The notes under the pieces: model-generated
The model's database searches: none
What the model was told of the DNA's origin: nothing
What the model saw: the letters and a program-made list of their open reading frames with translations, nothing else
Made by a program: the position numbers and the translations under genes
In this document: positions 1-40,766 of the stretch, piece by piece
Position numbering within the stretch: position 1 is the first letter of the stretch
How the letters are laid out: each line of letters starts with the position of its first letter
Assembly: GCA_007376535.1 (NCBI GenBank)
Contig: VMGK01000004.1
Span: 1 to 40,766, forward strand
DNA length: 40,766 nucleotides
Direction: 5' to 3'
Origin: Candidatus Berkelbacteria bacterium Licking1014_7
Lineage (GTDB): Bacteria; Patescibacteriota; UBA1384; GWA2-35-9; CG2-30-39-44

Positions 1-230
1 TGATAAAAATTCCAATTCTCAAACATCAATGTTCAATCAAATTCCAAATCTCAATGTTCAATGATTCCTTGAGATTTTGATTCATTGGAATTTGTAAACG
101 ATTAGAGTAATTAGGATTATTCTATATTCTTAAATCTTTTTAATGATTTGCGACTTGTGTCTGATTTAGGATTTAGAGTTTTAACCATCGGGGTTTGACA
201 TATTTTCAAAACCGTCTTAAAATATAATTA

Positions 231-489
231 CACGACTTACACAAAATTACCTTATGTTATATTTTCTTGGATAATCGCTTCTCCGCTACGCTCGCCCGCC
301 TGCTAATCGCCTGAGCGATAGCGATGGCGGGCAGGTCGCCCCAGCGGGCTCCTCGCTCGTCCTCGCCTCGCTCGGTCGCCGCGGCGACCACCATGCCCGC
401 TCGGCTGCGGATGGCGTCGAAGTCAATTATCCTGCGAAAATATATTAAAACGAAAATATATTAAAAGTGTTAAAAGCGCGTAAGTCGTG
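231..489. repeat. Family 1 palindromic element, ends CACGACTTAC
   Basis: The element begins CACGACTTAC (231-240) and ends with the exact inverse GTAAGTCGTG (480-489). Inside the ends, a TTATATTTTC..GGATAAT tract on the left is answered by an imperfect inverse ATTATCC..GAAAATATA tract on the right, so the whole is a long imperfect hairpin. The centre is G/C-rich and contains a 38-bp dispersed hairpin (295-332) and the perfect palindrome GGTCGCCGCGGCGACC (374-389). It has no coding capacity. Related ends occur at 3727-3748, 23802 onward and 39079-39287. It behaves like a non-autonomous, MITE-like element; mobility is inferred. Confidence 0.75.
295..332 (+). repeat. GC-rich dispersed hairpin repeat, copy 1
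   Basis: A 38-bp G/C-rich sequence with arms GCCCGC-ATCGC and GCGAT-GCGGGC around a CTATCGCTCAG-like loop (read on either strand). Near-identical copies lie at 2093-2130, about 11015-11056 and, inverted, about 36517-36557. All copies are in spacers, A/T-rich apart from this one, which sits in a G/C-rich element core. Confidence 0.8.
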
Positions 490-616
490 AATTAAGAAAT
501 AAAAAATAAGAAACAGGAATCTAAACAAGAAATAAGAATTTTGATTTTTCATTTAATTGCTTCTCTGCCAGCTGGCGGACTAAATTCTAAATTCTTAATT
601 CAAGCGGAGACACATT

Positions 617-1009
617 ATGAAAAAAAATACATTGGCAAAAAAGGATTGGTTGGACGAGACAGAAGAGGATTTTGAAGGGCAACTTTCGGTTGATGTTTAC
701 CAAACCGAAGATGATGTGGTGGTTAAAGCGCCTATGGCTGGCGTCAAACCCGACAATCTCGACATTTCTATCACTGACGAAGTCATCACTATTAAGGGTT
801 CGCGTCAAGAGGAGCAAGAAATTCACAAGGAAAATTATTTTAGTCAAGAATGCTATTGGGGTTCTTTTTCTCGCTCGTATCTTTTGCCAGTGGCGGTTGA
901 TCCTGACAGCGCCCAAGCAAATTTGAAAAATGGTATCTTAACAGTCAAAATTCCCAAACAGAGCAAAACGCGCGCCCGTTCAATTAAGGTGGTAAGCGCA
1001 GAAGAATAA
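617..1009 (+). CDS. hsp20: Small heat shock protein, Hsp20/alpha-crystallin family
   Basis: The 130-residue product is an ATP-independent holdase that keeps unfolding proteins soluble in the cytoplasm. A short charged N-terminus is followed by an alpha-crystallin domain from about residue 22 to 115: LSVDVYQTEDDVVVKAPMAG is the opening beta-strand pair, EVITIKGSR the next strands, and NGILTVKIPK the conserved strand (G-x-L motif near residue 105). The C-terminal tail lacks a clear I-x-I motif, so oligomer contacts may differ from the classical proteins. The ATG has a GGAGA site 8-9 bases upstream. The next genes, a 35-residue peptide and galU, follow closely on the same strand and could be co-transcribed. 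No CIRCE-type operator was seen upstream. Confidence 0.93.
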   Translation: MKKNTLAKKDWLDETEEDFEGQLSVDVYQTEDDVVVKAPMAGVKPDNLDISITDEVITIKGSRQEEQEIHKENYFSQECYWGSFSRSYLLPVAVDPDSAQANLKNGILTVKIPKQSKTRARSIKVVSAEE

Positions 1010-1035
1010 AATGCAAAACAAAACAAAAAGAAAAA

Positions 1036-1143
1036 ATGACAGAAAAAATTATCGATTTTATCACCAACGATTGGACTATTTATACCCTGATATTTATTGC
1101 CATTATTTTAATGATATATTTAACCAAAATTCAAAAGGATTAA
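1036..1143 (+). CDS. 35-residue single-pass membrane peptide
   Basis: A short ORF starting MTEKIIDFITNDW and ending LTKIQKD, with one hydrophobic segment (about residues 14-29, IYTLIFIAIILMIYL) and charged ends. This is the profile of a small bitopic membrane protein with the basic tail probably inside. Its TAA stop at 1141-1143 is one base before the galU ATG at 1145, so translation is probably coupled. No family was recognised. The support is position, hydropathy and tight spacing; conservation is untested, so it could be a chance ORF. Confidence 0.45.
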   Translation: MTEKIIDFITNDWTIYTLIFIAIILMIYLTKIQKD

Positions 1144-1144
1144 A

Positions 1145-2023
1145 ATGAATAAAATCACCAAAATCGTTATTCCGGTTGCGGGTATTGGCATGAGGTTTTT
1201 GCCTTGGACTAAGACCATGCCCAAAGAAATGTTGCCGATTATAAATCGCCCCTTGCTTGACTATATTGTGGATCAGGCAATTGACTCAGGCATTGAAACG
1301 ATTATTTTTGTCTCGTCAACCGCCAAAAAACCGCTTGACGATTATTTTGACCGCAATTTGGACTTAGAAGCCCAACTGAGCCAAAAGGGCAAATTAAAAG
1401 AATTGGAAGAAATTAAAAAAATTTCTCAAAAAGCGAATTTTGTTTTTGTGCGGCAAGGCGAGCAGTTGGGTAATGGACACGCTTTGCTTCAAGCCAAACC
1501 CATCACTGCCAATGAGCCGTTTGTTTTTTGTTGGGGTGACGAATTAATTTTGTCCCAACCACCGATTTTCAAACAACTCATTGATGCTTATCAAAAATAT
1601 CCGGGCAATTATTTGGCGCTCTTAAAATCCATACCTGGAAATCATAATATTTGGTGTGAAAAATACGGCAATGCCGCAGGAAAAGAATTAGAGCCGGGCA
1701 TTATTCAGGTCTCAAAAGTGATTGAAAAGCCGGGTAGAGGCAATTCTATCTCTGACTTATTTTCCGTCGGCGGATTTATCGCTGAACCAGAATATATTGA
1801 GGCGCTCTCCCAATCCGCGCCCGGCAAAGGAGGCGAGATTTGGTGGAATAGCGCGTTTGATAAATTTATTGAAAAAGGCAAGGTTTTTGGCAAAATCATT
1901 GACGGCGAGTATCTGGATTTGGGCACGCCAGCCGGATTTGTCAAGGCAAATCTTTATTTTGCCTTAAAAAATCCCGAAATCTTCGAGGAAATTAAAGAAT
2001 ACATTAACTTAAATAAGAATTAA
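1145..2023 (+). CDS. galU: UTP-glucose-1-phosphate uridylyltransferase
   Basis: The 292-residue protein makes UDP-glucose from UTP and glucose-1-phosphate, a cytoplasmic precursor for glycans and sugar interconversion. The N-terminal nucleotide-binding signature is at residues 8-30 (IPVAGIGMRFLPWTK followed by MPKEMLP); the usual GLGTRF is GIGMRF here, a mild variation. Later landmarks are GQLGNGHA-like EQLGNGHALLQAKP, the FCWGDELI metal/UDP strand, a VIEKPG loop and the EYLDLGTPAGFVKAN C-terminal motif typical of the GalU/NTP_transferase family. Length matches bacterial GalU (about 290-300). The start codon follows the small membrane peptide directly, with AAGGA overlapping its stop. Confidence 0.95.
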   Translation: MNKITKIVIPVAGIGMRFLPWTKTMPKEMLPIINRPLLDYIVDQAIDSGIETIIFVSSTAKKPLDDYFDRNLDLEAQLSQKGKLKELEEIKKISQKANFVFVRQGEQLGNGHALLQAKPITANEPFVFCWGDELILSQPPIFKQLIDAYQKYPGNYLALLKSIPGNHNIWCEKYGNAAGKELEPGIIQVSKVIEKPGRGNSISDLFSVGGFIAEPEYIEALSQSAPGKGGEIWWNSAFDKFIEKGKVFGKIIDGEYLDLGTPAGFVKANLYFALKNPEIFEEIKEYINLNKN

Positions 2024-2092
2024 AAACTAAGAATTTACAATTGAAATAACCCCACCTGCATTCAATCTCTTGCAAAAATAGGTGATAATTCC

Positions 2093-2130
2093 CCCGCCTG
2101 CTAATCGCCTGAGCGATAGCGATGGCGGGC
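2093..2130 (+). repeat. GC-rich dispersed hairpin repeat, copy 2
   Basis: The same 38-bp sequence as at 295-332, here in an isolated spacer between galU and the solute-binding protein gene. It is not flanked by the CGACTTAC ends, showing that this G/C-rich hairpin also occurs on its own. Confidence 0.8.
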
Positions 2131-2187
2131 CGGTCTTCTCTCAAATTAGATTTCACTTTGGCGGGCGCGGTAGATTTCATTCTGGCA

Positions 2188-2253
2188 GGGCAGGCAAATC
2201 AAAAATTTCTTAATTGCCTGCCCCGTAATCCCGCCTTGGCGGGATGTTCGGGG
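2188..2253. repeat. Pair of adjacent hairpins after galU
   Basis: Two inverted repeats in tandem. GGGCAGGCAA (2188-2197) pairs with TTGCCTGCCC (2214-2223), and CCCCG-ATCCCGCC (from 2221) pairs with GGCGGGAT-CGGGG (to 2253). They overlap by three bases, so the two hairpins cannot form fully at once. No T-run follows, so simple intrinsic termination is not evident. Both use the G/C-rich repeat vocabulary of this genome. Confidence 0.6.
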
Positions 2254-2293
2254 TAATTTAATTTCTTAATTCTTCATTCTTAATTTTAATTTA

Positions 2294-3721
2294 ATGCAAA
2301 TGAACAAAACAATTCTTTATGTGTTAATTGGTTTTGGGGTGGTGGTGTTTAGCGTGGTAATCGCGCTGATAATCTATGCCAGCAAAAATCAACCGACCAA
2401 AACAGATGATAAAAGCCAACTGCCAGATGATCAAAGAACTGTGCTAAATGTCTGGCGTCCGATTGACGACCAAGAAACATTTCAGACCATTATTGATCAA
2501 TACGAAAAAGAACATCCTGAAATCAAGATTAATTATGTAAAAAGCGATTTGGCTAATTACGAATTTGATTCAATCAGCGCCCAACTGGGAGAAAATGGTC
2601 CGGATGTTTGGTCTATTCCCAGTGCTTGGCTTATCCGTCACAAAGAAAAACTTGCCCCAATGCCCGCTGGATTTTTAGCCCAAAAAAAGGAGCAAGCCCA
2701 AGACCCGGATATCAACACCAAACAAATCCGCGATTCGTATGTGCCAGTCGTTGAAAAAGAAGTAATTTTTGACAATCTGGTCTACGGATTGCCGCTTTTT
2801 GTTGACACCTTGGCATTGGTGGCTAATCAGGATATTTTTAACGAAGTTGACAGCCAGACAGCCAGAGATAATCAATATGCCAAAGAGATCCTCAAATATG
2901 GTCCTAAAAATTGGAATGAATTTATTGACCTTATTAAACTTTTAACTAAGAAAAACGGCAATCAAATTGAGCGCGCCGCCGCCGCCTTGGGCGCGTCTTC
3001 AAACATTGAAAACAGCGCGGATATTTTGGCGCTTTTGATGATGCAAAACAACACTCAACTTCAAAGTTCTGACAAGAAACAGGCAACTTTTAATCTTGAT
3101 CAAGAAAAGACCTCGGGCGAAAATTTTAATCCCGGCAAAAATGCGGTTGAATTTTATACTAATTTTGCCAACCCCGCCAGCCAGTATTATACCTGGAATG
3201 AATCAATGCCTGATGATTTTGACGCTTTTTCTAATGGAAAAGTCGCGATGATTTTTTCTTACGCTTCGCAACTTAAAAAAATTTCCGAAAAAAATCCCAA
3301 TCTTAAATTTGTCGCCGTAGCCATGCCGCAGATTAAAAATCAGTCCAAAGCGATTGATATGCCTTCTTACTGGGTTGAGACCGTGCCTGCCACTTCCAAA
3401 AAACAAGTCGAGGCCTGGAATTTTATTCTTTACACCGTCTCAAATGGTTTGGGAAATTATCTCAACGCGGCTGATCGCCCCAATCCGACGCCCATAAAAA
3501 GTGTGCCAGAAATTTCCGAGCGGGTAAAAAAGAATAATCCTTGGCAATTTCAGCAACAGACGGCTGAGAGTTGGTATCGCGGCAACGATCCGCAAAAAGT
3601 TGAACTGGCTTACCAAGGTATTATCAAAGATGTTTTGTCGGGCGGGTCAGTCCAAAACGCGCTCGACACCGCTGCTTCAAAGGTCTCAGAAATTTTCAAA
3701 ACCCTTGATACAACACCCTAA
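2294..3721 (+). CDS. Membrane-anchored extracellular solute-binding protein (family 1)
   Basis: The 475-residue protein resembles sugar-type ABC transporter binding proteins (SBP_bac_1). One N-terminal hydrophobic segment (about residues 6-28) lacks a lipobox or obvious cleavage site and should anchor it on the outside of the membrane; a Lys/Asp-rich linker follows. The body shows family landmarks: LNVWRPIDDQ at the start, YEKEHPEIKINYV, a GPDVWSIPSAW cleft segment, YGLPLFVDTLALVANQD, and FSNGKVAMIFSYASQ near residue 320. Residue 3 is a second possible Met start. No permease or ATPase gene accompanies it; the downstream neighbours are seven pilin genes. It may therefore bind a ligand for a non-transport role, or work with a transporter encoded elsewhere. 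Confidence 0.85.
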   Translation: MQMNKTILYVLIGFGVVVFSVVIALIIYASKNQPTKTDDKSQLPDDQRTVLNVWRPIDDQETFQTIIDQYEKEHPEIKINYVKSDLANYEFDSISAQLGENGPDVWSIPSAWLIRHKEKLAPMPAGFLAQKKEQAQDPDINTKQIRDSYVPVVEKEVIFDNLVYGLPLFVDTLALVANQDIFNEVDSQTARDNQYAKEILKYGPKNWNEFIDLIKLLTKKNGNQIERAAAALGASSNIENSADILALLMMQNNTQLQSSDKKQATFNLDQEKTSGENFNPGKNAVEFYTNFANPASQYYTWNESMPDDFDAFSNGKVAMIFSYASQLKKISEKNPNLKFVAVAMPQIKNQSKAIDMPSYWVETVPATSKKQVEAWNFILYTVSNGLGNYLNAADRPNPTPIKSVPEISERVKKNNPWQFQQQTAESWYRGNDPQKVELAYQGIIKDVLSGGSVQNALDTAASKVSEIFKTLDTTP

Positions 3722-3726
3722 AAATT

Positions 3727-3748
3727 GTTAAAAGCGCGTAGGTCGTGA
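3727..3748 (+). repeat. Solo right end of family 1 element
   Basis: Twenty-two bases from GTTAAAAGCGCGTA through GGTCGTGA match the right end of the 231-489 element (469-490) at all but one position. No left end lies nearby, so this appears to be a remnant. It sits just after the solute-binding protein gene and 30 bases before the first pilin gene. Confidence 0.6.
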
Positions 3749-3777
3749 AATTACTAATAACCAATAACTAAAATAAT

Positions 3778-4062
3778 ATGTTCGGATTAGACCAAGTTTT
3801 TGGCGACTCTGCCCAAGGCAACTTACAAGGCAAATTTTGGGCAATTTCTAATTATGTTTTAGAAATAATGTTTATCGTGGCTGGCATTGTGGCGGTCGCA
3901 AGCATTGTCTGGTCGGGCTACACTTTTATCACCTCTTTTGGCGACGAAGAAAAAGCCGGCAAAGCCAAAAAAATTTTAATTTATTCAATTATTGGTTTGG
4001 TGGTGGTGATTTTGGCTGAAACCGCTATTCAGTTGATAGCCACTAAATTTACCCTTAAATAA
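3778..4062 (+). CDS. VirB2/T4SS-type pilin, paralogue 1
   Basis: The 94-residue protein has two hydrophobic helices (about residues 24-49 and 66-90) separated by a short charged hairpin, FGDEEKAGKAKK, which corresponds to the GAGNEEATGKAKK loop of the later paralogues. This two-helix layout is that of TrbC/VirB2 pilins and of the T4SS pilin family common in Patescibacteria. There is no cleavable signal peptide, unlike classical VirB2. The next pilin begins six bases after the stop, so the genes form an operon. A weak TAAAAT lies three bases before the ATG; no Shine-Dalgarno sequence is evident. Role in pilus assembly is inferred from the family. Confidence 0.8.
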   Translation: MFGLDQVFGDSAQGNLQGKFWAISNYVLEIMFIVAGIVAVASIVWSGYTFITSFGDEEKAGKAKKILIYSIIGLVVVILAETAIQLIATKFTLK

Positions 4063-4067
4063 TTTTG

Positions 4068-4337
4068 ATGAATATTTTTCCCAACAAACCTGAGGATTTG
4101 AAACTGTTGGATTCGGTTACAATTTTTATAACGATTGCCAACTATATTTTGGCTGCTTCGGGCATCATCGCCATAATTGTGATTGTGGTGTCTGGCATAA
4201 AAATTATGCTTTCAGCCGGGTCAGACGATCAAGTGGCGTCTGCCAAAAATTCTATCAAATGGGCAATTTTAGGGCTGATCGTGATAATTCTTGCCACCAC
4301 GATTGTCAACTGGGCAATTTTTGTAATTAAAAAATGA
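4068..4337 (+). CDS. VirB2/T4SS-type pilin, paralogue 2
   Basis: An 89-residue two-helix pilin-like protein. The helices (about residues 14-43 and 62-86) flank the loop SAGSDDQVASAKNS, a diverged form of the family loop. The ATG at 4068 is preferred over the TTG directly before it. It follows paralogue 1 by five bases and precedes paralogue 3 by ten, consistent with one transcript. The conserved hydrophobic pattern and position, not individual catalytic residues, support the assignment. Confidence 0.78.
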   Translation: MNIFPNKPEDLKLLDSVTIFITIANYILAASGIIAIIVIVVSGIKIMLSAGSDDQVASAKNSIKWAILGLIVIILATTIVNWAIFVIKK

Positions 4338-4347
4338 TCAAAATTTT

Positions 4348-4920
4348 ATGACAACAGAAAAAATTTGGAATTTATTTGGAAATAAGGTTACTAAGCCAGA
4401 TGTAAGCGGCGTTGACCCGAGCGCTGATCCGAACGCGTTTTTAACTAATAATGCCTACCACTGGCTGGTTTTGTTTATTGACGCGGTTTATTATTTGTTT
4501 TTAATCGCGATTTTAATATCTGCCGTTATCTATCTAACCGCTGGCGCCAGCGACGAGAAGACCGCCCAAGCCAAAAAAGGAATTTTATACTCGGTAATTG
4601 GCTTTGTGGTAACTGCGTCCGCCTTGGCAATCGTTTCGCTTGTAGTTGCCAAAACCGGTGAATTGTCCAATGTCCTGGCCGGCAATGATGTGTTTATTAA
4701 TTTAACTGCTATTGTTTTTCAAACCGTCAGTTCACTTTCCGGCGCGATTTTTATGGTAATGTTGCTTTTGGGCGGATTTAAGTATTTGACCGGCGCGGGC
4801 AATGAAGAGCAAACCGCGGGCGCCAAAAAACAAATGATAAACGCCACCATTGGTTTAGCGCTTACTTTGTCTGCCTTTGCCATCGGCGCAGCGATTATCA
4901 ATTTAATATTTGGGCAATGA
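4348..4920 (+). CDS. Tandem two-domain VirB2/T4SS-type pilin, paralogue 3
   Basis: This 190-residue protein contains the pilin unit twice. The first copy covers about residues 35-105, with the loop TAGASDEKTAQAKKG; the second covers about 120-190, with KYLTGAGNEEQTAGAKK. Each copy has the usual two hydrophobic helices, giving four membrane segments. The two halves are not identical, so this is an old internal duplication or fusion rather than a recent copy. A Thr/Lys/Asp-rich N-terminus of about 35 residues precedes the first helix. The ATG of paralogue 4 overlaps the TGA stop (ATGA at 4917-4920), so translation is coupled. A fused dimer could act as an initiator, adaptor or base subunit; this is inference. 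Confidence 0.8.
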   Translation: MTTEKIWNLFGNKVTKPDVSGVDPSADPNAFLTNNAYHWLVLFIDAVYYLFLIAILISAVIYLTAGASDEKTAQAKKGILYSVIGFVVTASALAIVSLVVAKTGELSNVLAGNDVFINLTAIVFQTVSSLSGAIFMVMLLLGGFKYLTGAGNEEQTAGAKKQMINATIGLALTLSAFAIGAAIINLIFGQ

Positions 4921-5750
4921 AAATTAAAAATTGTAAATTAAAAATTGTGTTCGTTTTATGTTCGGTTTTATTTCTGTTGTTTGGCGTGATGATAAATCAA
5001 ACAAAAGTTTTTGCCGAACCCACCATTCAAGAGCGATTAAAATTAAAAGATCTGGGAGATGAAATTAATAAAAATGGCAAATCACAGCTTGATTGGGGTG
5101 TAACAGATTTCAACCAAGCCGGTATTGAAAAAACCGTTGGGCAGGTCTTGATTAAAAAAATTTTCAATATCGCGATTTCTGTTTCCGGCGTCATTTTTAT
5201 GATAATTCTTTTGGTTGGCGGAATTCAATATTTAACTGGCGCGGGCAACGAAGAAGCGACTGGAAAGGCGAAAAAAATGATGATTGACGCGGCAATTGGT
5301 TTATTAATTGTGCTTAGCGTCTGGGCAATCGGCACTTGGGTTATCAATGCCCTTGCTGGTAATTCCACTGGCTCGTCAGACGACGGCGTTGCTAAAGTAG
5401 ACTGTCCGTCTAATATCATAAGTTTTTCCGTGTCAGCGCAAAGGGTAGGAACCCAAAACTTTGCAGCGGTTTCAGACAACACCAGCCCTAATATTATAAT
5501 TAAATTAACCAATGTTGGCGACCCGACCGAAACAAATTATAAACATCGTGTTTATATAGGCGGAACAGAAATGATCCCCCAGGATATGCACCAACGACCG
5601 TTAACTGAAACAATTCTTTACACCTTTGATGCCCGGGATGGAGCCATATCTTACACTGCCAAGGTTTATAAATTAAATACCGGCAATTCAATCAACCCGC
5701 TTTGCGAAGGGGGTATACGCAACAGTAATGAAGTCCCGGTCAAACCATAA
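4917..5750 (+). CDS. VirB2/T4SS-type pilin with C-terminal extracellular domain, paralogue 4
   Basis: A 277-residue protein. It has an N-terminal signal-like helix (about residues 8-32, ending VFAEP), a linker, then the pilin unit (about 75-145) with the exact signature YLTGAGNEEATGKAKKMMID. After the second helix comes a Ser/Gly-rich linker and a roughly 120-residue domain, beginning near a Cys (VDCPSN) and containing a second Cys near the end (NPLCEGG). The alternating polar/hydrophobic strands suggest a beta-sandwich, but no family was recognised. The two Cys could form a disulfide outside the membrane, and a DsbA-like protein is encoded at 32021. The 4-base overlap with paralogue 3 marks a coupled operon. 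Confidence 0.8.
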   Translation: MKIKNCKLKIVFVLCSVLFLLFGVMINQTKVFAEPTIQERLKLKDLGDEINKNGKSQLDWGVTDFNQAGIEKTVGQVLIKKIFNIAISVSGVIFMIILLVGGIQYLTGAGNEEATGKAKKMMIDAAIGLLIVLSVWAIGTWVINALAGNSTGSSDDGVAKVDCPSNIISFSVSAQRVGTQNFAAVSDNTSPNIIIKLTNVGDPTETNYKHRVYIGGTEMIPQDMHQRPLTETILYTFDARDGAISYTAKVYKLNTGNSINPLCEGGIRNSNEVPVKP

Positions 5751-5764
5751 TTTCAGCCAGGCGC

Positions 5765-5795
5765 TTGACAACCATACTATCTTGTTTGTTATAAT
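5765..5795 (+). promoter_or_regulatory. Promoter for pilin paralogues 5-7
   Basis: TTGACA at 5765-5770 and TATAAT at 5790-5795 are both perfect consensus hexamers, separated by 19 bases, slightly long. Predicted start is near 5802, giving a leader of about 110 bases before the pilin ATG at 5914. It splits the pilin array into two transcription units. Confidence 0.75.
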
Positions 5796-5810
5796 GAAAA
5801 TACGTTAACA

Positions 5811-5860
5811 TCACGAACAATCGCGAACAATAGCTCAAACTCGCGAACAGTCGGGACGAA
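5811..5860 (+). repeat. 10-bp tandem repeat array in a pilin leader
   Basis: Five consecutive 10-base units: TCACGAACAA, TCGCGAACAA, TAGCTCAAAC, TCGCGAACAG and TCGGGACGAA. Units 1, 2 and 4 are near-identical; 3 and 5 are degenerate. The array lies in the 5' leader between the promoter at 5765-5795 and the start codon. One unit per helical turn would suit phased protein binding to DNA; binding to the RNA leader is equally possible. Confidence 0.65.
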
Positions 5861-5913
5861 GCAATCTAATTCCAAAAATCAGAAAAAATAAAAAAAATAA
5901 AAGAGGAGGTTTT

Positions 5914-6213
5914 ATGAAACTCTCAGCCATCACTGGCACAGGCAACACTTTATTGCCCACCAAGCCAGATCAGGTGCAATACACCGAGGTTAGCCAAATC
6001 GTGAATGTGGTATTTAATACCGTTATCATTGCCGCTGGCGCGATCTTTGTGATTCTGCTTTTAGTTGGCGGCATCCAGTACCTTTCTGGCGCAGGCAATG
6101 AAGAAGCGACTGGCAAGTCCAAAAAACTAATGATTGACGCTGTGGTCGGTCTAATCATTGTTTTAGCGGCTTGGGCAATCGGCACTTGGGTCAAAGGTCA
6201 ATTTGGGTTATAA
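5914..6213 (+). CDS. VirB2/T4SS-type pilin, paralogue 5
   Basis: The minimal form of the family, 99 residues, with two helices (about 28-56 and 73-92) and the loop YLSGAGNEEATGKSKKLMID. It lacks a cleaved signal peptide and any C-terminal domain. It has the best translation signal of the cluster, AGAGGAGG five bases before the ATG, and its own consensus promoter. This makes it the likely major, highly expressed subunit; abundance is inferred from signals only. Its central segment is close to paralogues 6 and 7 even at the nucleotide level. Confidence 0.85.
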   Translation: MKLSAITGTGNTLLPTKPDQVQYTEVSQIVNVVFNTVIIAAGAIFVILLLVGGIQYLSGAGNEEATGKSKKLMIDAVVGLIIVLAAWAIGTWVKGQFGL

Positions 6214-6290
6214 AAGGTATTAGACCCCAGAGCAATCTCTGGACTCCAAAATAACTCGCTTTGCTAGGCAATAAAAAATTTACAAAAAAA

Positions 6291-6692
6291 ATGAAAAAAG
6301 TGTTTTACTATTTTGTAGGAATTTTCGGAATTTTAGCCGGATTTAGCGCTCGGGCTTTGGCAGCAGTGACTGATTTGGTATGTCCTGGTGGTTGGGGTGG
6401 TATTATATTTGGAAGAGGAGCATGTAATCCGCCAGCTGGCGCGGAAATACCAACTCAATTTTATTCAATTGAAAGTATTATCAGTTTAATTTTTTCTACC
6501 ATCATCACTGCCGCTGGCGCGATCTTTATGATAATGCTGATTGTGGGCGGTATCCAGTACCTTACTGGCGCGGGCAATGAAGAAACCACTGGCAAAGCCA
6601 AGAAATTGATGATTGACGCAGTGATTGGTTTGCTCATAACTTTATCTGCTTGGGCAATCGGCGCTTGGGTGTTAAATCAATTTGTGCAATAA
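6291..6692 (+). CDS. VirB2/T4SS-type pilin with signal peptide, paralogue 6
   Basis: A 133-residue protein from the ATG at 6291 (an in-frame TTG at 6261 would add ten basic residues, but has no better ribosome site). It has a typical signal peptide ending ARALAA near residue 25. The segment after this carries two Cys residues (LVCPGG and GACNPP) that could form a disulfide outside the membrane. The two-helix pilin unit follows, with YLTGAGNEETTGKAKKLMID and a C-terminus WVLNQFVQ shared with paralogue 7. It follows paralogue 5 by 77 bases. Confidence 0.82.
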   Translation: MKKVFYYFVGIFGILAGFSARALAAVTDLVCPGGWGGIIFGRGACNPPAGAEIPTQFYSIESIISLIFSTIITAAGAIFMIMLIVGGIQYLTGAGNEETTGKAKKLMIDAVIGLLITLSAWAIGAWVLNQFVQ

Positions 6693-6720
6693 ATCCGCTT
6701 AAAAATTTTAAAAACCGGCA

Positions 6721-7386
6721 TTGAAATATAAAAAACTATTATTTGGACTGATTTTTTTGGGCATAATGGTTTTTGCCGTGGCGATTTTTAATGATCAAAA
6801 ATTAGCTTGGGCAGCGGTAACTGATTTAATACCAACAGCAGCACCAGAGGGTGTGACTACTTCGTTTTCAAGCGTGAAAGAGATTATTTCTACTCTGTTT
6901 CGCGTCATCATCTCTGCCGCTGGCGCGATATTTATGATAATTCTGATTATCGGCGGCATAATGTACCTTACTGGCGCGGGTAACGAAGAAGCCACTGGCA
7001 AAGCCAAAAAGATGATGATTGACGCAATTATTGGTTTGGCAATAACCTTGTCTGCTTGGGCAATCGGCGTCTGGGTGTTAAATCAGTTTGTCGGAAACAC
7101 GCCTGCCGCTGTTCCGCCCACAACAACACCAACATCTACACCTGCGCCTGCGCCCGGCAGCGGGGGCGGGGGATCTACCACTGGATCAACTAGACTAGAA
7201 ATTACGGGATATCCAATTACTTTCTCCGTACCAAAAACAGATCCCAATAACAACACTTACAACATAACTGTAAACTCTCGATCAAATGATTGTCAGCAAA
7301 AAGGAGGAAAGGACATTTATATAGAACAAATTTCCCAAACACAGTACCCCAATTATGATCAATACCGATTTCATTGTTATAAATAG
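6721..7386 (+). CDS. VirB2/T4SS-type pilin with Pro/Thr linker and C-terminal domain, paralogue 7
   Basis: A 221-residue protein starting at a TTG. The signal peptide ends near KLAWAA (about residue 31). The pilin unit (about 50-125) has YLTGAGNEEATGKAKKMMID and ends WVLNQFVG, like paralogue 6. Then comes a Pro/Thr/Ala linker (PTTTPTSTPAPAPG) and a Gly/Ser stretch, leading to a domain of about 70 residues with two Cys (NDCQQK and RFHCYK). Such a linker and terminal domain fit surface display, for example as a tip or adhesive subunit. No Shine-Dalgarno sequence was found, so the TTG start is the weakest point. Confidence 0.78.
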   Translation: MKYKKLLFGLIFLGIMVFAVAIFNDQKLAWAAVTDLIPTAAPEGVTTSFSSVKEIISTLFRVIISAAGAIFMIILIIGGIMYLTGAGNEEATGKAKKMMIDAIIGLAITLSAWAIGVWVLNQFVGNTPAAVPPTTTPTSTPAPAPGSGGGGSTTGSTRLEITGYPITFSVPKTDPNNNTYNITVNSRSNDCQQKGGKDIYIEQISQTQYPNYDQYRFHCYK

Positions 7387-7396
7387 AAATGCAAAA

Positions 7397-7436
7397 GGCG
7401 GCGAGATCCTTAAAACGCATTAAGGGATCCGCCGCC
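7397..7436 (-). terminator. Intrinsic terminator of the M48 protease gene
   Basis: A strong hairpin with arms GGCGGC-GATCCTTAA and TTAAGGGATC-GCCGCC. Read on the minus strand it is followed by CTTTTGC, a short U-tract. It lies 11 bases beyond the stop of the M48 gene and also separates it from the convergent pilin operon. Confidence 0.75.
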
Positions 7437-7447
7437 CAGTTCTCGGG

Positions 7448-9058
7448 TTAGCGTTCCGGATAGGCGCGCAGCCCGTCCGGAACTGAAACACTTGAAGGCA
7501 GAGTATAGTATGCCAGCCACTTCTGGCGGCTGGCGTCCCACCCTACCCGAGTGATAGTTACGACCGCCACGAGGCGGTCGTTTGTGTCTTGGATGCGCCA
7601 CCGCGCGCCTTGCGCGGTGGTCACATCTTGATCCAGCGCCAACCAGTACTCTCTGGTGGGCTGGCGCGAATCGTTTCGCGCCTGCTGCTGACGCTCGGCA
7701 AGTCGAGCGGTGGCGACAGGGTCAACTGGATCCTGACGGGCGATCCAGTCAAGGGTTTTTTGGATAGCGCGAGATACTGACTCGCGCTGAACTGCCTGCC
7801 AGTCAAAGCGGCTTTCGCCGCTGTAACCCCAGCCCGGCAGACGCGGAAGATTCACGTAGAAGCGTCGTTCCGTGGACTTGGCTTCGCCGCGAATACTTGC
7901 TCCGCCCTTTTGGTACTCACCGGTTTCAATCCGGGTGGGCGAGACAACGATCTCGCAAAAGGCGGTGTAGGTTCGCGAACCCCACCCCACTCTTTCGCGA
8001 TAATTTCCAAATCCCGCGCCCTTGGCTCGCTCGCTGTCCCAAGCCGAGAAAGCGAGGAACCAAATTTCGGACGGAGGGGTCATTTTGCCAGCCGCAGGCG
8101 TCTGCGGCTGGGTGGTGTCATAACGCCCGGAGCGCTGGACTTGGTCCTGCGCATGGGTGGTTCTCTGGAAATTCTCCCCCCAGACAACGAACTTGATGTC
8201 CGTATAGTTCGCCCCGAGGGAGGAAACGATTTGGTCTAGATTTTCTGGCGCCCAAGTGGAGGTAATCTCCAGCGCCACCACTCGCGGGGTTTTGCCCCGC
8301 AGAACATCTTGAGGTGCGCCCAGCGATTCGGTCGCGATCAGCTCGGTCGCGATCTGCTGTTTTACTCGTCCGACACGCTCGGATGTGGCAGGGTGGGAAG
8401 CAAAATACTTGGATAGCCCCTTCAGTTTGCCACCGCCCAGCATTTCCAACGCGCCAATGGCGTCTTGCGGGTTGTAGCCCGCCTTTACCATTAAGCGCAC
8501 GCCCGATGTGTCGGCGTCACGCTCCTGATCGCGGCTATAACCGGATTGCAGGAGTTGAAATGCGATGCCGGCTCCGAGTTGAATCGTATCCGAACTGCCT
8601 TTAAGTAACAGTCCGGCAGCCACGGAAGTAATCAAGGCATTGTTAATCGCCTTTCTTCCGTGGGACAACTCAGTATGCGCCACCTCGTGTCCAACGATGA
8701 AGGCGATCTTGCCGTCGGTCTCGCACATATCAAGCAGTTTTTTGGTGATGTAGGTTGGTCCGCCTGGACAGGCGAATGCGTTGATCATCTCATCGTTGTT
8801 GATGATTTTGAACTCGTAGGGGATGTTCTGCCTCTGTCGGAACTGCAGGATTTGCTTGGCGACGCGGTCTAATCGCGCCTGACTTCCGAAATCGTTCAGC
8901 ACGCCGCCGTACTCTCTCTCGGCGTTCAGTGCCACCTGCTTGCCGATCTGGATTTCATCCTTCTCGCTGACAAGCATCAGACCGCCAGCGAAAACTGACT
9001 GCACCCCCAACCCCAACACGAAGAACATGACAACTAACAGCGACTTTGACTGTCTCAT
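7448..9058 (-). CDS. Secreted M48-family zinc metalloprotease with unique C-terminal domain
   Basis: The 536-residue protein has a signal peptide (residues 1-24, ending SVFAGG). The M48 peptidase domain covers about residues 30-240. HEVAH at 124-128 supplies two zinc ligands and the catalytic Glu, and E179 in QERDADTSG is the third ligand. The layout resembles BepA/LoiP periplasmic proteases. The C-terminal 300 residues are unrecognised, Trp-rich and without TPR-like repeats. The gene has an AAGGAGG site 7-8 bases before the ATG, its own promoter and terminator, and no operon partner. Its base composition is much richer in G/C than all neighbours, with G/C-ending codons, a strong sign of horizontal acquisition. 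Substrates could be secreted or pilus proteins; this is inference from location only. Confidence 0.88.
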   Translation of the reverse strand: MRQSKSLLVVMFFVLGLGVQSVFAGGLMLVSEKDEIQIGKQVALNAEREYGGVLNDFGSQARLDRVAKQILQFRQRQNIPYEFKIINNDEMINAFACPGGPTYITKKLLDMCETDGKIAFIVGHEVAHTELSHGRKAINNALITSVAAGLLLKGSSDTIQLGAGIAFQLLQSGYSRDQERDADTSGVRLMVKAGYNPQDAIGALEMLGGGKLKGLSKYFASHPATSERVGRVKQQIATELIATESLGAPQDVLRGKTPRVVALEITSTWAPENLDQIVSSLGANYTDIKFVVWGENFQRTTHAQDQVQRSGRYDTTQPQTPAAGKMTPPSEIWFLAFSAWDSERAKGAGFGNYRERVGWGSRTYTAFCEIVVSPTRIETGEYQKGGASIRGEAKSTERRFYVNLPRLPGWGYSGESRFDWQAVQRESVSRAIQKTLDWIARQDPVDPVATARLAERQQQARNDSRQPTREYWLALDQDVTTAQGARWRIQDTNDRLVAVVTITRVGWDASRQKWLAYYTLPSSVSVPDGLRAYPER

Positions 9059-9135
9059 CTCGACTTCCTCCTTGTGAATGTACGCGCCCCAAATCCGCTG
9101 AAAAAACCAGCGATTTAGGGTCTTAGAATAGCCCG

Positions 9136-9165
9136 ATTATACCACAAAACCACCCCAAAGGTCAA
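9136..9165 (-). promoter_or_regulatory. Promoter of the M48 protease gene
   Basis: On the minus strand, TTGACC (9160-9165) and perfect TATAAT (9136-9141) are 18 bases apart. The predicted start near 9129 gives a leader of about 70 bases ending in an AAGGAGG ribosome site at 9066-9072. Confidence 0.75.
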
Positions 9166-9166
9166 G

Positions 9167-9189
9167 ACATTGGTATTAATTACCAATGT
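9167..9189. promoter_or_regulatory. Operator-like palindrome abutting the M48 promoter
   Basis: Perfect 9-base arms ACATTGGTA and TACCAATGT separated by TTAAT, directly upstream of the -35 hexamer of the M48 promoter. This size and symmetry suit a dimeric helix-turn-helix regulator. Position just upstream of -35 is compatible with activation or with repression; no regulator gene is adjacent. Confidence 0.5.
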
Positions 9190-9332
9190 TTGGTTTCTTT
9201 AGCAATAATATAAGTAAATTTCAAAGACCAAATATTAAATATCAAATGAATGTCAAAACTCTAAATCTAAATGTCAAATTTTTTAATCATTAATCATTGT
9301 TTAGAACTTAGGATTTAGAACTTATCGTGAAT

Positions 9333-10850
9333 TTATTCGCGGGTAACTCTTTCCACTTCCTCGCGGGTGGTGAGACCGAGTTTCGCTTTTTCCAAGCCAT
9401 CGTCTGACATTGTTTTCATACCTAATGCTTTTGCCTTTTGTTCAAACTCTTCCACCGATGCTTTGCGCATTATGAGTTCATTAAATTCTGAGGTTGGTTT
9501 TAGGGCTTCGGCAATAATCAACCTGCCGAGAAATCCGCTTTTTTGGCACTCATCGCAACCTTTGCCTTTGCAAGCGCTACATAATTTTCTGACTAATCGT
9601 TGGGCTAAAATTAAATTAATTGAACCAGCCAAAAGATACGGCTCAATGCCCATATCCAAGAGACGAGGTATGGCGCCTGAGGCAGTATTGGTGTGAAGTG
9701 TGGACAAAACCAAATGTCCAGTCATACCTGCCTGAAGAGCGATTTTCGCGGTTTCGGGATCGCGGATTTCTCCGACCATTATCACATCCGGATCTTGTCG
9801 CACTGCCGAAGCGAGCGCGTTGGCAAAAGTGTAGCCCGCGATTTTATCAACTTGCGTTTGATTTATGCCAGTAATCTGATACTCAATCGGATCTTCAATA
9901 GTAATAATTTTAATCTCCGGCTTATTAATTTCATTCAAAATCGCGTAAAGCGTGGTGGTTTTTCCTGAACCAGTCGGACCAGTGTTTAATATCAAGCCGT
10001 GCGGTTTGGAAATCGCTTCTTTTGTCAAAGCGGAAACTTCTTTATTCAGCCCTAATTGACTCAAAGTCAAAAGCGGATTATCAGAAAGCAAAAGCCGCAT
10101 CACGATAATTTCTCCGCCTGAGCCCGGCATTGAAGAGACGCGCAAATCCACACGGTGGTCGCTGGCAATATAATCAAATCTGCCGTCTTGGGGTTTAGCG
10201 GCAATATCAAGTTTGAGCCCGGCCAAATTTTTAATCCGTGAGTTAAGCGCCTTGTATTGTTCCAGAGTCAAACGGGCCACATCTTGCAAGACACCATCTA
10301 TCCGAAAACGTAGACGACAATCTGTTTCAGTTGGCTCTAAATGAATATCAGAAGCGCGCGTAATCACCGCGCCGTTTAGCGTCAAGTCCAAAAGTTCGGT
10401 GGTGGAGACCTTTTTAATATGTAGAGCGATGTCGCGAATATTGCGAATAATTTTGACAAATTCCGCCCCGCGCTTTTTCTCCTGAATTTTTTTCTGGGTG
10501 GTGGCCAGTTCTACTAACCTGTCATATTGGGATAGAGCAAACTTAAAACCAGTTTGCGAACAAATAGAAAAGTTAAATTCAAAATTGGGAAAATATTTGA
10601 TAAGTAAATTTTTCTGCTGGACGGTTGGCGCGCCCACAGACGCAACTTTCACGATTTTTCCCACCCTTAAATACGCGATAAATTGATGTTTTTCAATCTC
10701 GGTTTTAGGCAAGACCAAAATCGCGTCTGGGGCAAACGGATAATTCACTAAATCCACATACGACAAACGCAATGATTGCGCCAACTCTTGCGTTTTCTGC
10801 TCTTCTTGCTCGTGGTGAATTGACCAAATTTGAGTTGAAATATCGGGCAT
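9333..10850 (-). CDS. pilB: GspE/PilB-family secretion and pilus assembly ATPase
   Basis: The 505-residue cytoplasmic hexameric ATPase powers type IV pilus or type II secretion assembly. An N-terminal MshEN-like region (about residues 15-110) precedes the ATPase core. Seen motifs: ASDIHLEP (start of the N2 domain), GPTGSGKTTT Walker A near residue 290, the Asp box ITIEDPIEYQ, GEIRDPETA Walker B, a His box in LSTLHTNTA, and the zinc-binding tetracysteine CSACKGKGCDEC near the C-terminus. A GGAGGAGGG site lies 4-5 bases before the ATG, next to a hairpin. Other type IV pilus genes (pilC, pilT, pilin of the type IV kind, prepilin peptidase) are not in the window. It is probably part of the CPR type IV pilus; a link to the VirB2-like pilins is unproven. 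Confidence 0.94.
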   Translation of the reverse strand: MPDISTQIWSIHHEQEEQKTQELAQSLRLSYVDLVNYPFAPDAILVLPKTEIEKHQFIAYLRVGKIVKVASVGAPTVQQKNLLIKYFPNFEFNFSICSQTGFKFALSQYDRLVELATTQKKIQEKKRGAEFVKIIRNIRDIALHIKKVSTTELLDLTLNGAVITRASDIHLEPTETDCRLRFRIDGVLQDVARLTLEQYKALNSRIKNLAGLKLDIAAKPQDGRFDYIASDHRVDLRVSSMPGSGGEIIVMRLLLSDNPLLTLSQLGLNKEVSALTKEAISKPHGLILNTGPTGSGKTTTLYAILNEINKPEIKIITIEDPIEYQITGINQTQVDKIAGYTFANALASAVRQDPDVIMVGEIRDPETAKIALQAGMTGHLVLSTLHTNTASGAIPRLLDMGIEPYLLAGSINLILAQRLVRKLCSACKGKGCDECQKSGFLGRLIIAEALKPTSEFNELIMRKASVEEFEQKAKALGMKTMSDDGLEKAKLGLTTREEVERVTRE

Positions 10851-10858
10851 ATTCCCTC

Positions 10859-10876
10859 CTCCGACTCCTGTCGGAG
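10859..10876 (-). promoter_or_regulatory. Hairpin touching the ribosome-binding site of pilB
   Basis: On the minus strand CTCCGAC and GTCGGAG pair around a four-base loop AGGA. The 3' arm runs straight into the GGAGGAGGG ribosome site of the pilB gene, so folding could limit ribosome access, or the loop AGGA could act as a standby site. This is inferred from sequence only. Confidence 0.4.
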
Positions 10877-11014
10877 TTAGTCAAATGCAAAATGCAAATC
10901 TCAAAATGTAAAATGACAATGTAAAATTAAAAATATTTTTGAGATTTGAGTTTGATATTTGAAGTTTTGAATTTAAGATGTAAAATTAAGATTTGAATTT
11001 TAAGATGTGATGTT

Positions 11015-11056
11015 GCCTGCCCGCTAATCGCCTGAGCGATAGCGATGGCGGGCGGG
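11015..11056 (+). repeat. GC-rich dispersed hairpin repeat, copy 3
   Basis: Same hairpin core as at 295-332 and 2093-2130, with flanks GCCTGCCCGC and GGCGGGCGGG. It lies in the divergent spacer between pilB and the kinase-like gene, surrounded by A/T-rich word-like DNA. Confidence 0.8.
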
Positions 11057-11125
11057 AGATTTTAATTTTGAGATTTGAGATTACTTTCATTTTATCATCT
11101 TTTTATATTTTATGAAAGTTTTTGC

Positions 11126-11131
11126 TATAAT
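11126..11131 (+). promoter_or_regulatory. Extended -10 of an apparently leaderless promoter
   Basis: TGC-TATAAT is an extended -10 element. The -35 region is poor. The start codon ATG at 11138 begins exactly seven bases after the hexamer, where transcription would start, so the message is probably leaderless. Confidence 0.55.
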
Positions 11132-11137
11132 GAATTT

Positions 11138-11707
11138 ATGCAGGTTGATAGAACAAAAATTGGGAAGTTTGTCGGCGCGGGCGGCGAGCATTTAGTGCGG
11201 GAATACGGCAAAAATGAAGTCATCAAAACGCCAGTTGGAATTCGTTTTGCCTTAAATCCGAAAAAATTTAGGTCCTGGCTGCCGCGCGATTATAGACACG
11301 CCAAACGATATTTTAATGGCTTGGTATTAGACGCAAAAATTGTTTTAGAAAAAAACTCTTACGCAATTTTGCAGGATAAAATTAGAGCCAAACCGCTTAC
11401 CCTTTCTGATTTGCAAAATATTTTACGGCTAAAAACACAATTTTTACAAATTATTAGCAACAACGAAAAATTAATTCGCGACGAAGATTTATGCTGGGAT
11501 TTTTACGGTGCGATGCGTCTCTTTGGCATTGCTTATCATAAATTCAATAATCTGACCGTTTACCGCAAAAATCTCTGTATGATTGATTTCGGAATGATGT
11601 ATTTAGATCGGGCGGGACAAAACTTTTTTATTTGGCTTTTGACCCGCTGGGCACATCGCCGGCAGAGGCAATTTTTGCGAAAAGTGATTAAAAAATTAAA
11701 TGTTTGA
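11138..11707 (+). CDS. Protein kinase-like fold protein of unknown function
   Basis: A 189-residue protein. The start is placed at the ATG at 11138; an upstream in-frame TTG lies within spacer DNA. Kinase-fold landmarks can be seen: a Gly-rich loop FVGAGGEHLV (residues 11-20) followed by EVIK (lysine near 30), and LCMIDFGMMY (DFG-like) near residue 160, preceded by an N-containing segment NNLTVYRKN. The C-terminus is rich in Trp, Arg and Lys (LTRWAHRRQRQF). Overall it resembles small eukaryote-like or lipopolysaccharide-kinase-like phosphotransferases, but is shorter than usual kinases and lacks a clear HxD motif, so activity is uncertain. The 73-residue gene downstream has its own promoter, starting inside the end of this gene. 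Confidence 0.6.
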   Translation: MQVDRTKIGKFVGAGGEHLVREYGKNEVIKTPVGIRFALNPKKFRSWLPRDYRHAKRYFNGLVLDAKIVLEKNSYAILQDKIRAKPLTLSDLQNILRLKTQFLQIISNNEKLIRDEDLCWDFYGAMRLFGIAYHKFNNLTVYRKNLCMIDFGMMYLDRAGQNFFIWLLTRWAHRRQRQFLRKVIKKLNV

Positions 11708-11733
11708 CTTTTGGAAGTGTTTTGTGCTATAAT
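11704..11733 (+). promoter_or_regulatory. Promoter of the 73-residue membrane protein gene
   Basis: TTGACT (11704-11709) and TGC-TATAAT (11728-11733) are 18 bases apart, with the extended -10. The -35 overlaps the stop codon of the kinase-like gene. The predicted start is near 11740. Confidence 0.75.
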
Positions 11734-11794
11734 TTCGGGTGTATTCGTATATTTGCATTTTTTTTGCAATCATGGCAATGCAGGAGGTGCGGGA

Positions 11795-12016
11795 ATGAAA
11801 GTAATCAATAAAGCGCTGGACGGATTAGCAATGCTAGGTTTTTGTATTTTCTTTTCTATTGACAATATTACTCAGCCGATCGGCTGGCTATTCTATCCTC
11901 TTCTCGGGGCGTTCATTTTTTGGAGAATCAAAAAAAGTGGGATAATGAGTCCCGGCAGATTTTTCACAATCTGGCGACCCCCTTTTGACGGGAAGTGGAG
12001 GGTCGTGTTCCATTAG
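11795..12016 (+). CDS. Small two-segment membrane protein, 73 residues
   Basis: The ATG at 11795 is chosen because CAGGAGG precedes it by eight bases; the longer frame begins at an ATG at 11711, within its own promoter region. The product MKVINKALDGLAMLGF... has two hydrophobic segments (about residues 8-25 and 31-47) and a basic, aromatic tail (RFFTIWRPPFDGKWRVVF). No family was recognised. The stop codon TAG overlaps the first bases of a long palindromic repeat, so the 3' end of the message is probably structured. Confidence 0.6.
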   Translation: MKVINKALDGLAMLGFCIFFSIDNITQPIGWLFYPLLGAFIFWRIKKSGIMSPGRFFTIWRPPFDGKWRVVFH

Positions 12017-12176
12017 ATCTACTGCGGAATAACTTTTCGTAACGAAACGGAGTAATTTTGAGCGAAAACAATGAAGGGCGACGAAGCGCTATATGGAATA
12101 TAGCGTAAGGAGCCCTGAATTGTTTGCAGCCAAAATTACAAGTTGCAGTAGAAAAGGTTGTTTCGCAGTAGATCTA
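12014..12176 (+). repeat. Family 2 palindromic element, copy A (163 bp)
   Basis: The element has perfect 13-base ends TAGATCTACTGCG and CGCAGTAGATCTA. The inner arms also pair imperfectly (GTAATTTTGAGCGAAAACAAT against ATTGTTTGCAGCCAAAATTAC), so the whole folds back on itself. It contains the core TTGCAGTAGAAAAGGTT at 12143-12159, shared with copies B and C. A central CTATAT..ATATAG hairpin is present. Copy B aligns along its whole length when inverted. No coding capacity. Confidence 0.8.
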
Positions 12177-12194
12177 TCAATACACGAAAACACA

Positions 12195-12225
12195 AAGGGC
12201 TCAGGCGAATTATCGCCGAGCCCTT
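12195..12225. terminator. Bidirectional intrinsic terminator
   Basis: AAGGGCTC-GGCGA pairs with TCGCC-GAGCCCTT around AATTA. It is followed by CTTAATT on the plus strand and by TTTGTG on the minus strand. It separates two convergent small membrane protein genes (11795-12016 and 12239-12514). Confidence 0.75.
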
Positions 12226-12238
12226 CTTAATTAGATAA

Positions 12239-12514
12239 CTACTTTTTGCTAAAAGTTCTCAGCATAATTTCAAAAACCGAACCGATAATATACCAAGTCA
12301 GAAAAGTTGCGATAATTCCGACAAATACGCCTGCTAAACTGATATCAGGCGCCCAGATCTCGCTTACATTAATTCCGTGCATGGTGACATCCAAATATTT
12401 TAGCAAAATTGCGTCTACTCCGTTAATTGAGCTTAAGATAACACACAACACATAGATAATTGCTGCGGTTGTTCCGGCTGCCAAAGGAATGGTTTGGTTG
12501 GTTGTTTTAAACAT
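12239..12514 (-). CDS. Small membrane protein, DUF5676-like
   Basis: A 91-residue protein with two hydrophobic segments (about residues 8-29 and 58-83). The spacing and the central MHGINVSE resemble small DUF5676-type membrane proteins, which have an HG-I/L-D motif between two helices; the assignment is from memory of the family pattern. An AAGGAGG site lies six bases before the ATG. It follows ppsA on the same strand with an 81-base gap that contains a foldable leader. Function unknown. Confidence 0.55.
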   Translation of the reverse strand: MFKTTNQTIPLAAGTTAAIIYVLCVILSSINGVDAILLKYLDVTMHGINVSEIWAPDISLAGVFVGIIATFLTWYIIGSVFEIMLRTFSKK

Positions 12515-12539
12515 ATTCCTCCTTTTGGTTTTCGACCTT

Positions 12540-12585
12540 TTCAGCCAATAGATTCTTGTTTGAATCCCGCACCCTAAGGGCTGAA
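12540..12585 (-). promoter_or_regulatory. Foldable leader upstream of the DUF5676-like gene
   Basis: On the minus strand TTCAGCC pairs with GGCTGAA and encloses a second stem GATTC/GAATC around AAACAA. There is no T-run after it, so it looks more like a leader structure or processing site between ppsA and the small gene than a terminator. Confidence 0.4.
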
Positions 12586-12595
12586 TTATTTTACC

Positions 12596-14899
12596 TCATT
12601 TTAAATTTTTTTCTAAAACAATTCTTTTTTCAATTGATGATAAAAGCCGTCTGGTTTGAATCACCACATCAGCCGTGATAGAGACAGAGGTAATGCCAGC
12701 GCGCACTACTGCTTCAAGCACTTCGGGATACACCGAGGCGGCGTTGCCACAAATTGAAGAAGTTTTGTGGAGTGCTCGGCATTTTTTTACGGTATATTCC
12801 ATCGCTTCAATCACCGCCTTGTTTCTCTCGTCAAAATTTTTATTTAAAGTGCCGTTGTCTCTGTCCACGCCAAGCATTAGTTGGGTTAAATCATTTGAGC
12901 CAATTGAGATGCCATCAATACCGCAGTTTAAGAATTCGTCAATCAGCCAAACATTAGCGGGAATTTCTACCATCATCCAGATCTTAAAATCGTTTGATCT
13001 TTTTAAGCCAGTTTTTTCTATGATCGCGAGAATTTCTTTAAGTTCATCAGGAGTTCTCACAAAGGGAATCATCAAATGGATATTGTCTAAGCCGTATTTT
13101 TCGCGCGCTTGCCAAAGCGCTTTTAATTCAAGTTGAAAAATTTCTGGCTCGGCAATATAGCGCGCAGCGCCCCTAAATCCCAACATGGGATTTTCTTCTT
13201 CTGGCTCAAATTTTTCACCGCCTTCAAGTCCGCGATATTCATTGGTCTTAAAATCGGTGGCGCGATAGACCACCGGTCGGGGCGAGAAAGCGACGGCAAT
13301 TTTTCTGATACCTTCTTCAAGTTCTGAAATGTATTCTTGTGTTTGATTATTTTCTATGAGAAGTTTGGGATGTTTGCCAAGTCCGGCAATCATAAATTCA
13401 GCGCGCAAAAGCCCCACGCCGTCTGACGGCAATAAAGCGGTTTTTTGCGCCAAATCGGGCTCACCTAAATTGATATAGACCTTGGTGGCAGTGGTGGGGA
13501 TTTCAAAAGTTGCGTTTGGAGAATTTTGAGTGGAGTTTGGGTGTGATGAAATTTTATGGTCAGAAATAATCGCTTGGTTGGCAATTTTTCCTTGATAAAT
13601 TACTCCGTTTATTCCGTCAACAGTAACGATTTGATTATTGGTAAGAATATGGGTGGCTTGGTTGGTGCCAACTACGGCCGGAATGCCAATTTCTCGGGAA
13701 ACAATCGCGGCATGCGAAGTTGCGCCGCCAGTATCTGTGACAATGGCTTTGGCTTTGCGCATGGCCGGCACATAAGATGGATCGGTCATTTCAGTAACCA
13801 AAATGTCGCCCTTTTCAATTTTGTCAATTTCTTGGGGTGAGTGGATGATGTTCACTTTTCCCCAAGCGATGCCGGCCGAGCCGGCGATTCCGTGCAAAAG
13901 TTCTTTGCCTAAATTTCCGGCTGGCGGTGTGAGTTGAAATTGGGCAGGCATTTTTTTTTCCAGTGTGGTAATTGGACGCGATTGGACAAAAAATAACTGA
14001 TTTTTTTCAATTGCCCATTCGCAGTCCTGCGGAGTCCTAAAATGGTTTTCAATTTTTTTAGCCAGTTGGGAAAGGGCGTGAATTTGATCTAAGGTAATTT
14101 TGGGCTGGTTTTTTTCGTCATCAGTTAATTTGATATGCGCGTTTTTACCGGCTTGATAAATCATTTTCCAATCTTGCGTTCGCACCGCGCTTTTCAAAAT
14201 AGCGAGGGTTTTTTTATCAACAATAAATTGATCTGGTGTTACTGAGCCAGCAACAATTGGTTCGCCCAGACCTTTTCCCGCTTCAATCATTATTTCATTG
14301 GTCTTACCGGATAGGGGATTAACGGTGAACAAAATTCCCGATGAGTCGGATTGAACCATTTTTTGCACCACTAATGCCATACCGATATCAAGGTGGTCAA
14401 AATTGTGTATCGCTCGGTAATAGATGGCGCGGGCTTCAAAAAGCGACGCGTATCCTTGCCGCACTGCTTTGATTAACTCATTTTTATTTGAGACATTCAG
14501 AAAAGTTTTTTGTTGCCCGGCAAAAGAAGCGCCTTTAAGATCTTCGGCAGTGGCAGAGGAGCGGACAGCCACCCACTGCGCGCCAAGTTTTTGATAACAT
14601 TCAATGATATCATTTTCTAAATCTTTGGGAATTTCTTTGGATAAAATTAATTTTTGGATTTCAAGCGCTTGGTGATTGAGTATCTGTGAGTTTTCTGGGT
14701 CAATAGTGGAAAGCAAGAGTTGGATTTTTTTATCTAATTTAGCGCGATTTAAAAAATTGAAATAAGCGCTGGCAGTAATTACAAAGCCGTCAGGGATATT
14801 GATGCCGGCTTTTACTAATTCTCCCAGATTCGCTCCTTTGCCGCCCGCTTCTTGAATATCGTTTTTGCCTATTTGTTTGAGCCAGAGAATATTGGGCAT
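12596..14899 (-). CDS. ppsA: Phosphoenolpyruvate synthase
   Basis: The 767-residue enzyme converts pyruvate, ATP and water to phosphoenolpyruvate, AMP and phosphate, allowing gluconeogenesis, or works in reverse. Three domains are in the usual order: N-terminal ATP-grasp nucleotide-binding domain (about 1-310, with GGKGANLGEL and AVRSSATAEDL), a swivelling phosphohistidine domain with TGGATSHAAIV (catalytic His396), and a C-terminal PEP-binding barrel (about 470-760) ending with SSICGNAAS, which carries the conserved Cys. Length fits the family (about 750-800). It starts 14 bases after the recA stop, so the pair is probably one transcript. The ribosome site is weak. Confidence 0.95.
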   Translation of the reverse strand: MPNILWLKQIGKNDIQEAGGKGANLGELVKAGINIPDGFVITASAYFNFLNRAKLDKKIQLLLSTIDPENSQILNHQALEIQKLILSKEIPKDLENDIIECYQKLGAQWVAVRSSATAEDLKGASFAGQQKTFLNVSNKNELIKAVRQGYASLFEARAIYYRAIHNFDHLDIGMALVVQKMVQSDSSGILFTVNPLSGKTNEIMIEAGKGLGEPIVAGSVTPDQFIVDKKTLAILKSAVRTQDWKMIYQAGKNAHIKLTDDEKNQPKITLDQIHALSQLAKKIENHFRTPQDCEWAIEKNQLFFVQSRPITTLEKKMPAQFQLTPPAGNLGKELLHGIAGSAGIAWGKVNIIHSPQEIDKIEKGDILVTEMTDPSYVPAMRKAKAIVTDTGGATSHAAIVSREIGIPAVVGTNQATHILTNNQIVTVDGINGVIYQGKIANQAIISDHKISSHPNSTQNSPNATFEIPTTATKVYINLGEPDLAQKTALLPSDGVGLLRAEFMIAGLGKHPKLLIENNQTQEYISELEEGIRKIAVAFSPRPVVYRATDFKTNEYRGLEGGEKFEPEEENPMLGFRGAARYIAEPEIFQLELKALWQAREKYGLDNIHLMIPFVRTPDELKEILAIIEKTGLKRSNDFKIWMMVEIPANVWLIDEFLNCGIDGISIGSNDLTQLMLGVDRDNGTLNKNFDERNKAVIEAMEYTVKKCRALHKTSSICGNAASVYPEVLEAVVRAGITSVSITADVVIQTRRLLSSIEKRIVLEKNLK

Positions 14900-14913
14900 T
14901 AAATTTCAATTTA

Positions 14914-15942
14914 TTATTTTTTCAGCACTTCTTTTTCAATTTCTTGGGAAATTTCAGGGTGATCGCGTAGAAATTGTTTGGCTGCTTCTCTGCCTTGACC
15001 GAGTTTTTCATTGTTTGAAGCCAGGGTGAACCAGGCGCCGGCTTTAATGATTATGCCTTGCTTAACGGCTAAATCCACCAGTTCGCTTTCGCGCGACAGC
15101 CCTTGCGCGTAAATTATTTCAAACTCAGCAACCTTAAAAGGCGGAGCCACTTTATTTTTTACGACTTTGGCTCTGACTCGGTTGCCGATGACATTTTCGC
15201 CATCTTTTATTTGTTCGATGCGGCGAACATCAATTCTTACCGAAGAGTAGAATTTAAGCGCCATGCCGCCACTGGTGGTTTCTGGGTTGCCAAACATTAT
15301 GCCGATTTTCATTCTGAGTTGATTGATAAAAATTACCACCGCTTTTGAATGGGATATGGCGGCAGTAAGTTTGCGCAGCGCTTGACTCATTAGGCGCGCC
15401 TGAAGTCCAACATGCGCGTCGCCCATTTCGCCTTCAAGTTCTGCTTGGGGGACGAGCGCGGAAACTGAGTCAATCACGATAATATCAATTGCATTTGATC
15501 GTACCAATGTCTCGGTGATTTCCAGCGCTTGCTCGCCGGAATTTGGTTGGGAAATCAGCAATTCCTCGAGATTAATACCAATGTTTTGCGCGTATTCTGG
15601 GTCAAAAGCATGCTCCGCATCGATAAACGCGCAGAGTCCGCCTTGGGCTTGGGCTGACGCGATGCTGGAGAGCGCCAGAGTGGTTTTGCCTGATGATTCT
15701 GGTCCAAAAATTTCAACCACTCTTCCTCTGGGCAAACCGCCAACTCCCAGCGCTAAGTCAAGCGAAATTGAGCCAGTCGGTATGGATTTAATTGATAATT
15801 TTTCCATATCGTTAAAGCGCATTATTGAACCCTGCCCGAAGTTTTTTTCAATTTGGGATATGGCTGATTCAAGCGCGACTGATTTACCTTTTGCGTTTGT
15901 TTGTTCTGTCGCCGTCCCTTTTGAAGAAGTTTTTTTTGACAT
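14914..15942 (-). CDS. recA: Recombinase A
   Basis: The 342-residue recombination filament protein drives strand exchange and the SOS-type response to DNA damage. The start is placed at the ATG at 15942 (MSKKTSSKG); an ATG 33 bases upstream would add residues that read like translated spacer. Walker [10 protein letters not shown] lies at residues 80-88. Other landmarks are IDAEHAFDP, the Walker B strand [12 protein letters not shown], and the L2/DNA-binding stretch [20 protein letters not shown]. The C-terminus ends EKEVLKK, with less acidic tail than E. coli. The N-terminal linker of about 20 residues is Thr/Lys-rich and longer than usual. No LexA-like operator was recognised upstream. Co-transcription with ppsA is likely. 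Confidence 0.97.
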
Positions 15943-16292
15943 AATTTTCTTTTTAATATTGTTTGTAATTTGCAATTTGTGATTTGGTGTCTATTTCAAC
16001 GAGCAAGGAGCGCGTGGACGAGCAGGCTCGTTTCATTGAATTTTCAATTATCAATTCTCAATTTACATTGAATTTACAATGTTTCAATGTAACAAACAGG
16101 AATGTCTGAAAATTGTGTCATTGAAAATTGATTGCCTGCCCGCCGTAATTGCCTGAATGGAACACGAATGAATAATTCGAGTGGAATATCAAGCAATGAA
16201 GGTGGGAAAATTGTCCGCCAGCTGGCGGATTGAAAATTAAAAATTGATATGGAATATTTGAATCCGCCACTGGCGGAGCGGTTTAATACCCT
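15943..16292. other. Intergenic spacer with CCGCCA-type palindromes
   Basis: No gene was found. The spacer is A/T-rich word-like DNA with a perfect palindrome TCCGCCAGCTGGCGGA (16214-16229) and a second one TCCGCCACTGGCGGA (16263-16277). A phrase around CAAGCAATGAAGGTGGGA (about 16191-16208) recurs near 36609-36626. The palindromes lie just beyond the RodZ-like gene stop and may stabilise the end of that transcript, but no T-run follows. Confidence 0.5.
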
Positions 16293-16985
16293 TTATATCT
16301 TAGTATTTCCTTCCCCTCGGCTTTTTAAAATTTGAATGTTTTTAATGGTAGTTTTCTTAAATCTGTTTTGCGCGACTACTTCGATATTGTTGAGCCCTTC
16401 TTGTAATTTTACCCGCTGAGAGAACTCGCCATTTTTTTGCGCCAGGACCGACTCTTCGTTAATAAAGATATTGGCGTCTTGATTGACGCGACCGATAATT
16501 TCCACCGCGTCTTTTTCTACAATACTTTTCCCCTCGGGTGAAACTATCTCAATATTGGGAGCAGAAGTAAGAAAATGCACCTGAGACCAAATATAGAAAG
16601 CAATTAATGCAATTGAGCAAACAGAACCAGCGGCGAGCAATGTCTTGGGCGTGATAATAATTTTTGGTTCTTTGATTTTGGTCTGGACTGATAACATCCC
16701 TTCTTTTCTAAGATACCAGCCGTCATATTCTTTTTTAAAGTCATTGATTTTGCCACGATTTTGTCCTAAAAATTCAAGATATTTTTTAACAAAGCCAAAC
16801 GTATAGGTTCGGGTTGGTAAATTTGCAAAATCACTTTGTTCAATAGCGGTTAGATATTTGGGGTGGATTCTGGTTTTTTCTTCAACAAATTCCAGACCGA
16901 ATTTTCTTCTGCGACGGATGTTTTTCAAACGGCTACCAAAGGTTGCTGTCGCTATTTTTTTTGTTTTAAATTTTTTTAATTTCAT
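16293..16985 (-). CDS. RodZ-like membrane protein: HTH, one helix, Ig-like domain
   Basis: A 230-residue single-pass membrane protein. The N-terminal helix-turn-helix of the RodZ/HTH_25 type covers about residues 15-85 (SRLKNIRRRRKFGLEFVEEK, then YLTAIEQSDFANLP and TFGFVKKYLEFLG). A transmembrane helix follows at about 115-133 and an extracellular beta-rich domain at about 143-215 (IEIVSPEGKSIVEKDAVEIIG, GLNNIEVVAQN), similar to bacterial Ig-like/glucodextranase B domains rather than the usual RodZ tail. RodZ links MreB to the cell wall in rods; no mreB lies here. It follows ftsK by 12 bases, so the two form an operon tied to division or envelope. Confidence 0.75.
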   Translation of the reverse strand: MKLKKFKTKKIATATFGSRLKNIRRRRKFGLEFVEEKTRIHPKYLTAIEQSDFANLPTRTYTFGFVKKYLEFLGQNRGKINDFKKEYDGWYLRKEGMLSVQTKIKEPKIIITPKTLLAAGSVCSIALIAFYIWSQVHFLTSAPNIEIVSPEGKSIVEKDAVEIIGRVNQDANIFINEESVLAQKNGEFSQRVKLQEGLNNIEVVAQNRFKKTTIKNIQILKSRGEGNTKI

Positions 16986-16997
16986 TTTAATGCGGTT

Positions 16998-19067
16998 TTA
17001 ATGTGGTGGTTGAGAGATATTGTTTTGCGGGCGATCAGAGTCATTATTTGACAGTATTTCGCGCGGTTTAGATCCTTGCTGGGTTCCGATTATACCATGT
17101 TGTTCTAATATGTCTAAAAGTCGCGCCGCGCGCGCGTAACCGATTCTGAGTCGTCTTTGCAAAAGCGAAGCAGACGCGCGTCCGTGTTGAATAACGGTCT
17201 CTTTAGCTTCTTCGTATAAATCATCGTCTAACTCCCCGTCTTCGCCAACGCCCCAAATATTTGATATTGGTCGGTAGTTTTGAATAGAATCGTCATAAAT
17301 AGCTTCACCTTCTTTTTTTAGATAATCGCAGACCGCTTTAATTTCTTTGACTTGAATAAGCGGGCTTTGGGCGCGACGGGGTTTGCTCAGTTCCGCTGAT
17401 TGATAGAGCATATCGCCGTTGCCCAAAAGTTTTTCCGCGCCAGAGGAGTCCAGAATAGTGCGCGAGTCAATTTGAGACGCAACAGCAAAAGCGATGCGGG
17501 TAGGAATGTTGGCTTTAATTAATCCGGTGATGACATTAACTGATGGACGTTGAGTGGCAACGACAAGGTGTATGCCAGTGGCGCGCGCCATTTGCGAGAG
17601 ACGAACAATCGCTGCTTCCACTTCGTTGGCAGCTTGCGCCATAAGATCTGCCAATTCATCAATTATAACTATGATATATGGCATATGCCCCTGGATTGGG
17701 TCTTGGTTATATTCTTCAATATTGCGTTTGCGCGTTTGGGCAAAAAGTTTAAATCTTTTTTCCATTTCAGAGACCGCCCATTTTAAGGTGTTGATAGTTT
17801 TTTTAACTTCTATGACAACCGGGGTAAGCAAATTGGGAATGCCATTGTATTGAATGAATTCTACTCGTTTTGGGTCAATCAAAATTATTCTTAAGTCAGT
17901 GGGTGAATTTTGGAAAAGCAGAGTTAATATAAGAGCGTTGATGAAGTTTGATTTTCCGCTGCCAGTGGCGCCGGCGATAAGCAAGTGGGGCATTTTGGCT
18001 AAGTTGGATGTAAAAGGCGCGCCCGCCACATCGCGTCCTAAGGCAATTGATAAATTGTTTTTCTGTTTTATAAACACTTCTGATTCAAGTATTTCTTTAA
18101 GGGTGACAGTGGCAGGGATTTTATTGGGAATTTCAATACCAACCGCTGATTTTCCGGGAATGGGCGCTTCAATGCGAATTGGATGAGCGGCAAGCGCGAG
18201 CGATAAATCATTGGATCGGGCTACGATTTGAGTGAGTTTAACGCCTTCGTGTGGCTTTAAGGTGTATTGCGTGACAGTTGGTCCGATATTGACATCGCCC
18301 ATATTGACTTGAATATTAAAATCCTTTAAGGTTTTTTGGATGATTTCTGCGTTGCGACTAATATTGCCTGAGGTGGCGCGAGTGGAATGACTAAATAAAA
18401 GTTCAAGCGGCGGAAATTTCCAGTCCTTGTCTTGGGTTCTGGGGGTAAAAGATTGCTGAGGATTGTTCTCTGTTAAGGTTTGGGTTGATTGTTCCGCCGC
18501 CTTTTTGGTAAATTTGTTGATTACGGTTTCAAAAACCGATACTTTGTTTTCTGGTTGGGCAGTGTTGTCATCGTCTTGCCCTGCCCACTGGCGGATTTGA
18601 CGAATACTGGTGTTGGTAGCCAGCAGCAGGAAAATCATATTCAGGGCAAAGGTTAGCAATACGCCAGCAATCAGACCAAATGAGTTTTTCATTTGATCAA
18701 AAATTGTTGCCCCGACACTTCCTCCCTTGTCAGCAAAAAGTGATGGCACAAAAATAAAAAGACCAAGAATGCCGATAATTGAAGTGGGTTTGATATTCAA
18801 CTCTTTGGTTTTCCAGAGAAAATAGCCGATAATTAAAAAGGCGAACGGCACAACAAAAGCGCCTAACCCAAAAAGGTCTGAAATTAAGTTAAAAGCGTTT
18901 AATCCAAATGTTCCAGCAGTACCAAAAATTGACAAAAGAAAAATGACCCCCAGAGCCAAAAAAATAACCGATAAAATCTCCCGTTTGGTTTGCGGATCAA
19001 GTGTCCAATCAAATTTTTTATACCAAGAGTCCTCCGAATGTTTTCGGTATTTGCGTTTTCTACCCAT
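16998..19067 (-). CDS. ftsK: DNA translocase FtsK/SpoIIIE
   Basis: The 689-residue protein moves chromosomal DNA through the closing septum. Four N-terminal membrane helices (about 30-50, 68-85, 96-112 and 131-151) are followed by a short linker (about 155-225), so this is the compact form without the long E. coli linker. The motor has Walker A GATGSGKSN (366-373), the Walker B strand IIVIIDELADLM, and RPSVNVITGLIKANIPTRIA. The C-terminal winged-helix gamma domain (about 610-675, ASLLQRRLRIGYARAARLLD) would recognise polar DNA motifs. An AAGGAG site sits about nine bases before the ATG. A TGC-TATAAT at 19253-19258 could drive it through a palindromic element. Confidence 0.95.
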   Translation of the reverse strand: MGRKRKYRKHSEDSWYKKFDWTLDPQTKREILSVIFLALGVIFLLSIFGTAGTFGLNAFNLISDLFGLGAFVVPFAFLIIGYFLWKTKELNIKPTSIIGILGLFIFVPSLFADKGGSVGATIFDQMKNSFGLIAGVLLTFALNMIFLLLATNTSIRQIRQWAGQDDDNTAQPENKVSVFETVINKFTKKAAEQSTQTLTENNPQQSFTPRTQDKDWKFPPLELLFSHSTRATSGNISRNAEIIQKTLKDFNIQVNMGDVNIGPTVTQYTLKPHEGVKLTQIVARSNDLSLALAAHPIRIEAPIPGKSAVGIEIPNKIPATVTLKEILESEVFIKQKNNLSIALGRDVAGAPFTSNLAKMPHLLIAGATGSGKSNFINALILTLLFQNSPTDLRIILIDPKRVEFIQYNGIPNLLTPVVIEVKKTINTLKWAVSEMEKRFKLFAQTRKRNIEEYNQDPIQGHMPYIIVIIDELADLMAQAANEVEAAIVRLSQMARATGIHLVVATQRPSVNVITGLIKANIPTRIAFAVASQIDSRTILDSSGAEKLLGNGDMLYQSAELSKPRRAQSPLIQVKEIKAVCDYLKKEGEAIYDDSIQNYRPISNIWGVGEDGELDDDLYEEAKETVIQHGRASASLLQRRLRIGYARAARLLDILEQHGIIGTQQGSKPREILSNNDSDRPQNNISQPPH

Positions 19068-19091
19068 ATCAAAAATCTCCTTTTAATTTAT

Positions 19092-19253
19092 TAGACTTAT
19101 TACGAAACAACCTTTTCTACTGCAACTTGAAATTTTGGCTGTAAAATTATTCATCATTCGTCGTCGTCCCTCTGGGACGACTTCCTCACTCATAATTATT
19201 TTCGCTCAAAATTTCTGCGTTTCGTAGCGAAAAATTATTTCGTAATAAGTCTA
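19092..19253 (-). repeat. Family 2 palindromic element, copy B (162 bp)
   Basis: Perfect ends TAGACTTATTACGAAA and TTTCGTAATAAGTCTA. Its inverted sequence aligns with copy A (12014-12176) along the full length: it shares TTTTGAGCGAAAA and the core (on the minus strand TTGCAGTAGAAAAGGTT, at 19109-19125). The outer stem differs from copy A at several positions but every change is matched in the opposite arm. A central GTCGTCC/GGACGAC hairpin is present. It lies just upstream of ftsK. Confidence 0.8.
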
Positions 19254-19258
19254 TTATA
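19253..19258 (-). promoter_or_regulatory. Extended -10 upstream of ftsK
   Basis: On the minus strand TGTGC-TATAAT is an extended -10; the -35 region is weak. Transcription would start near 19246, inside the right end of palindromic element B, making the element the leader of the ftsK message. Confidence 0.5.
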
Positions 19259-19445
19259 GCACAAATAAAATAAATCAAAAATAAAACAGCAAAAAGCAAA
19301 AACACAAATAAAAAGTAAAAATTATTGCTGAAAATTGATAGAACGTTAAATCGTTTTCAGTGGCTTTATTATTTTCAACTTTTTAATTTTTAATATGTCA
19401 TTTTGATTTTTAATTTTTGATATTTGATTTAATTAGATGCGAACC
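19254..19445. other. Intergenic A/T-rich spacer between rnj and ftsK
   Basis: No gene or clear terminator was seen. It is composed of CAAAAA/ATTTTT-type words, including a TTTTTAATTTTTGATATTTGA stretch similar to tracts found in frame inside valS. Confidence 0.4.
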
Positions 19446-21305
19446 TTACACTTCTATAATTACCGGTATGATCATAGGTCTTCTTTGGGTTTTGTGGAAC
19501 AAAAAGTCGCCAAGTTTATCGCGCACCACCCTTTTGATATGGTCAAATTGCATGGGATACCGTTGGTTGTGTTTAATAAATAATCCAACAACTTCTTTGC
19601 GCGCCAAATGCACCAGTTCTTCTTGGTCGCGCATATAGATAAAGCCGCGCGAAATAATATCTGGCGAGGTAATAATCTTGCCAGTTTTTTTATCTATTGT
19701 AAGAATAACCACAAACATTCCTTCTTTGGCAAGCGCTTGGCGATCGCGAAGCACAATGTTTCCCACATCGCCCACACCCAGTCCATCAACCAAGACATAG
19801 CCGGATTGAACTTTGGTTTTAATCACTTGACCAATACCTTTTTCAAATTCAATAATTTCGCCGTTGTCCACCACAAAAGTGTTGTGTGGTTTAATTCCCA
19901 ATTCTTCGGCTAAGCGAGCGTGGATTTTGAGGTGGCGGTATTCGCCATGAATGGGCATAAAATATTCGGGATTGGTAATTTGAATCAGCAATTTAAGTTC
20001 TTCGCGCGAGGCGTGCCCTGAGGCGTGAATATCTAAGTGTCTGCCATAGATAACATTCGCGCCTTGTTTAAAAAGTCCGTTAATCGTGTTGGATATGGCT
20101 TGTTCATTGCCTGGAATTTGCGAAGCAGAGATTACCACAGTATCGTTTTGTCTGATTCTGATTTGTTTGTGTTCGCCGGATGCCATTCGGGAAAGCGCGG
20201 AGAATTCTTCACCTTGCGATCCGGTCGCCAAGATAGTTATTTTTTCATCAGATAGACCTTGGGCTTTGTGAATGTCAATAAATAACCCTTCAGGCGATTT
20301 TAAGTAGCCAAGTTTGAGCGCCATTTCAATATTTTTTTGCATTGAAAATCCTGAGACAGCGATTTTGCGGCGGTATTTTATTGACATTTCAATGATTTGC
20401 TGGATACGGTTGATTGCTGAGGCAAACATCGTGATAATTAGCCGTCCGCGCCCGTCTTTAAAAATGTTGTCAAAGGTTTTGATGATAATTGATTCAGAAA
20501 TAGTATAACCCGATCTTTCGGCGTTTGAAGAATCGGAAAGAAGCATTTTAACCCCTTCTTGTCCCAAGCGCGCGAGGTGAGCGAGATTGGTTTTTTGTCC
20601 AAAAATTGGTGTATGGTCAATTTTCCAGTCAGTAACATGCAGAATCATTCCTTCGGGCGTGCGAATAGCCAACGCCAAAGTGTCGGGGATAGAGTGCGCC
20701 ATTTGGACAAATTCAATTTCAAATACGCCGAGTTTGATTTTTTCTCCACCTTCTACCACGCTGATTTTAGGTGGTCGGTGATTAAATTCTTCGTATTTTA
20801 CCTTAATAAGTCCAGCGGTAAGTTGCGAAGCAAACATTTGGACATCGGGAAATTTTTTAGGAATGATATAGGGCGTTGCGCCGATATGGTCTTCATGTCC
20901 GTGGGTAAAAAGCCAACCTTTAATTTTATGGGCGTTTTCTTCAAGGTAGCGGGTATCAGGAATAACAAAATCAATTCCCAACATTTCTTCTTCCGGAAAC
21001 ATAATTCCGCAGTCCACGACAATAATATCATCTTCATATTCGTAAGCAATTATATTTTTGCCGTATTCGCCAAAACCACCGAGTGCTATGACTTTTAAAG
21101 TATGCTTTTTGAGCGGAGCGGTGATAACCGGCCGTTCGTCGCTATTGCGAACTTGCACATATTGATTCCGTTTGCCTTTGATGGTGTCTTTAATGCCTGG
21201 ATGGCGAGGTTGTCGTCTTTTGGGCATTGATTTTGGGTCAGTTTGCGCCAGATTGGTTGAGGCATTAACGCCTCCTGGCGCAAAAAGTAAAGTTTTGTCG
21301 TTCAT
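19446..21305 (-). CDS. rnj: Ribonuclease J
   Basis: The 619-residue metallo-beta-lactamase/beta-CASP nuclease has 5'-to-3' exo- and endonuclease activity on RNA and takes the place of RNase E in many bacteria. The start is placed at the ATG at 21305, which has AAGGAA six bases upstream; an ATG 45 bases further up is in leader-like DNA. Residues 1-65 are a basic extension that may bind RNA. The zinc signature is HGHEDH at 135-140, preceded by VVDCGIMFP. Later motifs include LLSDSSNAERSG, the beta-CASP strand TMFASAINRIQQI, ASGHASREEL and MPIHGEYRHL. The C-terminal domain continues to the end. Its leader carries a long hairpin and its promoter overlaps that of valS. Confidence 0.95.
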   Translation of the reverse strand: MNDKTLLFAPGGVNASTNLAQTDPKSMPKRRQPRHPGIKDTIKGKRNQYVQVRNSDERPVITAPLKKHTLKVIALGGFGEYGKNIIAYEYEDDIIVVDCGIMFPEEEMLGIDFVIPDTRYLEENAHKIKGWLFTHGHEDHIGATPYIIPKKFPDVQMFASQLTAGLIKVKYEEFNHRPPKISVVEGGEKIKLGVFEIEFVQMAHSIPDTLALAIRTPEGMILHVTDWKIDHTPIFGQKTNLAHLARLGQEGVKMLLSDSSNAERSGYTISESIIIKTFDNIFKDGRGRLIITMFASAINRIQQIIEMSIKYRRKIAVSGFSMQKNIEMALKLGYLKSPEGLFIDIHKAQGLSDEKITILATGSQGEEFSALSRMASGEHKQIRIRQNDTVVISASQIPGNEQAISNTINGLFKQGANVIYGRHLDIHASGHASREELKLLIQITNPEYFMPIHGEYRHLKIHARLAEELGIKPHNTFVVDNGEIIEFEKGIGQVIKTKVQSGYVLVDGLGVGDVGNIVLRDRQALAKEGMFVVILTIDKKTGKIITSPDIISRGFIYMRDQEELVHLARKEVVGLFIKHNQRYPMQFDHIKRVVRDKLGDFLFHKTQRRPMIIPVIIEV

Positions 21306-21402
21306 AATTTCCTTTTTTGGACTGGTTTGCCCCCTTGGGCAAGAGAACATCTTTAATTTAAAAAAATGTAAAATATAGTCCGATTATTTTTTTGGGCTTT
21401 GT

Positions 21403-21448
21403 ACCTTGAATTACGAAATAGTTCAAAAGCCATTTCGTAATTCAAGGT
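21403..21448. promoter_or_regulatory. Long hairpin in the rnj leader
   Basis: Perfect 17-base arms ACCTTGAATTACGAAAT (21403-21419) and ATTTCGTAATTCAAGGT (21432-21448) around a 12-base loop. On the minus strand this lies in the leader of rnj. On the plus strand it is followed by a TTTTT tract and would resemble a terminator, though no upstream plus-strand gene exists. The right arm recurs exactly at the 3' end of valS (23781-23797). Confidence 0.7.
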
Positions 21449-21497
21449 TTTTAATTAAATTTACCATTTCATTGATAGCGCATTGGATATTTTATCT

Positions 21498-21526
21498 ATT
21501 ATACCAATTTAAAACTTGCTTGTCAA
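21498..21526 (-). promoter_or_regulatory. Perfect consensus promoter for rnj
   Basis: On the minus strand TTGACA (21521-21526), a 17-base spacer and TATAAT (21498-21503) match the sigma-70 consensus fully. Transcription would start near 21491, giving a leader of about 185 bases. Confidence 0.82.
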
Positions 21527-21544
21527 GCGTTTTTTGGTTAAAAT
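21516..21544 (+). promoter_or_regulatory. Leaderless promoter for valS
   Basis: TTGCTT (21516-21521), a 17-base spacer and TAAAAT (21539-21544). The valS ATG at 21552 begins eight bases after the hexamer ends, so the message probably has no leader. The -35 shares DNA with the -35 of the divergent rnj promoter. Confidence 0.6.
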
Positions 21545-21551
21545 ACGAATT

Positions 21552-23789
21552 ATGGAATTAGAAAAAAAATACGACCCCAGCAAAGTTGAAAAAAAGGTTT
21601 ATCAAAAATGGGAACAGGCAGAAGTTTTTAAGCCAAAGGGTGGCAAAGGAAAAAAGTCGTTTTCCATTGCGATTCCACCTCCCAATATTACTGGTTCGCT
21701 TCATCTGGGGCACGCGCTTAACAATACGGCGCAAGATATTTTGATCCGTTTTCACCGAATGAAAGGCGATGAGACGATTTGGATTCCGGGCACTGATCAT
21801 GCTGGCATTGCGACGCAAAATGTGGTTGAAAAGGATTTGCGCAAAAACGGCAAAAGCCGGTTTGACCTCGGAAGAGAAAATTTTGAGAAAAGAGTTTGGC
21901 AATGGAAAGATGAATATGGCGGAAAAATTTTAGATCAATTGAAAAAAATGGGCTGTTCTGTGGATTGGAGCCGGTTGGCTTTTACTATGGATGAGAATTA
22001 TATCAAAGCAGTTAGGCAGACATTTGCGCATTATTATAAAAAGGGCTGGATTTATCAGGGCGAGCGGGTGGTGAACTGGTGTCCGCGGTGCGCTTCGTCT
22101 TTGTCTGATTTGGAGGTTGAAAGTAAGGAAAAAGCCGGGAAACTTTATTTTGTTAAATACTTTTTCAAAAATCAAAAATCAAAAATCAAAAATCAAAATG
22201 GCATATCAAAAATTAAAAATGCAGAATCTATTTCAGTGGCGACAACGCGCCCCGAAACAATGTTGGGAGATAGCGCAGTGGCAGTTAATCCGCAAGACGC
22301 GCGCTATAAAAATTTGGTGGGGAGAAAATTGATTTTGCCTTTGGCGGGACGCGAGATTGAAATAATTGCCAACAGCGAGGTTCAAATGCCTTTTGGCACC
22401 GGCGCGGTTAAAATTACTCCTGCTCATAGTTTTTCTGATTTTGAAATCGGGCAAAGGCATAATTTAGCAAAAATTAAAGTGATTGATAAAGACGGAAAAA
22501 TGTTTGGAGATATCCCTAAAAAATATCAGGGATTGGATAGATTTCAGGCGCGCAAAGAAATTGTGAAGGATTTGCGGTCGCAGGGCTTTTTGGAAAAAGT
22601 TGAGGATTATGAAATCATACTGCCGCTTTGTTCCCGTTGCGACAGTGTGGTGGAGCCAATATTGTCCCAGCAATGGTTTTTAAAAATGGATTGTCTGAAG
22701 AAGCCGGCCCTGGAAGCGATAAAGTCAGGTAAGATTAAATTTTATCCAGTGCGCTATAAAAAAATTTGTTATGACTGGTTAGAAAAGGCGTATGATTGGT
22801 GCATTTCGCGGCAATTGTGGTGGGGACATCGTTTGCCGGTCTGGCAAACGAAATCAAAAATCAAAAATCAAAAATCAAAAATTTTGGACTTGAAAATTGA
22901 AAATTGCGACAAGAATATTTATGTTGGTTTGACTCCGCCCCCAGGCGAGGGTTGGACGCAGTCAGAAGATGTGTTAGATACTTGGTTTTCGTCCGCGCTC
23001 TGGACTTTTGTCACGCTCGGTTGGCAAAGACCGGGAGATAAGAATAAGGATTTAGAAAAATTTCATCCTACTTCTGTGCTTTCAACGGCGCGCGACATCA
23101 TATTTTTGTGGGTAGGGCGGATGATTTTTTCTTCTTTGGAGTTGACTGGCGAAATTCCTTTTAGAAAGGTCTATATTCATCCAATTGTGTTGAGCGAAAA
23201 AGGTCAAAGAATGTCAAAGTCGCTTGGCACCGGGATTGATCCGCTGGATTTAATTCAAACATACGGAGCGGACGCAGTGAGATTTGGTTTGATGTATCAA
23301 AATATGGGTGGGCAGGATTTGAGGTTTAGCGAATCGCACATTGTTGCCAGTCGGAATTTTTGCAACAAACTTTGGAATATTGCCAGATTTATTGGAATAA
23401 ACTTAGAAACATCAAAAATCAAAAATCAAAAATCAAAAACACATATCAAAATTCAAAAAGAGGGAACTAAAAACGACAAAGAGATTTTAAGAAAACTGGC
23501 GGAAATTGAAAAACAAGTTGCCAAAGATATTGATGGATTTAGGTTTGGCAAGGCGACGCATTTGCTTTATGATTTTGTCTGGCGCGATCTGGCTGATAAT
23601 TATTTGGGGCAGGCGCGCGAGCAGATGCAGGTTGAGAAAACTAAAGAAAGCACCCAAGCAATTTTACTGTTTACGCTGATTAAAATTTTGAAAATTTTAC
23701 ATCCGTTTATGCCGTTTATCACTGAAGAGATTTGGTCAAAGTTGTATGATGAGGGATTGGTTGACGAAGAAATTTTAGCAATTTCGTAA
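21552..23789 (+). CDS. valS: Valyl-tRNA synthetase, apparently C-terminally truncated
   Basis: The 745-residue class I enzyme charges tRNA-Val. The ATG at 21552 is preferred to an upstream TTG inside the promoter. HLGH (HIGH motif) is at residues 51-54, the editing domain shows TTRPETMLGD, the KMSKS loop is RMSKSLGTG, and the anticodon domain has HPFMPFITEEIW. The protein stops shortly afterwards at DEEILAIS, where homologues usually continue with a Trp-Pro segment, the rest of the anticodon-binding domain and a coiled coil (together 100 or more residues). The stop lies in a repeat sequence. Three Lys/Gln/Asn/Ile-rich insertions (SKIKNQKSKI type) come from ATCAAAA-type tracts. It may still be active; the tail is absent in some lineages. 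Confidence 0.9.
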   Translation: MELEKKYDPSKVEKKVYQKWEQAEVFKPKGGKGKKSFSIAIPPPNITGSLHLGHALNNTAQDILIRFHRMKGDETIWIPGTDHAGIATQNVVEKDLRKNGKSRFDLGRENFEKRVWQWKDEYGGKILDQLKKMGCSVDWSRLAFTMDENYIKAVRQTFAHYYKKGWIYQGERVVNWCPRCASSLSDLEVESKEKAGKLYFVKYFFKNQKSKIKNQNGISKIKNAESISVATTRPETMLGDSAVAVNPQDARYKNLVGRKLILPLAGREIEIIANSEVQMPFGTGAVKITPAHSFSDFEIGQRHNLAKIKVIDKDGKMFGDIPKKYQGLDRFQARKEIVKDLRSQGFLEKVEDYEIILPLCSRCDSVVEPILSQQWFLKMDCLKKPALEAIKSGKIKFYPVRYKKICYDWLEKAYDWCISRQLWWGHRLPVWQTKSKIKNQKSKILDLKIENCDKNIYVGLTPPPGEGWTQSEDVLDTWFSSALWTFVTLGWQRPGDKNKDLEKFHPTSVLSTARDIIFLWVGRMIFSSLELTGEIPFRKVYIHPIVLSEKGQRMSKSLGTGIDPLDLIQTYGADAVRFGLMYQNMGGQDLRFSESHIVASRNFCNKLWNIARFIGINLETSKIKNQKSKTHIKIQKEGTKNDKEILRKLAEIEKQVAKDIDGFRFGKATHLLYDFVWRDLADNYLGQAREQMQVEKTKESTQAILLFTLIKILKILHPFMPFITEEIWSKLYDEGLVDEEILAIS
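22166..22222 (+). repeat. In-frame TCAAAAA tract 1 in valS
   Basis: Successive 7-base units (TCAAAAA) keep valS open because three units make 21 bases, read as KNQKSKI-type heptads. The insertion falls near the entry to the editing domain, before TTRPETMLGD. Confidence 0.7.
22853..22884 (+). repeat. In-frame TCAAAAA tract 2 in valS
   Basis: The same 7-base unit as tract 1, translated KSKIKNQKSKI, placed after the RLPVWQ strand in the catalytic domain. Confidence 0.7.
23411..23449 (+). repeat. In-frame TCAAAAA tract 3 in valS
   Basis: The same unit, translated SKIKNQKSKTHIKI, at the junction between the catalytic and anticodon-binding regions. Confidence 0.7.
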
Positions 23790-23801
23790 TTCAAGGTAAT
23801 A

Positions 23802-23930
23802 CACGACTTACGCAAAATTACCTTATGTTATATTTTCTTGGGATAATCGCTTCTCGGCACGCTCGTCGCCCCAGCGTGGCTCCTCGCTCGTCCTCGCCTC
23901 GCTCCTTTGATGCTTGCTTCGCAAGATCAA
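23802..23930 (+). repeat. Left half of a family 1 element
   Basis: Begins CACGACTTACGCAAAATTACC and matches the left part of the 231-489 element through the TTATATTTTC and the ATAATCGCTTCTC block, and again in a GCTCCTCGCTCGTCCTCGCC block. A CTTTGAT/ATCAAAG hairpin follows (about 23905-23932). The inverse right end GTAAGTCGTG is missing. The reading frame of the TPR gene starts inside it at 23825. Confidence 0.7.
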
Positions 23931-24358
23931 AGACCGGCCCAAGAGCGCAAAATTTTTTTGACAAAAGTAATTCTCGCATTGGGCAGGTGTTAGGTATTGA
24001 AGACGAGCGCGAGCCAACGGCGCTGGAAAAATCAATTGAAAAGTCAGGGGATTTTTGGGGGCTGGCGCAGGCAGGCAAGAAATTTTTAGATGATAATAAT
24101 TTGGAATTAGCGGAAAAGACGTTTAGTCGGGCAGTGGCGCTTAATCCCGCCATGCGCGACGGACATTATTTGCTGGGTTATATTTATTTGAAAATATATG
24201 AGAAATACGGCGATTATGTAAGCGAAAATCCGGATATTTTTATTGAGCAGACAAATTTACAAAAAGCGCGGCTCTCTCTGCTTCGCGCGCAAAATCTTGA
24301 TCCCAATTCAGAAAAGATTCAAGAACTTTTGACGATTGTTGACAGCGCGCAAAAATGA
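23825..24358 (+). CDS. TPR-repeat protein with repeat-derived N-terminus
   Basis: The open frame encodes 177 residues. The first 40 or so (MLYFLGIIASRHARRPSVAP...) are translated from the family 1 repeat, with no resemblance to a real protein. The credible part begins around residue 45. An in-frame GTG at 23987 (residue 55, VLGIEDERE) is an alternative start, but has no strong ribosome site. Residues about 75-175 form TPR-like helix pairs: WGLAQAGKKFLDDNNLELAE, TFSRAVALNPAMRDGHYLLG and LSLLRAQNLDPNSEKIQELL. Such C-terminal TPRs occur at the end of O-antigen ligase-like or secretion proteins, so this may be the remnant of a longer gene beheaded by the repeat. It may be a pseudogene. Confidence 0.6.
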   Translation: MLYFLGIIASRHARRPSVAPRSSSPRSFDACFARSKTGPRAQNFFDKSNSRIGQVLGIEDEREPTALEKSIEKSGDFWGLAQAGKKFLDDNNLELAEKTFSRAVALNPAMRDGHYLLGYIYLKIYEKYGDYVSENPDIFIEQTNLQKARLSLLRAQNLDPNSEKIQELLTIVDSAQK

Positions 24359-24361
24359 TTT

Positions 24362-24390
24362 TTGTTTTTTGGGCAATAGTGTTCTATAAT
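24362..24390 (+). promoter_or_regulatory. Promoter of the VirB6-like cassette
   Basis: TTGTTT (24362-24367), a 17-base spacer and perfect TATAAT (24385-24390). Predicted start near 24397, the first base of a long hairpin. It drives the genes from 24508. Confidence 0.65.
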
Positions 24391-24395
24391 AATAT

Positions 24396-24478
24396 AAAGA
24401 ATCCGGCTGGCATTCTTTGTTACGCTTAAGGTAATGGGCTGCGCCCTCTTGTAATAAAGAATGCCAGCAGGATTCTTT
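24396..24478 (+). promoter_or_regulatory. Long hairpin at the 5' end of the cassette transcript
   Basis: Arms AAAGAATCCGGCTGGCATTC-TTT and AAAGAATGCCAGCAGGATTC-TTT pair at 22 of 23 positions. A small inner hairpin GGGC-TGC-GCCC lies in the loop. An imperfect T-rich stretch (TTTATTTCTTATTTG) follows, so it could act as an attenuator-like terminator or as a protective 5' cap structure. Confidence 0.6.
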
Positions 24479-24507
24479 ATTTCTTATTTGTCTGATGTTA
24501 AATAACT

Positions 24508-26142
24508 ATGTCAAGGAGCGGGGATTTTAATCAGGGGTTGGCGCTAAAAGCAGTCAAATTTATTTGCGCTTTTTTGATTTTTAGCGTGGTCTGGGGAGTG
24601 GGGGGAGGAAATTTCAATAGAAGAGTTGTAGCCTATTCAGTTGATAATGATATTAGTTTCAATGATAGTACAGGCGGGAATTTTAAGTATGCTTCAAATA
24701 AAAGCATTATTGAGCATTATATACAGTCAGCTAACAATAAAGGTGTTTATATTATTCAATATCAAAAAACCAGTAGCCCGCTAAATGGAATTTACAATAT
24801 TAATTTTGGTAGTTCCAGATTGATAGGAGGTTCTGTTGAATTGTATAAACTTTCAAGAATGAAAAAAGCAACAGACACTCAATGGGGAATTTTTAATATT
24901 GACGAGCAATATCATTTGTTGGTTTTAACATCAATTATAAATAATATTCATTCTGGGTTAAAGCCAGATAGTGCCATTCCGTTAGCGGCAGGGCTAACCG
25001 ATGTAAAACAAGCCAGAACCATCAATCTAAACGAATTGTCAAGTAATGATGTGTTGGGCGTTGCTACGAGTAATTATTTTGGTCTGATTAAGGCAAAAGG
25101 AGGAGCGCAGGGAACTTTAGGAAATTATATTAAAGCCACCTCTGATTTTATAACAAACAGTATCAGGGGGCAAAAATTTGCGTCGTTAAGCATAGTAGAT
25201 AATACAAGCCCAATATTATCTATAGCTGATGCTGTCAATCAGTGTAAAAATGTATTTGTTAATAAAAGCATTAGCGATAATAATATTTTGCCAGATGAGA
25301 TAAAAGAAAGATATAAAACTTCGCCGTTAAAAGACATATTTAATAAAGTGTCATTAGACGATTTTAGGGATTTTGATAAAGAAGTATATAAAATATTTTA
25401 TAGTTCAAAAGGTGGAGAAAGTAATCAGCACTTTTTATTGAATAGTGTTGGATATAATACTCTTGCAAAATATAGTGAGAAATTTTCGATAGAAGCGTCG
25501 CAGATTTTTGGTCTTCAAGCAGATGCTGATTTAAAGAATACAAAAAACTCGTGGGCGTATTTGTTGGAATTAGCTAGAAAATATAGTGGTATCTATCAGG
25601 GAATATCGCAGCAATTTAATAAAGATAATAAGATATTGCTTCATAAAATGGTATTGGCAGAATATTATATACAAAAACATTTAGAATATCATAGGTGTAT
25701 TTATCAAGAAATGGAAAAGTCGGGAAATGGATTGCCAGAAAGTCATGAATATTCAAAAGAACAATATAATAAAGAGGTGCAGGCATTTAATTCGTTATCA
25801 AATATTACTATTGATATGGATATTGGCACGCAGAGTGATATTGAAAAAGGTTTGAGCGGTTCCTCCAAATGCGGGATTAACTTTGGAGCGGGGTTTGGCT
25901 GGGGGTGGCTGGCAAAGGCGGCTGAAAACAGCATTTGTTGGACTTTAAGGATGATGGTGAATATCAGTTTGATTTTCTTTAATCGGGCGGCAAATTTTGT
26001 CTTTGACGCGATGATTGTTAATCAGCCGAGTACTTCGGACAATGCTGGTGACGTCAAATCATCTAGCGAAGAGGACAGCGACATCGAGCCAGCTGGCGGA
26101 GAAGGTGTAGAAACCGAGCCAGCAACCATTCCGGGTCCGTAA
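24508..26142 (+). CDS. Secreted or membrane protein of unknown function, VirB6-like cassette
   Basis: A 544-residue protein not recognised from sequence. An N-terminal hydrophobic segment (about residues 14-34) resembles a signal peptide or anchor. Residues 40-450 look soluble and mixed helix/strand, with many Asn, Ser and Lys and few Cys. A hydrophobic stretch near 450-500 (GAGFGWGWLAKAAENSICWT, then MMVNISLIFFNRAANFVFDA) would cross the membrane once or twice. The C-terminal 45 residues are acidic and Pro/Gly-rich. Lower G/C and more AT-ending codons than its neighbours. The VirB6-like gene follows after 33 bases, with the same orientation, so it is probably an extracytoplasmic component of the same apparatus. 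Confidence 0.75.
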   Translation: MSRSGDFNQGLALKAVKFICAFLIFSVVWGVGGGNFNRRVVAYSVDNDISFNDSTGGNFKYASNKSIIEHYIQSANNKGVYIIQYQKTSSPLNGIYNINFGSSRLIGGSVELYKLSRMKKATDTQWGIFNIDEQYHLLVLTSIINNIHSGLKPDSAIPLAAGLTDVKQARTINLNELSSNDVLGVATSNYFGLIKAKGGAQGTLGNYIKATSDFITNSIRGQKFASLSIVDNTSPILSIADAVNQCKNVFVNKSISDNNILPDEIKERYKTSPLKDIFNKVSLDDFRDFDKEVYKIFYSSKGGESNQHFLLNSVGYNTLAKYSEKFSIEASQIFGLQADADLKNTKNSWAYLLELARKYSGIYQGISQQFNKDNKILLHKMVLAEYYIQKHLEYHRCIYQEMEKSGNGLPESHEYSKEQYNKEVQAFNSLSNITIDMDIGTQSDIEKGLSGSSKCGINFGAGFGWGWLAKAAENSICWTLRMMVNISLIFFNRAANFVFDAMIVNQPSTSDNAGDVKSSSEEDSDIEPAGGEGVETEPATIPGP

Positions 26143-26175
26143 GTAATCGCCGGCAACAATTACGAGGAGGGTTTA

Positions 26176-28845
26176 GTGAAAAACAGGCAAAAAACTATTC
26201 GTTGGCTGAAAATTTTAACAGGATTTTTGCTGCTGTTTTTTCTGGTTTTTTTGTCAGTCAAAACCGCCAGCGCGGCGACTATGTTGAATATTAATCAACA
26301 ACTTGAGAAAGGCAGCGCTTTGGTAGATATTTGGAGAGTAATTCTCGTGCTTTCTAATGTTGCGGTTTTGATAATTTTAATCGCAGTCGGGTTTGGCACG
26401 ATTTTTCATATTCAGATTGACACCTACGGCATAAAAAAAGCGATTATGCCATTGATTATCGGGATTATTCTGGCGAATTTCAGTTTGATAATTTGTCGGA
26501 CATTTTTAGACATTTCTAATGTGGTGACAGTCGGGATATTGAATCAGACCTTAAAAATGAAACAAGGCGATATGGCGCAAAAACAAACCGATAATTTTAG
26601 AAAACTGGGGGTAATGTTGGGCGAAGTGGTTATGCCCGGGGTAACAAGTTTTGATGATGATTATAAGCAGGTTGATGAAACTAAGGTTGATGAAGAAACT
26701 GGCGAAACCACTAGCGACCCGACTAAAGGAACATCGCCTATCTGGAAAATAGTAGCCGCCTTAGGGATTATTTATGTTGCCTCTGGATCAATCATAATTT
26801 TGGGCATAATCCTCTTTTTTATTATGGCGCTTATTCCGTCAATCATTATGTTTTTGCTGGGATTTCTTTTTTACGCTCGGGTGATAATGCTGTTTATTTT
26901 AATCGTCATTTCTCCGCTGGCGTTTTTGTGCATATCATGGTCCCCGGCGCAGGGGCTTTTCAAAAAATGGTGGGATCAATTTATTAAGTGGGCTTTTATG
27001 GTGCCAGTGGCATTTTTCTTTTTCTGGATGGCGATTTTAGTGCATAATGCTTTTGACGGCGAATTCACTTTATGGGGTTATATTACCGGTATTATTATGA
27101 TGGTTTTGGCAGCAACCGCGCCGTTTAAGATGGGCGGCGCGATCGGCGGAATGATTAACGGCGTAGCCAAAAAATACGGCGGGCAGGCGCTTGGCTGGGG
27201 CAAAGGCGCGGCGTGGACCGGAATAAATCGGGGGATGGAGAAAAGGGGTTTGCAGTCATTTCGGACGATGAAAGCCGGGTTTCAGCAGGGTCAGAAAAAA
27301 TTAGACGAAGAACTAATGGTGCCTAAATCAGCCCGCAGTCAAGCGTGGTCAGAAAGATATTGGACACGGGCAAGCGCCAGAATAAATCCAGTGGGGTTTA
27401 ACATGGGAAAAGAGGGAATAAATAAATTTTATTGGAAGGGTATGAAGAGTCTTGGGCCGCGACGAGGTTTTTCAATGACTGGAGAAGCAATGCGCGGCGG
27501 CAGGATTGGAGAATTAGTTAAAGAAGGCGCTAATATTGGGGGAGTTTTTACTACGCCAGCGCAGATTAAAAAAGCATTTAGCGGAGATATTGGCAGGGAC
27601 GATGCAGTCAGGGCATTGGCAGATTATTATTCTCGAGGAGGCAGTGCTGATGCTTTAGCGACAGGGGGGGTAGATGTGCCGGGTAAATTAAAACAATTGG
27701 GCTATGATGATAGTGAAATAACTAACATACAGAATCGGTTAGATAAAGCGTCAGGTTCTATTACTGGTATTACTACCAATCAGGAAGCAGATGAATTTCT
27801 TCGTCGTCGGGGCGGAGTGGGAGGAATGTTGTCTAACGACAGGGATAATCAGTCAGCCCTGATAAATGCTAAAACACAAAAAGAAAAGTTAGATAAAATG
27901 ATTAAGTTATTAACTGAAATCGCTGGCGGTAGTCACTTAGATGGAATGGATGCTGAAAAACAGGAATCAATTAAAACAATGGCAGTAGGAGAAGCAGGAT
28001 ATTTAGAGGCAGCAAAAAAAGACGAAAGAGAACAAGTTCTAAAATCAGGGGCGCTGGGCGAATTGTTGCGCGCTGGACGACTTTCAGGAGACAATGCGGC
28101 TATAGCCAGGGAAACTGGTCTTTCGCAGGGACATCAGGCAATTTTTGAAAGAATTAATCCCGCCAATATTGAAGCAGTGGAAGAGGACGCTGCTGACAGC
28201 GGGCATCTCATTATTAAACAATTAGGGGAATTATTTAGTCATAGAACTTCGGGCGATGGCGGACAAAGCAATCTTAAAGCTGCTTTAGACACCCTTAGAA
28301 CGTCACCAGGAAACGACATTCAAATTAATGTTACACCTCACGATAATCCTTTTGGAATAAAGGACATTCCAGAATTAAAAGATTCTCCAAAATTTGCTCA
28401 AGCAATGTCTGCCTTATTGTCTAATGACGGAGGCGCGATAGCTGAATTAAAGGGCGCTTTGGTGGGAATTCCAAGCGAAGAAGCAAGGGGCGAAATAATC
28501 AGCCGGATGGACATTTACTTGAAAGGCGATTTGAGGAAAAATTTTGCCAGTAATTTATCTGAATTACGAGGTATTGCTGATCCAAGTGTAAGGGCTGCGA
28601 TCGAAAGTGGAATTTCAGGCAGATTATTTAACAAACAAGGAGATTTTAAAAAGTTGGCAACAAATGATGCAAAATTGCAAACAGAAATAAAACAACTTTT
28701 ATCTCAAAGCGGAATTAGTGGGTTAGATGAGGAGTCGCTAAAAAGGATTGTGGGGGGATTGCGAAAAAGAATAACTAGTTATAATTTTGCAGAGGGTGGG
28801 TTGACTAGTATAAGGGCAGTTGGGGAAACCGCATCCTCAATTTAG
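26176..28845 (+). CDS. VirB6/TrbL-like polytopic membrane protein with large soluble tail
   Basis: The 889-residue protein starts at a GTG with GAGGAGG six bases upstream. A signal-like helix (about residues 12-34, ending ASAATM) is followed by membrane helices at about 52-75, 90-112, then after an acidic soluble loop, 195-260, 275-300 and 305-325, including FMALIPSIIMFLLGFLFYAR-like core segments and the loop SWSPAQGLFKKWWDQFIKW. This order, an extracytoplasmic N-terminus and a conserved Trp-rich cytoplasmic loop, is that of VirB6/TrbL channel proteins of type IV secretion. The C-terminal 500 residues are soluble and rich in Gly, Asp and Lys, without recognised domains. In CPR genomes such proteins usually sit near VirB4; none is seen here. 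Confidence 0.75.
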   Translation: MKNRQKTIRWLKILTGFLLLFFLVFLSVKTASAATMLNINQQLEKGSALVDIWRVILVLSNVAVLIILIAVGFGTIFHIQIDTYGIKKAIMPLIIGIILANFSLIICRTFLDISNVVTVGILNQTLKMKQGDMAQKQTDNFRKLGVMLGEVVMPGVTSFDDDYKQVDETKVDEETGETTSDPTKGTSPIWKIVAALGIIYVASGSIIILGIILFFIMALIPSIIMFLLGFLFYARVIMLFILIVISPLAFLCISWSPAQGLFKKWWDQFIKWAFMVPVAFFFFWMAILVHNAFDGEFTLWGYITGIIMMVLAATAPFKMGGAIGGMINGVAKKYGGQALGWGKGAAWTGINRGMEKRGLQSFRTMKAGFQQGQKKLDEELMVPKSARSQAWSERYWTRASARINPVGFNMGKEGINKFYWKGMKSLGPRRGFSMTGEAMRGGRIGELVKEGANIGGVFTTPAQIKKAFSGDIGRDDAVRALADYYSRGGSADALATGGVDVPGKLKQLGYDDSEITNIQNRLDKASGSITGITTNQEADEFLRRRGGVGGMLSNDRDNQSALINAKTQKEKLDKMIKLLTEIAGGSHLDGMDAEKQESIKTMAVGEAGYLEAAKKDEREQVLKSGALGELLRAGRLSGDNAAIARETGLSQGHQAIFERINPANIEAVEEDAADSGHLIIKQLGELFSHRTSGDGGQSNLKAALDTLRTSPGNDIQINVTPHDNPFGIKDIPELKDSPKFAQAMSALLSNDGGAIAELKGALVGIPSEEARGEIISRMDIYLKGDLRKNFASNLSELRGIADPSVRAAIESGISGRLFNKQGDFKKLATNDAKLQTEIKQLLSQSGISGLDEESLKRIVGGLRKRITSYNFAEGGLTSIRAVGETASSI

Positions 28846-28858
28846 TTGTAACGTATTT

Positions 28859-29164
28859 ATGAAAAAAGCAGATATTTCAAAATTAAAAAAATGGTTGAGG
28901 CAGATCAATAGTTTTAGAGACGAGTCAGAATTGAAGATCAATTTTAATTTAACTCAAGCAGAAATAAAAAAGCTTAAAGAACTGGGAATTGATAATTTTT
29001 TGCCTCTGGAAATTACAAGTAAACACAAGTTATGGTTATTGTTAGATAAACTTGAGCTGGCAATCTACTGGATGATTTATGATTTAACCAACGACATGTT
29101 CATTGATCGGGAGAAAAGCCGGGGAGATTTTGACTTGACAAACTCAGATAAAAAGAGTAAATAA
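28859..29164 (+). CDS. Small helical cytoplasmic protein of the VirB6-like cassette
   Basis: A 101-residue protein starting at the ATG at 28859; the longer frame overlaps the preceding gene. It has two or three amphipathic helices, one with SKLKKWLRQINSFRDES and another with HKLWLLLDKLELAIYWMIYD, and no membrane segment or signal. No family was recognised. It starts 14 bases after the VirB6-like stop and ends three bases before the next gene, so all are probably translated together. It may be a small adaptor or chaperone; this is inference from position. Confidence 0.6.
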   Translation: MKKADISKLKKWLRQINSFRDESELKINFNLTQAEIKKLKELGIDNFLPLEITSKHKLWLLLDKLELAIYWMIYDLTNDMFIDREKSRGDFDLTNSDKKSK

Positions 29165-29166
29165 GA

Positions 29167-32010
29167 GTGGCTATGGCAAACAATCAAGATGACGACAAAA
29201 CCAGGCCGTCTGACGAAGAAGCGGAAAACGGAGAAAACCTTGACGAAACAGAATCATTGTCTGACGAGGACTTAGCGAGGGCGGAAACGATATTGGATCA
29301 GGCAGAGGAAGATCAGAAACGGTTGCAGGAACAGACGGCGGAGCAGGCAAGCGAAGTTGAAGATGAACATTTGCGTCAACTTTTAGAGTGGAGAAAAAAA
29401 GAGCAGGAACGACTAAAGCATTCTAAGGACTTTGACGATATCTATGCAATGTTGGACGATATTACTGCCCAGCTTCTTTTATCTGACGATATTTCTTCGC
29501 CTGAAGCGCAGGCGCAAAAATTATTTAAAAAACAGTTGCAAGCCAGAAACAAAGAAGAAAACTGGAAAAAACGTTTAATTCAGTTTTATCAGGGATTTTA
29601 TAAGCCAGCGATTGGCGTGTCTTTTCCTTATCATACGGCTGTGGCAAAATTGTGGAACGATCGGGTTCAAGAATTGAGAGTGGCGGAGTTGCCTATGAGC
29701 ATAAGGTTAAAATTTTTGGAGCAGGCATATAAAGCCGGCGATAAATTTAACGCGCAAGTGCTTCTTTTGGCTTTGGCAATGGGCTCGGATATTTCCCAAA
29801 AAATGATAGATGATTACTGGGAGGCGTTTGGGAAGAAAAGAAAATTTGACGATCCGAATAATCCAAGCGGGACAATTGAGATTGACGCGCCAGCCACTGC
29901 CGAAGAATTTTTCTTTGAGACAAAATTAAGAAGTGTGGGCAGAAAAGAAGGAAACAGAGTTGACATTAAAAACACTTCGCGCTTTGCGCAGGATTCAGAT
30001 GAAAATGGAAAGATAACCCTGCAGTTACGGAGCAGAGAGGAAATTGCCGGTTGGGCAGATATTAATATTGTGGAATTTGGCGGCAGAAGAACCAATGTGG
30101 CAGCAGAGAATTTTATTTACAATACTATTACAAGCAAAGAAACTGCTGGCGCCACCAATAAATTTTTGAGATACAAGTTAGAAGAAGTAATGCCGCAACA
30201 GATTCAAAAAATTGATGATAAAATTATTTTGTTAGAACAATATGCTCAACAAAATCTTTTTGCCACCCCAAGAGTGAAGGTAGAAATAGAAAAATTAAAC
30301 ACTCAAAAAACAGAATTTTCTGATCAGATGGCATTGGTTGAGCAGGTGTTAGACAGCGGTGGTTATGAGGTAAGTGATATCAAGACCTTTTTACTTGATC
30401 CTTTATCTGACTTGGAAGCGCCAGATATAAAAATTGATGGCAAACCGGTCAAGGAGCGCGATTTGGCGGCAGACATTAGTTTTATCAAATATATGACCGG
30501 CAAGACAGCGGCAGACACTCGGATTACTGTGGAGGGAGAGCATGCTTTGGCAATTGATGTTGACGCGTTCCAACAGATGATGAGCGTAAGGCGAAGAGGC
30601 GAGTATGCTTGGGCAAATTCGCACAGCATGCTGGGCGCGCGCGTGCCATCCAGCAAAAAACCCGATGTAAGAAGAGATGCGTATAAAAATCTTTGTCGCG
30701 CTTTATCCCCGGCTGGTATGCGTCCGGAATACCGCAATTTTGCTTTAACTTCACAGGGTTTTTATGTTGATAAATTGGATCCCAGAGATGAACATTATCA
30801 TCTTATTACTTACAATAAAGAGGGCACTCGTTTGGTAAGAGTAATGGAATGGGATGACGAGATCGGAAGAAATTTGAATTACTTTGGTTATCTGGCAAAT
30901 ATACCGGTCAATGAACGGGGAAGTCATTGGGAAAAGAAGGTTAAAGAAGCGGAGGCGCGCGGAGATTATGTGGATGGCGAGGGCGCTACGCGCGAGCAAG
31001 CACTGGGTAAAATGGGCTCTATTGTGGTCGGGATGGCAGAACAAGATGAGCCAGATGTAGATCGGGTGGTTGAGAAAATGGCATACCAAAAAGATAAATT
31101 AGACAATCTTGGTGAAATAATTTCTGACGAGTCCGATATTCCAGAGATAAAAAATAGTTTACCGGCTTATCTGAGTTCACTGATTCGGGGGGAAAGCGGG
31201 AAAAATGGCATTGACAATATTTTAGTTCAGGATTTATTAGACAGAGTGTATAAAGAAAAATTTAATCAATTTTCGCAGGCAGAATTAAAAGACGAAAAAG
31301 GCGAGGCAATTCTGGGGGTTTTATTGAATCTCTTAGAGCAAAATCCCAGCGCAAGAGACCAAGAAGTTCAAGATGTTGTTTCTTCGGTTGAGATCGGTCT
31401 AGATGAAATGCGGGAAAAAGCCAAAGAAGAGGGTCCTAGAATTTATGATGCATTTGTTGGGTCAGAGAATAAAATTAGGCAGGTGTTGCCAGCCCTGAAT
31501 CGCAAACTAACCAATGTCTGCTTGGCTATGGTTTTGCAAAAAGCGGTTGTCACCGGCGCAAGCCAGAAATTTGTAGAAATAAAAACCCATATTGGTGAAA
31601 CATTTCCTAAAGATTTCAGCGAGTTAAAATTAGATGATTTGCAAAGTTGGAATAATTTATTTGCTAATAAATTAAGAGCGATAGGGGACTTTAGGAAAGG
31701 ATACACTGCGGTTGGTAAAACAGCGCTTAGCGAAAGAACTTTAGGAGAAATTGAGTGCAAACAAAGTGGCAAAACAGCAAAATCAGGGATTGATTTGGCA
31801 AAAGAAATTTTTGGCGATGGATTCTATAAAGAGAAGGAATATAAGAAGAAAGACGACGACGAAGCGCGAGATATAAAAATTGGCGAACTTCAGTTGCGCC
31901 TTAATTATTATGAGTTAATTTATAGCGCTTTAATTCAGGAAATAAAAGTTTATTTACAAGGTTTGGAAGTAAATATAGATCAGGAAGAATCATTAGCGCA
32001 GGCGGCGTAG
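29167..32010 (+). CDS. Large acidic cytoplasmic protein of unknown function, VirB6-like cassette
   Basis: A 947-residue protein starting at GTG 29167 or ATG 29173. It has no signal peptide or membrane helix. Residues 1-90 are highly acidic and Gln-rich, with a predicted coiled coil (EDQKRLQEQTAEQASEVEDE). The middle (about residues 150-600) is a mixed globular part containing conserved-looking tracts such as WDDEIGRNLNYFGYLAN and GFYVDKLDPRDEHYHLITYN. The last 300 residues are helical, with EDE/K-rich segments. No catalytic motif or Walker box was found. It closes the cassette and meets the DsbA-like gene tail to tail, ten bases apart. It could be a structural or effector-like cytoplasmic partner of the VirB6-like protein. 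Confidence 0.75.
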   Translation: MAMANNQDDDKTRPSDEEAENGENLDETESLSDEDLARAETILDQAEEDQKRLQEQTAEQASEVEDEHLRQLLEWRKKEQERLKHSKDFDDIYAMLDDITAQLLLSDDISSPEAQAQKLFKKQLQARNKEENWKKRLIQFYQGFYKPAIGVSFPYHTAVAKLWNDRVQELRVAELPMSIRLKFLEQAYKAGDKFNAQVLLLALAMGSDISQKMIDDYWEAFGKKRKFDDPNNPSGTIEIDAPATAEEFFFETKLRSVGRKEGNRVDIKNTSRFAQDSDENGKITLQLRSREEIAGWADINIVEFGGRRTNVAAENFIYNTITSKETAGATNKFLRYKLEEVMPQQIQKIDDKIILLEQYAQQNLFATPRVKVEIEKLNTQKTEFSDQMALVEQVLDSGGYEVSDIKTFLLDPLSDLEAPDIKIDGKPVKERDLAADISFIKYMTGKTAADTRITVEGEHALAIDVDAFQQMMSVRRRGEYAWANSHSMLGARVPSSKKPDVRRDAYKNLCRALSPAGMRPEYRNFALTSQGFYVDKLDPRDEHYHLITYNKEGTRLVRVMEWDDEIGRNLNYFGYLANIPVNERGSHWEKKVKEAEARGDYVDGEGATREQALGKMGSIVVGMAEQDEPDVDRVVEKMAYQKDKLDNLGEIISDESDIPEIKNSLPAYLSSLIRGESGKNGIDNILVQDLLDRVYKEKFNQFSQAELKDEKGEAILGVLLNLLEQNPSARDQEVQDVVSSVEIGLDEMREKAKEEGPRIYDAFVGSENKIRQVLPALNRKLTNVCLAMVLQKAVVTGASQKFVEIKTHIGETFPKDFSELKLDDLQSWNNLFANKLRAIGDFRKGYTAVGKTALSERTLGEIECKQSGKTAKSGIDLAKEIFGDGFYKEKEYKKKDDDEARDIKIGELQLRLNYYELIYSALIQEIKVYLQGLEVNIDQEESLAQAA

Positions 32011-32020
32011 ATTTGAGTTT

Positions 32021-32662
32021 TTAGCGCTTTTCCCCCGCAATTTCATCAATTTTTTTCTGTATTTCGCGGGGGTCGGCGAAATTTTTAAATTCCGCGCCAT
32101 TAATATAGATCGTGGGCGTGCCAGTGATTTTGAGCGTCATGCCTTTTTGGAAATTTTGTTCTATTTTTGAAATAAGTTTTGGGTCGGTAATGTCAGCGCG
32201 ATATTTTTCCATATTCAGTCCTAATTCCTGAGCGGTTTGATTAATGATTTCTTGATTGAGTGTGTCTTGCCGTTCAAAAAGCGCGTCTTTCATTTCACGA
32301 AATTTGCCTTGACGAAATGCGGCTTGAAGCCCTAACGCTCCGGGTTTGGCAAAAGGGTGGTACGAAAGCGGAAAATGGCGATAGACCAGTTGGACTGTGT
32401 CAGGATTTTGGCTGATGATTTGGTTGAGCGCGGTATTTGCTATGGCGCAAGCCGAACATTGGACATCCGAGTATTCAATAATTTGCACTTGGGGATTTTG
32501 CGCGCCGATTGTGAGTTCGTCTGAGTCAGTGATTTTTTCTATTTGAGGATTGTTGGTCGCGGCATTATTGCTGGGAGCGGACGTTTTTGATCCCCATGCC
32601 ACCAAACCCCAGATTACCAAAATAGTAATAACAATAAGTCCAAATAAAGATTTATTTTCCAT
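32021..32662 (-). CDS. DsbA-like membrane-anchored thiol oxidoreductase
   Basis: A 213-residue protein with an N-terminal anchor (about residues 6-24) and a thioredoxin-like DSBA domain (Thioredoxin_4 type) from about 50 to 210. The active site is C69-S-A-C72 within YSDVQCSACAIA. A cis-Pro loop is at GTPTIYINGAEF, and the inserted helical domain lies between. It should form or rearrange disulfides outside the membrane. In the window, the pilins at 4917, 6291 and 6721 carry paired Cys outside the membrane and are candidate clients. No DsbB or VKOR gene is nearby. It lies convergent to the 947-residue gene. Confidence 0.9.
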   Translation of the reverse strand: MENKSLFGLIVITILVIWGLVAWGSKTSAPSNNAATNNPQIEKITDSDELTIGAQNPQVQIIEYSDVQCSACAIANTALNQIISQNPDTVQLVYRHFPLSYHPFAKPGALGLQAAFRQGKFREMKDALFERQDTLNQEIINQTAQELGLNMEKYRADITDPKLISKIEQNFQKGMTLKITGTPTIYINGAEFKNFADPREIQKKIDEIAGEKR

Positions 32663-32716
32663 ATATTTACGATACTAACACAATATCGCAAAGAATTCCA
32701 AATTCTAAAATTCCTG

Positions 32717-32743
32717 AATAAAACCCCCTACATTCTAACTTCT
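32717..32743 (+). repeat. Left copy of a bracketing inverted repeat
   Basis: From AATAAAACCCCC through TACATTCTAACTTCT, this 27-base sequence is the inverse of 34410-34437 apart from one base in the G-run. The two bracket the RlpA-like gene and the short transcript candidate. Confidence 0.6.
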
Positions 32744-32863
32744 AACTTCATTCTAAAATCTATATTCTATAATCTAAAATCTCAAAAACTTTTTGATTTT
32801 TGATTTAATTCATTTTGGGGTTTTGCCCATTTAGGTATTTTCTTTACAGATATTTTTCGCCTC

Positions 32864-32891
32864 TTGACATTATCAATGTCTCAGTTATGAT
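32864..32891 (+). promoter_or_regulatory. Promoter of the G5/RlpA-like gene
   Basis: Perfect TTGACA (32864-32869), a 16-base spacer and TATGAT (32886-32891). The start is predicted near 32898, with AGGAGG at 32907-32912 before the TTG start codon. Confidence 0.7.
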
Positions 32892-32918
32892 AAAACTTGT
32901 CGCAACAGGAGGTTGGTT

Positions 32919-33869
32919 TTGCAAAAAATTGTGGGAATTATTGCGATTTCAGGCGCAGTTTTATTTTCTGCCATCGCAGGCGCTCCCTCTCAAAGTGATA
33001 AACGAATTTTGGGAGTTGAGCAAGAAAAATTCGTCTCAAATTCAAGTCAAGAAGATCAAACACAAGGTCTTTTTGTGGTTGAAAATTTTTATAGTTCAGG
33101 AAAGATTAGAAGTTATCAGGACTTTATTGAGAGTGAAAAAATTGTGGTCTATCCAGAAGATAAAGTAAAAGTTTTTCCAGAGCCAGAGTTGGGTATCGGG
33201 TTTAGAGCGCAAATAACGCGCGCCTTGGCAGTTAGAGTGATAGATGGAAAAAGGGAAAGTTTGTATCGGACTTTTTCCACTCGGGTGACGGATTTATTGC
33301 AAGAAAAAAAGATTGAATTGGGCGACAAAGATATGATTGACCCGGCGCTTAACAGCCAGTTGGTAAAAGGTATAGTCATAAAAATTATTAGAGTGTCAGA
33401 GGTTGAAGTTAAGCAGAACCAAAAAATTGATTTTGAGGTGATTTATGAAGATGACGCGAGTTTGGATAAAGGGCTTACCCAAATAAAGCGCGCCGGCGAA
33501 AAAGGCGCCAAAGAATTAACTTATTTAGTCCGTCGTGAAGACGGAGAGGAAGTTTCAAGAGAACTTAAAAAAACAGAAATAGTCAAAAAGTCAGTGGCAA
33601 AAATTATCTTGCGCGGTACAAGAGAGGTGATTTATGGGGTGGGGAAGGCGACTTGGTTTGGCGCGCCGGCAATGAGCGCGGCGCACAATAGTTTAGCGCG
33701 CGGCACAATGGTGGAAGTGACGAATTTGGATAATGGTAAGAAGGTGGTGGTTAAAATAATTGGCGGCGGAATATTGTCAAATGCTATCATTGATTTGTCG
33801 CCAGACGCGTTTTCGCAGTTGGCTCCGCTTAGCAATGGTGTGATAAAAGTAAAAGTTGCGAAGCCATAA
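32919..33869 (+). CDS. Secreted G5-domain and RlpA-like double-psi beta-barrel protein
   Basis: A 316-residue protein. The TTG at 32919 is preferred because AGGAGG ends six bases before it. A signal peptide (about residues 1-21) is followed by a linker. A ubiquitin-like or DUF348-type unit lies about residues 80-160 (LAVRVIDGKRESLYRTFSTR). A G5-type domain is at about 165-240 (LKKTEIVKKSVAKIILRGT). The C-terminal double-psi barrel (about 243-314) has GKATWFGAP, SAAHNSLARGTMVEVTNLDNG and IIDLSPDAF. This order resembles YabE/Rpf-like wall proteins. RlpA enzymes have an Asp in the V-x-x-NDRGPF loop; here the loop is VKIIGGGIL, so the catalytic Asp is missing. It may bind peptidoglycan without cutting it. 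Confidence 0.85.
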   Translation: MQKIVGIIAISGAVLFSAIAGAPSQSDKRILGVEQEKFVSNSSQEDQTQGLFVVENFYSSGKIRSYQDFIESEKIVVYPEDKVKVFPEPELGIGFRAQITRALAVRVIDGKRESLYRTFSTRVTDLLQEKKIELGDKDMIDPALNSQLVKGIVIKIIRVSEVEVKQNQKIDFEVIYEDDASLDKGLTQIKRAGEKGAKELTYLVRREDGEEVSRELKKTEIVKKSVAKIILRGTREVIYGVGKATWFGAPAMSAAHNSLARGTMVEVTNLDNGKKVVVKIIGGGILSNAIIDLSPDAFSQLAPLSNGVIKVKVAKP

Positions 33870-33903
33870 GACAGCGATATATTCATTTTTACAGGTTAAA
33901 CCC

Positions 33904-33932
33904 TTGACAGACTTTTGGCATTGTGATAAAAT
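33904..33932 (+). promoter_or_regulatory. Strong promoter of a short transcript
   Basis: Perfect TTGACA (33904-33909), a 17-base spacer and TAAAAT (33927-33932). A start near 33939 is predicted. Confidence 0.7.
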
Positions 33933-33952
33933 AATATAAGTATATCATCATT

Positions 33953-34063
33953 TTGAATATTAATAAGGAGGGGAATAAAGACCGAAGTATTAAAGATCTC
34001 ATTCTCGGCAAGCGCGGGACCAAAGAGTATTGGTTTCCCGGTATTTTTTGGCGCCTTGCTTGA
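33953..34063 (+). CDS. Candidate 36-residue peptide
   Basis: From the TTG at 33953 an open frame encodes 36 residues, with a plausible-looking C-terminal half KRGTKEYWFPGIFWRLA. An AAGGAGGGG site lies inside the frame, so a start after it, at a non-standard codon, is possible; the TTG itself has no ribosome site. A GGGACCAA/TTGGTTTCCC hairpin with a following TTTTTT (34015-34047) falls in the end of the frame. The product could be a leader peptide, or the transcript may be a small RNA with no coding function. Confidence 0.25.
   Translation: MNINKEGNKDRSIKDLILGKRGTKEYWFPGIFWRLA
34015..34047 (+). terminator. Hairpin with T-run in the short transcript
   Basis: GGGA-CCAA and TTGG-TTTCCC pair, followed by GGTATTTTTT. 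A wider stem GCAAG-CGC with GCG-CCTTGC encloses it. It could terminate a short RNA of about 110-120 bases begun at 33939. Confidence 0.5.
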
Positions 34064-34409
34064 AAAAACAATATAATCCTTTTAACCAAGTATGCACATT
34101 TTTCATTGGCAGGGCAATCATTCGCCAAAATAACTTTGTTTATTGAGGCGAAATCCATTGTGGATGTTTTCCAAGTGGCAACTTTCCCAAGTCAACGTAG
34201 TCTTAGGAAGGTTCCCGGGTGAGAATATCTACTACGCTAGGGCTCGGGGAAGATTGGCACGAGACATAATTAAAATATTTTACGCTCGTTTGCCTACACT
34301 TGAGCCCTTTTTCTGTTGGAAAAATTTATTGTATTAAATCAAATAGCAAATGTTTTTTGACTTAAGATTTAAGATGTTAGATTTAAGAATGTCCGCCAAC
34401 TGACGGATT

Positions 34410-34437
34410 AGAAGTTAGAATGTAGGGGGGTTTTATT
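34410..34437 (-). repeat. Right copy of a bracketing inverted repeat
   Basis: Inverse of 32717-32743 with one extra G in the G-run. Similar word-like spacer continues on both sides. Confidence 0.6.
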
Positions 34438-34659
34438 CTTGCTTCTATCTTCCTTATTCATTCTTGAATCATAAATCTATATTCTTAAATCTTTTTAATG
34501 TTTTGAACTTTGAATTGTCCCGCCGTCATTCAATCTCTGGCAAAAACCTAATTATATGTACTGCAAATAGATTTGCCGCCAGAGGCGGATCTGCCTTTGG
34601 CATGACATTTTGACGGGCAAGCATTTTGAGATTTAAATTTTGAGATTTGAGATTATAAT

Positions 34660-36483
34660 TCATATTATATCCAAAATATCATTTGGCAGTTCGTCCAGAA
34701 ACCGTGAAGCGGGGTTGGACTGAAAAGAGCCAAAAAAGCGACGGGATTGGGCGTGCGTGAGATAAAGCCGTTTTTTAGCGCGCGTTATTCCAACATAGCA
34801 AAGTCGTCGCTCTTCTTCTAATTCTTGCGGTTCAAGGAGTGAACGGGAGTGCGGGAAAAGTCCTTCTTCCATTCCAACCATAAAAACGATCGGATATTCT
34901 AAGCCCTTGACATTGTGAAAAGTCATCAGATGAATTTTTTCTGCTTCATCTTCAATCTGATCGGTTGGTTGGTGAAGCGCGGTTTTTTCTAAAAAGTCCG
35001 CCAAATTATCGTATTCTTGGGCTACGGTTTTGAGTTCTTTGATATTTTCCCAACGACTCTCTGCCTCTGGTGAGTTCTCTAAAAGCCAATCTTTATAGCC
35101 AGTTCTGCGCGCTACGAGATCAATAATTTCTGCTGGTTTTTTCTCGCGGCTAATCAGGCGAATATTTTCCATTAGTTTTAAGAAATCATTTAATTTTTTG
35201 CCACCTTTGATTAGAGTTTGGGCGCCAATTCCCCGGGGCGGTTTGCCGGCAATTCGTTCAAGTGAAATTCTACTATGCGGGTTCGCGAGAAGTTTTACAT
35301 AAGCCAGAATATCCTTAATTTCAGACCGTTGATAAAAACTTACGCCACCGATAATTTTGTATCCAAGATTTGTTTTAATCAGTTGTTCTTCTATGGCGCG
35401 CGATTGGGCGTGGGTGCGATAAAGGACAACGCAGTCAGACGGTTTTACACCGGTTTGCCTCAAAGATTTTATTTCAGAAATAATAAACAGCGCTTCTTCT
35501 TGTTCATCTTCCAGCCCGGCAAGAGTAATCGGCGCGCCTTTAGGGTTTTGAGTCCAGAGGGTTTTGTCAGTGCGGTGCAAATTTTTTTCAATAATATCTT
35601 GGGCGGCTTTTAAGATATTTTTCGTTGAGCGGTAATTTTGTTCGAGTTTTATTACCTGAACGTTCGGGTAATCCTTTTCAAAATTTAAAATATTGCGAAA
35701 ATCCGCTCCGCGAAATTGATAAATTGATTGCGAGTCATCTCCAATGGCGCAAAGATTTAGATGCTGTCTGGCTAAAAGTTTTATTAGTTGATACTGAATT
35801 TGGTTAGTATCTTGATATTCGTCAACCAAAATATAACAAAAGATGTTTTGATATTTTTTTAATATCTCGGGGTATAAATTAAAAAGCGCGACGGTTTTTA
35901 TCAACAGATCGTCAAAATCGAGACCATTTTGGCTTTTCAGATATTTTTCATAGAGATGGTAAATTTGATTGGCAATTTTTTGAAATTCTCCTCGGCTGAA
36001 TTTTTCCATTTCATCTGCGGTTTGGGCTTCGTTTTTAGCATTTTCGATAAAAGCCCGCACTGCCCGCGGATTGATTTTTGGGGGATCAAGAGATAATTCT
36101 TTGAGAATTTTTTTGATGATTGAAAGTTGGTCCTGATCGTCAAAAATAGTGAAATTTGAAGTAAATCCAAGATTGGTCTTGTTGAGTTCTCTTCGTAAAA
36201 TTTTAACGCAAATTGAGTGAAAAGTGCCCATCCAAGCCAGCGAGTTGCTTTGAGGTAAAATTCGGTTAATGCGCGTTTGCATTTCTTCTGCCGCCTTGTT
36301 GGTGAAAGTGACAGCCAAGATATTGCGCGCTGGAATGTTGTGATGCTTGATAAGATAAGCGATGCGATGGGTGAGAGTTTTGGTTTTTCCGCTGCCAGCG
36401 CCAGCCAAAATCAAAATCGGACCGTCTTTAATTTGGGCGGCTTGTTGTTGGACTGGGTTTAGTTCGTTGAGGATAGGGTTCAT
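34660..36483 (-). CDS. pcrA: UvrD/PcrA-type superfamily 1 DNA helicase
   Basis: A 607-residue 3'-to-5' helicase acting in repair and replication restart. Start at ATG 36483 (MNPILNELNPVQQQA); an upstream ATG adds five residues. Motifs: Q-motif and Walker A GAGSGKT (28-34), motif Ia AVTFTNKAAEEM, Walker B VDEYQDTN (DEYQ rather than DEFQ), motif III IGDDSQSIYQFRGA, motif IV QNYRST, motif V MTFHNVKGLEYPIVF (the common HxxKG with an N), and motif VI YVGITRAKKRLYL. It is shorter than PcrA (about 720) because the C-terminal tail is reduced. It follows tsaD on the same strand across a 160-base spacer. Confidence 0.94.
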   Translation of the reverse strand: MNPILNELNPVQQQAAQIKDGPILILAGAGSGKTKTLTHRIAYLIKHHNIPARNILAVTFTNKAAEEMQTRINRILPQSNSLAWMGTFHSICVKILRRELNKTNLGFTSNFTIFDDQDQLSIIKKILKELSLDPPKINPRAVRAFIENAKNEAQTADEMEKFSRGEFQKIANQIYHLYEKYLKSQNGLDFDDLLIKTVALFNLYPEILKKYQNIFCYILVDEYQDTNQIQYQLIKLLARQHLNLCAIGDDSQSIYQFRGADFRNILNFEKDYPNVQVIKLEQNYRSTKNILKAAQDIIEKNLHRTDKTLWTQNPKGAPITLAGLEDEQEEALFIISEIKSLRQTGVKPSDCVVLYRTHAQSRAIEEQLIKTNLGYKIIGGVSFYQRSEIKDILAYVKLLANPHSRISLERIAGKPPRGIGAQTLIKGGKKLNDFLKLMENIRLISREKKPAEIIDLVARRTGYKDWLLENSPEAESRWENIKELKTVAQEYDNLADFLEKTALHQPTDQIEDEAEKIHLMTFHNVKGLEYPIVFMVGMEEGLFPHSRSLLEPQELEEERRLCYVGITRAKKRLYLTHAQSRRFFGSFQSNPASRFLDELPNDILDII

Positions 36484-36516
36484 AATTATTAATCTCAAAA
36501 TTCAGATCTCAAATCT

Positions 36517-36557
36517 CCCGCCCGCCATCGCTATCGCTCAGGCGATTAGCGGGCAGG
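36517..36557 (-). repeat. GC-rich dispersed hairpin repeat, copy 4
   Basis: Inverted copy of the repeat at 295-332; closest to copy 3 (CCCGCCCGCC flank). It is in the spacer between tsaD and pcrA. Confidence 0.8.
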
Positions 36558-36643
36558 CAAAATCACAACTCAAAACTTAAAACCAATATCTAACAACTAA
36601 TCAATTCTCAAGCAATGAAGGTGGGAGAATTGAGAATTAGCAA

Positions 36644-37669
36644 TTAAAGCGTAAGATTCGGATTGGCTTTTACCTCTGACCATTTTTTGATTTGGTTGTT
36701 TTTGGCTAAAATTTGTCCGGCAATGGCGATCATACCCCCGTTGTCGCCCAGAAAACCTGGCGGCGGGAAATAAATCGGGCAAAGTTTAGTAAAACGATTT
36801 TTTACGGCTTTTTGAAGTACTTGATTGGCTGCTACGCCGCCAGTTATAAAAACCGTTTTGGGCTGAAATTTTAAGAACGCGCGGAAGGTCTTTTCAGTAA
36901 GCGCTTTAACGATGGCCTGCTGGCTGGAAAAAGCGATTTCAGATAGATTGGCGTTGGGGTGATTTCTGAGAAAGTAAAGCACCGCGGTTTTGAGCCCAGA
37001 AAATGAAAAGTCAAAATCAGTGTCAGTCAATTTTGGGCTGGGAAAAACAATTTTTGTTTTGTCGGAAAAGCTGCGCGCCAGTTTTTCTAATACTGGTCCA
37101 CCCGGATAGGGCAACCCAAGCAAAGTGGCAATTTTGTCATAAGTTTCGCCAGCAGCGTCGTCAACTGTTTGACCAACGGTTTTATAGTTGAGCCAGTTTT
37201 TTATCAGCACTAATTGAGTATGACCGCCTGAGGCAGTGAGCGCTAAAATGGGAAATTTAATTTTTTGAATATTGATTTTTGCGTTGGCAAGGGGCGAGAC
37301 CAAATGACCGTAAATATGATTGACCGGAATTATCGGCAGGTCCAGCGCCCAAGCCAATGCTTTGGCGGTTTCAACTCCCACCAGAAGCGAGCCGATTAGT
37401 CCGGGTCCAGCGGTGACAGCGATGGCATCAATATCTTTGAGTGTTCTTTGGGCGGTTCTGAGCGCGTTTTTTATGGTTGGAATAATTTTGACGCTGTGTT
37501 CGCGCGAGGCAACTTCCGGTACTACTCCGTTTGTTTTTTGATGAAGGGGTATTTGTGAGTAAGTGACATTGGAAAGAATTTTAAAATTATTGTTTATCAA
37601 TGCGCAGGAGGTCTCGTCGCAGGACGATTCAATTGCTAAAATTATTTTAATTGTTTTCGGTCTTGCCAT
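36644..37669 (-). CDS. tsaD: tRNA N6-threonylcarbamoyladenosine transferase subunit TsaD
   Basis: The 341-residue protein transfers threonylcarbamoyl to A37 of ANN-decoding tRNAs, with TsaB and TsaE elsewhere. The start is at ATG 37669 (MARPKTIKII); the longer frame would overlap the divergent gene. ASKHA-fold motifs: LAIESSCDETSCALI, metal ligands H118 and H122 in VNHIYGHL, ASGGHTQLVLI, GETYDKIATLLGLPYPGG, and TGGVAANQVL with GDNGGMIA at the end. Length matches the family. A TAAAAT hexamer ends seven bases before the ATG, so the message is probably leaderless, and its promoter overlaps the divergent one. Confidence 0.96.
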   Translation of the reverse strand: MARPKTIKIILAIESSCDETSCALINNNFKILSNVTYSQIPLHQKTNGVVPEVASREHSVKIIPTIKNALRTAQRTLKDIDAIAVTAGPGLIGSLLVGVETAKALAWALDLPIIPVNHIYGHLVSPLANAKINIQKIKFPILALTASGGHTQLVLIKNWLNYKTVGQTVDDAAGETYDKIATLLGLPYPGGPVLEKLARSFSDKTKIVFPSPKLTDTDFDFSFSGLKTAVLYFLRNHPNANLSEIAFSSQQAIVKALTEKTFRAFLKFQPKTVFITGGVAANQVLQKAVKNRFTKLCPIYFPPPGFLGDNGGMIAIAGQILAKNNQIKKWSEVKANPNLTL

Positions 37670-37691
37670 AAAATAGATTTTAGTGTAAAAT
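37663..37691 (+). promoter_or_regulatory. Promoter of the small Cys-rich gene
   Basis: TTGCCA (37663-37668), 17 bases, TAAAAT (37686-37691). Predicted start near 37698. The -35 lies over the first codons of the divergent tsaD gene. Confidence 0.6.
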
Positions 37692-37704
37692 AGGAAATAA
37701 TCAA
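37677..37704 (-). promoter_or_regulatory. Leaderless promoter of tsaD
   Basis: On the minus strand TTGATT (37699-37704), 16 bases, TAAAAT (37677-37682), then seven bases to the ATG at 37669. It overlaps the plus-strand promoter of 37663-37691. Confidence 0.6.
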
Positions 37705-37728
37705 GCCGCGAAAGTGGAGGTGAACGCG

Positions 37729-37950
37729 ATGCCAGGTCATAATCATACTGCAATTGTTTTTTTGCCGAAAAGGGTTGTTATTGAAAAAGAGAAATTAGCA
37801 GAAATTGGTTTGAGACCGAGGGATATTGATGTTAAAGCATTATCGCATCCATTGTTTTCCGGGAATACAACTTTTCGTACAGTAAGACCGTGGGAGTGTA
37901 CGGATGACTGCGCTTCAGCGCTTCGGAAAAAATGTCAACATTGTGTTTGA
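37729..37950 (+). CDS. Small Cys-rich protein of unknown function, 73 residues
   Basis: Start at the ATG at 37729, with GGAGGTGA seven bases before it; a GTG 15 bases upstream lies in that site. The product has a basic N-terminal half (LPKRVVIEKEKLAEIG) and a Cys/His-bearing tail: WECTDDCASALRKKCQHCV, four Cys spaced C-x3-C-x7-C-x2-C. This could bind a zinc ion. No family was recognised. It has its own promoter and is followed by two hairpins, so it is an independent single-gene unit divergent from tsaD. Confidence 0.65.
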   Translation: MPGHNHTAIVFLPKRVVIEKEKLAEIGLRPRDIDVKALSHPLFSGNTTFRTVRPWECTDDCASALRKKCQHCV

Positions 37951-37959
37951 CTATCCTTG

Positions 37960-37989
37960 TGACTAATCCAGCCATTCGTGGATTAGTCA
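37960..37989 (+). terminator. First hairpin after the small Cys-rich gene
   Basis: TGACTAATCCA and TGGATTAGTCA pair perfectly around GCCATTCG. No long T-run follows; it may act with the next hairpin. Confidence 0.6.
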
Positions 37990-37991
37990 TT

Positions 37992-38046
37992 AGACTTCTT
38001 CCAAAATTACCAGTTGCAGTAGAAAAGGTTATTCTGGAAGAAGTCT
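37992..38046 (+). repeat. Family 2 palindromic element, copy C (55 bp), acting as terminator
   Basis: Perfect ends AGACTTCTTCCA (37992-38003) and TGGAAGAAGTCT (38035-38046), followed by a run of seven T. The loop holds the family core TTGCAGTAGAAAAGGTT (38014-38030). Compared with copy A it lacks about 105 internal bases. The T-run makes it an intrinsic terminator for the small Cys-rich gene. Confidence 0.75.
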
Positions 38047-38068
38047 TTTTTTTATCGTAAAAATAGGG

Positions 38069-38074
38069 TAAAAT
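38069..38074 (+). promoter_or_regulatory. -10 of a leaderless promoter for the FemAB-like gene
   Basis: TAAAAT ends six bases before the ATG at 38081. The -35 is unclear because the preceding DNA is a T-run. No ribosome site lies before the ATG. Confidence 0.45.
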
Positions 38075-38080
38075 TATTTT

Positions 38081-39067
38081 ATGAACCCATTTCAAAATGC
38101 AATGCCAGCAAGTTTTTTACAAAGTGAAAAATGGGAAGATTTTCAAAAAGCGACAGGCAAGCCAGTTTTTCGCATCCAAAACGCGCTGATTATTAAAAAC
38201 GATTTGCCGTTTGGTAAAAGTTGGCTCTATGTTCCCAGGATTAGCGCTATCACAGATTTAGATAAATTTTTTTGTGAAGTTATGTCTCTATCTAAAAAAG
38301 AGCGCGCGATTTTTTGTAAAATTGAACCAGAAAATTTTCCGTTAGAGCAAAAAATTATTAGTAACGTCAAGCAAAAATTAAATGTCTTAACGCCAGCGAA
38401 AGCAGTTCAGCCCACTACCACATTGCGGCTTGATTTGTCAAAAAGCGAAGATGAAATTTTAGAGCAAATGAAACCAAAAACCCGTTACAATATTCGGTTG
38501 GCGCTTAGAAACAGGGTTGAAGTTATCCAGGGCAAAACCATCAAACAGTTTTGGTCTTTGGCGCAAAAGACCGCTTTACGACAAGAAATAAAATTTCATT
38601 CAAAATTATATTATGAGAAAATGGCGCAGATTTTGGCTGATGATTTGAAAATTTATTATGCGGCGCAAGGCGAAAAGATATTAGCCGGAGCGTTGATATT
38701 GCAATGGGGGAGTGTTGGATATTATTTGCATGGCGCGTCGGACTGGAGCAGCCGACAACTGATGGCGTCTTTTGCGCTTCATTGGGAAATAATCAAATTA
38801 GTCAAAAAAGCCGGATGCAGATGGTATGATTTTTGGGGAATAGCCCCTGCTCCAGGCAGGGGAAATGCCAAATCCCAAAATAAAAAACAGGAATACGAAT
38901 TTGACGCTAGTCACCCTTGGGCAGGAATTGCAAGGTTTAAGTTAGGGTTTGCCCCGCAAGGAAAAGTAATTGTATATCCACTGGCGATTGACTTGATTTT
39001 TGAGCCATTTTGGTATAATGTTTACTCTGTTAGAGGAAAATTCAAATTTTTTAAAATAGAAAATTAA
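38081..39067 (+). CDS. FemAB/FemX-type peptidoglycan aminoacyltransferase
   Basis: The 328-residue protein belongs to the FemAB-type GNAT-fold transferases, which add amino acids from aminoacyl-tRNA to lipid II peptide side chains. Visible landmarks are the N-terminal AMPASFLQSEKWEDFQKATG, the LRLDLSKSEDEILEQMKPKTR-YNIRLA segment typical of the family, and the second GNAT half with YYAAQGEKILAGALILQW, YYLHGASDWSSR and WYDFWGIAP, ending FKLGFAPQGKVI. There is no coiled-coil arm, as in FemX. The MurE-like gene follows on the same strand after a repeat element, so both suit peptidoglycan building. Confidence 0.85.
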   Translation: MNPFQNAMPASFLQSEKWEDFQKATGKPVFRIQNALIIKNDLPFGKSWLYVPRISAITDLDKFFCEVMSLSKKERAIFCKIEPENFPLEQKIISNVKQKLNVLTPAKAVQPTTTLRLDLSKSEDEILEQMKPKTRYNIRLALRNRVEVIQGKTIKQFWSLAQKTALRQEIKFHSKLYYEKMAQILADDLKIYYAAQGEKILAGALILQWGSVGYYLHGASDWSSRQLMASFALHWEIIKLVKKAGCRWYDFWGIAPAPGRGNAKSQNKKQEYEFDASHPWAGIARFKLGFAPQGKVIVYPLAIDLIFEPFWYNVYSVRGKFKFFKIEN

Positions 39068-39078
39068 ATGATAGAATG

Positions 39079-39287
39079 CGACTTACGCAAGATAGCAATT
39101 TGAGGTGTAGTCAGTTGGCTCAAAGTAAATCGTCCCGTTATGCAACGGGATAAACTCCGCCCCAAAAGCTCGGTGTCGCCACAGGCGACTTTTGCGCCGA
39201 GCGTTTAGATGACGCGAGCTCCCGATGAATCGGGAAGCGATTATCGGTACTTTGAGACAATTGACAAACCGAAAATTGCGTAAGTCG
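39079..39287. repeat. Family 1-type element with three internal hairpins (209 bp)
   Basis: Perfect 12-base ends CGACTTACGCAA and TTGCGTAAGTCG. The inner arms also pair (GTCAGTTGGCTCAAAGTA with TACTTTGAGACAATTGAC). The interior holds three compact hairpins: TCCCGTT/AACGGGA (39133-39150), GCTCGG-CGCC/CCGAGC (39168-39202) and TCCCGA/TCGGGA (39220-39235), giving a branched fold. Outer ends match the 231 and 23802 elements; the interior does not. Confidence 0.75.
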
Positions 39288-39348
39288 TAATAGAACATAG
39301 ATTCTCAGATAAAATAATATAGAAATTTCTCTAATAGAGTTTATTCTT

Positions 39349-40662
39349 ATGTTAGAAAAAATTAAAACAATTTTGCGTCCGTTAGTTGGGCAAAAATTTA
39401 TTTTATGGACTCATCGAGTCCGTGCCCGCTTGGCTAATTTTGTTTTGGGAAATCCAGCGCGCGATTTAAAAATTATTGGCGTAACTGGCACAAATGGCAA
39501 GACCACTACTTGCGCTTTTTTGGGATCAATATTGCGCGAGACCGGAGTTAAAGTCGCTGAGGCGACCACAGTTTATTTTCGCATTGGCGACAAAATCAGC
39601 AAGAATAATTTGAAAATGACCACGATTTCCGCCTGGCAGTTGCAAAAATTTTTATTAGAAGCCAAGAGATCTGATTGTGAATATGCGGTGCTTGAAATTA
39701 CTTCGCACGCGCTTAGCCAAAACCGCGTCTGGGGAATAAATTTTTTCGCCTCGGTTCTTACAAATATTACTCATGATCATTTGGACTATCACAAAAATTT
39801 TACTCAGTATGCAAAAACAAAGTTAAAGCTTTTTGAGGGTAAACCGTTTATATCAGTCATAAATCTTGACGATCCAATCAGCGAAATGTTTTTGAAACAA
39901 GAGGCGTATAAAGTTATTACTTATGGGCTGGGATCAAAAAAGCCAGCGGTGAGAGCCAGCAAAATTGTTTCAAGCGGTCAGGGAATTTCCTTTAGTTTAA
40001 TTGCGCCTCAGGGACAGAAAAATGTATTGCTAAAGATGGCTGGCAAATTTAATATCTACAATGCCTTGGCAGCGGCAAGTGTTGGCTTGGGAATAGGTAT
40101 GACACTTGAAGGGGTAAAACGCGGGCTGGAAAAAGTTGAAAGTGTTCGCGGTCGGTTTGAAAAAATCAAAAAGGGTCAGCCATTTGGGGTGATTTTGGAT
40201 TACGCGCACACGCCAGACGCGTTTTTGAAAATTTACGAGGCAGTCAAGCCCTTGGCAAAAAAAAGAATTATCGCGGTTTTTGGAGCAACTGGCAATCGCG
40301 ATATGTCTAAGCGACCGATACTGGGAGAGGTTGCCAGCGCCGGCGCTGATGTAATAATTCTAACAGACGAGGATCCTTACACAGAAAATCCCAGCGACAT
40401 CATCAGACAAGTAGAGCAAGGAATTGATAAAAAGAAGTTTATTTTGGGAAAAAATTTTTATAAAATTTTAGATCGCAAGTTGGCGATTAGAAAAGCGTTT
40501 GAGATAGCGACCGAAGGGGATTTGGTGTTAATCACTGGCAAGGGTCATGAAGAAATGACGGCAGTGGCAAATCCGCGCGATGGGAGATTGTCAATTTTAG
40601 TAACGTTTAATGAAAGAAAAGTTGTAGAAAGTGAATTAAGCGCGCTGGGATTTCGTAAATAA
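39349..40662 (+). CDS. murE: MurE-like Mur ligase, N-terminally shortened
   Basis: The 437-residue ATP-dependent ligase probably adds the third amino acid to UDP-MurNAc-dipeptide. Walker A VTGTNGKTTT is at residues 45-54, whereas in standard MurE (about 490 residues) it lies near residue 110, so most of the UDP-binding N-terminal domain is absent. The middle domain has LEITSHALSQNRVWGI, NITHDHLDYHKNF and the carbamylated-lysine region. The C-terminal domain has RGRFEKIKKG, VILDYAHTPDAF, VFGATGNRD and GKGHEEM. The DNPR motif that selects diaminopimelate is replaced by DEDPYTENP, so the amino acid is uncertain. A CPR-type MurE is likely; other Mur ligase relatives remain possible. Confidence 0.87.
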   Translation: MLEKIKTILRPLVGQKFILWTHRVRARLANFVLGNPARDLKIIGVTGTNGKTTTCAFLGSILRETGVKVAEATTVYFRIGDKISKNNLKMTTISAWQLQKFLLEAKRSDCEYAVLEITSHALSQNRVWGINFFASVLTNITHDHLDYHKNFTQYAKTKLKLFEGKPFISVINLDDPISEMFLKQEAYKVITYGLGSKKPAVRASKIVSSGQGISFSLIAPQGQKNVLLKMAGKFNIYNALAAASVGLGIGMTLEGVKRGLEKVESVRGRFEKIKKGQPFGVILDYAHTPDAFLKIYEAVKPLAKKRIIAVFGATGNRDMSKRPILGEVASAGADVIILTDEDPYTENPSDIIRQVEQGIDKKKFILGKNFYKILDRKLAIRKAFEIATEGDLVLITGKGHEEMTAVANPRDGRLSILVTFNERKVVESELSALGFRK

Positions 40663-40684
40663 TTTATTGGCTGTCAAATCAAAA

Positions 40685-40720
40685 TAGAAATGTCACATTT
40701 GTGCAAAGTAGAAATGTCAC
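40685..40720 (+). repeat. Two direct copies of TAGAAATGTCAC at the window edge
   Basis: TAGAAATGTCAC occurs at 40685-40696 and 40709-40720, 24 bases apart, followed by TTTTTT. This pattern resembles the terminal repeats of insertion sequences, possibly of the IS481/IS21 kind, but no transposase is within the window. Confidence 0.4.
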
Positions 40721-40766
40721 TTTTTTAAGTTGATTGATATTGTTCTTTGTAGGGGTTAATAACAAA

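Follow-up and report, generated by a model that had tools for sequence, protein, structure and literature searches.

Introduction

How Patescibacteria, a large group of minute parasites, recognise their hosts and feed on them is an open question, and it takes a concrete form in a 40,766-nucleotide stretch of DNA (the window) from Candidatus Berkelbacteria bacterium Licking1014_7, where a gene for a membrane-anchored, carbohydrate-type solute-binding protein (SBP) is followed by a row of T4SS pilin genes: what is such a protein doing at this place? A preliminary description of the locus set the several VirB2 paralogues against the single one of classical conjugation systems; their multiplicity is seen here, but it is not new for Patescibacteria, in which VirB2-like pilin arrays of 2–11 members have been published (PMC12102498). 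In S. epibionticum (Southlakia epibionticum) the T4SS and its pilins are essential for epibiotic growth (PMC10633639), and one account presents the system of a cultivated patescibacterium as the first T4SS found indispensable for the survival of its bearer (PMC12857230). We found no report of an SBP in Patescibacteria T4SS pilus loci, and the searched portions of the published accounts carry no mention of it.

Results

Features of the window

1145–2023, + strand: GalU-like nucleotidyltransferase (UTP-glucose-1-phosphate uridylyltransferase type); NTP_transferase PF00483, E 1.9e-16
2294–3721, + strand: orphan carbohydrate-type SBP, 475 aa; N-terminal membrane anchor, no lipobox
3778–4062, + strand: pilin 1; PF18895 E 4e-13; without signal peptide
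4065–4337, + strand: pilin 2; PF18895 E 2.8e-13; without signal peptide; ATG at 4068
4348–4920, + strand: pilin 3; PF18895 E 6.5e-19 in two stretches, corresponding to two tandem pilin domains
4917–5750, + strand: pilin 4; PF18895 E 2.3e-9; signal peptide; C-terminal tail of about 130 aa
5765–5795, + strand: promoter-like site 5′ of pilin 5; TTGACA, 19 nt, extended -10 TGTTATAAT
5904–5909, + strand: AGGAGG, ribosome-binding site of pilin 5, assigned by sequence
5914–6213, + strand: pilin 5; PF18895 E 1.9e-9; minimal, without signal peptide; own promoter-like region and ribosome-binding site
6261–6692, + strand: pilin 6; PF18895 E 2.2e-9; signal peptide; likely start ATG 6291
6721–7386, + strand: pilin 7; PF18895 E 5.9e-9; signal peptide, pilin domain, Pro/Thr linker and small beta tail
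24508–32010, + strand: second T4SS-like cluster, including a VirB6/TrbL-like protein (26176–28845)

Solute-binding protein

The product of the 2294–3721 gene matches the Pfam families SBP_bac_1 (E 9.4e-22, residues 60–378) and SBP_bac_8 (E 1e-18), carbohydrate SBPs are the top matches of its profile search against PDB, and hhalign pairs it with E. coli MBP at 97.8% over 337 aligned columns. Both lobes of the SBP fold are present as judged from the SBP_bac_1 match and the MBP alignment; an AlphaFold model built from two sequences (pLDDT 36) was set aside. The protein scores far under all curated NCBIfam equivalog cut-offs. SBP_bac_5, the peptide-binding family to which PrgZ belongs, is not among its significant families in the Pfam scan, and no second SBP_bac_1 protein was found in its own genome (94% complete).

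Among 50 aligned SBPs, the position of D171 (E111 in MBP) is occupied by D in 49, that of W112 (R66 in MBP) by W in 46 and that of W427 (W340 in MBP) by W in 40, while P103-D104 is invariant. As read from the alignment, the SBP keeps acidic and aromatic residues where MBP touches sugar; conservation of these positions may have reasons of fold, which counts against considering the protein as a receptor. Strong invariants W54, Y299, W301 and W375 are not MBP contact positions. A lipobox-like motif was found in 68 of 103 SBPs, nearly all others having an N-terminal hydrophobic anchor; a class III signal peptide motif, judged by eye only, was seen in none.

Pilin array

All seven ORFs located 3′ of the SBP gene (3778–7386) exceed the cut-off of PF18895 (T4SS_pilin), with 36–68 bits versus 26.6. 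The HMM comparison with the T4SS pilin family proposed in the preliminary description confirms both the seven pilin-family ORFs and, together with the SBP_bac_1 match, their position behind a membrane-anchored SBP. Its count of seven members is correct for genes, whereas pilin domains amount to eight because the third ORF (4348–4920), which also scores above the cut-off of NCBIfam NF045849, holds two in tandem. The term "fused" had to be abandoned, as there is no fusion and the link between the SBP and pilins is positional only. Identity among the pilin domains of the array varies from 21 to 75%, domains 3b to 7 forming a closer group. For PF04956 (TrbC/VirB2), scores of ORFs 1, 2 and 5 are below the cut-off (E 0.0025–0.025), and among 77 long pilins examined 11 reach E <= 0.001 with this family, the best of them 1.1e-8. 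AlphaFold predicts for pilin 7 a two-helix hairpin at residues 50–124 (helices 50–84 and 89–124; pLDDT of the block mostly 77–89); the top Foldseek match of this model, conjugation pilin 8dfu, is not significant (E 2.7), and the PDB profile search with 12 pilins gave no significant match.

Differences in signal peptide, tail and translation signal noticed earlier were reproduced: within the array, signal-peptide-like N-termini are confined to ORFs 4, 6 and 7, C-terminal tails to ORFs 4 and 7, and AGGAGG immediately 5′ of a start to pilin 5. The start of pilin 4 overlaps the stop of pilin 3. For ORFs 2, 6 and 7 it is uncertain whether the listed TTG is the true start: ORF 2 has an ATG one codon in, at 4068, and ORF 6 has one at 6291. 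The promoter-like site of pilin 5 has a 19-nt spacer, beyond the 16–18 nt accepted by the promoter scan, and TGNTATAAT occurs in the window 9 times versus 1.5 expected. Pilin 5 is a candidate for the major pilin, probably the main subunit of the filament. Of 73 arrays holding three or more pilins, 38 mix proteins with and without signal peptide and 35 include a tailed pilin, which agrees with the earlier suggestion of major, minor and tip pilins; the assignment of these roles is unproven and suggestive only. A shared adhesin domain in pilin tails was rejected, since no domain recurs in the tail scan.

Conservation of the arrangement

The SBP was detected in 285 of 380 Patescibacteria genomes, and a same-strand pilin array lies immediately 3′ of it in 83 of 99 assessable sampled loci belonging to 49 family-level groups. 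These phylum-wide counts were obtained by a wider genome search, the scan of close relatives' contigs having given one locus only. Since chance adjacency is expected for about 0.3% of loci, chance is ruled out as an explanation, and, given the conservation across the phylum, a merely local origin of the neighbourhood by accident is likewise rejected. A pilin follows the SBP in 85 loci, where the gap has a median of 8 bp and the two genes overlap in 22 cases. In 46 of the 82 pilin-linked loci a GalU-like homologue lies immediately 5′ of the SBP in the same orientation.

In four relatives the SBP is found within or beside a full T4SS locus, ordered as SBP-VirB2-VirB2-PrgI-TrsD-VirB4 in L042 and as PrgI-TrsD-VirB4-ORF-SBP-VirB2s in L067, L110 and L113, the last also containing a Glucosaminidase+CHAP (VirB1-like) protein. 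In the second T4SS-like cluster of the window, the VirB6/TrbL-like protein reaches 25.2 bits against the PF04610 (TrbL) cut-off of 25.9; homologues are situated 3.5–7.4 kb 3′ of the SBP in seven relatives. VirB4 ATPase of the own genome (P-loop_TraG, E 3.4e-31), located at C33:47443 and preceded by a TrsD-like gene, is encoded on a different contig from the SBP-pilin array, which counts against a receptor function.

The presence of the SBP wherever pilins occur was rejected, as whole lineages (f29, f79 and f53) are devoid of it. In about a quarter of genomes T4SS pilins are present and the SBP is undetectable, so that the pilus of those lineages can do without it, a point against the receptor proposal; a 50-sequence SBP profile applied to 80 SBP-less genomes gave only 4 matches, three of them fragments. 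One SBP subclade has no adjacent pilins, and its f38 and f76 members show a surface context with sortase, accompanied in f38 by an Ig-domain protein.

Absence of permease

The lack of transporter genes reported for the locus extends genome-wide for PF00528 (BPD_transp_1, type I ABC permease), which gave no hits in the own genome (94% complete) and is absent in 63 of 80 relatives tested, the same search being positive in all 14 control genomes. The other 17 relatives have it mostly in single copy, and each of the 19 hits resides either on another contig or at a distance from the SBP exceeding 30 kb. A permease hidden elsewhere in the genome is therefore rejected for most genomes, and constant association of the SBP with ABC permease genes, regarded earlier as a ground for rejecting the link, was not observed. 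With gene order conserved in relatives and no adjoining permease, the link between the SBP and pilins proposed in the preliminary description is strong, reaching as far as PrgI, TrsD and VirB4 in the four relatives.

Discussion

Membership of the SBP in the T4SS pilin operon is well supported. The locus shares with published Patescibacteria T4SS (PMC12102498, PMC10633639) tandem PF18895 pilins divergent within the array, and also VirB4 and a TrsD-like gene in the own genome, PrgI beside the SBP in relatives and a candidate VirB6/TrbL-like protein, but differs from these accounts, in the parts consulted, by the SBP as a regular first gene of the array. Both lobes of the protein align with SBPs of carbohydrate ABC importers (MBP, 4r9f MBP1, 4qrz, 3uor), and the positions of MBP E111 and W340 conserve an acidic residue and a W, respectively; unlike in these importers, a permease partner is missing and T4SS pilins follow. 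In the Sulfolobus bindosome sugar-binding proteins are presented by a pilus-type system (PMC4187195), which the arrangement proposed here resembles. That system is type IV pilus-like, with SBPs bearing class III signal peptides and with partner ABC transporters (PMC4187195), whereas here pilins are of T4SS type, SBPs carry lipobox-like motifs or, in most other cases, a plain N-terminal helix, and most genomes lack a PF00528 permease. PrgZ/TraC of enterococcal pheromone plasmids are likewise binding proteins without own permease alongside a monoderm T4SS; PrgZ, encoded by pCF10, is a peptide receptor feeding the chromosomal Opp permease (PMC7117660), while the SBP considered here is of carbohydrate type and its own genome has no permease of Opp class (PF00528).

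The likeliest explanation, to which we give about even odds, is that the patescibacterial T4SS pilus has in the SBP a sugar receptor or adhesin exposed at the surface. As an accessory, membrane-anchored part of the pilus locus, it would sit outside the membrane at the pilus foot, held by its N-terminal helix or by lipid, bind an oligosaccharide, which would probably be a glycan, whole or in fragments, belonging to the host or partner cell, and in this way may serve the contact machine as receptor or adhesin. The filament would be composed of heterogeneous pilins, pilin 5 predominating, with tailed pilins 4 and 7 probably as minor or exposed subunits.

Several other explanations have to be weighed. 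The SBP might catch sugars at the surface of the cell or host, with the T4SS translocon or some other non-ABC channel taking them over, so that the pilus system would provide uptake without an ABC transporter; absence of PF00528 in the own genome and 63 of 80 relatives, conserved ligand-contact positions and physical linkage to PrgI and VirB4 speak in its favour, but there is no further evidence of a conduit and we know of no T4SS importing small sugars, so we regard this route as unlikely. Also improbable in our estimation is conversion of the SBP fold to serve pilins as assembly factor, scaffold or plug, with vestigial ligand binding: the position immediately 5′ of pilins, often with overlap, and strong invariants away from MBP contacts (W54, Y299, W301, W375) fit it, while conserved MBP-equivalent acidic and aromatic positions, pilin arrays without the SBP and a subclade retaining the SBP without neighbouring pilins do not.

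Synteny of the SBP and pilins could partly reflect common expression of surface genes. A further reading would leave the SBP as a component of an ordinary ABC sugar importer with the permease encoded elsewhere and adjacency to pilins as incidental co-expression, which accords with the kinship of the family to carbohydrate ABC importers but is contradicted for most genomes by the scarcity of PF00528 (none in the own genome, any in only 17 of 80 relatives) and by pilin adjacency spanning 49 families; we consider it very improbable. Just as improbable is sugar sensing that turns on T4SS expression, on the model of PrgZ (pCF10) or ChvE (Agrobacterium): PrgZ, a binding protein carried with a monoderm T4SS (PMC7117660), offers a precedent in its favour, but it requires the host-cell Opp permease, a class absent here by PF00528, and no sensor kinase was found among the families scanned in SBP-neighbouring genes.

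Returning to the SBP as a receptor or adhesin of the pilus, its conservation without permease as the leading gene of the pilin operon indicates that the T4SS machine may recognise glycans and suggests that the host-contact machine of these bacteria carries a previously undescribed sugar receptor. It is doubtful, yet conceivable, that most Patescibacteria possess a T4SS sugar-capturing organelle, in which the sugar-binding half of an ABC importer, now coupled to a T4SS with many pilins, would read host glycans and perhaps also take them in, with no ABC permease involved. For the question of how Patescibacteria recognise and exploit their hosts, the SBP offers a concrete, soluble and expressible protein for finding the ligand.

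Organization of the locus

One SBP_bac_1 gene is present in the genome of Candidatus Berkelbacteria bacterium Licking1014_7 (0.8 Mb, 41 contigs, 94% complete); it encodes a carbohydrate-type solute-binding protein (SBP) and is followed by a pilin array in an operon-like arrangement.

Features of the SBP-pilin locus
1145-2023, +, GalU-like gene, upstream of the SBP
2294-3721, +, SBP, 475 aa (Pfam SBP_bac_1, E 9e-22)
3778-7386, +, seven pilin ORFs, each matching Pfam T4SS_pilin (PF18895)
5765-5770 and 5787-5795, promoter-like site, read from the sequence, in the 163-bp gap before pilin 5 (TTGACA, 19 nt, extended -10 TGTTATAAT)

Membership of the T4SS pilin family, assumed in the preliminary description, was confirmed for all seven ORFs, which score above the curated PF18895 cut-off. 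Since the third ORF (190 aa) carries two pilin domains according to Pfam, the array holds eight PF18895 domains out of nine detected in this genome, the ninth being part of a 514-aa protein near genes that we take, from their sequences, to be dnaA, dnaN and recF. On that contig (C12, 7720-14940) the 514-aa protein is followed by a 1890-aa secreted-looking protein. Elsewhere, the domain occurs within open frames longer than 3000 aa in three genomes (genome, contig and position G315:C3:1024194, G264:C10:51745 and G161:C12:276525) and in a 1239-aa ORF of another SBP-linked array (locus L052, 10841-14560).

Among the neighboring genes, the GalU-like one, perhaps implicated in glycan or glycosylation supply, immediately precedes the SBP, in the same orientation, in 46 of the 82 loci where the SBP is linked to pilins; as in the window, an HSP20 gene often stands in front of it. 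The M48 peptidase gene (7448-9058, -) occupies a block of 54-61% GC with flanks of 36-46%, has no counterpart in any other sampled SBP region and was possibly acquired. The PilB/GspE-type ATPase gene (T2SSE; 9333-10850, -) is convergent to the array, with no pilC or pilT neighbors visible; in 15 loci a homologue follows the array, and in 13 of these it is encoded on the opposite strand.

Divergence of pilin paralogues

Comparison of N-termini, C-terminal tails and ribosome-binding sites bore out the earlier suggestion that the paralogues differ in signal peptide, tail and translation signal. Signal-peptide-like N-termini are found in ORFs 4, 6 and 7 and absent from 1, 2, 3 and 5; C-terminal tails belong to ORFs 4 and 7; a strong ribosome-binding site (AGGAGG, 5904-5909) is found only at pilin 5, which, given also the promoter-like site before it, is probably the most expressed subunit. 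Three TCGCGAACA-like 9-mers lie between the promoter-like site and this ribosome-binding site (5811-5849). The extended -10 word TGNTATAAT is over-represented in the whole window (9 observed versus 1.5 expected), suggesting that extended -10 promoters are in common use in this organism. Mutual identity of the domains 3b (one of the two in ORF 3), 4, 5, 6 and 7 is 43-75%, and 21-29% in all other comparisons. The AlphaFold model of pilin 7 (12 sequences) is a two-helix hairpin (block pLDDT mostly 77-89) with a weakly predicted beta tail.

Conservation across the phylum

A search profile built from the window SBP and its distant relative at locus L011 (35% identity), where five pilin ORFs come next, gave an SBP match in 285 of the 380 phylum genomes. 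For 100 of these SBPs, each from a different genome, the surroundings (as much as about 9 kb on either side) were scanned with a two-iteration profile of the window's own pilin domains. Among 103 SBPs, including those of the window and L011, 83 are followed within 1.5 kb by a pilin on the same strand, 16 are not, despite room, and four are at contig ends, the regions being drawn from the better-scoring part of the match list, with the weakest relatives under-sampled. The gene order, proposed earlier as a check, is thus conserved phylum-wide: the 83 loci span 49 of 61 family-level groups, with between 1 and 15 pilin ORFs per array (median five). Where a pilin lies downstream (85 SBPs in all), the median SBP-to-pilin gap is 8 bp; the genes overlap in 22 of these, with an identical short overlap common to 13. 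Pilins stand in the 1.5 kb ahead of the SBP in only two cases.

Some loci join the SBP to further secretion genes. L042 carries on one strand SBP, VirB2, VirB2 with two domains, PrgI (PF12666, over cut-off), TrsD and VirB4 (P-loop_TraG, E 2e-29), the TrsD label resting on gene order and on the position ahead of VirB4, as described in PMC12102498. L067, L110 and L113 display the order PrgI, TrsD, VirB4, one ORF, SBP, pilins; in L067 and L110 the product of the intervening ORF has a PEGA domain, and L113 has a Glucosaminidase+CHAP protein of the VirB1-like kind among its pilins. In seven further loci a VirB6 relative follows the SBP at a distance of 3.5-7.4 kb. The T4SS is dispersed in the Licking1014_7 genome, with VirB4 on contig 33 and a VirB6-like gene in the window, 22 kb downstream.

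The SBP is accessory and absent from whole lineages: PF18895 pilins occur in 372 of 380 genomes, and when 80 genomes that had given no SBP at first were searched again with a 50-sequence profile, four yielded a match, in three cases a fragment. Nine SBPs that lack neighboring pilins cluster in a single supported group of the SBP tree; in its members from family-level groups f38 and f76 a sortase or sortase-like gene lies upstream, and in f38 the downstream gene encodes an Ig-domain surface protein. Three loci of this subclade (L114, L120, L125) have a sortase or sortase-like protein upstream (PF04203 in L114) and a large surface protein downstream, with an Ig-domain in L114 and L120.

Features suggestive of sugar binding and lack of a PF00528 permease

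The PF00528 permease class expected of an ABC importer is missing here and in most relatives tested: no match was obtained in the Licking1014_7 genome by a search positive in 14 of 14 control genomes, and none in 63 of 80 relatives, the 19 matches in the remaining 17 being placed by their coordinates on other contigs or at a distance from the SBP of over 30 kb. Profile search of PDB with the SBP returned carbohydrate binding proteins. In alignment with E. coli maltose-binding protein (MBP; sequence checked against PDB chain 1anf), D171, W427 and W112 correspond to E111, W340 and R66, sugar contacts of MBP; these positions are conserved (D in 49, W in 40 and W in 46 of 50 sequences, respectively), P103-D104 is invariant, and a retained ligand pocket is thereby suggested rather than proven. 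Membrane anchoring is evident at the sequence level from a lipobox-like motif in 68 SBPs and an N-terminal hydrophobic helix in most of the other 35.

Proposed role of the SBP

Pilin arrays of 2-11 members with T4SS context (PMC12102498), the essentiality of the T4SS in a cultivated Saccharibacterium (PMC10633639) and a review summing up the patescibacterial system (PMC12857230) are already published; the passages of these three sources covered by the search contain no mention of a solute-binding protein. Full-text searches with combined terms returned nothing relevant on SBP with T4SS pilins and, literature coverage being incomplete, the novelty of this association is probable rather than certain. 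We propose that the SBP would bind a glycan at the foot or shaft of the pilus, acting as receptor or adhesin rather than in uptake or as scaffold. What is probably new is that a sugar-binding component without a permease belongs regularly to the patescibacterial T4SS pilus locus.
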